From NCBI GenBank assembly GCA_030248225.1, contig JASANE010007193.1, forward strand, positions 1 to 64,000: a stretch of DNA of 64,000 nt, written 5' to 3'. Positions 1-64,000 of the stretch are shown here, piece after piece. Under the pieces are notes generated by a model, which was given only the letters and a program-made list of their open reading frames with translations, was not told the origin of the DNA and made no database searches. The stretch's first letter is position 1. Each line of letters opens with the position of its first letter. Origin of the DNA: Trileptium ribeirensis (lineage: Eukaryota; Nematoda; Enoplea; Enoplida; Thoracostomopsidae). The position numbers and the translations under genes were made by a program.

Positions 1-1390
1 AAAACAGGTGAAGACTAAATCGCTTCTGGAATTGACAAAGCGGCAGGAGATTTAAGAATCAACACCGTGGGATAGACATCTCAACGAAATAATTTTAGAC
101 ACAAAAACAGGTGAAGACTAAATCACTTATGGAATAGACAAAGCGGCAGGAGATTTAAGAATCAACGCCGCGGGATAGAGATCTTCGACGAAATGATTTT
201 AGACACAAAAACAGGTGAAGACTAAATCGCTTCTGGAATTGACAAAGCGGCAGGAGATTTAAGAATCAACACCGTGGGATAGACATCTCAACGAAATGAT
301 TTTAGACACAAAAACAGGTGAAGACTAAATCGCTTCTGGAATTGACAAAGCGGCAGGAGATTTAAGAATCAACGCCGCGGATAGACATCTCAACGAAATG
401 ATTTTAGACACAAAAACAGGTGAAGACTAAATCGCTTCTGGAATTGACAAAGCGGCAGGAGATTTAAGAATCAACGCCGCGGGATAGACATCTTCAACGA
501 AATGATTTTAGACACAAAAACAGGTGAAGACTAAATCGCTTCTGGAATTGACAAAGCGGCAGGAGATTTAAGAATCAACGCCGCGGATAGACATCTCAAC
601 GAAATGATTTTAGACACAAAAACAGGTGAAGACTAAATCGCTTCTGGAATTGACAGAGCGGCAGGAGATTTAAGAATCAACGCCGCGGGATAGACATCTT
701 CAACGAAATGATTTTAGACACAGCAACAGGTAAAGACTAAATCGTTTATGGAATTAACAAAACAGCGGGAGATTTAAGAATCACCGTTGCGGGACAGACA
801 TCCTCAACGATATGATTTTAGACACAAAAACAGGTGAAGACTAAATCGCTTCTGGAATTGACAAAGCGGCAGGAGATTTAAGAATCAACACCGTGGGATA
901 GACATCTCAACGAAATGATTTTAGACACAAAAACAGGTGAAGACTAAATCGCTTCTGGAATTGACAAAGCGGCAGGAGATTTAAGAATCAACGCCGCGGA
1001 TAGACATCTCAACGAAATGATTTTAGACACAAAAACAGGTGAAGACTAAATCGCTTCTGGAATTAACAAAACGGCAGGAGATTTAAGAATCACCGTTGCG
1101 GGACAGACATCCTCAACGATATGATTTTAGACACAAAAACAGGTGAAGACTAAATCGCTTCTGGAATTGACAAAGCGGCAGGAGATTTAAGAATCAACGC
1201 CGCGGGATAGAGATCTTCAACGAAATGATTTTAGACACAAAAACAGGTGAAGACTAAATCGCTTCTGGAATTGAAAAGCGGCAGGAGATTTAAGAATCAA
1301 CGCCGCGGATAGACATCTCAACGAAATGATTTTAGACACAAAAACAGGTGAAGACTAAATCGCTTCTGGAATTGACACAGCGGCAGGAGA
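1..1390. repeat. Tandem array, 103-bp unit (satellite), cut by window start
   Basis: About 13 head-to-tail units of 102-104 bp. The landmark AAAACAGGTGAAGACTAAAT recurs at 1, 104, 208, 311 and onward. Units differ by a few substitutions and one-base indels, and a more diverged unit type sits near 720-810 and 1060-1120. The last unit breaks off around 1390. No protein frame is maintained, because 103 is not a multiple of three. The array continues to the left of the window for an unknown length. Confidence 0.97.
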
Positions 1391-2087
1391 AAGCGGTGTT
1401 CGGACAGGTGTTTACATCAATAATCATATCTAAACTGCCAAGATTCGTCAAAATGAAACTTTACGGTTCAAATGCTGCCAATAACTGAATGTTGCAGGGC
1501 GTGCGACAATTTCTAAAGTACGAAATCAGGATACACGACATGACCTGTTTTTCATTCGGTGCAAGTCATCCAAGTGATTCTCCCGCCACCTAACTAACCG
1601 CAAAGACAACCTTCATAAAACCACACAGCGAGCACCGGTAGGTGGATCAGCATCGCTGGTCACAAAGAAATCAAACAGCAACAATTCATGTCTAATAAGC
1701 TCTAAAATATCACGATTCAGGTTTTGCAGCCGTGATCTCTGCACATATCAGTTTCAATGGTATCCTGATTTAAAATAGCGAAAGCAACGTGTAACGGGAC
1801 GGTGCTCTGCGTGTCCAGGCGACACTTGCTTAGAGAAGGAATGCAAGAAGTATTGCCATTGCGCACTCTGCAAACGCCCAACGCATCACAGCATATGCCT
1901 GACAAAGTACGGATCAAAAATCAAATCCAATAAACCCGACGAAGGCTGTCGCCCCTCCCGCATCAGTGCGTGTTTCACATGAAGTTACCATAACTCTGCT
2001 GTCATATGGTGAACGATCATCTTTCAGACCGCCACAGCAACCTTAAAGGGTTCTGACAGGATAACTTTGAAGGAGGCAAGGCTATGG
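1391..2087. other. Non-repetitive spacer, no gene recognised
   Basis: About 700 bases between two satellite arrays. A 66-codon open frame on the minus strand (1717-1917) has no recognisable domain and is probably chance. No exon, RNA gene or transposon signature is visible. Confidence 0.5.
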
Positions 2088-3040
2088 TTTGATACCGGCA
2101 GCACTCGCATCACTGGAACCACATCTATTGCCAATAATATTGGATTGCAATAAAATCGCCAACAAAATCTGATGTTTGATCCCGGTAGCTATCGTACCCC
2201 TGGCACCACTTTTATCGCCAATAAAAATCGGATTGCAATAAAATCGCCAATAAAACCTGAAGTTTGATACCGGCAGCTCTCGTATCCCTGGCACCACTTC
2301 TATTTCCAATAAAATCGGATTGCAATAAAATCGCCGATAAAATTGGATGTTTGATACCGGCTGCTCTCGTATCTCTGGCACCACTTATATTTCCAGTAAA
2401 TCGGATTGCAATAAAATCGCCAATAAAATTGGATGTTTGAACCGGCAGCTCTCGTATCCTTGGCACCACTTCTATTGCCACTAAAATCGGATTACAATAA
2501 AATCGCCAATACAATTGGATGTTTGATACCGGCAGATCTGTTATCAATGGCACCACTTCCATTGCCAATAAAATCGGATTGCAATAAAATCACCAATAAA
2601 ATTGGATGTTTGATACAGGCAGCATTCGTGTCCCTGGCACCACTTATATTTCCAATAAATAGGATTGCAATAAAATGGCCAATAATATTAGATATTTGAT
2701 ACCGGAAGCACTTGTATCCCTGGCACCACTTCTATTGCCAATAAAATCGGATTGCAATAAAATCGCCAATAAAATCTGATGTTTGATACCGGCAGCTCTC
2801 GCTCCCCTGACACCAACGCCAATAAAATATGATATTTGATACCGGCAGCTCACGTTTCCCTGGCACCACTTCCATTACCAATAAAAATCGGGTCGCAATA
2901 AAATCGTCAATAAAATTGGATGTTTGATAAAAGCAGCACTCGCATCCCTGGCACCACTTCTATCGCCAATAAAACCTGATGTTTGATACCGGCAGCTCAC
3001 GTATCCTTGGAACAACTTCTATTGCTAATAAAATAAAATC
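2088..3040. repeat. Tandem array, 87-bp unit
   Basis: About eleven units of 86-88 bp. The landmark TTTGAT followed by ACCGGCAGC recurs at 2088, 2175, 2263, 2350, 2436, 2522, 2609 and 2695. Each unit holds a GGCACCACTT block and an AATCGGATTGCAATAAAATC block. Because 87 is 29 codons, overlapping open frames on both strands give 29-residue periodic peptides. These look like a by-product of the period, since indels shift the frame between units. The array decays towards 3030. Confidence 0.95.
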
Positions 3041-3197
3041 TCTTGAACTCGACGCAACATCCATTTGTGACAATGTGGACGCTGGCTAAACAGTTGGTTA
3101 ACATTGACAACCTACTGTGTTCGGAAAGGACTTGTGTTGCTGTCATCTCCATTTGGCTTTATTACAACAGGTCGAAACGATACAGTTAAAGATGGTC

Positions 3198-3592
3198 CAT
3201 ACGTGCCGGCAGGGGGTAGAGGGGTAACCCCCCCTGAAGTCCGGACCCCCCGAGGCCGAAAAGCCAGGGGGGTAATCCACCCTGGGTTGGAGTTCGCAGC
3301 ACCCCCCGCCCGCGAAGGGGGGCTTGGCGGCTCGACGAGTTTCGAAGTAGTTCCGTAGTGCAACACCTTGCGCACATTGCGCGTGCTTGTAAATTAGACC
3401 GGACCCTAGTGCAAAAACTGACCTCATAGGCGAAAAATATGGCTGCGAAGACCAAAAAAAAAAAGAAAAAAGGTCCTCATGACCGACCCCCATAAGAAAT
3501 TTTGGCCGGCAGGGGGGTTACCCCCTGAGATGGCTGCAATCCCCCCGTGTGGGCCTCTACTCTCCTGGCATGACCGACCGCCGGCATGTATG
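3198..3592. mobile_element. Non-autonomous TIR element, family with CATACATGCCGGC ends
   Basis: The left end reads CATACGTGCCGGCAG (3198-3212) and the right end GCCGGCATGTATG (3580-3592), its inverted complement with one mismatch. The 395-bp body is GC-rich at both ends (C/G runs at 3225-3320 and 3505-3550) and codes for nothing recognisable. GATGGTCC lies just outside both ends (3191-3198 and 3601-3608) and may relate to a target duplication, though spacing differs. Related copies lie at 8666 (half) and 32091-32364 (whole). The size and inverted ends suit a MITE; the transposase family is unknown. Confidence 0.65.
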
Positions 3593-3944
3593 AGATGGGA
3601 GATGGTCCTTTAACGTCTCATTCTTATTTTGTGACCAAAGAAATCAAACGATCGACCTAATGATTAACACCGAAAAATTTACACCGCTGAAATCAAATTC
3701 GAACAATTGTCTTTCTCAAAAATTACTCTAATTTTTCTCGAATTTCGGCGAACACAAATGGCTCGATTTTAGTCGCAAAGCAATGGGTCAGCGAACAGTT
3801 TTGCGTTAAATTTCCATTCACCAAAAAGCGTTCTGCTATAGTAATTTTGGCCCATGTCACCTTTAGGGACTTCCCATTTTCCCGTCGGAAATTATATTAA
3901 GTTGTTATGTGTGTCCATATATTAGACACACATTTTGTATATTT
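3593..3944. other. AT-rich spacer, nothing recognised
   Basis: About 350 bases without repeats, coding frames or RNA signatures that I can support. Confidence 0.5.
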
Positions 3945-4420
3945 TATTTTTCCCATTTTCCCGATTTCCCGTTTTCCCAACTTCCCATATTCTCAACAAG
4001 TACAATGCGAGAAGTCAGGTGAACGGGAAGTTTGGAAAACGGGAAACTGGGAAAAGGGGAAATTCGGAACACGAAAAATTGGGAAATTGAGAAATTGGGA
4101 AAGGGGGAAATAAACAAAACGAAAAATCTCTCGAAAATGAGAATTTATGAAAATCGGAAATTGTGGAAACGGGTATTTCTGGATCTTGACTTTCTTGCTT
4201 TCCAAGGTTCACATTTCCCATTTTACGAACTTCCCTGTTTTCAATATTTTTCTATTTCCCAATACTAAGATTTCTCGACAATTTCGTGTTTCAGCATTTC
4301 CCCCTCATTTCCCCATTTTCGTACTTCATTGTTTCCAAATATTTTGTCGTTTCGCCACGTTAGCTGTTTTCCAGCATTTTCCACATTCCGAGATCCTCTG
4401 TTTAACCAGTTTTCCTTAAC
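3945..4420. repeat. Degenerate TTTCCC-type minisatellite with an inverted segment
   Basis: Short runs of the pattern TTTCCCG/ATTTTCCC dominate. On the given strand the region is pyrimidine-rich at 3945-4000, purine-rich (GGGAAA) at 4015-4140, and pyrimidine-rich again from 4190. The array therefore folds back on itself in sequence. Open frames of 68-90 codons here on both strands are low-complexity artefacts. The same repeat type forms the larger block at 10.5-11.96 kb. Confidence 0.8.
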
Positions 4421-4620
4421 GATGAATCCATTTATTACGAATATAGGCCTAGGGGTTGGCTCTTCTCAGGGGGCTTGTAATCTCGGTTTTGCATTTTACA
4501 ATGTAACATCGACTAATCGCGAAATGGACCGCTAACAACTGTAAGGCTTTAATTTTAGACTGAAAATGTAACTTTAAAATAACTAATTTTTATTTTAGAT
4601 TTTAATAAAAAGTTTCAGGG
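4421..4620. other. Short spacer holding a dispersed-repeat fragment
   Basis: ATAGGCCTAGGGGTTGGCTC (4442-4461) is shared, with small changes, with 61922-61941 and, inverted, with 43611-43630. This marks a fragment of a dispersed family described at 43.4, 47.6 and 61.9 kb. The rest of the spacer is unremarkable. Confidence 0.45.
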
Positions 4621-6188
4621 GTTTTACGATCGACGAACTTGAATATCAGAATTGTGTAGTCGGTCTTCAATTGTTAGTCTATGTATCGCGTGCAGGTCGT
4701 CAAACATGGCATATATTGTGTTTTTCGGTAAGCTGGTTACGACAGTCTGATTATCTACAATCCGCCACCAATAGTTCATACCTTTTCCAGGGGTTTTAGA
4801 TGTGTTTAGGATCGATGACCACGATGTTAAAATATAGTCTCTGTTCGGTTGCTGGGTTATGTATTGCATACTAGGCATCAAGAATGGTCCATACATATGT
4901 TTTAATACGCTGAATACAATCATCGATATCTACCACTTTTCAGAACAATACTTTTTGTGGCACCTCTCCCAGGAGCGGTGCGAGCTTGAATATGATACGG
5001 TGATATTTTTCTTTAAAAAATTTTTCAAATTTCGTCAAACTTTATTTCCAAAAGTGTGTAGACTGTCTTCATCTGTTAGGTTTTGTATCGCGTGCAGGCC
5101 ATCAAGCATGGTGTATATTATATCTTGCGGTAGGTTGAATACGACGATTTGGTTGTCTACAATACGCCTCATATGGTGAATAACTTTTTCAGAGGTTTTC
5201 AATGCATCTAGGGTCGATGAACACGATTTCCAGAATATAGTCTGTCTTCTATTGTTGGGTTGTTCATTGCGTGCTAGGCATAAAGCATGGTACATCTATA
5301 TGTTTTAGAACACTAAATACAATTATCGAGATCTACCACTTTTCAGAACAATACTTTTTGTGGGACCTCTCTCAGGACCGGTGTGAGTCTGAATATGATA
5401 CGGTGATTTTTTTCTTGAAATAAAATTTTCAAATTTCGTCAAACTTTATTTTCAGAACTGTGTAGACTGTCTTGATTTGTTAGGTTACATATCGTGTGCA
5501 GGCCATCAATTTTGCAGTACGCTGAATACGACAATTTGGTTATCTGCAATTTACCACGAATAGTTCATGCATTTTTCAGCGGTTTAGGATCGATGAACAT
5601 GATTTCCGGAATATAGTGTGTGTTCGATTGTTGGGTTACGCATTGATTGTTAGGCATCAAGCATGGTCCACATATATGTTTTAGCACGCTGAATACAATC
5701 ATCGCGATCTACAAATTTTCATAAAAATACTTTTTGTGTGACCTCTCTCAGGGCCGCTGCGAGCCTGAATATGATACTATGATCTTTTTCTTGAAATAAA
5801 TTTTTCAAATTCAAACTTTATTTCCAGAATTGTGTAGACTGTCTTCATTTGTTAGGTTATGTATCGCGTGCAGGCCATCAAGCATGGTGTATATTATATA
5901 TTTATAGGCTGAATACGACAATTTGGTTGTCTACAATCCGCCTAATAAGGTAAATGCCTTTTTCAGAGGTTTTCAATGGGTCTAGGGTCGATGAACACGA
6001 TTTCCAGAGTATAGTCTGTCTTCTATTGTTGGGTTATTCATTGCGTGCTAGGCATAAAGCATGGTACATATATATGTTTTACAACACTGAATACAATCAT
6101 CGAGATCTATAGCTTTTCAGAAGAATACTTTCTGTGGTACTTCTCCCATGCGAACCTGAATAGGGTACGGTGTTCTTGTTCTAGAAAT
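4621..6188 (-). repeat. About 400-bp satellite family, left block (minus orientation)
   Basis: Four diverged units. The block around CATCAAGNATGGTCCATA recurs near 4878, 5285, 5663 and 6055, a period of about 375-410 bp. Read on the minus strand, each unit carries a reading frame of roughly 85 codons with a conserved core, RIVDNQ-hydrophobic-LPKNIIYTM-DGLHAI-LT-EDRLH. It is open in two units (4624-4923 and 5035-5295) and broken in others. No protein family is recognised. The units meet an oppositely oriented block at about 6190. Confidence 0.85.
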
Positions 6189-6205
6189 CAATTTTTTTTA
6201 ATTTC

Positions 6206-8665
6206 GTCTTCTGAAAAGTTGTAGATCTCGATGATTGTATTTAGTGTAGTAAAAATATATATGGACAATTCTTGATGCCTAGCCTGCAATGCATAACCCA
6301 ACAACCGAAAACCTATATTCTGTAAATCGTTTTCATTGACCCTAAACACATTTAAAATCACTGGAAAGACATGAACTACTCATGGCGGATTGTAGATACA
6401 AAATTGACGTATTCAGCCTACCAAAAAATATAATATAGACCATGCTTGATGGCCTGCATGGGATACATAACCTAACAGATGAAGACCGACTACGCAATTC
6501 TGGAAATCAAATTCGTCGAACGTAAAACCCCTGCAACACATTTAAAAGGTATAATATTGTCCAGTCGAACTCTTGATAACACAGCAGTATTTGGCATATT
6601 TATGACGTAAAATACTCACTTCATTTCACAAATACTCGCTTGAATTCAAAACCACATTAATAATTAATAACATGGCGAAATTTGGAAAATTAGTTTTCAC
6701 AAAAATATCACCGTACCCTCATATATATTCAGGCTCGCAGCGATCCTTGGAGAGGTCCCACAAAAAGCATTGTTCTGAAAAGTTGTAGATCTCGATGATA
6801 GTATTCAGCGTACTAAAACATATATGGACCATGCTTGATGCCTAGCACGCAATGTATAACCAAGCAACCGAAGACAGACTATATTCTGGAAATCGTGTTC
6901 ATCGACCCTAAACCCATTGAAAACCAATGAAAAATGCATGAACTATGTGGTGCATTATAGATAACTAAACTTTCGTATTCAGCGTACAAAAAAATAGATG
7001 GCTTGCACCTAACAAATAAACCATAAATAACCTAACAAATGAAGACAGACTACACAATTCTGGGAATCAAGTTGACGAAATTTGAAAAATTTATTTAAAT
7101 AAAAATATCATCGTACCATATTCAGGCTTGCAGCGGCCCTGGCAGATGTCCCACGGCAATTGTTGTTCAATATACTTGTTCTGGATGATTATATTCAGCG
7201 TACCAGAAAACATATATATGGACCATTCTTTATGCCCAGCATGCCATACATTACCCAAAAACCGAAGACAGACTATTTTCTGGAAATCATATTCATTAAC
7301 CCTAAACACATTTAAAGCCCCTGGAAAAGGCATGAACTATTCGTGATGGGTTAGGTAACAAAGTTGTCGTAATCAGCTTACCGAAAACCACAATATACGC
7401 CATGCTTGATGGCATGCACGCGATACAAAGCCTAACAAATGAACACAGACTACACAATTCTAGATATTAAGTTCGTCGAACATAAAGCCCCTGAAACCCT
7501 TTTAAACTTTATAATATGGTCCTGTCGAACTCCAAATAATACAGCCGTATTTGTCATATTTATAACGTAAAACACTCGCCTGCTAACACAAACACATAAA
7601 TAAAATGACGAAATTTGAAAAAATTATTCCTAGAAAAAGATCACCGTACCATATTCAGGCTCGCAGTGGTCCTGATAGATTTACCACAAAAAGTATTTTT
7701 CTAAAAAGTTGTAGATATCGATAATTATATTCAGTGCACTCAAACTTATATGTGGACCATGCTTGATACCTAGCCCGCAATGCACAGAAGAAAGGCTATA
7801 TTCAGGAACTGGTGTTCATTGACCCTAAAACACATTTAAAATCCCTGGAAAATCATGAACTATTCGTGGCGAACTGTAGATAACCACATTGTCGTATTCA
7901 GCATACTGAAAAATATAATGTACACTATGCTTGATGCTTGCGCGTGATAAATAACCTAACAAATGAAGACAGGCTACTACACAATTCTTTAAATCAAGCT
8001 TGACGAAATTTCATAAACTGACTTATAAAACAAGATCACCGTACCATATTGAGGCTCGCAGCGGCCCTGTGAGATTTACTACAAAAAGTATTGGCCTGAA
8101 AAGTTGTAGATCTCGATGATTGTATTCACTGTAATAAAACCTATATATGGATCATGCTTGATGCCTAGCACGCAATGCATCACCTAGCAACCAAAGAGAG
8201 GCTATATTCTGGAAATCGTGTTCATGGAACCTAAACCCATTTTAAATCTATGAAAAGGCAAGAACTATTCGTAGCGGATTGTAGCTATCCAAATTATTGT
8301 ATTCAACGTACCGAAAAATATAATCTACACCAGGTTTGATGGCCTGTACGCGATACACAACCTAACAAATGAAGACAGACTATACAATTCTTTAAATCAA
8401 GTTTGAGGAAATTAATAGAAAAATTGATTTCTAGAAGATGATCACCTTTATCATATTCAGGCTCGGAGCGGTCCTGGGAGATTTACTACAAAAAGTAATG
8501 TTTTGAAAAGTTGTAGATCTCGATGATTGTATTCAGCGTGCTATATGGCCCATGTTTGATGCCTAGCACGCAATACAAAACCCAGCAACCGAAGAGAGAC
8601 TATATTTTGGAAATCGTGTTAATCGACCCTAAACACATTTAAAATCCCTGAAAAAGGCATTAACT
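6206..8665 (+). repeat. About 400-bp satellite family, right block (plus orientation)
   Basis: Five or so diverged units in the direction opposite to 4621-6188. The landmark CTGAAAAGTTGTAGATCTCG recurs near 6211, 6777, 8098 and 8505, and in changed form at 7176 and 7709. Spacing varies from 390 to 570 bp through indels. The fossil frame is seen as LPK-IIY-ML-DG-HAI-LT-E-RLHNS at about 6420, 7380 and 8310, each with stops or shifts. The last unit is interrupted at 8666 by a GC-rich TIR-family element. Confidence 0.85.
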
Positions 8666-8815
8666 CATACATGCCGGCAGGGGGGGTAGGGGGAGGGTAA
8701 CCCACCCCTGAGGTCCGGACCCCCTCCCTGAGGCCGAAAAGTTCAGGGGGGTTACCTCCCCCCCTGGGGGTGCGCAGCACGCCCCCCGGGGTGCGCAGCA
8801 CAAAACTTGCGCAAA
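8666..8815. mobile_element. Half copy of the CATACATGCCGGC TIR family
   Basis: It starts with CATACATGCCGGCAGGGGGG inside a satellite unit just after the sequence equivalent to AAAGGCATGAACT, so it inserted into that unit. C/G-run blocks match 3225-3320. No matching right end is seen, and the interrupted satellite unit does not resume, so the copy and its right flank appear deleted. Confidence 0.6.
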
Positions 8816-9764
8816 TTGTGCCTGCTTGTTGCTAGTGGTGCATATGCAGCTGTAAATTTGTGGAAAGCTTTTTGTTGAAAGACGTCATTCCCTGAAATAA
8901 AAGTTAACCGAAATACTTATTTATATACTAACTAGATTTAGACATTGAATGTCTGCTATGGTCCACGGTGGATTAACCACGAACTCAGCACTAAAATAGC
9001 ACTGGAACACTCCATCGCCGTAGGAGTCGCACCCGATAGCTCAGCAGACAAAAGCCACGGGCGAGCTTTCTTATACCACAGACCCATACCACATGAAATT
9101 GCTCAATTTTTACTTAGTTGTCATTTCATTTGTTTCTGAATTTGAGAGATTTCCTATTTGAGAGATCAGTGATTGCTCAAATAATTTACAATTACAATAC
9201 AAATTATTACATGCACAGAGATGCTTTGTTTAACTGCTTCAATGGGTTCGTTTTTACCACCGGAAACTATTACCAATAATTTATGTTGTGAACGGCACTC
9301 TAATATTTAAATATTCGCACGCTTGGCTGCGCCAAGACCTGGCATACGACATTGAAACATGACACTACTAATTAGATTGATATTCTCTGTTCAGCCAGAC
9401 AAAGCATACGCGAGCAACCACTGATCTCGAGCAATGATTTCTCACGATCTATTGATCTTTATTGCTAACCTTCGTCACTGCTAATTTCGTTTAAAAAATT
9501 TAATCCTATTACCAAGTATTTGGTGGAAAATGCACAAGATGTGGTTTAACAAAATGTTCAGCAATGTTTGTTAAATGTTATGGAGCGTTTATAACCAAAT
9601 AAATGATAATAGGATTAAATACATTATGGGTACATGTGGCATAAGAAAGCCCGTCAACTCATATGGTTTCAGTATTTTTTTTCGATCATAAACTATGATC
9701 AATTTTGCTTTTGCATTTCTTAAATAGAAAACATATGAATTGAATTACTACTTATTGTAACGTT
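8816..9764. other. Spacer without recognised genes
   Basis: About 950 bases of AT-rich non-tandem DNA. A 64-codon plus-strand frame at 8945-9139 has no domain, no splice-site support and is probably chance. Confidence 0.5.
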
Positions 9765-10520
9765 CACCGACCCTAACTCCATTTAAAGCCTATGGAAAAG
9801 GCAAGAGATATTAGGCGGATTGTAGATAACCAAATCATTGTATGCATCCTACCGAAAAACATAATCTACAACATGACTGATGGCCTATACGCAATACATA
9901 ACGTAACAAATGAAGACAGACTACACACCTCTTTAAATCAATTTTGTCGAAATTTGAAAAATTTAATTCAAGAAAAAGATCACCGTATCAAATACAGGCT
10001 CGCAGCGGCCCTGAGAGAAGTCCCATAAAAAGTATTGTTCTGAAAAGTTGTAGATCGCGGTGACTGTATTTAGCGTACTAAAACGTATATGGATCATGCT
10101 TGATGCCTAGCGCGCAATGCATAAATTAGCAACCAAAGAGAGGTTATATTCTGGAAATCGTGTTCACCGACCCTAACATATTTAAAACCCCAGGAAAAAG
10201 CATGAACCATTCGTAGCGAATTGTAGATAACCCAATTATCGTAATCAGCTTACCGAAAAACCGAATATGCGCCATGCTTGATGGCCTCACGCGATACATA
10301 AACAAATGAAAACAGACTACACAATTGTAAAAATCAAGTTCGTCGAACATAAAACCCAAGACACCATTTTAAACATTATAATTTGGTCCAATGGAACTCT
10401 AGATAACACAGTCGTATTTGGCATATTTACAATGTATAACACTCGCTTGCTTTCGCAAACACATTAATAACATGACCAAATTTGAAAAATTGATTTCTAG
10501 AAACAGATCACCGTACCAAA
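9765..10520 (+). repeat. About 400-bp satellite family, two further plus units
   Basis: Two more units in the same orientation as 6206-8665. The CTGAAAAGTTGTAGATC landmark is at 10040. An open frame of 78 codons (9792-10028) again shows RRIVDNQIIV, LPKNIIYNM, DGLYAI and NEDRLHTS, the same fossil peptide as the other units. The block ends where the pyrimidine-rich DNA begins. Confidence 0.8.
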
Positions 10521-11960
10521 ATTTTCCGTTTTTCAACATTTGCCGGTTCCCTAAGCTTTCGTTTTCTGTCATTTTTACGTCTAAGTTAACCGTTTCCCAA
10601 CATTTACCCGTTCCTGACCATTTCTTGTTTCCCAAGATCCTGGTTTAACTAGATTTCCGACCCAAGCATTTTCCATTTTCTAGTTTTCTGCTTTTTTGTA
10701 TTTATAAGTTTCCCGACTAACTATTTTTCCCTGTTGTAATATTTCTCAAGTTTCTGAGTACCCAACTTTTCCGTTTCCAACACATTCAGATTCTCAAGCA
10801 CTTGGTATCACAGCATTTTCTAATTTCTTGTTAATGTTTCCCCATTTCACAACATTTCGAATTTTCGACCTTTTATATTTTCCAACGTGTGTAATTTTCC
10901 ATGTTTTTCTTTTAAGCAATTTCTCGTTTTGAAAAATTTCACCGTTTTGTTCTCTTTCTCATTTCCAGAGTTTCTATTTTCTAACAACTTTCCATTTCCC
11001 AAGTATCTAACATCCAACATTTTCCAGTTTCGAGATTCTTACTTGTCAGCACTTACCGTATTTAACAATATTTACAGTTTCGTTGTTTTAATTAATCTAC
11101 ATCCCAGCGTTTTCCATATGCCGACACTGTAATATTTTCCCGGCTTCCAAAATGGTTTAGTTTCAGTTTCCAAAATGTTCCCGTTTCTAAAGTTTTCCTT
11201 TTCCAAAGTTTTTCATTTTCATAGTGTACCGTTTCCCGGTGTTTTCCCGCTGCCCCCAATGCAGTATTGTAGCGTTTTTCAATATTTCCGTTTGCCAAGT
11301 TTTCCGTTTTCCAACATATATTTCATTTCCGTGCTTCCCATTTCAACTAGCTTTCTTGGTACCACAAATACTTCGTTTTTCTTTTTTCTGTTTTGCAACG
11401 TTGTCATACGAAGAGTTTCCCCAGTTGTACCAGTTTTGCGTTTCTCAAGTGTGTCACTTCTTAGCATTTGGCAGTTCTATGTTTTCCATCTACGACCCCT
11501 TTCCCGCTTCCCAAGTGTTCCTTTTCGAAGTAGTTTATAGCTTCCTGCATTTTAACACTTTGTTATTTAGAAACTTTTTTAAGTTTCCTTTATTTACTGT
11601 TTTCCAACATTTTTTGTTTTGTACTTCCCAATATTTTCCTGTTTCCCTACGTACTGTCCTTTTGCAGAATTTCTTCGGTTTTCGATTTCACAACATTCTC
11701 TCATTTTTGGGTTTTCCTGTTTAACATTTATCTTTTTCCCAATTAACAAGTTACTTGTTAATTGGGTAACAAGATTTCCCAATTTCCCGTTTTCCCGATT
11801 TCCCAATTTCCAGTTTTCCAAATATCCCGATTTCCCAATTTCCCGATATAATTTCTCCGTTTCGCAATTTCTGTTTTCCCGATCTGCCAATTTCCCGGAT
11901 TCTCAATTTCCCGATTTCCCGTTTTCCCGATTTCTTGTGTTACTGAAAAGCTGTTTTAAT
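10521..11960. repeat. Pyrimidine-rich degenerate minisatellite (TTTCCC/TTTTCC type)
   Basis: About 1.4 kb in which the given strand is mostly T and C, in irregular 10-30 base blocks built on TTTCCCG, TTTTCCA and TTTCCCAA. It is most regular at 11770-11930. Long open frames on both strands here, such as 11224-11724, are composition artefacts rich in F, S and P on one strand and K, E and N on the other. The strand asymmetry suggests DNA that could form triplexes. Confidence 0.85.
11738..11766. repeat. Perfect 29-base palindrome in the pyrimidine tract
   Basis: The left arm CCCAATTAACAAGT and right arm ACTTGTTAATTGGG are exact inverted complements of 14 bases around one central T. It lies inside the pyrimidine-rich block and marks a local switch of strand composition. 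It could be a replication-error hairpin or the junction of two inverted repeat segments. Confidence 0.85.
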
Positions 11961-12320
11961 TCCAATGTTTGAAGAACATTTGCACCCCTTTGGGTAATTT
12001 ATTTTCTACCAAATTTCAAGGATTTTCATTTATTTTCATTTTAATACTTGGACATTCAATAGGTTATCCCTTTACTGTACTCTGTTTCATTAACTTATAT
12101 CACTAAAATTTTATAAATATGTAGAGAATATTTTTTTCGCAATTAATTTCATAGCTAGAGACGTTTCTATTGGAAAGTAAGTAGCATTTCTGTAAATTTC
12201 AGACAGATTAATGCAATCCAAAAGGTTACTAAAAGTAATTAAAATTAGTTTAATTTTATTTCTCATATTACTTTCTGACATAGCTAGTGTTTTCTAAGTT
12301 ATTGAAGTTTAATTTGATTG
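11961..12320. other. AT-rich spacer, nothing recognised
   Basis: About 360 bases, very AT-rich, no coding frame or repeat signature. Confidence 0.5.
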
Positions 12321-12916
12321 AAACTTTCTTCTTCCGGGCGCTATTCCCGCTTCGATGCAGGGCCGGCCATTTGGGTCTTCTTCTTCCAGTTTGAGCGGTT
12401 CTGGGCGTCGTTCGGGTGGGCGTTGGCTATCTTCATGTCAGCGTGAAGCGTGTCGGACCGGCTTTGTTTCGGGCGGCCCTTCGGCCTTTGCCGGTAACCT
12501 CGAGATGGAGACCGGTCTTGGCGAGCGAGTTGTCGGCGCGCAGGACATGTCCTACCAGCCGAGTCGCTTCTCGCGCATCTTGTCGGCGATTGGTGCAACA
12601 CCGTAGCGGTCGCGGATGTCGTCGTTGCGGACGTGATCGAAGCGAGTGACGCCGCTGGTCCATCGCAGCATCTTGGTTTCCATGACGGCGAGGCGGCGTT
12701 CTGTGTTTCTGGTTGCGGGCCAGCAATCGGAGCCGTAGAGGGCGAATGGCGGAACGGTAAATTTTGGACTTGAGTTTGTCCTTTATCTTCTTGTCACAGA
12801 GGACGCCGGTAGTCGACCGCCACTTCATCCAGGCAGCGTTGATTCGTGAGTTGACTTAGTGTCGCAGGTCGCCATCGGCCGAGAGCGTGGAGCCGGGGTA
12901 CTTGAAACGTTATTGG
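12321..12916 (-). pseudogene. RTE-like non-LTR retrotransposon, 3' end of the reverse transcriptase (broken)
   Basis: Minus strand. Reading through shifts gives RFKYPGSTLSADGDLRH, a TAA where a sense codon is expected, then VNSRINAAWMKWRST, GVLCDKKIKDKLKSKIY, GHVLRADNSLAKTGLHLEV, RPKGRPKQ, LHADMKIANAHPNDAQNRS and KTQMAGPASKRE followed by a stop. These strings are typical of the C-terminal end of RTE-type endonuclease/reverse transcriptase proteins. At least one stop and several frameshifts (open pieces at 12433-12828 and 12341-12601 lie in different frames) show it is dead. The copy is 5'-truncated near 12916, as expected of target-primed insertion. GC content is well above the flanks. The clade assignment is from memory of the motif strings; another RT clade is possible. 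Confidence 0.85.
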
Positions 12917-13193
12917 ATTGAAACTGAAAGTGTGATAATGGCCATTTGTTTTTGTACATCGTTATTATTATTACTATTGTATTATATAATTAACAATAGT
13001 AACATGGTTTGGTTTGCAACTTTTCACTAATTTGCATAAATCGTCTTCTCAATTTAGAACTTTCAGGTAGTTTTATTCTAGCTCTAGTTTTTGTTGAATA
13101 TACGATAATTGAGATTGTTTTACTGTTAGGCATGAAATTTTATTTGTGGTGTAGCGATAGGAGATTGTAGACGAAGGGTTGTGAAAAGTATCT

Positions 13194-13321
13194 GCTGAAA
13201 AGTTGGGCTGGGGTGGGACTCTAACCCACAACCGCCTGCGTTTGGGTGACCGCAACCAGGTGCTCTACCGATTGCGCGGTCCCTGGCTGACTTCACAGCA
13301 GCTGTAAAGCCGCTATATGCG
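13194..13321 (-). mobile_element. tRNA-derived SINE-like element, copy 1
   Basis: On the minus strand, an A-box-like CGCAATCGGTAGAGC is followed by a T-arm with a perfect 5-bp stem, GTGGG-TTAGAGT-CCCAC. The acceptor stem does not pair and the anticodon region is enlarged, so it is not a working tRNA. It shares both flanks, GCTGAAAAGTTGGGCTGGGG and CTATATGCG, with the copy at 13614, which shows that the repeat unit is larger than a tRNA. Confidence 0.7.
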
Positions 13322-13613
13322 CCATCCCCCATCTTTCAGTAAGGTCTACTCCTGACCTTTGATTATATTTTTTTTACATAATTCAAAATATTTTTACCAT
13401 TAATATTTTACGTAAGCAGGCGGCACACAATTAGGAGGGACTTGTTATGGGGCGCAGGTTTCATAATTAGGATGGGCTAGGCTTAGGTCGCAGGACTCTG
13501 GGTTCGGAAGATGGCAGTGGAATCTGGCCTTCCCGTAAGACGTCCATGTTAGCTATGTAGTCTTTCATGTGGGGCCTAGTAATAAACTTGCAGACGATGC
13601 GATGTTAGCAATC

Positions 13614-13739
13614 GCTGAAAAGTTGGGCTGGGGTGGGATTCGAACCCACTACCTCCAGCGTTTGGTTCCGTAAGTAAGCGGTCTACCGACTGATCTATCC
13701 CTGCCCGGCTTTACAGCAGTTGTAAGGCTGCTATATGCG
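13614..13739 (-). mobile_element. tRNA-derived SINE-like element, copy 2
   Basis: Same orientation and ends as copy 1, 420 bases away. On the minus strand the B box GGTTCGAATCC (13636-13646) is a perfect match to the pol III consensus, and the A box reads TAGATCAGTCGG (13686-13697). The T-arm is intact; the acceptor stem is not. It is about 126 bp with a tRNA-like head and a short unrelated extension, as in simple SINEs. Confidence 0.72.
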
Positions 13740-14689
13740 ATAATTCTCGCAGTGAGTTTTAAATACAGTCTTTGTGCTCACACATATAAGTGGTTATGCA
13801 TTTTGTTTCATTCATCACTAGATGCTGGTTTGGAGAAAGTGCGTAACTTTAACCTAGTTTTTGGCGAACATCATAATATTATAAAAATATACAATATATA
13901 AATTATATGGAAACTAACTATGCTGTCGTTAGTTGTAGTCGTACTCATAACTCAGTGCTTGGGCTTATAAGATGAGTTTTTCTATGGTTTATCAATGGAG
14001 GCTTGTTCCAGCCTCTTGAGGGTAACCGTGGTGAGATAGAATGCACGTGGGGGCTCATATGGAATTACACCACCTTTTTCGTCAATTGGAAAGGCCAGTA
14101 TATATACATACATCAATAGGGATCCTCTTACAGATTACACATAAAAGCAAATATATAGATGAAACCACACTGGCTCCGTTTCACCCTTGCGACACTGGTT
14201 TAATGCTTGGCAGTGTCCTGGGCATCTGAATCTAAAAACGTTGCGGAAATCAAAATGCGAAGCACCTTGCTTTTTATCCGTCAGACATTATAGCGGCACC
14301 AACATGAACAGTACGTTAATGAGGAGTCTCTTTTGTGGAAGGCTTCATGCCAGTATGGAGCCGTCTTCATTGGGTGCAAAGAAGAATCATAATTACTACA
14401 AATAACGTAGTCCATTCGTAATTTCTAACACTTCAATATCTATTTTCTGGACTTAATTCCGAATAATCTTTCTTTACGTTAACCTTTCATCATATATACA
14501 AAAATGGCATTTAATCATGTTTAGTGCAACGGGTTAAATATATGATGAGGTCTGTTAACAGGCTGTGGAATTTTCTTTGGCTCAGTTGATAGAGATCTAG
14601 TTGACTCGAAGCGAGCTGATTTCCATTGGGCGCACTAGTGGCGAAAATCTTGAAAATTTGTTTTATTTTGTCTATCTCTGTCGTTCAAG
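13740..14689. other. Spacer without recognised genes
   Basis: About 950 bases. Short open frames (14041-14229, 14187-14405) have no recognisable domain. TGGCTCAGTTGATAGAG near 14578 resembles a pol III A box but has no B box partner. Confidence 0.5.
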
Positions 14690-15300
14690 CTCATCTTCAG
14701 ATGGACGTATGTCGATAAATTTTTTTGTTCGATAATAAAAATGATGCCGATGTTTACTTTAGTTGAACGCGAAGAGTTCCGGTGCTATCTTCCGGGTCAA
14801 AATGGCAAAATCAGGTTTTTAAAGGTTCTTTGCCAAATCTTTCCACACTGGTACTAGTGTTTCACAGCCCATATCTTGCGATACAAGCTTCGTATCGAAA
14901 ATGTCGACAATTAAATACATATATAATCAGGTCATCGAGATCTACAACATTTAGTGGGACCACTCCATCGCCTGCTGAGGGTCCCGAATGTGGTTCCTCG
15001 ACCCTTTGCCAGACAGTGATTTTTCAAATTTCGGCATGTTTTTGTTAGTTTTTGCCTTACAGTGAGCGCCTATATTTTAATTCGGAGTGGCGGTCGACTA
15101 TGCAGGGCATCAAGAATAGTGTATATAGGTTTTCTAAAGGGTGAATACAACGAATACAGCATGCATATTTTCCGCCTTTTCCGTGTTTTTTAATGTGTTT
15201 AGGATTAATGAATCTGGTTTTCAGAATACAGTTTGTCTTCAACAGTTTGGTTATGTATTGGGCACATAGCACCAAGAATGGTCTATATGTAGGATTTTGG
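14690..15300 (+). repeat. Dispersed repeat, copy upstream of sestrin exon 1
   Basis: It aligns by eye with 16190-16702. Shared blocks include TAGTTGAACG, GGGTCAAAATG, GTTCCTCGACCCTTTGCCAG (versus GTTCGTCGACCTTTTGCCAG) and TTTCAAATTTCGGCATGTT. Its second half (15080-15300, TTTTCAGAATACAGTTTGTC and CACCAAGAATGGTCTATATG) is a diverged relative of the 400-bp satellite at 4.6-10.5 kb. Confidence 0.7.
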
Positions 15301-15857
15301 AACCTTGCATACGATGTTTTGGTTACATAGAGACAAGCACAAATACTTAATGTTTTGTCAATTGTTTTGAATGGTTTAAGGGTCTACGAAGTTTTAGGTT
15401 TTTCACAGAGGTTTTACGATAGTATATGCATCAAGCAGTGCTACTATTGATTACACAACATAACAACTTAAAATGAGCCCACGCTCGTTCTGTCTCACTC
15501 TCGCTAGCGTGATACTAGGGTATTTCTTGCAGTGAGAAACAATCGGAGATTTGTATTTTATGGCTTTGAAGTCCAAGCTAATTCATTTCTGGTTTGTTTC
15601 ACGAGCATTATTTTTAGATGCAGTTTAAAATGTATTACATTATTCTATCCAGTTCACCACGTCTGTTATTCAGCTATTCGAGTGCTCTTGGTTATGTTTT
15701 TATGAGCCTTCGTGTATACCGAATAGTATTGTTGTATTTTGATCCTGTTTTTATGTTTGCTACTTGTAATAGCGCTATGTCTGAATCGTGTCAATCTTCA
15801 ATTAAATATGTAGGGCTCGATGTATATACGGACTAATTGTATTTACCTACGTATGTT
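15301..15857 (+). promoter_or_regulatory. Region immediately upstream of the sestrin start codon
   Basis: This holds whatever 5' untranslated sequence and proximal promoter the gene uses. No TATA box or initiator can be singled out. The frame that enters exon 1 is closed by a TAA at 15834-15836, and there is no AG acceptor dinucleotide between that stop and 15902. This argues that exon 1 begins with 5' UTR rather than being spliced from an upstream coding exon at this point. Confidence 0.3.
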
Positions 15858-16013
15858 ATGGCATTTTCTGATTCGGACAACTTATGGGCTCCCCTGTTTG
15901 AAGTTTTGCAGCATCATCCACAGTATCTCGAAGCTTTGAAGACAACCATTGCGGAATTGTTCTATGGCGACAGTTATCTGTCATATTCCGCTGTATACTA
16001 CGCTGCGCTAATG
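15858..16013 (+). CDS. Sesn: Sestrin exon 1 (codons 1-52)
   Basis: It opens at ATG in good context (G at -3, G at +4) and ends ...GCGCTAATG before the donor GTACGT, phase 0. Residues DNLWAPLFEVLQHHPQYLEA match the first conserved helix pair of the sestrin N-terminal domain. Known sestrins usually have a further 50-80 residues before this point, so this start may give a short form, or an unseen alternative first exon may exist. The exon sits between two direct copies of a dispersed repeat (14690 and 16190). Confidence 0.82.
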
Positions 16014-19000
16014 GTACGTCACAGATCATGTTGAGTTTTTATGGTCAAGGTTGCAATCAGTCATGCTTCAACTTAATTTTGCAACTCTGTTTATTGAAAC
16101 AGAGCGAACTAAGCCAGCGGAGTTTGCTTTGAGTGCTGTAGGAAAAATCACAACATATGGTTTTGTATTTCGGTGTCACTCTTAACTCGTCTTCGATAGG
16201 ATGGATTTCAACAATTTTTTGTACGATAGCAAAAGTGGTGACTATTTACCCGTTAGTTGAACGGTCAGACCTTCAACCCTTCGTGGGTCAAAATGACCAA
16301 AAATTGGACTTTTAAGGAGTTTGCTCCAAGTCTGGCTTCGCAGCTCGTATCTCGCGACACAGGCGTCACATGCAAAAATGGATTTGCAACTTTGCTGACC
16401 GTGCTTTTTATTGACCATTCCCTGGGCCGCTTTTCCCACGAATATGGTTCGTCGACCTTTTGCCAGGATTATGGGTTTTCAAAAATTTCAGCATGTTATT
16501 GCGAGTTTTTACGTTACAAGTGTCTATTAAGTTATCAAGCGCGTTGAATACGTTTTAGTATCTAGGGTCCAACTTGGATATGTTTCACATTTTCGGTTTC
16601 AAAGAGTCTACGGCTGATGACGCCAAATTCAGGAAGGCGAGTCGGTGCGTATCCATTCATTTGATTATGTACATATTGCGTGCGTCAAGAATTGTTTGTG
16701 CGTATACACTAAGCCAAAGTATCAGGAAGAGTATGGATAAATACCATTATATGTTATACGGACGGTTTACTTGTGAAGGTAAACGATGTTAAATCTGCTG
16801 GAGCAGGTTTCCTGCAAGGAACGAAGAGCTATAGCTATTCCTTAGGCCAATACTGTACTGTGTTTCAAGCGGAGATCTATGCGATAAAGATGTGTGTAGA
16901 TAATGTTGTGGATAAAAATGTTCGTAATATGAAAATTTATGTATTTACAGACAGCCGTGCTGCTATTATGGCACTCGGCGCAGATCAAGTTAGGTCAAAG
17001 CTAGTTATGACATGTAAAGCAAGTTTGGAAAAATTGACAAGACAGAATGAAGTATTGTTAGTGTGGGTACCTGGTCATAGTAATATTGAAGGTAATGAAA
17101 GGGCTGATGAGTTGGCTCGAGCGGGCGCTTCTAAGCGCCCAATTGGGGTTGAACCTATTTTGCCTATCGCCAGAACAGAAGTGACTACAATGATAAAGTC
17201 ATGGCTACATAGGAAATTCATTAAAAAATGGACACAAGAGTTAGCGTGCAAACAGACGAAGAGCATGATAAGTATTCCAGATCATAAACGTGCCAGTTTT
17301 CTTATAAGTCTCTCGAAGGACAAACTACGGCAGTGCGTTCAAATAATTACTGGACACAGTTGGTTAAATTACCATCTACATAAGATAAAAATAAAAGAAG
17401 AAAAGAAATGTGATCACTGTGATAATGATGAAACATCAGAACATGTTCTGTACAATTGTGAACGCTTTGCAGATAACAGGCGAATAATACTAGGAGATAA
17501 GGCACTGAAGCAAGGTAGCTTGAGAGACTGTGATATCAGGAAACTTTGTAAATTTATTATAAGTACAGGGAGGCTAAGGCGGCCTACATAGGAACGCATC
17601 ATCCGTCGACCTCTCAGGTATCTCAAGCCAAGGTAATGGTTTTCTCTTTGCTATTTATTACAGATATGAATGGGCTAATGCAATGGGCAAAGATTAATTT
17701 TGCCTCCGCATGTTCTCTATGGCCCAACAACTGATTATCTATCTATCTATCTATACACTAAGCCGGTCGACTTTGCGTACCTGAAATATGTATAGGATCT
17801 TCGTTACTATGTATACGATGGTTTGGATTATCTAGAGTACAGCATGAATATTTCTTGCGTTTTCACTGGGCAAAGGGTTGGCGAAATAGACTTCCAGAAT
17901 ATAGTGTGTCTTCAATTGTTTGACTATATGTTGATTTCAGGGCATTATAACGGTATGTATGAATGTTTCGCTATGTTGAATACGATGATGTCATCTAAAT
18001 TTCAACGTGCTGTGTTATACGTTTTCAACTGTTTTAAGGTGTTTAATATCAACCGTCGGCGAACACAATTTACCGAAATATTGTATTCTGTCGCCAGTTA
18101 TACGACGGTGGCGTTCTTTTAATTCTGTCAGACCAGCACTATAAGGCTTCAGAGGTTTAGGCTGGTATATATACATCAAACAAAAAAGCAAGTTACTGGT
18201 GATATCACATAATGGCAACTATAGCATGATACCACGCTCGCATGCTACAGGTTATATCACATAATGGCGACTATACAATGAAACCACGCTCGCATGCGAA
18301 CTACTAGTATATATTGCTAGTAACTTGCCTCATCGCCAGGGTGGTGAATTGTGAGTGTTTAGCGTATAATTTAGAGAGACTGGAACAACAATATTGAGCG
18401 TCAACTGTCAAAATGATCCGAATATCAGCCATGTTGCTTTATTCTTATAGGAGATGTACCCGCATATTGCGTATCTAGGGATTTATTATGTGCAATTACC
18501 TAGATGATGAAGTTAGACCAAAAACAGTCATATATATATAGATAAATTCATTGCGGAATATTTCAGTTTTCGTGTTTTTGGTCACATGGACCCACTGAAT
18601 ACTCAATTTTAACAAAACCCTACAGCTCAAATAATGACAAGAAAATCACAATCTGTGAATCAAGATAGAAGGTGAATGGATGTACAAACTAAGACCAATA
18701 ACTCCCGCGATATTGTCTTCGTGTATTTTTGGGTCTCTTGGGGCCCATTTAAAAGCCATTTTAGTCCCAGATCCTGCATACTGAAAGATCCATATAGCAA
18801 AATATGATATACGGTGTTACGTATAGAGCTTTCTGCCTTACTAAATTAACCTAGTATGGCTAAGATATCTTCACTAGTTATCGAGATACAATCCATAACA
18901 TGTTTTGCAGTACCACATTTTGACCCGATGCTTGTCGCTTTGGCTCATATTGCGACCCAATGGAGTTGGAATCCGTATTTGCGTTTAACTACAGAGTACG

Positions 19001-22000
19001 CTTAGAGATTTTAAGTTTTAGAATGTGCAGTCGCGCAAGTCAATCCGCCCAACCGAAGTTTAGTTATTCGTGTTGCTGCAATACACCCAAAAACGGACAT
19101 CGTCGAAATTTACCACTCTGACCAGTGAGAACTATTCGCTACACTCGTTCCATTCACTACACTCAGATTTCAATAATGACAGCCATATTGGCTTACTGGT
19201 TACATTCCTCAGATATTAGGTAATACACTAAACCATGTATGTTCATGCACTATCTGCGGTCGTATGCATATACTTGCGTTAGGCTAGCAAGTATATATGA
19301 TTTAATACGTGACATGTGATATAATATGTATAAAACAGTCTTGAAACAGGTTTACATTATGTATTGTGTACAAAGGTCACTATCATTTTCACTTGAACAA
19401 TGCTCACACCACAGTATAGCCTCAACGTAGTCGGGGGTCTGCATGCAAACGATAGCATTTTATTAGATTCATGCAGTTATTTTCGAACAATATTGATTTA
19501 GCATCTATTTTTATATTCGATATTTGGTTATACCTTTATATTGGTTAGTTGGCTATACCTTTATACTGGTTATACCTTTAGTTTTTAGGTTTGTTAGCTA
19601 TTTTATTATGGAATACACTCATATAGGGATACATCGTATCCTATCCAAAAAGGTTCAGCATAGCTGTTTCGTTATGGTAAAACTTTGTGGACCCACATTT
19701 TTCACATTTCAAACTTGTTCCGAAAAGTGCTCCAAAATGATTCCAAATTGTCCTGATATGCCTGTTATATAATTGGTGATATTTGCGGCTGTATAATATT
19801 GTGCACCACTCTATGCACTTGAAAATGATTTAATAAGATAATTTATTCCTTCAGGCAGCAGCACGTCATGATTGTGGTTACTTATTGAACTTGTTTCATC
19901 AAGAATTTACTGGATGCAATCGTTTCCCAGAGTGGCTACAAGGACTTTCTTTTTCTCATAAGTCAATACAAAATCTACACTTGCTCAATTGCTTATTGGC
20001 TCATCGACCGTGGGAAATCAGTAAACGTCATCTTCAGGTATATATGTTTAGCAATGTCTTTGTGTAAAATTATAACGGCATCTTCACTATTGACACATAT
20101 GGTTTATATTACCGTAACATCGTATAACGTCTTCTTCGTGTAAAGTTCGAAAGTAAATTTGTATCCGGTTTCATGAAAAGTTTAAGATATATACATTAAT
20201 AAAAACCGAACAACAGTTATATAAGCTTTCATGCCGTTTAATAAACGTAATATATTGAGTATTGTATATAATACAGCTGGATAGTGCCTGTGAAAAATGA
20301 ATAGCCTTATTTGTTTATACTGAAAATTCCAGTGAACCTGCATAAGCAATGTATCCTGCATCCGTTTCATATACACTTCGTTGTATGCAGAAACATATTA
20401 AATAATTACAGGATCTAACGTCAAATGCAGAAGTATCATGCCGCTATAGCATCTCCCAGCTAATTCAAGCATTGGTGGTTATGGCACATGTTCATGCGTT
20501 GTCGTCACTGTGTTACGGCCTTGGAATCGACACTGCCGATCTTTGTGGCCATGACATTACAGCCCAACAAGAGCCGAGTAGCCAAAAGTCTACAATCGAA
20601 AGCAATAAACCATCCTCGTCCACTTGTGCGCCGCCTAGTTTGCATCAAAATAGTGCCAAAATAGCAAATAGTATTTCTTCAAGTACGAAATCTGAATTGG
20701 TGAGTGATCGCGACCAGAACCTGTTCTAACAGTGGATTTTTATTATACATATTTACAGTTAGGCCATCCTACGATTTATAAGCTCTTCGGTTGAATCCGT
20801 GGTGCCCGCTTAATGTCTTTTGGATGAATTTGGCCCCTCTCGAAGAAGTATATACTTAAATAAAAATAACAAAATTGCCAAAATCCAACGTTTTTTCTAT
20901 TTGATGTGGCTATATTGAGTGTATAAATTTTGGGAAAACAGTTAAAAATCGTGTCAGAAACACTGCCAAAACGCTTTTGATAGAGAGAAAAAGCGACTTT
21001 AAAGCAAATTTTGACAACATTTCCGAAATTTTTGGCTTCTGAATGGAATTTTCGTAAAAAAATTTTGATCAAATTTTATGTACTTTGGACCGATTATAAA
21101 CGAAAAAATTTGCCAACGGCAGGGAACCGGAGTGGGGCACTTGTTTTGAACCAGGGAGAACCGAACATTGTCAGGGCTTCCTTCACCCCCAATTTGGATA
21201 GTCCAGTAAATATCGATTGTATAACGGAATTAACCAAAAAGACCCATTTTTGGAAGTTATCACAAAATTGGCATTTTTGACATATCCAGGTGCGCCTACT
21301 TATCAAATATGCTCTTTTTCGCAACTGAGAGGCCATTAATATGTACTGAAAATTTAAGCTACTCTTGGGTGTATTTTTGTCATGCTGTGTCTTTGACGGT
21401 TGCTCAGGAAGTTCAATTTGGTACCTCGAATTAGGCGATGAATCCAGACTAACCACGCTCTCCTGCTTTCCCTCAAAGGCAAATTACTGTTGTTAAGCAA
21501 TTTTTAGCAAAGTGAAATGCTCGAAATAGCTTTATTCTGTGCTTTCACGATCATATATATGAAAAAACTGGTAGACAATATTGCCAGCAGTAGTTTGTCG
21601 CATGATACCAATCAGAAACCGTTCAGCAGTAGCATAACAAGCAATTGTGGACTAACGCGTACTTAAAGAGTTGTAAATGTGTTAGTGTTTGATTGACTAG
21701 TAGCATTATCTCTGCGTGCCTTCTAAGGTACCTAGGTTCTTAAATCGAGCGGAAGAAAAACTGTTTTGAAATCAAAAAGCTAATCGAAGATACCACAGTG
21801 TACACAAAAAAGAAAATAGTTTGTTTTTATGTTGTACAAATAGCGTCAAGAATAGTGCTACAGCTATAGTTGAGTTTGTTAGCTAATTATGACTAAGAAA
21901 TTTAAGATATTTATTACAAATTTCGCATTACAGATATCCAAAAGGCGTGAAACTGGAACTTATATTCCAGTAAAAATACTCGGAATCAGTAACCGGAACC

Positions 22001-25000
22001 CGAATTATGCCGGAATTATCCTCCCTGATATAGTGATCTAAAACATATAAAAATGAAAATTAAGTTTTCACCCTGCAAATATGTTAAACAAAGTATACCT
22101 TGCTCAGACATTAGTGCTGTGGAAAATTTCGAACGTGAACGAGCATAGTGCCGTTACGTTATCAGTTTGGCGATTTCTTATTGCTGCGAGCTGGTGAAAT
22201 ATAAACTGCTCAAGAACCGCTGAGAGCGAGTGTATTCTTCGAAAACACCATACGCTGTAATGAAGTACTGTCAATCATACTTACGTCTGTCCCCCAGTGT
22301 CCAGATGAGTGGACCATGCGGGGAGGCGCCCCTTCCCAGGAATTAACTGGGGTGGGGCACACCTTCATTGTGTTTCCCCCCTCAAGAAAGTATGCACAAA
22401 TGCTAATTTTAGTTAGGAAAGGGCTTTTGTATCTATTATTTCGGCGTGTCTGTGTGGTATACATTCCTTTAAATATGGTTTCTCAAGTGGCTTTATTATG
22501 ATTTTTGTTTTTACAGTACTCCCCACAGATTTAATATCGTTTCCAGGTGCCAGCAGGTGTCTTTAGCAGGCATCGGATAAACGGTGTTGGAGGGTTCCAC
22601 ACGTTTAGGCAGCTCCGAAGGTAACTATTTGCATGGTAACGTAGATTCCGGAAATCCAAATAAAATGTCTTTAGCGGGCGTTGATGTTATTGTACAGCAA
22701 CAATAGTCTGTTGTGCAGCACCGAACACGTTAGCATTAAATCTCATTATCGGTATCTCTCAAATACAGAAGATACCGAAAAAATAAAGCCAGAAATGTCG
22801 AAAACCTGTGCCTATTACGAATCTAAATAGTACTTTGGCCGCTTCTAAATAGTATGTAGCGCCGATAAGAGACATAATTTACCCACTGTATATAAATATT
22901 CGTCCTGATATTATAGACATTTTGAGTACACATTGCACAACTGCAAATTTTTGCACTAATTAGAAACCTTAGTATGGTCGGGTCGGCTTGAAATTTGCCT
23001 GGTACGAGCAAATTTCCATCTTTGCACACATCAGAGTGGTTGGTTGGGTGATGGGTTGCGATGTGTGTCATGTATTCATCGTGCAGCCAGTACACTTTTA
23101 GTTAAAACTGCGAAGAGAATTCACACACGTCCTAGTTACGCTCTCTGTCCGTCGGGCCGGGCTTATATTTTGCTTGTTGATAACCTCGATTCGGGCTCGA
23201 GCCTTAGAATATTTTGTTTGCTTGTTTGTGTTAATTTTCTACATTATCTTACTACAGAGAAGATCTTCTGTGAACAATGGAGACAGTGGTAGTCGGGATT
23301 CACTACCTGCTGCAGCTGTGGCGAAATCGTCATCAGTAACCGAAAAAACATCGTCACAAGATCTCAGATGTAACCAGACACGGTCACAATCAAAAGAAGA
23401 TCTCGGTGTTGGTGTTCTAATCTCACGACTTGAGGAGTTAAACGCAAATAATACTTCGCATGTGGCTGCAACTACTAGCAAAGCTGAAAAAACTGAGCGA
23501 TTTGTGGATGTCTATCGACAAAGCTGCGAAAGTAGGTATTTGCTTCTGTTTTAGGTGCTAATGAGAAGCGAGTGTCATATTGCTAAGACCAGTTGTTAGG
23601 TCCGGTGTCGTAATTTAAGCAGGTTTCATCGAAAGTTAATTTCTCGCGTCCAAGCAAAATTGATTGAAACTGATAAATAAATACATAAGATTAAGATATC
23701 CAGTTACATTTCATAATAATTTTAATACTTAAAAATTTTAGCAATTTTTAGCCCTGCAGGGAATATCTTGAGTTGATCCAAAATAGGGGAAATTTTCATG
23801 GATTTAGCACCCAGAAAGATTTTACTAAATTGTAGTCGCTCCAGGAAGTACCTACTGGCCAATGAGTAATCGCAACCGGAACAGCAATTTTGAGTCGGAA
23901 CAGAAACCATAGCCTGGTCTTTTCAATAAGGTAAAATTAAGGGAAGTATTAATAAAATCGATTGTTTGTTGGTTGTGAACTAGTTAAACACGTTTATTTC
24001 ATTGTTTTTAATGTACATTGGGTACGTTGTAATTTGTTAAGTTAGCTTTTCGAAATTACCAAATGGCCCCATTTCGAAACTGGGGAGCCTAAAATACCTG
24101 GGGCCATTCCCCCAACAGGAACCATAGCCTGATCTTTTCAGTAAGGTAAAATTAAGGGAAATATTAATAAAATCTATTGTTTGTTGGTTGTGAACTAGTT
24201 AAACACGTTTATTTCATTGTTTTTAATGTACATTGGGTACGTCGTAATTTGTTAAGTTAGTTTTTCGAAATTACCAAATGGCCCCATTTCGAAACTGGGG
24301 AGCCTAAAATACCTGGCGCCATTCCCCCAGCTCAGGGGGTTCTCCCAGTTGAACGGGGGGGACCATATGGCACTGCGTGCGTCATAAAACTTCCAAAATG
24401 TCTAATTTGGCAACTGATTGGAATTGACATTACTTAAAAAAGAGAATTTTTAGGGATTTTTAGCCCCGCAAAGGAAAATACGGTAGGTATTCCTTACCCA
24501 AAATAGGGAAAATTTAGCGCCATTATTAGCCCAGCAGACAAAATTTGGTTATTGTTAGTGGCACATTAAAATATTTGTGGGTCATGTACTGGGGAGGGGC
24601 CAAAATTCAGCTTGGGGCATGAATTGGGAGAACCCGTGTAGGTAAAAATACCCGCTCAAACATTTCAATTAATCAGAAGGTGGTGCATGGCACAATAAAT
24701 GCTAAATATCGGTAACAAAATTTTGACATTTTTCAATAAGTTGTGCGTTCAAGGCTGTATTAGGTATACGGATTCTATACATACAATGAATGCAAATGTA
24801 ATTGCTTGGAAAGCAGCCAGTCCGGCCAGTAATACTCTTCACTACTGAGAAAGGTTAATTTGCATTTGACGATGAACCCAAGCCAACCTCGTTCGCCTGT
24901 TTTCCCTTAAAATTGATTTCTAGTGTTAGAGGATTTTCAGCATAATGAAATATATAAATGAAATTTTTTATGTTCTAAGGAGCATATAAAAATTAACTGA

Positions 25001-28000
25001 TAAAGACAAAGCTGGTCTTAGTTGTTTGTCGTAGGATACTAATGGCAGGGGTAATAAATTCAGGACTATCAGTACTTCAAAACTATAACTATGTTAGTGT
25101 TTGATTGGCTATTGCTACCTTTCTATGCCTTTTAAACTGGTTAATAGACAGGGTAAGAATAAAGTCTGTTATGAATTTAAAGAGCTAGTAGCAAATAGAA
25201 CACAAAGACATTTTGTTTTTATGTCATACAAACTGCACCAAGGATAATGCTCCACTTATGTTTTAGTTGGTTACGAAATTTTGATAAGGAAATGGAAAAG
25301 ATTTATTACAAATTTAGTTTTGCACATGTGCAAAGGACGTGAAACTGTAACTTTGATTCTTTCGAAAATTAGCCGAAAGCGATAACCGGAACCTAACTCC
25401 GGTTACTCCCTGCGGGGGTATAAACTTGAATTTAGCAAAATTTACTTTCGGTCATGAACTGGCGGAGCTCGATTTACATGGATTCTTTTCCATTTACGTT
25501 TATAAGCCAGCATTAGTGTGTAAGCAATAACAGCAAAATTACAACGAATTTGCGTAGTGTTAGGTCTTCCTTGCGCAATTGTATAGGAGTTGTTAATTGC
25601 TTCTTTTGAAAAAATCTAAAATTACTGATAAATCGGTGCATTTAGCATTAGAAATATCTCCGGATAAAAAAATTCCGAAATCCGATAACAAATTCAGAAA
25701 CTGCAATGGGATACTGGTGAATATACTTTAGGCGGCTTTAGGATTGCAGTAAACGCATTGTGTGACATTTTGGTTGATCTACGTAAAAAATTTGGCATTA
25801 ACAATGATGAGTAATAATTGTGGCCTTTCTAGTGAACTGTTAGTCATACATAGCCGAAACGTACAGCTACGGACAGAAATATTAAGTGCACAAAAAAGTA
25901 CGCAACACCGCTGGTGCATAAACGAACGTAAAAATCGTTATAAACTATATATCATTTACCTTAAGATGTGTGCACTTAGGGCCGGATTCTGTCACAGAGC
26001 CAATTCCGGCTCGTGACAAAAAGCCACAGCCACATCCGGCCCTTCATAAATAAAATAAATAGCTAAGCTATGCTAGTATGTTTGTACGAGCCGGGAGTAG
26101 CTATGCCTCAGGGTTTGATAGCCGGGATGGACTACCGAAAAAATATATATTGCATTTAGTTTAGCAGATTGTGTAACAGGGAAAATATTTCAGTCTAGGC
26201 CCAACAAAGACAAGACTAGTACTAATTAACGCAAGACGCATAAATGCAGGTAAAATAAATACGTAAAATATCGCTATTTTTAAATTTTTACGCGCTTTTT
26301 AGGAGCCAACCTAGTAGCTATGTAAAACACGCTCTTTTATGCATGAAAATTACGCTATATCAATAGTAAGGATGTTTTACGAATATGTGTCTATAAATAT
26401 CACCAATTTCAATTTCTAACGGTTTTCCATTGTCATCATGTCTTGTGACAATTTATCATTCTCGATTTACTATTAGCTAAATATATGTGTAGGGTCTGGC
26501 TCGGAACAAAAAATGTCATACTGGCTGATTGCGGCTAGTCAAACATGGCTGTAGAGCCGGGGCAGAATGTGACAAAATCCGGCCCTGCTGCACACATCTT
26601 AAGGTAAATGATGCATTACAACAGATTTTTTACGTTCGTTTGTAAACGAACGCTCTGTAACGTTCGTTCATGTTTCGGTTTGTTTTTATGCACTTATTTT
26701 TGTCCTTGACTGCTTTTACATTAGTGTACCCACCAGTTAAAGCTTTTTTCGATATTGCAATTTAAACATAATCTCAATGATATATGAGATACCCCGTCTA
26801 CCGAATATTTTTGTGCTATTCAGAATCACCTCGTTTTTAGTGCTTTAGCTTCTAGTAGGACCTATCGAGTGTGTGTTGTTTTGAGCAAAAATCTAAGTAT
26901 GACTTAAATAATTAAAATAAAAGTTTTTGAATTTATGACTTTAAATATACGTATTCTTTTAGTTTTATTATCAAGCAACACAATTTTTGCCGATCAATAA
27001 ACGCGACTATTTCTTGTTGTCTACGATTTTAATATAATGCGATCATTAAGAATCCTATATATGTTCTAGTCGTTCCAAGTGGTGGATCTAGCCCAATTGA
27101 AGAATACCGGTTTTCCGGGCAAGCCAAACAGTTTACAAAGGAGCTCAGTTTTTGCTACATCGATTTTATGAAACGAAAAGATTCATCGTTAACGCCAACG
27201 CTTAAAATGCATGTACGAGATAAACTTTTTTGTAGATATCGCTACTACCTAAGTGCTCTTAGTCTGGTGTGAAATCGTTTGCTGTGCCTGTTATGAGCGT
27301 TTGTTGTTCATTATACACTTTTGCCTATTGCAATACGCCCATAATGCTTGCAGACGAATAATTGTTTTCATAATTTTATGCACGGTTTCCACATCCATAT
27401 ATAATTATATATAATTAATAAAGGGCTTAATTTCGATTGGTATGGTTTTTGCAGGGAGTAACCGGAATTCCAGTCCCGGTTCCCGCGAAAATCGTGTTCC
27501 GGTTACGGTTCTCGGAAAAGACAAATGCCATACCAGGACCGCAATTCGGGTTTGAAAATTTTGTTTGAAATTTTCCACATTTTTGCTTCATCGGTGGTCC
27601 AAGTGAACAGAGCGATAGTGTTTAGTTACGCTGTATGGAAGCATGTTTAGGTACAAGTACATTCAGTTTGGCGCAATTTACGCAAAGCTGTATAGGGGAA
27701 GGTGTTTTTTGTTCTGTGTGTTCAAAAACCGACATATTCATCGATAAATAACCAATATTAGTTTTCTCAGGCTCTTTAAAGTTCCAGAGGGGCAATAACG
27801 TCATCGCAATACATTAAGTTTAATGTAGGAAGTTTTTTAATAGATTTTAACTCCACTGTACCTTCATTTTGTTCCTTCCTCTGTTATACTATATATAAGT
27901 TTCGAAGACCAGGTTCTAAATCCGGTTTAAATGGACTGTTCCGGTTGCTGGTTCCGGTTATCCCGTGGGCTTTTGATTTCCCTGATTGGACTATTGCTCT

Positions 28001-31000
28001 TAGCGACCATTTAATCATTTCAAATTCTGATATGTGACCCTATTCAAAGCACCATGATAGCATTTATGTGCCCGCAATACTGGATTTGGCAACGCCATTG
28101 TCATTTTAGCTGGGCTCTCAAAAATGGGTGGGAGGCCCTGGCATTTTTCGGTGCCCCCTGGTTCAGAACAGGTGCCCCCCGGTTCATGCCCCCTGGCAAA
28201 ATTTTGGGCTCCCCACGGTTCGTCGCCTCTTGGAAATTTTTTAGTTTCCAATCGGTCCAAAGTACAAAAAATGATCAAAATTTGTACTAGAATTCCGTTC
28301 TGAAGCCAAAAATTGCTCAAAGTTTATCAAAATTTGCCTCAAAATCACTTTGGCAGTGTTTCTGACACGATTTGTAACCGTTTTTCTCTTGGCAAAATGC
28401 CCCTGGCAAAATTGCGCACCCGCCGGTTGGGAACCGGGGGGGGGGGGCTGGTTCATATCCACTGGCAAAATTTTCAGCGAATGGAGAGCACAGTTTAGTC
28501 ATATGTCAAAACCGAAGAACTTTTTGTTTTTTCTTCCAATGACCAAAATGACGAAATACTTTGAAATTTACAAATAACAAATTTTAAGAAAAATTATAAT
28601 TTGAAGAGGGAATTTTACATTGTAGAACCCCAAAATTTGCCTTATTTGAAGCATACCACGCAAATGCAATCGCTTTTATCGTTTTCTGCAGGTCCCACTT
28701 CATTTTACTTAAGATTTTGTCATAAATGGTCGGAATATAAGGTGTAGTGATGAGCTTTGTTATAACCACTTTTTTGTTAAGACGATCTTGTTAGGGGTCA
28801 CCTTAAAATATGTGGGGTTACTGGTGGAGTTAACCTTTGAAGAATCCAAAATTTATTTGGCGGGCATGATCTTGGTGGAGCAACGAAATCCTAGGGACAC
28901 CGCCCCCTCTGTGGAGAGAAGTTACCAAATTTTCTTCTGGTTTCTTCTCGCAGGGTTAATCCATCCAATCTGGGGTTAAAACAATGGAATCGATGTTTTT
29001 AACGCATTAAACAACCCTATAATCCTATCGTTCACCCCAATAAGCAAAAACTTGCCTTGTTAAATTTTGAAAATTTCACTTTTATGGAAGTATTTTTAAA
29101 CCTTTTTACTCGCAGCTCGAATAGGATGTTCTGAGGAAAGTGTTCTAGCTCTGGATGAGAGGATTCTGCATGGTTGTATTTTTCGATCCGATGTCTCTAT
29201 GAAGAGTTATTACCTAAAATGTTGGGTGACCCCGACTGGCCACAATCAAAAAGTCATGTTCGTGTCGGTTTTGTAAAAATTTAGGTAGGAAAGCGTAGGA
29301 GAAACAAATAAAAGCTAGATGCACGACTGCATTGCATTACGAGTCGAATAAAAAATCGCGAAAATCCACCATCTGGTGGAGTCATATGAAGAAGAGACTG
29401 AGAAAAAAATTATTTCCCAATTAAACGCTATTTGAGGAAACTCTTCTCGCTGCGTGCGCTCATTTTCAATAAATCATATTTGTAGATTTCCTAATCTCTC
29501 ATCAGCTGGGGATCAGTTATTGCAGCAAATCTATTAGATGTAATAAAATCTTTCGCTAAATACATGTACACGAATTATCTTCTGCTAATTCCACAGATTT
29601 TTAGTTCACAACACCGTTCGCGAATTTTTGCAAAAGATTTGACTTTATTTCTGAGCACCACGCTAGATCAGGAAGCGGCTGTTAATTAAAAAAAATTTAG
29701 CAACTCCGTTCGGCGTTTCTTGAGCGACTACGCAATTTTGACGTCATTGATGTCAAAATTTTAACTCAACCATGTTATTGAAAATACCGATTGTTTTGCC
29801 AAAGCCTTTGTTTTAAAGCTGGAGCTTCACTCAGCTAGGTCATGAAGGTATGTAGGCAACATTAACAAAGGCATACGGCTATAAAGTGACGTTGCTATAA
29901 TATTGACAAGCTTTTCCTCAGGCGGTTTTCTTATATCTTTGCGCTGTGCTAACTGTTGCTTGCTACGTTTTTGATTAGCGTATTCTAATGTGTTAATGAA
30001 TGCGGAGTTATTATGGTTTTCAATAGTTTTGTTAACTTAAGTGTTCCGCGAAATGACCGGTACTTGCTACAGAATTTACAAACTTTTTGTATTCGTTTTT
30101 GCATTTAGCTATAGTTATTTAAATTGTTAATCTCCGAAATTTCGTTAAAAATATAAGAGATTTTTCTGACGTATATATACATTATAAATATTTTGATACT
30201 AAAATCTGTTGACTTCAACAAAATCTGGATTACAATCACAGTTATTCATAACAAAGGGAACGCGAAACTTTTCATGACTTTAAGGAGAACATAACATATT
30301 GTTTATGACAAAAATTGCATGGTTTTTGTGGGAAAATATAATTGTCATTATTGCTGTAATATGGTTTTATAGTTTTTGGTGAAATTAAAATATAATTTTT
30401 TGAGAATGACATAATAATTGTTTAACAGTTGGGTGCTCGTACTATGTATGTAAATCCCTAAATATGCGCTATAACACTAATTCACAACTCCCAGCTTTTT
30501 TATACGATGTGACTAACTGTGACACGACTTATTAGACCGGATAATCGGCAAACCCATTGGATTTGACAGTAAGACCAACGTGACCTAAAATTAAAATAGT
30601 TTACTTTTTCTTAACCAAGACGCTTCGGTGGTATTACAGTGCAAAATCTACCAATCTACTGGGTTTCAAATTTCAGGACATATCGTGGCAAGACCATGGT
30701 TACGCTGTGATGGAACAGATTTGCCCACATTTAAGTGAATTGGTGGATCAGAAATTTGATATTATAAAGAATCTGACATATCATACGTAAGTTTCTTGAA
30801 GTTACTCAGGAATTATTATAATTTTCGACTGTATTATAGTCAATAAGACTTATATTTTTGTATTTTTGAATAAAATGTTCAACAGTATGGAGCAAGTTAT
30901 TGTATTGCTTCGAAAACTTGGCAAAATAGAGATGTATAAAAATTGCTACAACCTGATAACATAGAAAACGGCTCGTCTATTGTGCTTCGATATCTTATGA

Positions 31001-33389
31001 GAAAGTGTTTGACGCAAAATCTCAGTGGAAGCAATTCCTAATGTCATCAAAATTTTTGCCTTTTTATACTATACACCGTTGGTTTGGACCAAATTTAGGC
31101 TGCTATGCATTCATGAATCTACTAAAAGGGATACATATTTGTTGTATCTAAATATATACAACATTGATGGCCGGTCTTCTACCATTTTTGGAGGAGTTCC
31201 CCTGGCTAGTCGAAAGGGGGGCATTTTCGGCTGCCCCGGCCAAAACGGAGGTTCCCCTCCGGCTCCTACCTCCCGGCAAAATTCGGCACCCCTCGGCAGG
31301 TGAGCCGGGCCTCCCACCTATAATTTCCGAGGTTTGGACTAGCCAGTTCTCGATATTTATCCTATAGAACTATGACCGCCATATCTAAATAAGATAACCA
31401 CAAAACAACCGTATTCATCGAGATAGCTTACCTTGTAGCATATCTTATTTATTCGATTTCTGAACATAGGGCGCACATAGGAGAGTGTTTGTGCAAGGGT
31501 GCCTGACCATTATAACTCTTAACAGCAGCATTTGAGAAAAAAATTAGTCACTCCTGTCGACATAGCAGATCAAATTACACGGCTATATCTGTACAAGAAC
31601 AACGGTTTTCAATTTCCGGACACCTAAGGAACACGTGAGTGTTCCCTGAGGACACTCTGACTCTAGTAATTCATTAATGGAACCACGAAACAACCGACAT
31701 TATCAATAGACTCAGTGGGTCAAATTACGCCATGTGCGAACAAACTTTGAAAAGGTTAACGATTTTCGAGTCACACGGGGATTCTATCCACAAATTTTCT
31801 CTCACAGACATACACACAGAGACACACAAAAGGTCCCGGTATAAGTACGTACAACAGTCCTCACCAGATATGACTGTTGTTCGTTCGATAAGTGTTTGAT
31901 GTTCGTTCCAGTCTTGTTCGAAATTTTTCAGTTTCTGTTCAACAGTGTTCGAATGAGTTATAGGACGCGCTCGACAATATGTTCGAAAGTTGTTCGAGAG
32001 ATATATTATTTATAAGTAAATATTTTTACTTATATATCGCGGTATGCTGCAATTTAGAGTACAAAATGGAGTAGGGGTGTGCGCTTAGCCCATACATGCC
32101 GGCAGGAATGTAACTTCCCCGGACTCCGAACAGCCACGGTGGTTACACCATTGGGATGGGGTGTGCAACCCCTTCTCCCATCTCCCGCGGAGGAAAGTGA
32201 ACTCGCAATCGAAAATATGGCACCGTCGACCAAAAAAGGTTCCCGCCACCGACCTCCCTTACAAAAAATTTTGCCGGCAGGGGTTTTGCTCCACTGCGAT
32301 GACTGTTGCCACCGTCCTTCATGGTGTGGTCTACCCCTTGGCATAAAGGTATGTCGGCATGTATAGCTTCGCTCTCTCATCCCCTGCATACACTTTTGAC
32401 TACTACAACACACTGCTATAATTATTTTAACGACACAGCGCTGATACTGTTAAAACAATGCTAAAAAAACTAAGAACAAAATAAGAAAGTGTTATAAAAT
32501 TATACAACACGAGCACTATAACAGGCTCAAACAATAATTACAAATAATACCTACTGACGTTCTCAGGATTAAATATTTAATAATACCGGTTACTGTAGGA
32601 CGAAGAAATGAATACAATAATATAATGTTTATAGTCAATATGGTATATATAATCTGGAGCACGTACATATGAACACAATACGTACTGCAAGGATATACTA
32701 TGAAATTTTTTGTAAGCGTAAGGGTGTGGACTTCAGTACATTTTCAAACTGCCTGAGCTGTTCGCGTCGTATCTGTTCGAAAGTTGTTCGAGGTATAGAG
32801 TTTGCTTGTTCGAGTTGTGATCGAAAGATTAAAATTTTTGTTCGATGTTCGTTCGAAAGGCAGCACTCATTTCTGGCGAGGACTGTAGGTATGATTTGGC
32901 ACCAGTATAGAAATTGTTCTGAATTTCTTAACTTCTTTTTGTATTTCCGTGATAGTTTTTCATAATACATTTAATGCTTTGACCCTTTAATATTTTTGCT
33001 TAAAAGAAATCAATTCTCTGGATATCCAAGAGCTTTGTTTTATTTACTCAAAGGGCCACGTAACTTTTTATTGAGAAATTTATAATAACTTTCAACGTGA
33101 GATTCGCAAAATTGTACGGTGTTCTGTATGTATTTGCAAATTAATTTTATTTCACCTATCTAGAATGGGCACTCATGAAGATGTCGATACAAGCAGATAT
33201 CGTATCGCAATTTGGAATTATATTCATTCGTTATACGGCATACGGCAAGACGACTACGACTACGCTGAGATCAATATTATGCTATCGATTTCGATGAAGC
33301 GTTTTATTAAAACGCTAACGTGCTATCCACATCGAATGACCGAAGCGCTTCGAAATAGCGTGATGCCCGGGTTTACCTACGCGGAGAGA
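15858..33389 (+). CDS. Sesn: Sestrin gene, seven exons, last exon not found
   Basis: Joined exons: 15858-16013, 19855-20037, 20412-20699, 23258-23531, 27070-27212, 30677-30786, 33164-33389. All junctions are GT-AG and all phases agree, giving 460 codons without a stop. Sestrins restrain mTORC1: leucine-free sestrin binds GATOR2, and the N-terminal half has an alkylhydroperoxidase-like fold. Family hallmarks seen: HHPQYLEA, AAARHDC-Y, LAHRPWEIS, DISWQDHGY, LTYHT, DVDTS, AIWNYIH and DDYDY. Residues aligned with human SESN2 leucine-pocket Thr374, Thr377, Thr386 and Arg390 are Thr382, Thr385, Thr394 and Arg398; Asp414-Asp415 align with the GATOR2-contact Asp406-Asp407. Missing is the last stretch, about 29 residues, which carries the pocket glutamate. 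Intron 7 begins with a satellite grown from the exon 7 boundary. Assignment to sestrin is near certain; the start codon is less so. Confidence 0.93.
16190..16702 (+). repeat. Dispersed repeat, copy in sestrin intron 1 (left part)
   Basis: Direct copy of 14690-15060, with blocks such as TTAGTTGAACGG, GGGTCAAAATGACC and GGTTCGTCGACCTTTTGCCA. It is interrupted at 16703-17764 by the non-LTR element and its target duplication and resumes at 17765-18130, where GACTTCCAGAATATAGTGTG and related blocks match the 400-bp satellite family. Confidence 0.7.
16703..16715. repeat. Target-site duplication, left copy (13 bp)
   Basis: TATACACTAAGCC here is repeated exactly at 17752-17764, on the two sides of the non-LTR insertion. 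A perfect 13-bp duplication is the usual trace of target-primed reverse transcription and implies a recent event. Confidence 0.93.
16716..17591 (+). CDS. Non-LTR retrotransposon RNase H domain and CCHC tail (5'-truncated ORF2)
   Basis: 291 codons plus stop, uninterrupted. Residues 14-131 form an RNase H1-type domain with all four acidic catalytic positions visible: Asp16 in YTDG, Glu53 in FQAEIYAI, Asp79 in FTDSRAA and Asp131 in NERADELAR, with the GHSNIEGN motif just before. The C-terminal part has CDHC-x7-H-x4-C (Cys232, Cys235, His243, Cys248), the zinc-knuckle-like tail found at the end of ORF2 in Jockey-type elements. In the full element this domain removes the RNA template; the endonuclease and reverse transcriptase are missing here through truncation. 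The frame has no natural start codon (GTG at 16773 is the first NTG start-like codon noted), so it is unlikely to be expressed as such. Intact codons indicate a young copy. The clade is not settled. Confidence 0.92.
   Translation, partial: KVSGRVWINTIICYTDGLLVKVNDVKSAGAGFLQGTKSYSYSLGQYCTVFQAEIYAIKMCVDNVVDKNVRNMKIYVFTDSRAAIMALGADQVRSKLVMTCKASLEKLTRQNEVLLVWVPGHSNIEGNERADELARAGASKRPIGVEPILPIARTEVTTMIKSWLHRKFIKKWTQELACKQTKSMISIPDHKRASFLISLSKDKLRQCVQIITGHSWLNYHLHKIKIKEEKKCDHCDNDETSEHVLYNCERFADNRRIILGDKALKQGSLRDCDIRKLCKFIISTGRLRRPT
16716..17751 (+). mobile_element. 5'-truncated non-LTR retrotransposon with (TATC)4 tail
   Basis: A 1036-bp insertion bounded by perfect 13-bp target duplications. The 5' end is a truncation within the coding region: the reading frame is open from the first inserted codon. 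The 3' end is a short untranslated tract (17592-17735) closed by four TATC repeats (17736-17751), a microsatellite tail as used by several Jockey/I-superfamily elements instead of poly(A). It lies in sestrin intron 1 in the sense direction. Confidence 0.93.
17752..17764. repeat. Target-site duplication, right copy (13 bp)
   Basis: TATACACTAAGCC, identical to 16703-16715. Host dispersed-repeat sequence resumes directly after it (GGTCGACTTTGCGTACC). Confidence 0.93.
17765..18130 (+). repeat. Dispersed repeat, copy in sestrin intron 1 (right part)
   Basis: Continuation of the repeat split by the retrotransposon. It shares CAGAATATAGTGTGTCTTCA and the TGTTGAATACGATGATGTCA block with units of the 400-bp satellite at 4.6-10.5 kb. 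Confidence 0.65.
18187..18325. repeat. 52-bp tandem duplication framed by a short inverted repeat
   Basis: ATCACATAATGGC-ACTATA followed by CCACGCTCGCATGC occurs at 18204 and 18256, a period of 52. The pair is framed by CAAGTTACT (near 18189) and its complement AGTAACTTG (near 18316), so the duplicated DNA could sit in the loop of a hairpin. Confidence 0.6.
18326..19854. other. Intron 1 remainder, nothing recognised
   Basis: AT-rich DNA without tandem repeats or coding signatures that I can support; short open frames such as 19524-19772 lack domains. Confidence 0.5.
19855..20037 (+). CDS. Sesn: Sestrin exon 2 (codons 53-113)
   Basis: Acceptor TTCCTTCAG, donor CAG/GTATAT, both phase 0, 61 codons. 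It encodes AAARHDCGYLLNLFHQEF and LLAHRPWEISKRHLQ. The first string is the alkylhydroperoxidase-like active-site region: Cys59 and Tyr61 match the family's Cys and Tyr, but the position of the catalytic His (SESN2 His132) holds Phe66, with His67 next to it. LAHRPW is nearly invariant in sestrins. Confidence 0.93.
20412..20699 (+). CDS. Sesn: Sestrin exon 3 (codons 114-209)
   Basis: Acceptor AATTACAG, donor TTG/GTGAGT, phase 0 at both ends, 96 codons. It starts with SISQLIQALVVMAHVHALSS and CYGLGI, the helix of the N-terminal domain that in human reads close to LAELVHAVVLLTHYH. It continues into a Ser/Gln/Thr-rich low-complexity stretch, the start of the disordered linker between the two sestrin domains. 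Confidence 0.92.
20930..21245 (+). repeat. Dispersed repeat, plus copy
   Basis: Matches the reverse complement of 28100-28400. Shared strings include CGTGTCAGAAACACTGCCAA, TTTTTGGCTTCTGAA (versus TTTTTGGCTTCAGAA) and TGTACTTTGGACCGATT, ending in a GC-rich tail with GAACCAGGG. It is a 300-bp interspersed element with no coding content. Confidence 0.75.
21420..22050 (+). repeat. Dispersed repeat of about 600 bp, copy 1
   Basis: Aligns by eye with 24860-25440 in the same orientation: TGTTAGTGTTTGATTG, TTTGTTTTTATGTTGTACAAA versus TTTGTTTTTATGTCATACAAA, and CGTGAAACTGGAAC followed by AACCGGAACC. The two are clearly diverged. Non-coding. Confidence 0.65.
23258..23531 (+). CDS. Sesn: Sestrin exon 4 (codons 210-300 and one base of 301)
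   Basis: Acceptor CTTACTACAG, donor GTAGGT, enters phase 0 and leaves after one base of a codon. Rich in Ser, Lys and Gln, then GVLISRLEELNANN, which aligns with the VEALMEKMRQLQ-type helix of the vertebrate linker. The rest (KAEKTERFVDVYRQSCE) is not conserved in any way I can confirm. Confidence 0.85.
23908..24333. repeat. Tandem duplication of 213 bp (two copies)
   Basis: Two nearly identical copies begin with ACCATAGCCTG at 23908 and 24121 and run through GGGGAGCCTAAAATACCTGG to the CCATTCCCCCA end. Only a few substitutions separate them, so the event is recent. Confidence 0.9.
24860..25440 (+). repeat. Dispersed repeat of about 600 bp, copy 2
   Basis: Diverged copy of 21420-22050, same orientation, ending in a segment with AACCGGAACCTAACTCCGG. 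No coding frame. Confidence 0.65.
25871..26705. mobile_element. TIR element, family with CCTTAAGATGTGTGCA near its ends
   Basis: The strongest inverted pair is CATTTACCTTAAGATGTGTG (25956 region) with its complement ending near 26610, each followed inwards by AGGGCCGGATT-TGTCACA. The homology continues outwards through AAACGAACGTAAAAA (25922 and 26633) to GGACAGAAATA (25871) and TATTTTTGTCC (26695-26705), so the imperfect TIRs may reach about 130 bp. The 835-bp body has no frame, so it is non-autonomous. A nearly full relative is at 46617-47240 and half copies are at 36720 and 38880. Confidence 0.75.
26633..26652. repeat. Short perfect hairpin
   Basis: CGTTCGTTT and AAACGAACG are exact complements of 9 bases with a 2-base loop, inside the right end of the TIR element; a third CGTTCGTTC follows at 26660. 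Confidence 0.7.
27070..27212 (+). CDS. Sesn: Sestrin exon 5 (end of codon 301 to codon 348)
   Basis: Too short to stand out by itself, but it bridges the phase left by exon 4. Acceptor TATATGTTCTAG, two bases complete an Ile codon, 47 codons follow, donor ATGCAT/GTACGA in phase 0. LSFCYIDFMKRKD aligns with the TSYGYKDFSRHG-type segment just before the DYxWEDHGY motif of vertebrate sestrins, and it joins directly to DISWQDHGY of exon 6. Confidence 0.85.
27213..30676 (+). other. Sestrin intron 5 (3.5 kb)
   Basis: Contains the minus copy of the 300-bp dispersed repeat, a G12 run at 28436-28447, and otherwise AT-rich DNA. No gene is recognised at 28.5-30.67 kb. Confidence 0.7.
28100..28400 (-). 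repeat. Dispersed repeat, minus copy
   Basis: Reverse complement of 20930-21245 at the level of clear block matches (AATCGGTCCAAAGTACA, TTGGCAGTGTTTCTGACACG). It is flanked by GC-rich stretches with GCCCCCTGGCAAAATTTTG-like blocks, recurring at 28395-28470 and in related form at 31170-31330. Confidence 0.75.
30677..30786 (+). CDS. Sesn: Sestrin exon 6 (codons 349-384 and two bases of 385)
   Basis: Acceptor AAATTTCAG, donor AC/GTAAGT, a strong consensus. It encodes DISWQDHGYAV, LSELVDQKF and IIKNLTYH. DHGY is a sestrin signature. Thr382 aligns with leucine-contact Thr374 of human SESN2, and Thr385, split over the junction, with Thr377. Confidence 0.95.
31170..31330 (-). repeat. GC-rich repeat fragment related to 28.1 kb
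   Basis: On the minus strand GGTGGGAGGCCCGG and GGTGCCGAATTTTGCC parallel the GGGTGGGAGGCCCTGG and GGGCATTTTGCC-type blocks around 28.1-28.4 kb. GC content stands out sharply from the intron. Confidence 0.55.
31860..32005. repeat. TTCG-rich repeat cluster 1
   Basis: GTTCG recurs many times; GTTCGAAAGTTGTTCGAG near 31980 is repeated exactly near 32776. The two clusters lie on either side of the TIR element at 32091. Confidence 0.6.
32091..32364. mobile_element. Whole copy of the CATACATGCCGGC TIR family
   Basis: Left end CATACATGCCGGCAGG (32091), right end TGTCGGCATGTAT (32352-32364), inverted complements with one mismatch; 274 bp. Less GC-rich than the copy at 3198 but with matching internal order. 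Non-coding. Confidence 0.68.
32760..32875. repeat. TTCG-rich repeat cluster 2
   Basis: Shares GTTCGAAAGTTGTTCGAG with cluster 1 and contains further TTCGTTCGAAAG and TGTTCGATGTTCG blocks. Confidence 0.6.
33164..33389 (+). CDS. Sesn: Sestrin exon 7 (end of codon 385 to codon 460)
   Basis: Acceptor CACCTATCTAG; one base completes Thr385; 75 codons to the donor GAGAGA/GTGAGT. It encodes DVDTSRYRIAIWNYIH, GIRQDDYDYAEIN and FIKTLTCYP, the best conserved part of the sestrin C-terminal domain. Thr394 and Arg398 align with leucine-pocket Thr386 and Arg390, Asp414-Asp415 with the GATOR2-contact pair. At the site of pocket Trp444, at the same spacing from the Arg, stands Met452. If the donor is not used, translation runs 33 more codons into the repeat and stops at 33486-33488. 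Confidence 0.95.
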
Positions 33390-35275
33390 GTGAGTTGGGA
33401 TAATTTAGTGTACTATCCAGATCGAATGACCGAGGCGCTTCGAAATAGTGTGATGCCCGAGTTAACCTACGCGGAGCAAATCAGTTGAAATAATTTAATG
33501 TACTATCCACATCAAATGGCGAGGCATTGAAAATAGTGCAATGTCCGGGTTTACCTACGCGGAGCAAATAAGTTGAAATAATTTAATGTGCTATCCACAT
33601 CGAATGACCGAGGTGCTTCGAAATAGCGTGATGCCCCGGCTTACCTATGTGGAGCGAGTGAGTTGAAATAATTTAATGTGCTATCCACATCGAATGACCG
33701 AGGCGCTTCGAAATAGCGTGGTGCCTGGGTTTACCTACGCGGAGCGAGTGAGATGGAATAATTTAATGTGCTATCCAGATCGAATGATCGAGGCGCTTCG
33801 AAATAGTGTGATGCACAAGTTAATTTACGCGGAGCGAATCAGTTGAGATAATTTAATGTATTATCCACATGAAATGGCGAGGCGCTTCAAAAGAGTGTGA
33901 TGGCCCGGGTTTACCTGCGCGGAGCGAGTGAGTTGGAATAATTTAATGTGCTATCCAGATCGAATGATCGAGGCGCTTCGAAATAGTGTGATGCCCAAGT
34001 TAATTTACGTGGAGCGAATCAGTTGAAATAATTTAATCCACATCAAAATGGCGAGGCGCTTCAAAAGAGCGTGATGGCCCGGGTTTACCTACGCGGAGCA
34101 CATAAGTTGAAATAATTTAATGTGCTATCCACATCGAATGACCGAGGTGCTTCGAAATAGCGTGATGCCCCGGCTTCCCTCTGTGGAGCGAACGAGTTGG
34201 GATAATTTAATTTACTGTCCAGATCGAATGAACGACGCGCTTCGAAATAGTGTGATGCCCGGGTTTACCTACGCGGAGCGAGTTAGTTGAAATAATTTAA
34301 TGTACTATCCACATCAAATGGCGAGGCGCTTCAAAACAGTCTAATACCCGGGTTTACCTATGTGGAGCGAGTGAGTTAAAATAATTTAATGTGCTATCCA
34401 CATCGAATGACCGAGGTGCTTCCAAATAGCGTTATGCCCAAGTTAATTTACGTGGAGCGAATCAGTTGAAATAATTTAATCCACATCAAAATGGCGAGGC
34501 GCTTCAAAAGAGCGTGATGGCCCGGGTTTACCTACGCGGAGCACATAAGTTGAAATAATTTAATGTGCTATCCACATCGAATGACCGAGGTGCTTTGAAA
34601 TAGCGTGATGCCCCGGCTTCCCTCTGTGGAGCGAACGAGTTGGGATAATTTAATTTACTGTCCAGATCGAATGAACGACGCGCTTCGAAATAGTGTGATG
34701 CCCGGGTTTACCTACGCGGAGCGAGTTAGTTGAAATAATTTAATGTACTATCCACATCAAATGGCGAGGCGCTTCAAAACAGTGTAATACCCGGGTTTAC
34801 CTATGTGGAGCGAGTGAGTTAAAATAATTTAATGTGCTATCCACATCGAATGACCGAGGTGCTTCCAAATAGCGTTATGCCAGGGTTTACCTGTGTGGAG
34901 CGAGTGAGCTGGGATAATTTAATTTACTGTCCAGATCGAATGAACGACGCGCTTCGAAATAGTGTGATGCCCGGGTTTACCTACGCGGAGCGAGTTAGTT
35001 GAAATAATTTAATGTACTATCCACATCAAATGGCGAGGCGCTTCAAAACAGTGTAATACCCGGGTTTACCTATGTGGAGCGAGTGAGTTAAAATAATTTA
35101 ATGTTCTATCCTCATCGAATGAACGGGGCGTTTCAAAATAGGGCGATGCCCTGGCTTATCTACGCGGAGCGAGTGAGTTGGGATAATTTAATTTACAGAC
35201 CTGATCGGATGACCGAGGCGGTTCGAAATGGTGTGATGCCCGGGCTTACCTACGGGGAGCGAGTGAGTTGAAATA
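33323..35275 (+). repeat. 90-bp tandem array made from the sestrin exon 7/intron 7 boundary
   Basis: About 21 units; CTATCC marks starts at 33323, 33413, 33503, 33591, 33681 and 33771. The first unit is the genuine gene sequence: 67 bases of exon 7 (codons from CYP to the last Arg) plus 23 bases of intron 7 with the GTGAGT donor. Later units keep the exon-derived part and the junction GCGGAGCGA-GTGAGTTG, but many have lost the donor (AATCAGT, CATAAGT, AACGAGT). The array starts within the exon and ends in ordinary DNA after about 35275. Confidence 0.95.
34011..34896 (+). repeat. 443-bp higher-order repeat inside the 90-bp array
   Basis: Five-unit blocks at 34011-34453 and 34454-34896 are almost identical, including the shortened unit with AATTTAATCCACATCAAAATGG and the CTCTGTGGAGCGAACGAG variant. 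A further partial copy starts near 34910. The pattern shows recent unequal exchange. Confidence 0.85.
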
Positions 35276-35962
35276 TTTTAATGGGGACAGTAAATTTTGG
35301 CTAAGCATTGGTTGTGCTACGATCAAGTTAGTGCTTGAATTAGAGTTATTGATTGTCATGGTATTGAAAATAATTTTCGCCTGGAGCAATCAAGTTTCAT
35401 CAACATCGCGAGTTTGACCTTATAACTTGCAAGTTTGGCCCTTATTTTGATTGTTACCGTAATAATATGCGCCGTCATGAGCAGGTGAATCCATGTTTTT
35501 GAAAATTTATTTTGAATAACTGTACTTGTGGTGCTAAATATATTTTATATTAATGATATATACACAATGTCTGTCACCAAATACCAGATATGGAACAATT
35601 TTATCATCATATAATCTCCAATTATAGTATAATTGTATTTCACGTGTTTTGCGTTGATGCAGCGACATATAAAATGACTAAATGTTGTAGATAAAAATTG
35701 TTGCTGTATAGCTCCGCGGTGCTGGAACTTATTCAAATCTTAGGTGGAGCTATGTCAATATTGTAGAGGCACATTGTGTCTATTTGTCCCATCAACAAAA
35801 CTCTGAGGGTTCTCCAATTAGTCCTCACCCCGACCACTCCTCACCCCGACTCCTTCCCCTACCACTCCTCACTCCGACTTCACCCATTTCATGCCCATGT
35901 CGTCAGACCAATGCCAGCAATACGTTGTATGTAGTACTTCGTTCAGTTACGTATTGCTCTCT
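35276..35962. other. Spacer between satellite and palindrome
   Basis: AT-rich, with a short C-rich tandem motif (CCTCACCCCGAC and variants) at 35820-35885. No match to the expected final sestrin exon. Confidence 0.5.
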
Positions 35963-37489
35963 CCGCGTGTGACTATGTTTATCTTACCAATTTTCCTAAA
36001 CGATTGTAGACTAGAACAGCGCACCGAACCATACTTCTACGTTTGATTTTGTATTTCTGAAATAGCTACAGTTCAGCTCTCCTGTAAATGCATTAGAAAA
36101 ACCACCTTACAAGCAAATTATTCCTCTGAATATTGTCCGTTACTTAAATCATCATCATTGTTTCATGAGATGACCTGCCTTAAAGAAAGATCTGTTGTTC
36201 ACATAGCTGAAACCACTATTAACGTCAGAAAGATCTTTCCTGTTAGTTCACCCCAAGCCAAATCTCGTCTATTTTGAAGATACCACGATAATTTTTGTAC
36301 CTTTGACTCAGCTGGACGAGCTGAGTCGAAAAGTATCCATTAGGGTCATTTTATGCAAAACAATTTTTGGGTTTTTTAGGTTACCAATGCTAACCAAATA
36401 TTTTTGAGGAAAATTCTCGATAAATGTATAGTTTCATATATTTTGGAATCGCATTGGCGAGCTGAGCCAAATACTGGGGTAAAATCACTATAATAAGATC
36501 ATAGGATCAAAGAGTTATTGTCATTTATGTCAATCCTAAAGCCTCAGCAAAGGCTTAATGAATACCCCATTGCCAATGATTAAGGTCAGAGTTTAGAATA
36601 CGATGCTCACGATTTGTCCTCACCTGTCTTATCGTTCTTGTGCATTAGGGTCTGAACTAAAGATTTTCTCGCAGCACAATTGGCTAAACCGAACATAATA
36701 AATATTTTTTGAATACTTCGTCCCAGCTATCGAAACCTAAAACATCGCTGCTTCCGGCTCGTACAAACATACCAGCATACCATAGCTGTTTATTTTGTTT
36801 ATAACACACCAGATGTGGCTACGCCTTTTTGTCGCTCGCCGAAATGAGCTCTTTTACAGAATTCGGCTCTAGGTGCACACATCTTAAGGTAAATAATACT
36901 ATTAGGCAGGTCCACAAAACCATAACTTTGCTAATGGTCTGAGCACTGTATTCATTTCAATTTGGAATAAGATAACAAGCAATAAAAGCCTAAGGTCATA
37001 GGAGTCGAAGGTTTGTCGGCTTAGGGAAAAGGGGTCGACGGTCTTGGCGAGGCAGGAGTTTTGGTCGATATGTAAGAACTCAAAACTTTCCCTAATTTTA
37101 CAAAAATTTTCTAAATCTTGACCAATTTGAAATCAGTTTTTCCTAGTTTCTCCTTTTTTTGCCAATTTTACCACATTTTTGGGCCGTTTTTATACAATTT
37201 GGGTAATATTTTCCGTGTTTCTTAGGCGCGCGGCTGGGCGGGTGAGGCGAGCGGAACAGATTTGGTGGGTTCCGCGGAGATCCGACCGTTAGTGGTTGCT
37301 CCTATCGACACCTATGTCTAGGGTGTATACTTCTTATGTTGTTTTATTAAATCTAGCAAAAGAATTTATTCTCGTAACTTGTTTAAACGTATAAAATTGT
37401 TAGAATATCATCAAACGATGTATGCGGATAGAACAATCTGAACAAATATTGGAATATACGAAAAACATCGCTAAAAACGATTTTATTTT
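35963..37489 (-). repeat. Left arm of a 3.8-kb palindrome
   Basis: Reverse complement of 38278-39797 over about 1.5 kb at high identity. From outside in it holds the 5' part of the reverse-transcriptase element (to about 36655), half of the TIR element (36656-36900) and the Y segment (36900-37489). Confidence 0.9.
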
Positions 37490-38277
37490 CCGATTATGTA
37501 GAATTTCTCCCGAATAGACGCGTCGAAAGAGGTTCCGTTGTTTAAGGGTCGTTGGAAAATTTAGAATTGTTTAGATGCCAATTAGGCCGGTACGTAAACT
37601 GTTTGATGCAAATTCTTACAATTCTTCTACCGTGTCAACAGCCCTGGAAGACTGGGTCTTTTTAAACGACTTTACCGGAATTTTTACTAGAAACGTTCCA
37701 GGATCAAGGCTCGAAATTTTAGTGAGATGCCTAGCGCGGATCCTTACTAATACTCAACTAACTTTTGCCTGAACGGCTGCCTACAGGTCGCTCTAGTTCC
37801 CTGCTTTAGTTGCCTTACCCTCCCCCGTGTCCCTGTGTCCTTTCCCCTTCTTTGTGTGCTTCTTATCTCCTTAACCCTTTCACACCACTAAAATTAGCCC
37901 CCGGGTCTAAAACAAAATGGCGACCCGGCGAGCGGGAACCAATCAAGGCTTTAAATTTGGCGTGCAACCTAACTCGTGATTTTCTTCGGACTGCACTTAC
38001 AGGAGCATGGAGCATCCTTAGGACACACCCGCACCCGCACATTTATGTGACACGACGCCTAAACCAACATGACTCAACATGATAGTATACTTTTACACTC
38101 ATTTGCCAGATCTATTCTACCTCGCAACACTAACAATACCATTCTAATTTCCACGCATTTCCTGCCACATTTAATCGCAGCTATTCCACAAATTTAAGTT
38201 GCATTTCAAACTGGGATTATTACTTATCAGGCATTTGTACAGCCTCAGGCCATTCTGGAGAAATTTACACAATCCCT
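37490..38277 (+). repeat. Palindrome loop, X segment copy 1
   Basis: Unique between the arms but present again as a direct copy at 45246-46017. It contains the 65-codon frame 37575-37772 with LEDWVFLNDFTG, shared with the second copy but shifted downstream by indels, and ends in AAATTTACACAATCCC. Confidence 0.85.
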
Positions 38278-39797
38278 AAAATAAAATCGTTTTTAGCGAT
38301 GTTTTTCGTATATTCCAATATTTGTTCAGATTGTTTGTTGCCGCTTACATCGTTTGATGATATTCTAACAATTTTATACGTTAAAACAAGTTACGAGAAT
38401 AAATTCTTTTGCTAGATTTAATAAAACAACATAAGAAGTATACACCCTAGACATAGGTGTAAAATAGGAGCAACCACTAACGGTCGGATCTCCGCTGAAA
38501 CCCACCAAATCTGTTCCGCTCGCCTCACCCGCCCAGCCGCGCGCCTAAGAAACACGGAAAATATTACCCAAATTGTATAAAAACTGCCAAAAATATTGGT
38601 AAAATTGGCAAAAAAAAGGAGAAACTAGGAAAAACTGATTTCAAATTCGTAAAAACTTCCGAAAAATTTTGTAAAATTCAGGGAAAGTTTTGAGTTCTTA
38701 TATCCCACGGAAACCTCCGCCTCGCCAAGACCATCAACCTATTTCCCTAAGCCGACAAACCTTTGACTCCTATGACCTTAGGCTTTTATTGCTTGTCATA
38801 TTATTCCAAATTGAAATGAATACAGTGCTCAGACCATTGGCGAAGTTTCTATGGTTCTGTGTACCTGCCTAATGTATTATTTACCTTAATGCCACGAGCC
38901 AATATATTAAAGAGTCCATTCCGGCTAGTGACAAAAAGGCGTAGCCACATCCGGCGCGTCATAAACAAAATAAACAGCTATGGTATGCTGGTATGTTTGT
39001 ACGAGCCGGAAGCAGCTATGTTTCAGGTTTTGATAGCTGGGACGAATTATTCAAAAAATATTTATTACGTTCGGTTTAGCCAATTGTGCTGCGGAGAAAA
39101 TCTTTAGTTCTAGACCCAAAATGCACAAGAACGATAAGACAGGTGAGGACAAATCGTGAGCATCGTATTCTAAACTCTGACCTAAATCATTGCAATGGGG
39201 TCATTCATTAAGCCTTTGCTGAGGCTTTAGGATTGACATAAATGACAATAACTCTTTGACCCATGATCTTATTACAGTGATTTTACCCCAGTATTTGGCT
39301 CAGCTCGCCAATGCGATTCCAAAATATATGAAACTATACATTTATCGAGAATTTTCCTCAAAAATTTTGGTTAGCATTGGGAACCTAAAAAACCCAAAAA
39401 ATTGTTTTGTCATAACATGACCCTAATGGATATTTTTGACTCAGCTCGTCCAGCTGAGTCAATGGTACCAAAAATTATCGCGGTATCTTCAAAATAGACG
39501 AGATCTGGCTTGGGGGGACTTAACAGGAAAGATCTTCTGACCTCAATAGTGGTTTCAGCTATGTGAACAACAGATATTTCTCTAACTCAGGTCATCTCTA
39601 TGAAACGATGAATGATGATGATTTAGTAACGGACAATATTCAGAGGAATAATTTGCTTGTAAGGTGGTTTTCTAATGCATTTACAGGAAGTTAACTGTAG
39701 TGTTCCAGAAATACAAAATCAAACTGAGACGGTTCGGTGCGCTGTTTAGTTTACAATCGTTTAGGAAAATTGGTAAGATAAACATAGTCACACGCGG
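38278..39797 (+). repeat. Right arm of a 3.8-kb palindrome
   Basis: Partner of 35963-37489. The inner 600 bases (Y segment) recur at 46018-46616. The outer part passes through half a TIR element and into the reverse-transcriptase element at about 39119, which continues beyond the arm. Confidence 0.9.
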
Positions 39798-40480
39798 GAT
39801 AGATTTACACAATGTTTTCTGCCCAAATACAAAAGATATGATGTGCTACCCTCTTCGTCATATCTTTGGACAAAGTTTTATTAATGGTATGTTACCACCC
39901 GAGTGGTTATTAGCAGATATAGGCCCTGTACGTCTCATACATGTAACAGCAATACGTTCGACTGCTCAAACCACCATCCAATCTCAGTGTTGTCAAATGT
40001 GTCAAAAGTAGTGGAAAGAGTGACTAACGAAGCGCTGCGTGAGCACTTAAAATATAATTAGCTGTTATCTACGCATCAACGCAGCATTTGTCCAATCATT
40101 CCACGACAACGCAGTTTCTTAAGTGTCTGAACGACTGTACTCGAAAGTTGGATGCACGAAATAATGTGAATGTAACATATATGGAGTGTGTCTTCGCATT
40201 TGGTATCGTATTATAAACTTATCAGTAAGTTAAATGGATTTGGAACATTAGGGTCCATTAGGTTTTGGCCTTTCTAGTTTTCTCATTAATCGAAAATTTC
40301 GGGTTATATTGAATTGAGAATTTTCCAAATATTTCCATGTTACCTCAGCAGTGCCTCAAAGCAGCGCGCTTTGCCCAACTTTGTTGTTACTGTATATTAA
40401 TGCTATTGTTGATAATGTTGATATATGCTGCAAAATATGTGCGGCCTAAAGAACGCACTTGATATATACAAGCTACATTT
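39119..40480 (+). pseudogene. Jockey/CR1-like reverse transcriptase element, broken copy
   Basis: The element begins at AAAATGCACAAGAACGATAA, the same junction as at 63243. After 600 bases without a clear frame, RT blocks appear across frames: FGQSFINGMLPPEWLLADIG, then HHPISVLSNVSKVVERVTNE and ALREHLKYN, a stop, LLSTHQ, TTQFLKCLNDC, a block MECVFAFG at the place of the first catalytic Asp motif, and SAVPQSSALCPTLLLLYIN at the fingers-palm GVPQGSVLGPLLF-type motif. The YADD/FADD site is destroyed (CKICAA then stop). Stops, shifts and lost catalytic residues make it dead. Confidence 0.85.
39437..39461. repeat. Conserved perfect hairpin in the RT element
   Basis: TGACTCAGCT and AGCTGAGTCA pair perfectly over 10 bases with a 5-base loop. 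The hairpin is kept in the inverted copy (about 36307) and in the right-edge copy (about 63560), up to one base. TGACTCA is also an AP-1-type site; whether it is used is unknown. Confidence 0.8.
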
Positions 40481-41393
40481 GCATCTATCCATAGTTTGCC
40501 ATAAAAAACGCCACTGAAAATATCTATGACTAACGCGATGCGTGAGTCCGCTGTAGGTACTTACGTCTGGGTTGTTTTTTGCGGGGCCCGTCCACAAAAT
40601 GAAAATCTATGTTCGCGTATAAATCACAATTTTCCTTTATGTCTTTATGTACGCGGACGCGATTTTCGACACCGCGACATGTAGGTGCTGTTCGCGATTC
40701 TGCGAATACCTATAGGGAAAATGCGAAAACGAATTTTTGCACGATTCAGTTCGTGATTTCAACGAAAGAACAACCCAGATGTACGCCCTAAAGTCGGCGC
40801 ACGCACAAGACTAATAGATTTGGCACAAAACCACCCACTGCAACTTTCGCATCGCATCGCAATATGGTCTGTAAAACGGAATAGAAATGTCTTGCACCAT
40901 GAGTTAACGTTGCTACTTAACCGACATCGACGCAATTTTAAGTGCGCAGCGCTACTCCATGCGTAGGACATATGAAAATAGCGGCCTGCAACAAATATTT
41001 ATCTCGACCGAATTAATTTTCTCAAGTTGGAATCTCTGGAATTAGAAAAACTTAGATGACCTTGTTATTGTTTATATGTTTCTTGACAGAATGGGGAAGA
41101 CAAAGATTTAACGCTGTCTTATGGTATGTCATGCAAACACCAACACATACAGGATTAAGGCCAGGGTCACCGAGGCTCCGGACGCTCTTTGTCAGACCTT
41201 AGTTGGGCCACCAAAATTGCGAAAAAATAAACAGTATAAAAATATTAGAAAGAATAGTTCGCAACGGATGGATGGAGGTGCAAACTCCTCTACTTAAAAA
41301 CAAGTCGTTTGGCTAGTGTTTGCATGATCTACACGATAACAAATTACATATATATGTAGTTTTACGATTTTGTTCTGAAACATGAATTTTGCA
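40481..41393. other. Spacer, nothing recognised
   Basis: No recognisable gene. It may contain further decayed retroelement sequence after the RT fragment, but I cannot support that. Confidence 0.45.
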
Positions 41394-41625
41394 GGATTTC
41401 GCAAACTAAGGTTCTGCACATTCTTGTAAAAGGGAAGCATCGATAAAATCATTTTGCCTCATGTAGCTAACGTAATGATTTATGAACTATAAAAATTTAT
41501 AGCTACATTGGATTTCGCTATTTGAATTCTGCTCTATCCTGTAAAAGAGAAACATCGACAAAATTAATCTGCCTCGTGCAGCTATCGTAATGATTTATGA
41601 AATAAATACGCAGCGTCACTCAGGG
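41394..41625. repeat. Tandem duplication, about 126 bp period
   Basis: GGATTTCGC followed by TTCTGC, CTTGTAAAAG/CCTGTAAAAG, AACATCGA-AAAAT and CGTAATGATTTATGAA occurs at 41394 and 41520. The two copies are moderately diverged. Confidence 0.7.
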
Positions 41626-43268
41626 AATTTCATTTGGATTAGTTTGCAGGACTACATAGTTTAGTTTCACGCGGTTTCCTGAGAGGAACGTTCTAAGATC
41701 ATAGACACCGTCTTCGAAAGGCTAAAAAAGTTGCTCAACAATATTTGGTGGGTTTTAGATTGGTGGTGAATTCACATAATTCTGCTGTGATTTTGGTTGT
41801 CCAGCAATATCGACTCGTCGGGCCGAAGTTGGGTAGTGCCGAAATATGGCGCAGTATAACATGTTCGCGATATCGAGCCCGACGTACCGCGCATTAAATT
41901 TTTGCAAACCTGAACAGGACCAACATACTCTTACGGGAGCATGGCATTTACTATCGGCTCTTCGTATGAGTATCTGTCTGACACTATGTTGTAGCCTTAG
42001 ATTAGCATTCCCCGCCATAGGTAGTGTTCCTCCCTTTTACTTCATAACACTGATCACCCCTCAACAGAAACTTAAATTTTCAAGTTAATACTTAATTTGT
42101 TGGCATGGTTAATCGACACAAACAGCGAAATAAGTTGTAATTTACACTATCTGAGTGTATATTTCTATTTGCACTGTTTTGTTGATCATATTCAATTTGC
42201 ATTTTTGAGCTTTTCGAGACTATCACATAGAAATTAGTAATGAAACTAGCCGAAAGTTGAAAGTTTCTAGCGGACCCGTGCCGACTTTTCGCAAGCCTGT
42301 TGACAAGACGAAAATTAGAATTGAGCCTAGCCGAGCTCGAAAATTTCTTTTTTTTCTCATCTCTAGCCCCTTGTTCGTGAACCCTCGCCCATCGCAATAT
42401 TCCGGCTCCGCCTTGTCTAATTTAGCTTGATAAATTTTTTCTACCCACTGTGAAGCACCAGTTTATACCAAAAGAAAATATGCAATATGTTCTTGTAAAA
42501 TCTAATTCCGAAGCTAAATATCTAATAGATAAAGCAAAAATAGTGGTGTGTTAATCTTATGTGCGTTTTGCGTTTATGCATATATATTTGCTAAAACAAA
42601 AATTACTGAAAACGCAAAAAGGTGTCATGGGAGTTGAAGTCTAACCTCTGTATTGGTACCGCGGGACGGTGCATTAGACCCCGTTTCAATACTCATGTCT
42701 TTGGGCTATCTAAATGACGTGCAAGTTCGAACTGAAATAAAACTTCCGACAAAATGTAAAGGTGAAATTTGAAATAAATACTCATAGTTCTTGCCCTCCT
42801 CACCTTACTTGATTACTTAAAATATTTCAAATTTATATCTATACGACCAGTTAAACATTTGTCGAAACATTACGGGAGTTAATGCTTGTTATAATTTAGG
42901 ATAAAACTCAGCGATAAATGTAGTATTCTAACCGGTGCCAATGTGGTATCACCTTCAGCAATTCTTTATACATTCTAGCAACGACTTTAATTTTAGCGTT
43001 GTGCACCGACCTGATTTTTCGCTGGCTAACCGGCCGGTAAAACGACCGACTAGCGACTTTTCCGACTGGTAGACAGGACCGCTTTCGGACCTCTCCAAGA
43101 TTAATTTTGCTAAATTTATATATATATTTTTCAAAAACTAAAATTTTCAGTGCTTATTATGCATTGCCTAATTGCATTCATCCACCACATTGTTACGTCT
43201 GAGATGTATATACAATGCCGAAAAACGGCCGACTGCAAAAGATGGCCTTGAGACGCCAGTCATATTAT
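41626..43268. other. Spacer, nothing recognised
   Basis: Open frames of 80-101 codons (41755-42018, 41846-42088, 42092-42397) have no domain and no flanking splice sites. 43010-43080 and 43215-43235 share ACGACCGACT/ACGGCCGACT-like GC-rich strings, a minor local repeat. Confidence 0.45.
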
Positions 43269-43320
43269 GCATCATTTACTTTAAGATGTGTGCAGCAGGG
43301 CCGAATTTTGTCACAGACTG
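43269..43320. mobile_element. Solo end of the CCTTAAGATGTGTGCA TIR family
   Basis: CATCATTTACTTTAAGATGTGTGCAGCAGGGCC... matches the right terminus of the element at 25871-26705, inverted. The similarity is lost after the GTCACA block, so only one end is left. Confidence 0.7.
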
Positions 43321-43399
43321 CTGCGGCTCTAAAGCCATGATTGGCTAGCCGCGTCAGCCAATGTGACTTTTTTGGGCTGAGCCACACCCTACAAATGTA

Positions 43400-43660
43400 C
43401 TAGGACCAGTTCTGGCCCTAAGGGATCCCAGCTGCACCACCATTTTTTCTCGGCGTGGTGCCCGGACAACCCCGGCTTCCACGACTCCCCGGTGATCTAT
43501 GCAATGACCTAAGGGAACCGCTTAGCTTAGCAGGCCGCCGGCAGGTTAACCAGGGTGTTCGGCCTGGCCCCTATTTTGGCCCACGTATCTAGTGGCATGC
43601 AGGTCCCCCTGAGGGAGAGTCAACCCCTAAGCCTGCTCACAGGTAATAAGGCTGACTCGC
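43400..43660 (-). repeat. Dispersed GC-rich repeat, copy 1
   Basis: On the minus strand it shares AGGCTTAGGGGTTGACTCTC and GGCCGAACACC with 61900-62130; on the plus strand it shares CCTGCTCACAGG and similar blocks with 47580-47840. Three diverged copies of one non-coding family. Confidence 0.6.
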
Positions 43661-45245
43661 CTTTCCCTCAATCCTACTTGAATCCTTGATCTTAAATGGT
43701 GGTGAATTTTCTTATTTTGATCCGAGGCTATTACCGATTTCTTAATGGGTAAAGCCTGATTTGGTTTGCGGGACTACCTAAAGATCGTATTCGGTTGCGA
43801 CTCTGATTATTAAACTGCCAGGTAGCGAGCCGAATGGAGACTTTGTCCTCTCTTCTCTTTGCAAGGCAACTCCTAAATCAGATTGAACATATCGCTAGGT
43901 GAATTATTGAACACTCTAACATTTAATTCATGTACAACATAGGCACTCATGCGCTTATGAATATATGCAAATTATTTACACAATTGACAAGTCGGGTACC
44001 GCGCAGGGCACCCCGTTGTGAATTCAAACAGTGAGGTGAATCCTAGTCAGACCCCCGATGGGAACGCGAAAAGTTCAGTTCAGCTTGCGCTTACACTTTA
44101 TGCCCCAGGGACTGTGTTACCCGCCTGACAGTACACAGGTGTAAACTTTCCTTGTCGACTTCTTTGTCTATTTTGCCTGTAAAACACTCTATGCTATCAT
44201 TGTTAAACACTCGTTTCAATCCGTATTTCATCCGGGTGAGGACCGTTCACTGAGTCCGGGTGTCAGCTGCGGATCTCCAGAATTGTTAATTTATGATTGA
44301 AAGATCTGCCTGCGCCAGGGTCGGATAGAAAACGTGGGCCTTTGTCGAAAGGGAAGGCGCTGCCGCGTCTCCCGAGTTTTGTTTGCTTTGTACTGATTCT
44401 CGAATTGATGATTTGGCAGGAAAACAGGGCTCTATACGGAAACCCACCGTGTCTAAAACGGTTTATGGGTCCGCGCCGCTGAATTTTTTCTTTTACAGAA
44501 AAGCTTGGGAAGACAATTGACTCGTATCCTTCTCAGGGCCGTCGCTCGACTAACGGATGCGAGCACAAGAATTTTCTTAAAATTTGACTCAGTCATGCGT
44601 TGCAGCTGACTCCGTCTCATTTCCTAATTTGGTGATGCGCTCCCCCAAATGCCTTTGATTTAAACGGAGGTCCGCAGTCATTTACAAACGTGAATAGGAC
44701 GCACGCTGCTGCGCCCTCGACGAATTGCTTAGTTTGGGAACTAAGAGACGGCAGTGATGGTTTTAAATTTGAAAACACTTCAGATACCCCTGCATGGTTA
44801 GAATAGTAGGGTTGCAAAACCGTGAGAAGAGGGGAAAACAGCGCACGCAAGGTCCTAATACGTCACTCCCTATGGAGCAGCCGCATCGACCCATCGATAG
44901 TCGTTCCACTGTAAAAATACGTGACGGAGTGCTCTACCGTGTCTAAACGGTCTGAGACCCGTCTGAATTTTTGGGGATACTTGACTGAAATTTTTATTCG
45001 GAGCGAAACGAATCTCAGAGTAGGAGCTCGAATTTCTGGGGCTAGGGTCAGGGGTTCAATTCTTAATTTCCTTTAAAAGGCTCCACGTGTGCAAATGACT
45101 GCGTCCATCCCGAGCGGACCGCTCGCTCTGCTTACCCAATAACTGGGTGTTTAAGTCGTGTGACCTGGAGTGGTTCTTATAGATTTTCCTATGACCTAGG
45201 CTCGACTCAAGCTACGACTTAGAAGGCGAGCGCGAATGGAGCACG
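43661..45245. other. GC-richer region preceding X copy 2, no gene recognised
   Basis: About 1.6 kb, GC-richer than its surroundings. The motif ACCGTGTCTAAACGG recurs at 44934 and 45360, with one inserted base at 44447. Frames such as 44297-44482 and 44617-44850 lack domains. It probably belongs to the same large element as the X and Y segments that follow. Confidence 0.4.
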
Positions 45246-46616
45246 AGTCGAAAGAGGTTCCGTTGTCTCTTAAGGGTCGTTGGAAAATTTAGAATTGTTT
45301 TACAATGCCAATTTGCGGCGGGGTCCTAAACTGTTTGATGCAAATTATTACAGTCTTCTACCGTGTCTAAACGGCCTGGAAGACTGGGTCTTTTTAAACG
45401 ACTTTACGGGGAACGATTTGCTGAAACGTTCAGGGATCAAGGCTCGAAATTTTGATGAGATGCCTAGCGCGGATCCTTACTAATACTCAACTAACTTTTG
45501 CCTGAACGGCTGCCTCCAGGTCACCACGCTACTAGTTCCCTGCTTTAGTTGCCTTACCCCTCCCGTGTCCCTGTGTCCTTTCCCCTTCTTGTGTGCTTCT
45601 TATCTCCTTAACCCTTTCACACCACTAAAATTCGCCCCCGGGTCTAAAACAAAATGGCGACCCGGCGAGCGGGGAACCAATCGAGGCTTTAAATTTGGCG
45701 TGCAACCTAACTCGTGATTTTCTTGGGACTGCACTTACAGGAGCATGGAGCATCCTTAGGACACACCCGCACCCGCACATTTATGTGACACGACGCCTCA
45801 ACCAACATGACTCAACATGATTGTATACTTTTACACTCATTTGCCAGATCTATTCTACCTCGCAACACTAACAATACCATTCTAATTTCCACGCATTTCC
45901 TGCCACATTTAATCACAGCTATTCCACAATTTAAGTTGCATTTCAAACTGGGATTATTACTTATCAGGCATTTGTACAGCCTCAGGCCATTCTGGAGAAA
46001 TTTACACAATCCCTAAAATAAAATCGTTTTTAGCGATGTTTTTCGTATATTCCAATATTTGTTCAGATTGTTTGTTCCGCATACATCGTTTGATGATATT
46101 CTAACAATTTTATACGTTTAAACAAGTTACGAGAATAAATTCTTTTGCTAGATTTAATAAAACAACATAAGAAGTATACACCCTAGACATAGGTGTCGAT
46201 AGGAGCAACCACTAACGGTCGGATCTCCGCTGAAACCCACCAAATCTGTTCCGCTCGCCTCACCCGCCCAGCCGCGCGCCTAAGAAACACGGAAAATATT
46301 ACCCAAATTGTATAAAAACTGCCAAAAATGTGGTAAAATTGGCAAAAAAAAGGAGAAACTAGGAAAAATTGATTTCAAATTGGTCAAGATTTTAGAAAAT
46401 TTTTGTAAAATTAGGGAAAGTTTTGAGTTCTTACATATCCCACGGAAACCTCCGCCTCGCCAAGACCGTCGACCCCTTTTTCCCTAAGCCGACAAACCTT
46501 CGACTCCTATGACCTTAGGCTTTTATTGCTTGTCATCCTATTCCAAATTGAAATGAATACAGTGCTCAGACCATTAGCAAAGTTTCTATGGTTCTGTGTA
46601 CCTGCCTAATGTATTA
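45246..46616 (+). repeat. X and Y segments, copy 2
   Basis: Direct copy of 37521-38880: the X segment at 45246-46017 and the Y segment at 46018-46616, with only scattered changes. Unlike copy 1 it has no inverted left arm. The Y segment ends at the TIR element, as in copy 1. Confidence 0.92.
45280..45483 (+). CDS. Unknown 67-codon frame in X copy 2
   Basis: Reads KLFDANYYSLLPCLNGLEDW, VFLNDFTGNDLLKRSGIKAR and NFDEMPSADPY before a TAA, and opens with TTG just after an in-frame stop. The composition looks protein-like, and the X copy at 37575 keeps KLFDAN and LEDWVFLNDFTG in frame before small indels change the C-terminus. It may be a remnant of a transposon protein. I do not recognise the family. 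Confidence 0.3.
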   Translation: MENLELFYNANLRRGPKLFDANYYSLLPCLNGLEDWVFLNDFTGNDLLKRSGIKARNFDEMPSADPY

Positions 46617-47240
46617 TTTACCTTAAGATGTGTGCACCTAGAGCCGAATTCTGTAAAAGAGTCCATTCCGGCTAGTGACAAAAAGGCGTAGCCACATCCG
46701 GCGCGTCATAAACAAAATAAACAGCTATGGTATGCTGGTATGTTTGTACGAGCCGGAAGCAGCTATGTTTCAGGTTTTGACAGCTGGGACGAATTATTCA
46801 AAAAATATTTATTACGTTCGGTTTAGCCAATTGTGCTGCGGAGAAAATCTTTAGTTCTAGACCCAAAAAGCGCAAGATAGTAGCACTTATAAGTAAGACG
46901 CACAAATGCAACTAAATTAAATACATAAATATAGCTATTTTCAACATTTTGTTTAGGTGCCTTTTACAAGTCAACCTTTAGTAGATATGTAGAATACGCG
47001 CTTTCAATCATGAAAATTACACTATTGTAACTGGAAGGATGTAATTAGGAATATATGACCATATGTATTACCAATTTTCATTTTTTCGTGATTTTCCATT
47101 GTCGTCATATATTTTGGGCTTTTAGAGCCGATTCGGGCCCTTGTGAAAATTTGCTAGCCTCACTTTACTATTTGCTAATATATTTCTCCGGTCTGGCTCT
47201 TCCATAAAATGTCATACTGGCTGATCGCGGCTAGCCAAGC
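46617..47240. mobile_element. CCTTAAGATGTGTGCA TIR element, nearly full copy
   Basis: It starts ATTTACCTTAAGATGTGTGC at 46617 and follows the intron-4 element through CGTAGCCACATCCGGC, GGTATGTTTGTACGAGCCGG, AGACGCACAAATGCA and TGTCATACTGGCTGAT. The last 50 bases with the right terminus are replaced at about 47240. No coding frame. Confidence 0.8.
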
Positions 47241-47579
47241 CATAAATACATAACAACAATAAAAAATGAAATAGGTAAATTACATGGGCAACAATGATAC
47301 ACGCTGTAATTTCTAACCTTTGATGAAACGTTTTTGTTAGCACTTAACAATAAATGCGCAGGCAATGGTCCTATTGATTTTGCCATAAAATGGACAGGAA
47401 GGACCATATAAATAGCTAATAATATGATAAACTGTGTGCCAGGAGGCCTAGAGAACGTCACTTTGCATTCCAAATTTTATTCGCAAACTATTGTATTGTC
47501 GTTATTGCTGGCTGATTTATCGATTTTAGTCTATCATCAAAGCAATTAATAGTCTATATCTCATAAGGGAAAGCGGTTG

Positions 47580-47840
47580 CATGGTGCTACTTCGTAACAC
47601 CATGCCCATACGACCCCGGCTATCATAACGTCAAGGGCGGAATGTTTATTTAGCAATTATTGTCACTTTTCTTGGTCAGACCTAGAAACTATCGAACTTG
47701 ACAAGCCGCAGACGTACTTCACGAGGTGTGTTCGGACGCCGACCGATTGGCTGCACTCGGGCCTAATATGTGGTATGATTGCTGAGATCGCCCGAGGAGG
47801 CTGACATTGACACCTGCTCACAGGCCCTTTTGCCATGCCG
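47580..47840 (+). repeat. Dispersed GC-rich repeat, copy 2
   Basis: Diverged relative of 43400-43660 in the same direction: ACCATGCCCATACGACCCCGGCT versus GGTGCCCGGACAACCCCGGCT, GTGTTCGGACGCCGACC versus GGTGTTCGGCCTGGCCC, and ACCTGCTCACAGGCCC versus GCCTGCTCACAGGTAA. Confidence 0.55.
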
Positions 47841-50661
47841 CCATTCCCTATCTCGATCTCCTTGTAACTTAATTGAAACCATAATACGCGTTAGCATGAG
47901 TATGTATCCACTAGGCGTGTGGAGTGTTGACACTGGTACAATTTGAAATTTGTTTTCATGTAGTCCTCTACGTGCACGAATTTGTTCAGCAAAGATTTGA
48001 CCAATGTGGCCTCACAGGGTTCCGACGATCCCTAAAAGTTTATTGTCGGACTCAGTGGTATATTACGCGGCAAAATTATCTTTACATTAAGGTCAACTGG
48101 CTTCTTATGCCACTGTAAATTTGGTATTCAATTACTGTTTATGTTTATTAATTTTTTGACGAGCGTGTTTATTTCTAGTTTCAATGGAACTTTCTATCGC
48201 GCCATTTTTTTCACTTTGTTAAATTAGTACAGTAAGTAAACAAACGGCACACGTCAGAGCTTGGAATCTGCTATCTTCGTGTCCGTGCGCGGTGCGCTGG
48301 TCAGTTTGGCAGGACCAAACATTGAACATATAACCGCTGCCAGAAACGAACAGTAGACAACGAGAGTTAACTTTCTTTTTAGTTTATTGTAAAATAAGCG
48401 CAAGGATTAAACAGGCAGGATAAGGTACATTCACACAATCAAAAGGGGCACGCAAACAACACCGCATGGGGGTATGATGAGTAAACAAGTCACATAATGG
48501 TAACCTAGGCACATTAGAAAGCGAAATATATCGAGCATTGGGGTGATCAAATATTTGCCGTGGCGTCAAGTTCGCGATATGATAATCAGCTATTGGACTC
48601 GGAAGCACGTTCAGTCGAGCTTCCAAACTTGTTTGTTGTACAAAACGAGCTAAGGTTTATACTCCACGATCTAGGGGTTACACTAAATTGAGACGAAACG
48701 GGCTAAGATCCGTTCTAAATTTAGCGACATGGATGCGAATAAAGCGCGTGCCAAAGTCGGAACCAAAGAAATGACAGTGACAATCCTTAGTGACAAACAA
48801 ATAAAATATGTACTGTGTGCATGAAAATAACGGTACTACATAACGTATGATACAACATATGACGATATTCGATGATTCCAACAGTCCTCGATAGTAGTGT
48901 ACTCGCTTAGGAATTCGCTTAAAGCCTAAACTAGCGGACGGTATACTCTTAAATTTAACACATAACTGAACCTGAGATGCTATTCCTTAATACTCTACCA
49001 GTAATACATGAGCTATAGTTCTGTAGTAAACTTCGTTGTCGTGCGGCTATGTAACTAATACATTGGATAAGGTTGAGGTACTCACGATGTAGAATACTTG
49101 GCAGTCCTAACACGACACTTATGCATATCCTGCTTGATGCCATACAATCCTATAGTTTTTGACAAAGGATATGTTAGTATTTGGTAATCCATCCCGTCAC
49201 ACTTCGCGATAGGCTGAACGGTCTACTCTGTGCCGGTAGCACAGAGGCTGAAACAGTGCGATCCGATAAGCGGGGAGAGTGATTTCGCAATATAAAACCA
49301 ACATAAAGGTCATGCAAAGCAAAAGACAATGTCGGGGTCAGCGCGAATAGGAATGCACCGTTCCTACCTCTGTCAGCTTTATATTCTAGAGGATCCTTTG
49401 TTTTACTATCATTTCGCCATTCCGTACTCTCGGCAGATGTATCGTTCTACATTAACCGCAAGTCTAATAGTTTTACACGGATCAGTTTACACTGACTTTA
49501 AGCCATGTATTCCAGGAAGGTGACTCGTCCGAGCTCCTTTTCGTAAGACTAAATTTGTTATGGACTTAAGGAGTAACCGTGGATAATACGTCAAGTCACA
49601 CTGATAGTTCGCTTAGGACTTATGCTGCGTTTAGGTTATGAATTGCTCACCATGTGGAAGTTTTGTTCATGTACAGCCTGCAGAACACCGTTAACTATAT
49701 ACTGTACAGAACACCAACACTGTATTCTAAGTAATTTTATAAAGTGTTTCGGATACCGTGAGTATTTATGTATGGTATTATGGACACCGCAAACATCTGA
49801 CTAGCTGTGATGAAAGTCCTTTGGCAAGATGGCTTGTTGTTTTTTCTGTTGTATGAAGTTTATACAGTGCAGGCGCTGTCCATCATGCGCTTCCTTCGCA
49901 AAGCTTTAAACGACATATTTTATGGGACAAAATTAATTAGCGTAAATTTTTTCAAATTTCACTTAGCTAATTTTCCCGCATTTTCTTAAACAACTGTTCA
50001 ATTATAGGGTGTCGAAGACACCATAGTGTGATATACACGGTGTCCGCGGCACCATTACTTGTGCCACATAGTATAGCCTTCCGACTACCATGCATTGTGG
50101 TATGGTCGTGAGCAAACATTGACAAAACTTCCAAATGGTGGGGCTTTATAACATAAACGCCTCATTAAACATCCAGCCGTTATGATGTTTTAATCTGAAT
50201 TCCACCTACACATATGAGTTTTCGCCTTTTTTAGATCTAAATACACTTTTTCGTCGGTCGAAGCCCGTCTTCGAACCATATCTTAGAAGATTTACCATGG
50301 CTTTACCAGGATTCGTAGCCAAAGAAAATTTGATGATTCTTTATATATATTAAGCCGAAACAAAGATATCCTACTCTGTCGTCATCGATCGGTATCTCGG
50401 AGATGAGGTGGCGACCTTTCCGTTGGCCAAGTCTCCCTTGTAACACCGGTCGATCAGGGCCAAGTAATTTTAGCAATTTCGGACCTTGCTCAGGGCTCGA
50501 AAATAACCTACTCCAGGCCGGAACAAGGTGGCTTAAATTTCACTGACTAGCTGGTCTGGTGGATCGCTCCAAAGTTTCCTATCCCACCCTTAAGTCAAAT
50601 ATTTTCAAATTTTACCGATGTTTACTACATAATTCTAAATGTAGTAATTTTCATATTTCAG
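47841..50661. other. Unassigned DNA, no repeat or gene recognised
   Basis: About 2.8 kb of fairly even composition without tandem repeats. Frames of 60-80 codons on both strands (48384-48626, 49329-49523, 49807-49989 and others) have no domains and no convincing splice sites. Confidence 0.45.
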
Positions 50662-50820
50662 ATACAACTCCCCTGTTTAGCGATGATTGTTACACTTGGG
50701 GTTCGTGCCACGGTACGCAGAAACTGGATCGCGAAACTGGCGTTAATCGGCGGCGTGGTGCGCTCAATTACTGAAAGCCACACTCGCACTCGTAGAGTTC
50801 TTAAAGCCATCGAGGATCAA
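50662..50820 (+). CDS. Probable internal exon of an unknown gene (53 codons)
   Basis: A polypyrimidine-containing acceptor TTTTCATATTTCAG precedes 53 open codons in phase 0, followed by a consensus donor GATCAA/GTAAGT in phase 0. It encodes IQLPCLAMIVTLGVRATVRR, then NWIAKLALIGGVVRSITESH and TRTRRVLKAIEDQ, an amphipathic, Val/Ala/Arg-rich helical sequence. I do not recognise the family. It does not resemble the missing sestrin C-terminus, and no partner exon was identified nearby. Both splice sites and the even codon use support a real exon, but chance cannot be excluded. Confidence 0.5.
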
Positions 50821-53185
50821 GTAAGTGGGGGTTGTCACCCCTTTTCTTCTGTTTTCCCAATCTCACGGAGCCTTAAGAATCCTTCATAGAAGATTAGATT
50901 TTGCCCATTGTTTTATAATTGAGTCCAACCCCTAAGTTTAATCTCATGCCTTAGCATTTACTTGAACCCAAGTAACTTTTATATTTATAGACCGAAGTAC
51001 TCTAGTTTAGTTTGAAATTCGGTCTTGACAGCTACCGAGCCGATGACTGATGACAAGGCACTAGTTGTAATTTTTCGACGCCGGAGTCTAACCTCGGCCC
51101 TATTTATAATTCCATTCTAACCTAAGATCTCCATATTCGCTTGACTACGGAATATTCAGCCCGATACTACCATACCCTAGAAGTGAGCGCAAGTGAACAC
51201 ACTTGGTAAGGGTAACTCAAACCTAGTAAATTTTAGATTTCAACGATTATTCACCCTATACCTAGAATATTTACTCTCTACTCTATCTTCGTTTTGCCCG
51301 TTACGCCAGCCGGTATCGTTATCGTACATATTTCTGTTGACGAGGCAAACCTCAAACATGTTTTATTTCGACCGAATTAGCCCTAGATTTATTAGCAACT
51401 GGACAGAGTCAGAGTTATGTCGCTTCGAATCGCAAACTATTCCTAGTTAATCTGATAAAGTTTGTTCGATTCTTTCCGGATCTTCATTAGGCGTGACACA
51501 CACCTAACTGAAACTTTCCTACCTAAAACGTTGTGCTCATAATTTAACTGATCAGAATTAGACCGCAGGGTGCAGTGCGTAACCTGAGTAATGTCAGGAT
51601 TTAACTCATGAGATTTCATTACTACCTAAGAAGTATTGCTATGATAATGAAGGCATCTCGTTGAATGTGTGCAACCGCCTTTGTGTTTTTGTGTGGCTAG
51701 GAGAATCTCCCAGCTATCTACATTCCATATCACCTATAAAGGAGACACTACTCCCACTTGCTATCTAAACTAGGATCGGTGAGCATTGTCATGAAATTAG
51801 AAAATCGCGTAAAACTAAGAGTCCACTGAGTACTTTTTAACGAGTAGGGCGAGGGTATACTCGTTCGTAAGCGACATTCCCAATATTCCGGCCAATTTTT
51901 GTGTGGCCTGAGGGGATTCTCAGGCTAATGGAGTAAACTATGACCCTGTACGTTCATGCAACCATTAAGCTCATACGATATAGTTGTCATTGGATTCACT
52001 CGTGCCTGTTGTATCCTGATTAACCTATGGTCAGCAAACCCGTATCTAGTGCGAGATTCGACCTGGACTTTTTAGGTATGTACCGAGTTGGGATATTCCA
52101 GCAGGGTGAGATACTGCCAAGTTCTATATTCGCGGTTACCGAACTGTACGATAACCATTCCTAAGTTATACCGCACTACCGAAAACTGTTGGCTGCTATA
52201 CTTTAGTGTTCTTACGATGTCCTTGCAGAATCCAAGGCGAATTCATGTACCCTAACTGGTTGCGTTCCCTGTGCCTAAACTTTTCCCTACGATCTCGCTA
52301 TCATAAATCAGTTGCCCAATAGAATGCCTTTACTCCTATGCTAGGTGGCAGAAACTTCCCGGTTATTGTCATGTTGGGAACATCCACCCAATAGGATAAC
52401 CTCATGTTCACGTTTCACAATGGAGGGAAGGGTGCAAAATTATGTCATTTGTGATGTCCAATCACTCGACGGATTTGAATTCACGGCTCAATTAATAGTT
52501 TTTCCTCCAAAAGTGCAAACCTGATACTTTGTCGACGGCCCTGAAGGCACTCCTGAAAAATGTAGTAACATTGTTATGTTAAGACAAAGTTAGCTCAAAC
52601 CTATCTCCTCTTGGGGGCGTTTGGTGTTAACCTTGCTTTAATATTTTCCGGCTCTTATTAGTTGACCGAAGCTAATAAGCGCCGTAGATAGTTACATTTT
52701 CAACATATCCAAAAACCTTGGATGGACAGCCGTCCGGTGACAAAAACAATGGGCACAAAGACCCAAAGTTTAGTCCGAATTTTATGTGTCATATGGGAGC
52801 GTATTGTGTCAAGTTTGTGAACGTATTTTCGATCTGTTGGAAACAGTTTTTCGAAACTAATTACCTACGGGTAAAGTCCAATTGTTTAGCTATCTAAAAA
52901 GTTCAGAGGGGCATTCCTTCTGTTAAGAACAATTTAGATGTAAGCTGCCACAATTGGTCCAAAATACATGTTGGGGCGGCAAAGTTGTGCCATTTTCAGA
53001 TCACATAGCATGTATGAATTTGAAGTACTCGTGAATTACAGCGGACTTCTTCGGTAAACTAGCTCCTAACCTATACCAAAAGTCTATGGGGATATTTGTC
53101 CTACGCTGGTGGGCGTACAGGCCTGCTCCAAACCAGGACAAAATTGTATTTTTCGTGTTTAATATTGTAATCGATTCTGTTTCGA
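50821..53185. other. Unassigned DNA, no repeat or gene recognised
   Basis: About 2.4 kb with no tandem repeats and no frame with a domain; the 85-codon frame 51193-51450 is unsupported. Confidence 0.45.
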
Positions 53186-53455
53186 CAGTTTGATATTGGA
53201 GCTTCCCCCTCCAGTTTGACATTGGTGCCCCTTCCAGTTTGACATTGGTGGCGCCTCCAAGTTGATATTGGTGCCTTGTCCAGTTTGATATTAGTGCTCC
53301 CTCCAGTTTCATATTGATGCCCGTCTCCCAGTTGATATTGGTGTCCAGTCCGGTTTGATTGCGGACACCCCCTCCAGTTTGATAGTGGTGACCCCTCCAG
53401 TTTGATAGTGGTGTCCGTCCAGTTCGACATTGGTGTCCCCTCCAGTTTGATATTC
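53186..53455 (-). repeat. 23-bp minisatellite, array 1
   Basis: About eleven copies of a unit close to CCCCTCCAGTTTGATATTGG TG, 22-25 bp long. Because 23 is not a multiple of three, overlapping frames on the minus strand run through all phases and give peptides such as IKLEGAP and SNWRG, which are artefacts. Confidence 0.92.
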
Positions 53456-53601
53456 ATAAACTATAAAAATGGCTGGGCTGCTGTCATGTTAAGCATTTTC
53501 CACTCATGAATTTTAGCGCCACACATGGGTATTGTTAATTAAAAAGATTGTAATTTATATTTTTATCTGTACATGCAAGGTTGAAGGTGTTACATCATAG
53601 T

Positions 53602-53804
53602 TGCCTCCAGTTTGAGATTGGTGCGCCCCCTTAGATTTGATATTGGTCATCCCTCCAATTTGATATTGGTGTCCCTCTCCAGTTTGATATTGGTGCCGTC
53701 TGCAGTTTCATATTGGTGCCCACCAGTTTGAGATATTGGTGCCCCCTCCAATTTGATATTGGCGCCCCCCTCTAATTTGTTATTGGTGCCCCCTCCAGTT
53801 TGCG
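53602..53804 (-). repeat. 23-bp minisatellite, array 2
   Basis: Same unit and direction as array 1, about eight copies, separated from it by 146 bases of unrelated sequence. Confidence 0.9.
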
Positions 53805-54059
53805 TAACGTGACACAATTATATTATTATAAAGATCTAGCAAATAGTTGTCGATGAGGAAGCGGGCGTAGGGTTTTGGCCAACACCTAAGGGTTGGACCT
53901 CAAGCCAAGTCTACCTTTCCTGAAGGCCGCACAGTGCCTGCTCTGTCCGTCGCCGCGCTTCTAATACGAGCACGAGGAAAATTTTTGCAACATATTGTAA
54001 AATATTAAGTTAAAATTGGCAAAATCGAAGGCAAGGAGGAAAAATTTATTGAAAATCGG
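53805..54059. other. Short spacer
   Basis: Unassigned. It contains a GC-richer stretch (53850-53980) without features. Confidence 0.4.
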
Positions 54060-54300
54060 CAAAAATGTAAGAAAATTCTACCAAATTTGAGAAAAAATGG
54101 AAAGTTTTAATTCAAATTTGAGAAAAAATAGGAAACTTTTGCCAAATTTTAGAAAAAATTGGGAAAATTTTCCTAAATTTGAGAAAAAATGGAGAATATT
54201 TTACCAAATTTGGGAAAAAATAGGAAAAATATTACCAACTTTGAGAAAAAATGGAGAAAATTTTACCAAATTGGTTAAAAAATTTTGAGTTCCTGAAAGT
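54060..54300. repeat. 31-bp tandem array, about seven units
   Basis: GAGAAAAAATGG and variants start at 54089, 54120, 54150, 54181, 54212 and 54243, each followed by AAA-TTTTACCAAATTT-like sequence. The 63-codon frame 54097-54288 is a product of the repeat. Similar AAAATTGG-rich text occurs at 37080-37200, 38590-38700, 46320-46430 and 58400-58490. Confidence 0.85.
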
Positions 54301-56019
54301 GAAAATTTCAAAATTTTCTCCATCAACTGCCTATTCCTCAGTCGCCGACACCACCTATACCACTATGACGACGGAGCTTGGACACCTATAATCTAGCATC
54401 TCTAAATCAAAGACTTCGAAAAATCTATTCCTATATTTCAGCATTGTATACTCAATCAGTTGGTTTCTCACAGAGATTGTGATTTATCTCTTGAAAATAT
54501 AATTTTGTTAATTTTTTTGCAAACTGTAGCTTACTCCCATTTATTGTAAACTTTGAGATACGCTGCGCAGATTGTATGAATAAAAATTTATGTGCAAACC
54601 TTTAGAATTATAATGGGCAATGCCTTTTGGTTTATTAAATCAATGCCTTCTAAAAAAGCCCAACATTTCCCTACAACTTGTCTTGTTTGCTCCTCTCGCA
54701 AATGTGCTACATATTTCAACAAGCAAGGCAGCGTCTAAATAATAATTTACAGTTAACCACCATGTTTTTGGTCGTATTTTGGATTCTGTTAAGTCGATGG
54801 CAGTTATGTAAATAGCCACATACATGTTATAAATTGGAGCATCTAATGTCGCAGCCGATGTACAATTCTATCTAATTTAATTGATTCCTGTTTAATATAT
54901 CCGATTAATATGAAAGTTTTATTTTGCTAATGAAATGCAGTTTACACAACGCAGTAAAGTGACGTGTAATTCGGCAACGTATAAGTGCGATGACACTAGT
55001 TATTTGTTTAAGGAGAAACGTCGAAAATTATTGTCATACGTTTGGAATGTGTACTTATAACAATTTGCAAATTGTAACATCAAATTTTAAGAGAGCAACA
55101 ACGCACCTCAATGGCCTGACAGGTTTGTGAAGCATAACTAAATATTACTTTTAAAAGAACACAGGAAGAGTTATGTTAAGTGTAGTGGTGAAACTGTTAA
55201 ATTAGTCATATTACTTTTGCTAAGATATTGTTTTCTGATAAAAATTGAAGCAGTCATAAAGTCTGCTGTTTCAGCTGACGAATACCATATGTTTTATGCG
55301 CCTTGTGTACAGTAGTCCCATTCAACGTACTATAAAATTGATGAAATACCGATATTGCTTCAGCTACATCGTATAGTACTGGAGAAATCGCAATTTAGTT
55401 TACAAGTGATTATTTGATCATTTTCCGTCAGTTAGTCCCCACGTTGTTGCGCGGAATGTTTATCAGTTGAATAGCTACGATAAAGCGGTGGTGAATCCTC
55501 AAATTGAATGATGAAAGAGTAAAACAACCTGGAACATGGTAAATATGTATTTAAAAACATCAATTTGGCTTAAATTTTGTTCTACAAATAAATTTTGAAA
55601 TTGTATCCGTTTAGGTTTTCTGCTACAACACACATACGCATCAAGTACATTGTGCATCTGAAAATAAGATACTTTGTAAATTAAATTGCTAAAAAATAGA
55701 TATATTTTAAGGCTCAAACTCTAGTAATGAACTCAAATAATGTCCATCTGTTGTAGCGTTGAGAAAGCGTTAAATATTCTGGCTCTTAATAATTGACTTG
55801 GAATTCAAGCTGATAGAGCTATAGGGCTAAATGTGACAAGCGAAAACATCGCGAGTGAATAACATGTGTTATGGTATTCCCAAACTACCGCGCTCCAGAT
55901 CAGAGCAGCCATTCATTGGTCACAAACACATTTTTGTCCAGAGTACATGCATTAATCACCACCTACCTGATGGATCAAAAACTGTTACAGCGTGAATACG
56001 GTTAAATCATAGGTTTCGA
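54301..56019. other. AT-rich spacer between inverted minisatellites
   Basis: About 1.7 kb, no gene or repeat recognised. Frames 54640-54825 and 55499-55717 lack domains. Confidence 0.45.
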
Positions 56020-56889
56020 CGATATCAAACTGGAGGGTTCACCAATATCAAACTGGAGGTATACCAATATTAAACTGGAGGAGACACCAATATCAAAATA
56101 GAGGGATGCACCAGTATCAAACTGGAGGAAGCACCAATAACAAACTGGAGGGTCTACCAAGATCAAACTGGAGGTGGCATCAATATCAAATTTGGGGGAA
56201 CCAATATCAAACTGGAGGGGGCACCAATATCAATCTGGAGGGGGCACCACTATCAAACTGGAGGGGCCATCAATATTAAACTGGAGTAGGCACCAATATC
56301 AAAATGCAGGGTGCAGCAGTGTCAAACTGGCGGTGGCACCAATAACAAACTGGAGGGGGCACCAAAATCAAAATGGGGGACACCAATATCAAACTGGAGG
56401 GAGACATTACTATCGAACTAAAAGGGGGTACCAATATCAAACTGAGGTGCACAAATACCGAACTGGAGGAGAGACCAATATCAAGATGGAGGGGAGCCAA
56501 ATATTAAACTCGAGCGGGCACCAATAAGAAACTGGAGGGGCACCAAAATCAAACTGGAGGGGGACAGGCGAATCAAGCAAGAGGGGGCACCAATATCAAA
56601 CTGTAAAGAGACACCAATATCAAACTGGATGGGCACTCATATCAAATTGGATAGGAGCATCAATATCAAACTGCAGAGGGGCACCAATATCAAATTAGAG
56701 GGGGCATCAATATCAAACTGGAGAGTTGCACCAATATTAAACAGGAGGAAGCATCAATATCAAAATAGAAGGGTGCACCAGTATCAACTTGGAGAGGCAC
56801 CAATAACAAACTGGAGAGGGCAACAAGATCAAACTGCAGGGAGCACCCATACCAAGCTGGGGGGGCACCAATATCCAACTGGAGTAGAG
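56020..56889 (+). repeat. 23-bp minisatellite, array 3 (opposite orientation)
   Basis: About 36 copies of CACCAATATCAAACTGGAGG GGG, the reverse complement of the unit in arrays 1 and 2. Units vary from 20 to 25 bp. Open frames of up to 117 codons (56174-56527, 56629-56955) are artefacts of the array. Confidence 0.93.
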
Positions 56890-57014
56890 TTTCGTACAGT
56901 TCTGTGTACGAATGTTACATACGACATGTCGTATGTAACAAAAATTTTCGAGTAGACGGGGGCATTATTCCGTGAATCAGCAAGAATCCCGGCTGATCCA
57001 ATGTATGATCACTC

Positions 57015-57734
57015 GTGGATCTTTTGCAGTGTTACTTCACAGCAACCGCAACTCATGTCGACACGAGCTCATATGACTTTGTGCGAACTCTGCAGACCAC
57101 AGTCAACCATCTTAACGCTCCCGAGCGCCTTCATTCAAATCCTTGGCACGTCCCTAAAGACCTGCTACCCACTAGTCACGTGTGGCTACGACACGACACA
57201 GTCAAAGGTGCTCTTCAACCCCGCTTCCTTGGACCTTTTGAAATCAAAAGCCGCAACGGCAAAACCATCGTCTTGAAGATCGGTGATACCGAGGACACAG
57301 TCAGTCTTGGACGGGTCAAACCAGCACTCATACACAACGATGCAGTCAAGCCGACTTCCCCCGCTTCGCCGTTTCGGGATGACAACCCAATTCAACAGCC
57401 CGAAATTGGCGACGTCATCCTCGAGAAATTCCCCAATTGGCCTCACTGGCCAGCGCTAGTCATTTCTGCGGACAACACAGAGCTCACTAACCACAAGAGA
57501 CCCAGAAGCCCCGTAGCGGTCAGGTTTTTTGGAAGCAACCGACTGGCGTATGTTCCAACTTTCACGGTCCTCCCTCGTGCGGAAGCCAAGCTACCAATAA
57601 AACGACGCGATCTACAACGTGCGATGGACCTCGCTCACCGACACGTAGCAGCTACCCCGGATTCCAATAGCCCAATAGAAAGCACGGTGCAATTTGCTTG
57701 CGACGTCCAGATCCAAAGTCGGCGCTCCACTTAG
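57015..57734 (+). CDS. Ty3/gypsy-like integrase C-terminus fused to a PWWP domain (5'-truncated)
   Basis: 239 codons plus stop, GC-richer than the flanks. Residues 14-70 (HVDTSSYDFVRTL, HVWLRHD, ALQP) match the end of the integrase core and the linker of Ty3/gypsy pol proteins. Residues 70-105 form the GPY/F module (RFLGPFEIKSRNGKTIVLKI, then VSLGRVKPA). Residues 129-190 match a PWWP domain: EIGDVILEKF, NWPHWPALVIS, VAVRFFGSNRLAYVP and VLP, with Trp142, Trp145 and Phe171 at the usual aromatic-cage places. A basic helical tail follows (KRRDLQRAMDLAHRHV), as often seen after PWWP. PWWP domains commonly read H3K36 methylation; here it could steer integration, by analogy with chromoviral chromodomains. 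A TGA at 57006 in the same frame shows that upstream pol is missing or broken. No LTR pair is visible. Confidence 0.85.
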   Translation: MDLLQCYFTATATHVDTSSYDFVRTLQTTVNHLNAPERLHSNPWHVPKDLLPTSHVWLRHDTVKGALQPRFLGPFEIKSRNGKTIVLKIGDTEDTVSLGRVKPALIHNDAVKPTSPASPFRDDNPIQQPEIGDVILEKFPNWPHWPALVISADNTELTNHKRPRSPVAVRFFGSNRLAYVPTFTVLPRAEAKLPIKRRDLQRAMDLAHRHVAATPDSNSPIESTVQFACDVQIQSRRST

Positions 57735-58010
57735 AGTCGTGAAATTCACTCTCTAACATAATTTTAATTTTTGCGTTAGAGAGACCCTTTTTATGGAATT
57801 CTCGGAAACCCTAACTCAAACAAAGCCCAGCAGAAATACACTTACATTTCCGCTAATGTAAGTGTAATAGTTAAGGCACCCAATGGCTACACTCAAATCC
57901 GACAGGTACCTAAACTATAGCCATGGCACACAAATTTTAAAATTTTATATTATTTTAAACTCTCTTAATCTTTATAATTCCAAGAACTAAATAAAGTTCT
58001 TATAGCCTGA
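57735..58010 (+). mobile_element. 3' region of the PWWP-integrase element
   Basis: Directly after the stop: a 9-bp inverted pair CTCTCTAAC/GTTAGAGAG (57749-57757, 57775-57783), then a perfect 12-bp hairpin TACACTTACATT/AATGTAAGTGTA (57837-57866), and AATAAA at 57990-57995. This could be the 3' untranslated region and part of a long terminal repeat, but without a second copy the LTR cannot be delimited. Confidence 0.45.
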
Positions 58011-59756
58011 AATGACCGATGGATGATGTCCGCAGCTTCTTAACGAGTGGGCCAATTGTGGCGAAATTTGGTATGGAAAATCTAGAGCGTGCCCTAGGGC
58101 ATTTGTTGTCAAAATCTGCATATTACCAAACCATCCCCCTGTTCAATTTAACACGATTTATCTAGTTCTTAAAAGTTTTATTTTACTGTGCTGGGAAAAT
58201 TTGATCTGAAAACTATTGCGATTTTCTGGCAATTACACATATTACATACGACTTACACATAATGAACAAAACAAACCATTATACACTCTTTCATCACTTA
58301 TGCAAAATTACACGTATTATACACGATTCACACGTAATAAACACAACAAACAACTTCCATAAAGTTAAGCAAAAATTGGTGGAATGAGGAAAACTTAAGG
58401 AAACGTTGACAATATTTTTGACAAAAATTGCGTAAAATTAACAAAAATCAAGAAGATTGCGCAAAATTAGAAAAAACTATGAACTTTTCAAAATTTAACA
58501 TGCTACCCATCGTTCATACTCCTCCAGCGCTAACTGGCTATCCCTCTGAGAAGCCTAAGGCCGACCCCCGTCCCCGCGGCACCGGCTGCCTCTCACCTGA
58601 GACGTTGAGCAGGTATATTTAAAATTGTACATAACAACATTCGCATGTAGCAACAACTGCGAATGCACGTAACAATGTTCGAGCATAACAAATGAGCAAA
58701 ACGTAACAACTTTAGCAATGCTGTTACATACAAGTGCTTATGCGTGACAATGTACTAAAGTTGTTTCGCAGAACCCGCTTCGCGTAACAACTTACGAAGG
58801 TTGTTACACACTGTCGGATGTAATGTTTCCGTACACACGCGTATTTGCTGACGATGTCGAGCAAGTGCACAGATTTCTGTACGAACGACGCAATACATGG
58901 AGTATTTTCACGTACTCGATGTTTCGTGATCAGAATTTGTAGTAGCGCGATGTGACTCTTCATGAATGTTGGGGCCAACGTGTGTAATTATCTGCAATTC
59001 ACTTTAACGTTTTCGTAGCGTAGGTGTTACCATGGGCGTCGCTAGGGTGTTTTGGAGGGGTCAATTTTTTTCGAAACCCAAAACTTTAATACTATCTGCA
59101 GGATAAGTTGCTATCAATTTTTGTGTGAACAGCAAAATCCTTTTTATAGCGAACCTGTCACGCAAATAGTAAATACCCCACGTTACTGGAGTACAAGTTG
59201 CTAATTCTTGATGTTCAAGCGGCACGCTTTGCTCTTTGTTAAGCGAAGTTCCCCTATAGCTTCGGTCAACCAATGTTCCGCTGTAGGTTTGAAAAGGTAA
59301 AGGAATGCTGTAGTCTTTGCATATTTACCGCAACCGGTAGCTGTAATGCGATAAGGGTAGGCATGTCGATGGAGAGTCTGGCTGCTCATTATCTGGACAT
59401 CGGAACGCGGATTTAGACAAGGTAATTTAAAAGTTTCAAAGTTTTATCAAAGCTTGTATGTAATCGAGCCGAATGTTGCCTAATTGACTTTTATTAATGC
59501 GTTTGACACGGTTATTTCCGAACCAACAGTAAAAATTAACCAACTAATTGCAAATTTTGAACTAACATTTTGCAAATCGGTAAAGGTAAGTAGGTTTTCT
59601 GCGGTTACATAAACAATACACTGCAATGCACTAGACTAATAAAAATAAGATAATCCAATACATAAAGTATATCAGCAATTTGAAAAGCTGCAATTTTGGT
59701 AAACTGCAAACAAAATACTGTATATGCTGCTACACTTTAGAGCGCGTGAGTTATGT
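58011..59756. other. Spacer with TAACAAC-rich stretch, no gene recognised
   Basis: 58620-58810 repeats GTAACAAC and its complement GTTGTTAC many times in irregular order; 58240-58350 repeats TACAC/ACACAT-type motifs. Nothing else is supported. Confidence 0.45.
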
Positions 59757-60259
59757 GGCGTTCACGTTAAAATGTCCGGGCTGTTTGGAACTTTTGTCCC
59801 CCTCCAGTCGCGACGCTACCGTATAGACGGTCATGGTGACACTCATACTGTAAATCAATTGCCAAAGGTGTACGACACACCACTAGCTACTACATTTTGT
59901 GTTTACAGTGTCGTACACACCCTTAGCTGCCCATTTGGAGCGAATTGACTTTAACGGACATCATCTGTAGCTAATGCGGTTTATTTGTCAATTGTAGCGT
60001 GTAGACTTATATAATTCTCGGTATTTGTATCTAGGCCATATGAACGTTGAAGAAATTATGGAGCAAACTCTCAGTAAATCCGCAAGAAAACAGGGTGCAC
60101 TTGACACTGTCGAGATGTAGCATTACCCCTAACTGGCTACCTATGAAAAAATTTGTTAAAAACATGGGGGTGTCTAAGGTGCCCTGTTGGCGACAGTGTG
60201 CCTGAAACTGTGTGGTGTACATAGGTTCCAAACGTTGGGAATATTATGACGTGAACGCC
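59757..60259. mobile_element. TIR element with GGCGTTCACGT ends
   Basis: GGCGTTCACGTTAAAATG...GTTTGGAAC (59757-59791) pairs with GTTCCAAACG...TATGACGTGAACGCC (60225-60259), imperfect inverted repeats of about 35 bp at the ends of a 503-bp segment. Inside are an 11-bp hairpin (59868-59878 with 59908-59918, GTGTACGACAC) and short frames without domains. A MITE-like element of unknown family; only one copy is seen in this window. Confidence 0.65.
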
Positions 60260-61899
60260 GCATTAAGGACTTGTTATGAAACATGGCAGAAGTTAAATAG
60301 ATTTGTAATATTGTGATATTTTAATTTCTTTTAGTAAAATATATGTTATGAGTATTTTTACGTGGTTATGATTTCTTCTGTTGGCCGGAATTATTTTGCT
60401 CACCTAAAAATTGTCTCAAATCTGAAATATTCCTTTTAGGTGTGCAATTAGTTTGGAAACTGCCAATATTTAGTTTGGCTTTTCGTGTTTTTTCCACTAT
60501 TCATTTTATAAGTGTCTCTGACAACTTGGTGTTTATGACACAATGCGGGTGGAACCCATTTGTGCGAGATACCATGAAAAATACCAGGACCCTCACACTC
60601 TTAATTTAGCTAGTGCCGTATTTTGTTGTACAGTTTATACGAAATTAAGGGAAGTGGTCGGAGAGAAATACTATAGTTCTATCTTTCTAAAAGTCGGACA
60701 TTCTTTGCTAAGTTTTACCGGGCAACTACGAGAATATGCGTGCATAGATTTAGTAAACGTTAAAAACATCCATCTATTGCTAATCTGCTTGATCTGAACG
60801 GTTTTTTCACGTCACTTAGTTGATATTAAAGTGGCAACTGCAACAAAATTAATTTTATCTAAGTGAAATCAAATCGAGTGAAATCAGTTCCAGAAATGTG
60901 AAATTAAAATCATGTGTTTCTACAAATGAAAACATGTTAAGTCGATTGCATTCGACTAAAAAAGTGGTCTTAAGCGAGAATTTGGGAAACGAGATTTTGT
61001 CTATCATTTTTGCCATATCACTGCACACATCTCATAGTAGTTTCGGCAGTACGCAAGTATAGCTCTCTAATTTCACGAAATACTAGAAAACATAGAATTT
61101 ATCCATAAATTCATTAAATTTGGTATAAAAGAGTGGAAATCCTGACGACAACGCAAGATTTAGGCCGTCCTGAGAATGGTAAAGGCAACTTTACAAAAGT
61201 GTGGCCAGGAGAATGTAAAGCTTTGGTAAATTTACTGAGTGCCGAAAGTCTGTCGGGCTGGACTAAAACATCAGATTGTAGTCGGGTACGAGGCTTGGGC
61301 AATGTGCCCCTTTTGTTGAGTTATTAAAGTGCCATTGCGGTAGGAGAACTGAATGTCTACGGGGTGCACTACGTGGTCAGCACCTCGCATGCATAAGAAC
61401 ATTTCATCTCGAAAATACTGTTCAATTTTTATATAACAAGATTTACGATCCAGCCGACTGTTGTTTTTGTTCGGTAAGGCGATTTCTGGGTTTATTTACC
61501 CCCAAAAGAACAAATATAAAATTGACCAGAGTTGGTCAAGTCAAAATACAACATCTGCCCACCGAAATATCATGCAAATAGATGAGCAAAAGAAGACTCA
61601 AACGTTCATAGGTTTTCGAATAAGCAGTTAGAAACTCGCTTTTGGATTGTAAGAGCTTGTGAACACATCCCGGTCATTCAGAAATCGTTGAAAAGCAGCC
61701 TGATCAAAACGGGAGAATAAGGTTAAATTATGAAGACGAGGGACACGTGAGAATTCAAACATGTGAACAGGAAACAAACATTAAAACCGTACTTAATGGG
61801 AAAACTTAAGCCAAATCAAAGCAAAAACTGCATGAACACGCCAAGTTGCGAAAATTTACCACCACCGGGCATCTTGACTTCGTTTGGAGGGAGATAGGA
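60260..61899. other. Spacer, no gene recognised
   Basis: AT-rich. An 84-codon frame at 60543-60797 and a 64-codon frame at 61133-61327 have no domain and no splice-site support. Confidence 0.45.
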
Positions 61900-62130
61900 A
61901 TATCGACCTTATTACCTGTACATAGGCCTAGGGGTTGACTCTCACTATGGCACCTCTAGTAATCATACCACAGATAGACAAGGTTGCCACCGAAATGGAG
62001 GCCGAACACCGTGGCAAAGACCGGCTACGGTCCACTAAGTACTGGTTCTCCCTTGACGATCCAGGACGCCGGGATCGTATGGGCACCGTTCTCAGGTAGC
62101 TGGGTAACCCAACAACACTGTTGGGAGGCG
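61900..62130 (+). repeat. Dispersed GC-rich repeat, copy 3
   Basis: Inverted relative of 43400-43660: CCTTATTACCTGT, TAGGCCTAGGGGTTGACTCT, GGCCGAACACCGTGG and GGACGCCGGGATCGTATGGGC. The first block also matches the fragment at 4442. Confidence 0.6.
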
Positions 62131-63240
62131 TTTTTGTTTGTTTTGTCTAGTCCAATTCGAAAATTTTACTCTCTAATTCTACTATCTATACACTTCTGGT
62201 ATTGATAGTGTAAAGGCGAAGCGCATCATTAGGCGCTTCAAAGCAAAATTTTAAAAACAAATTATATATAACAAATTAATGACACCACTATAATTCATAT
62301 GTTAAATGCGTGTCATTCGTTATGCTGTCATACACTATAACGGCAATAACTGTTATTTATTGGAGAAGTATAACATTAATAATTGCACACATTTTTATTG
62401 TATCTATAACGTCGAAGCGCTATGCCAAAACCTACAATTTCCAATTTTACTTTCAAACTGCCGCCAATTTGAAAAATATACAAACACTACTTCACATTTT
62501 ATCGTATTGTGAACCGTAATTGTTTTGTATAACCAAATATACTTCATCTTAAGCTGCATTTAAATAAAATATGCAATTTTGATATGAAGTAAGCGTAGGC
62601 ATTCGCAATTATATATTGGAAATGTTGAAGCACTAAATATTATTATATCGTAAATAAAAGACACATTGCGGCAAAACTGGAGCAAATGTTGGTCTGCTAT
62701 CGCATTGTGCAGCATTGAAGAACTGCAGTTGCTAATACAGTATTTAATTTGGGGATGCTTCCACGGCGTTGGTTGACGCTGAGTGATCTGTATTTAAGTA
62801 GTGTCATCACATTGAAATGTCTGGTAACAGCATCAAGTGCTTCTCCGCTGAAACTAGACAAATGTTAGGCGAAATGGAGCAGTTACTGAAACTGGTGCTC
62901 ACTGTTACGCTTTCTCTGGTGGATTCATAACGCTCGTTTTCATATCTTCAACGCATAAAAACTTGGCCAAGAGTTGGATCCGCAATAGCAGAACCCAACA
63001 GCATCTTAGGCATACTAACATTCTCGGCCTACACAAAAATTTATTGAATAGAATTAACATTAAGCCACTTATGAAAGAAATTATTAACAAAACAAGCTTA
63101 AAACCATTTTTGAAAAAATTGACTAATCCATTGTATTTCATATCCTCGCGTTTGGTATTCGACCCGTATTCAGCGCCTACCGGAGAAGAAACGTAGACTT
63201 TAGAGAAGTGTAAAAGGTAAGGGAACATCGAGCCTTAGTA
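62131..63240. other. Spacer, no gene recognised
   Basis: AT-rich. Overlapping frames on both strands at 62905-63228 (107 codons minus, 77 codons plus) have no domain. Confidence 0.45.
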
Positions 63241-64000
63241 GAAAATGCACAAGAACGATAAGACAGGTGAGGACAAATCGTGAGCATCGTATTCTAAACT
63301 CTGACCTAAATCATTGCAATGGGGTCATTCATTAAGCCTTTGCTGAGGCTTTAGGATTGACATAAATGACAATAACTATTTATCCCATGATCTGATTACA
63401 GTGATTTTACCCCAGTATTTGGCTCAGCTCGCCAATGCGATTCCAAAATATATGAAACTATACATTTATCGAGAATTTTCCTCAAAAATTTTGGTTAGCA
63501 TTGGGAACCTAAAAAACCCAAAAATTGTTTTGTCATAAAATGACCCTAATGGATATTTTTGACTCAGCTCGTCCAGCTGAGTCAAGGGTACAAAAATTAT
63601 CGCGGTATCTTCAAAATAGACGAGATTTGGCTTGGGGGGACTTAACAGGAAAGATCTTCTGACCTCAATAGTGGTTTCAGCTATGTGAACAACAGATCTT
63701 TCTTTAAGGCAGGTCATCTCTATGAAACGATGATGATGATTTAGTAACGGACAATATTCAGAGGAATAATTTGCTTGTAAGGTGGTTTTCTAATGCATTT
63801 ACAGGAAGTTAACTGTAGTGTTCCAGAAATACAAAATCAAACTGAGACGGTTCGGTGCGCTGTTTAGTTCACAATCGTTTAGGAAAATTGGTAAGATAAA
63901 CATAGTCACACGCGGGATAGATTTACACAATGTTTTCTGCCCAAATACAAAAGATATGATGTGCTACCCTCTTCGTCATATCTTTGGACAAAGTTTTATT
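63241..64000 (+). mobile_element. RT element copy at the right edge, cut by the window
   Basis: Direct, nearly identical copy of 39119-39880, starting AAAATGCACAAGAACGATAA. It includes the conserved hairpin near 63560 and the start of the reverse-transcriptase frame (TTCCAGAAATACAAAATCAA onward). The left flank differs from that at 39119, which fixes the element's 5' boundary. The continuation lies outside the window. Confidence 0.9.

What the first reader, a model, noticed from the sequence alone, without database searches (positions are those of the whole stretch)
57015..57734. PWWP domain fused behind the GPY/F module of a gypsy-type integrase
The open frame shows the GPY/F module (LGPFEIK ... 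VSLGRVKPA) followed within about 25 residues by a full PWWP core (GDVILEKF, NWPHWPALV, VRFFGSNRLAYVP). All three cage aromatics are present, and a basic helical tail follows. Chromoviruses carry a chromodomain at this place, and lentiviral integrase reaches H3K36-methylated chromatin through the separate PWWP protein LEDGF/p75. An element carrying its own PWWP would combine both. I do not know of a described family with this layout, but I could not search.
Basis: partly seen in the sequence, partly recalled or inferred. Interest (0 to 1): 0.88.

Follow-up and report, generated by a model that had tools for sequence, protein, structure and literature searches.

The report
Jumping gene carrying a chromatin reader
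The window holds a broken piece of a large family of retrotransposons whose integrase ends in a built-in PWWP domain, a type of protein module known for reading marks on packaged DNA, so these elements may steer their own insertion.

Summary
Confirmed and extended. The frame at 57009-57734 is a gypsy-type integrase tail joined in frame to a PWWP domain (PF00855, 33.4 bits, cut-off 25.6). The window copy is only a 720-bp piece (57014-57733) with unrelated flanks, but the join is no local accident. The window's own genome (687 Mb) gives at least 153 matches; 30 listed rows lie in open frames of 1017-1214 aa that run from the GPY/F module into the PWWP. Twenty long copies were fetched: a gag-place frame and a pol frame in 20 of 20, LTR pairs (284-531 nt, 86-100% identical) in 11, target duplications in 5 of 8 examined. 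PWWP matches 21 of 21 C-terminal pieces; three cage positions are aromatic in all 21. dN/dS indicates purifying selection on the PWWP, like the integrase tail, with the linker relaxed. I found no printed description in the papers searched. Best reading: a self-contained counterpart of LEDGF/p75, an integrase with its own reader, most likely of methylated H3K36. The mark is inferred, not shown. One clade adds a NADAR-domain ORF3.

The parts
57014..57733 (+). 720-bp piece of the 3' end of the pol gene of a Ty3/gypsy-like element; flanks unrelated to the element
   Evidence: blastn of the window unit against L002, L003, L029, L030: 88.9-91.4% over exactly 57014-57733 in all four, while those four share flanks with one another
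57015..57326 (+). C-terminal part of the integrase (from VDLLQCYF to VKPA) with the GPY/F module around 57204-57326
   Evidence: alignment A1 with 20 long pol frames; SH3_Tf2-1 sub-threshold
57327..57404 (+). linker, poorly conserved, with relaxed selection in relatives
   Evidence: alignment A1; linker dN/dS 0.26-1.02 in nine pairs and zero in two near-identical pairs
57408..57578 (+). PWWP domain core (GDVILEKFPNWPHWPALV ... VRFFGSNRLAYV)
   Evidence: PF00855 33.4 bits over cut-off 25.6, residues 134-190 of the frame
57579..57671 (+). basic segment with a helix-like pattern (KRRDLQRAMDLAHRH), partly conserved in relatives; probably the C-terminal helix of the PWWP fold (inference)
   Evidence: alignment A1
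57732..57734 (+). stop codon TAG, created at the junction of the piece with the flank (the four nearest relatives read TTAAA here)
   Evidence: flanks printed
56022..56884 (+). 23-bp tandem array just upstream, not part of the element
   Evidence: Tandem Repeats Finder

Best explanation
The window piece belongs to a large, diverse family of Ty3/gypsy-like LTR retrotransposons, in an unidentified eukaryote (probably an animal, inference), in which the integrase carries a C-terminal PWWP domain behind the GPY/F module. Shown: the fusion, its presence in three deep groups, purifying selection on it, and the LTR and target-duplication anatomy of real integrations. Inferred: after reverse transcription the intasome is tethered to nucleosomes by the PWWP, which reads methylated lysine (most likely H3K36me2/3) together with nucleosomal DNA, so that integration is biased to transcribed gene bodies. 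What lentiviruses obtain from LEDGF/p75 in trans these elements would have in cis, at the place where chromoviruses carry a chromodomain.
For: PWWP over cut-off in the window and at E<=0.01 in 21 of 21 C-terminal pieces, best 9.2e-18. 150 of 150 scored genome matches to PF00855 over cut-off, from 777 first-look candidates; 27 in frames of at least 1000 aa; the 14 control genomes give none. Fusion retained in frames of 1017-1214 aa, 30 listed rows. Pol pieces with RVT_1 (L032) and RNase H, H2C2 and rve (L032, L043) over cut-off. LTR pairs in 11 of 20, identity 86-100%. TSDs in 5 of 8 examined and a primer-binding-site motif in 17 of 20. Cage: W in 21/21 and F in 21/21 at the equivalents of W21 and F44, W/Y/F in 21/21 at Y18. 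PWWP dN/dS 0.06-0.35 in the 12 of 15 pairs with finite dS. A profile of 15 PWWP pieces matches 52 PDB sequences, led by NSD2, DNMT3B, LEDGF and HDGF-family chains.
Against: No binding or insertion-site data. The position equivalent to LEDGF M15 varies (F, V, M). Some PWWPs bind other marks or mainly DNA (recalled). Synonymous sites are near saturation in many pairs: PWWP dS is unbounded in 3 of 15 and above 1 in 8 more. Six integrase-only rows were not followed. The only structure attempt, single-sequence, was uninformative (mean pLDDT 32). The window copy itself cannot be active: the integrase core and all that precedes it are absent.
Confidence: 0.68

Rival explanations
1. The PWWP tethers the intasome but to another target: another methylated lysine (such as H4K20 or H3K9) or nucleosomal DNA without mark specificity, giving heterochromatic or unbiased targeting.
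For: Chromodomains at the same place in chromoviruses are linked to heterochromatin (recalled; their place at the integrase C terminus from passages of PMC2774666). A basic segment follows the core. Chromatin tethering as such, not a particular ligand, sufficed for LEDGF chimeras (abstract of PMC2706977).
Against: Aromatic cage kept in 21 of 21, expected if methyl-lysine reading matters; sequence nearest to LEDGF, HDGF, NSD2, DNMT3B (that LEDGF reads H3K36me3 from passages of PMC8149907, and DNMT3A from a passage of PMC11244446; the rest recalled).
Confidence: 0.25
2. The PWWP is a passenger without function in integration (for example it only helps folding or nuclear import).
For: No functional data.
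Against: Purifying selection similar to that on the integrase tail in pairs from all three groups, while the adjacent linker is relaxed; PWWP match in 21 of 21 pieces.
Confidence: 0.08
3. The fusion is a domesticated host gene rather than an element gene.
For: The window frame is isolated and open over 241 codons.
Against: At least 153 matches in the genome, with LTR pairs and pol frames and target duplications; absence of stops in the window copy is unremarkable at an assumed 5% neutral divergence (P 0.35).
Confidence: 0.02

Closest known systems
Chromoviruses (Ty3/gypsy with C-terminal chromodomain)
   Same: Ty3/gypsy-like LTR element, GPY/F module, chromatin-reader domain of the chromo-like SH3-fold superfamily at the integrase C terminus (PMC2774666 and PMC5906684, passages)
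Lentiviral integrase with LEDGF/p75
   Same: A PWWP brings an integrase to chromatin (PMC8149907 passages); LEDGF is the best PDB match of the window frame
   Different: There the PWWP sits in a host protein bound through the IBD; here it is part of the element's own integrase
CoDi-A Ty1/copia elements with a putative chromodomain
   Same: Chromatin reader at the integrase C terminus, thought to be captured independently (PMC2774666, passages)
   Different: Ty1/copia, chromodomain
Bdelloid rotifer LTR elements (Vesta, Juno, TelKA)
   Same: LTR elements, some with GPY/F, with enzymatic ORF3s including a GDSL esterase (PMC5408684, abstract and passages)
   Different: No chromodomain behind GPY/F there; dUTPase in pol; the word NADAR does not occur in that text; no PWWP in the passages seen

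Membership tests
Ty3/gypsy LTR retrotransposon | pol order RT - RNase H - integrase with GPY/F tail | tested here: met
   Pfam on separate pieces: RVT_1 in L032; RT_RNaseH, Integrase_H2C2, rve in L032 and L043; GPY/F columns in A1. The RT and core pieces of the other copies were not scanned.
Ty3/gypsy LTR retrotransposon | LTRs, primer binding site, target-site duplication | tested here: met
   LTR pairs in 11 of 20 long copies; PBS motif in 17 of 20; TSD in 5 of 8 examined (read by eye)
Ty3/gypsy LTR retrotransposon | placement in an RT tree with reference Ty3/gypsy clades | not tested
   No reference elements at hand; midpoint-rooted tree of the 20 copies only
Chromovirus | chromodomain at the integrase C terminus | tested here: not met
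   Pfam scan of 21 pieces: PWWP in 21, no chromodomain among the six families reported at E<=0.01
PWWP domain (PF00855) | profile match over the curated cut-off | tested here: met
   33.4 bits against 25.6; 150 of 150 scored genome matches over cut-off
PWWP domain (PF00855) | aromatic cage for methyl-lysine | tested here: met
   aromatic at three positions in 21 of 21 (choice of positions recalled from LEDGF)
PWWP domain (PF00855) | beta-barrel plus helix fold | tested here: inconclusive
   single-sequence AlphaFold2, mean pLDDT 32; tool then switched off
H3K36me2/3 reader | binding to H3K36-methylated nucleosomes | not testable with these tools
   needs a binding assay or a ChIP map

The most novel reading that the evidence does not exclude
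An old and large lineage of Ty3/gypsy-like elements has internalised the LEDGF solution: its integrase carries its own PWWP reader of H3K36 methylation, targets transcribed gene bodies in cis, and has diversified into subclades with further captured modules (a NADAR-domain ORF3 in one, a UPF0029 domain ahead of gag in another).
Probability: 0.45. Interest if true: 0.88.

Novelty: new variant of a known kind. Interest (0 to 1): 0.8.

Why it matters
How integrases choose chromatin is a long-standing question, studied mostly through chromodomain tails and through host tethers such as LEDGF/p75. A natural integrase-PWWP fusion under purifying selection, in at least 150 copies, some with LTR identities up to 100%, allows a direct test: do young copies sit in H3K36-methylated gene bodies, and does the isolated domain bind that mark? 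It would also be a naturally evolved counterpart of the tether swaps made in gene-therapy research (PMC8149907, passages).

Tried and rejected
Splice-acceptor idea: the TTTTGCAG before 57030 looked like an intron end, but its score is ordinary (17% of YAG sites score as well) and relatives show that VDLLQ is integrase sequence; dropped. Rest of the element in the window: no Pfam match at E<=0.1 on the + strand of 48001-57032, in six frames of 42501-46502, or on the + strand of 57735-64000; the rest of the window was not scanned this way. Protein database searches gave nothing: (331, 839 and 839 candidates; none at E<=0.001, 0.001 and 10). Viral contigs gave no relative and genome contigs none. 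Structure of the whole frame: uninformative. Host identity: not settled; the window holds a non-LTR RNase H frame and RTE-like pieces (by eye). Not obtained because the genome search did not complete: copy number of the window flanks, chromodomain elements in the same genome, a pol-core search for sister elements without PWWP. Host PWWP genes as capture source could not be compared (loci not cut). The first alignment of L001-L030 left minus-strand loci unturned and was discarded.

Full report
Observation. The frame 57009-57734 is real: 241 codons, the longest open frame between the RNase H frame at 16713-17591 and the window's end. The integrase tail gives only a sub-threshold SH3_Tf2-1 match. 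Base composition supports one coding unit: integrase part, linker, PWWP part and tail have GC 0.51-0.57 and 10-15% T at codon position 1, against 31% T in the same phase on both sides of the frame. A 241-codon open frame at this composition is by itself not rare (21% of simulated 6.4-kb stretches), so the case rests on the domains and the relatives.

What the window copy is. Upstream lies a 23-bp tandem array (56022-56884), and no further element sequence was found by Pfam on the + strand of 48001-57032. Comparison with the four nearest copies (L002, L003, L029, L030) shows identity of 88.9-91.4% over exactly 57014-57733 in all four; these four share integrase sequence upstream and a TGTAAC... 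start downstream with one another, while the window's flanks match none of them. The window therefore holds a 720-bp piece of a pol gene lodged in unrelated DNA. How it got there was not determined. The stop codon is formed at the junction.

The family. The window lies in G000:C4789 of a 687-Mb assembly. A six-frame search of that assembly with the 239-residue frame gives 153 matches (a lower bound: 150 of 853 candidates scored), at 31-100% identity in the listed rows. Thirty listed rows lie in open frames of 1017-1214 aa (one with an inner TAG); all thirty start before the GPY/F module and reach at least residue 181, that is into the PWWP. Thirteen listed rows match the integrase part only; seven of these have a second row next to them on the same contig for the remainder, six do not (two of the six, C15740 and C18136, in frames of 663 and 618 aa). 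Those six were not fetched, so elements without the PWWP are not excluded. A search with the Pfam PWWP profile gives 150 matches, all 150 over the cut-off, from 777 candidates; 27 lie in frames of at least 1000 aa, one of them with an inner TGA; the tool's 14 control genomes give none.

Anatomy. Of 20 long copies fetched, all 20 have a frame of 458-733 aa at the place of gag that overlaps, stop to stop, a pol frame of 1104-1214 aa; 11 show LTR pairs, aligned over 284-531 nt with 86-100% identity, a twelfth shows 79 nt and a thirteenth 39 nt of one. Gag itself is assigned by place; the only Pfam trace is DUF7041, below its cut-off. Eight LTR pairs were inspected: TSDs of 4 bp (L035, L038, L039, L041) or 5 bp (L049) are readable in five, not in L034 (contig end), L036 or L046. 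A primer-binding-site motif TGGTG(A/C)(A/C)CCCGA lies upstream of the gag-place frame in 17 of 20; its likeness to the tRNA-Trp end is recalled. Pfam on separate pol pieces gives RVT_1 in L032, and RNase H, Integrase_H2C2 and rve over cut-off in L032 and L043. A midpoint-rooted tree of the pol core shows three groups: A (L031-L039, L041), B (L046, L049, L050; the inner grouping of L046 with L050 is unsupported, 0.064) and C (L040, L042-L045, L047, L048). PWWP is present in all three, so one capture before their split is the simplest reading (inference).

The PWWP is conserved and selected. At E<=0.01 PWWP is found in 21 of 21 pieces (window plus 20), best 9.2e-18, and no chromodomain is among the six families reported. 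The positions equivalent to LEDGF Y18, W21 and F44 (numbering recalled) are W/Y/F, W and F in 21 of 21; the M15 equivalent varies. Nei-Gojobori comparison of 15 chosen pairs: PWWP dN/dS is 0.06-0.35 in the 12 pairs with finite dS (the two values of 0.35 from near-identical pairs, 0.32 from L049/L050); the integrase tail is 0.06-0.33 in 11 pairs; the linker is 0.26-1.02 in nine pairs and zero in two near-identical ones. In six of the 15 pairs the ratio is undefined in at least one module, and in 8 of the 12 finite PWWP pairs dS exceeds 1, so the exact ratios of the distant pairs are soft; the contrast with the linker does not depend on them. A profile of 15 PWWP pieces matches 52 PDB sequences at E<=0.001, led by NSD2, DNMT3B, LEDGF and HDGF-family chains.

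Mechanism. Shown: fusion, conservation, selection, integration scars. Inferred: the PWWP holds the integrase on nucleosomes and reads methylated H3K36, because of the conserved cage and the nearest solved relatives, and because LEDGF's PWWP does this for lentiviral integrase (PMC8149907, passages). Meehan et al. (PMC2706977, abstract and outline) report that tethering as such, whatever the ligand, was enough for LEDGF chimeras, which leaves room for a less specific role here.

Literature. Ten answered full-text searches. Four papers hold PWWP, gypsy and integrase together; I saw passages of three, none describing such a fusion, and the fourth only in the listing. Passages of PMC5906684, PMC8149907, PMC11244446 and PMC9817154 describe none either, and the word PWWP does not occur in PMC8556966 or PMC5890265. 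PMC6338049 (first of four parts of the text) names chromodomain and DnaQ-like exonuclease as well-known accessory domains of LTR polyproteins. Other papers were seen only in listings. The library lacks most subscription papers, and Repbase/Dfam were not available, so 'undescribed' means not found in these searches.

Side finding. Seven of the 20 copies (the seven of group C) carry a third frame of 254-364 aa after pol; all seven match NADAR (PF08719, 60-111 bits, cut-off 35.1), and five have sub-threshold GDSL lipase matches. The 3' LTR beyond it was seen only as a 39-nt match between L043 and L051, and not for L040 with L052, so membership of the frame in the element is likely but not proven. 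In group B, three of three gag-place frames carry UPF0029 in their first half (PF01205, 100-107 bits); it was not found in the five such frames of groups A and C that were scanned.

Noticed in passing
L040, L042-L045, L047, L048 (after pol): A third frame with a NADAR domain (PF08719, 60-111 bits) and, in five of seven, a weak GDSL-lipase-like second half, in the place where retroviruses have env.
   Followed up: partly
L046, L049, L050 (gag-place frame): UPF0029 domain (PF01205, 100-107 bits) in the first half of the frame in all three copies of one group.
   Followed up: partly
G000 rows C3578, C18136, C17143, C10137, C1253, C15740: Six rows match only the integrase tail, without a neighbouring PWWP row; possible elements without PWWP or broken copies.
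   Followed up: no
35963-39797: Long inverted repeat, arms of about 1.55 kb at 91.6% with about 740 nt between them, a foldback-like unit; further pieces at 45243-46877 (94%) and 63242-64000 (97.6%).
   Followed up: no
53186-53802 and 56022-56884: The same 23-bp tandem repeat in opposite orientation on two sides of a 2.2-kb stretch.
   Followed up: no
56913-56940: Perfect 28-bp palindrome TGTTACATACGACATGTCGTATGTAACA.
   Followed up: no
16713-17591: Non-LTR-like RNase H frame of 292 aa (PF00075, 46.7 bits).
   Followed up: no
12341-12855 (-): Frames that look by eye like the end of an RTE-type non-LTR element; no Pfam match for the piece scanned, 12344-12793.
   Followed up: no
1-1390 and 33316-35283: Large tandem arrays with units of 104 and 90 bp.
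   Followed up: no
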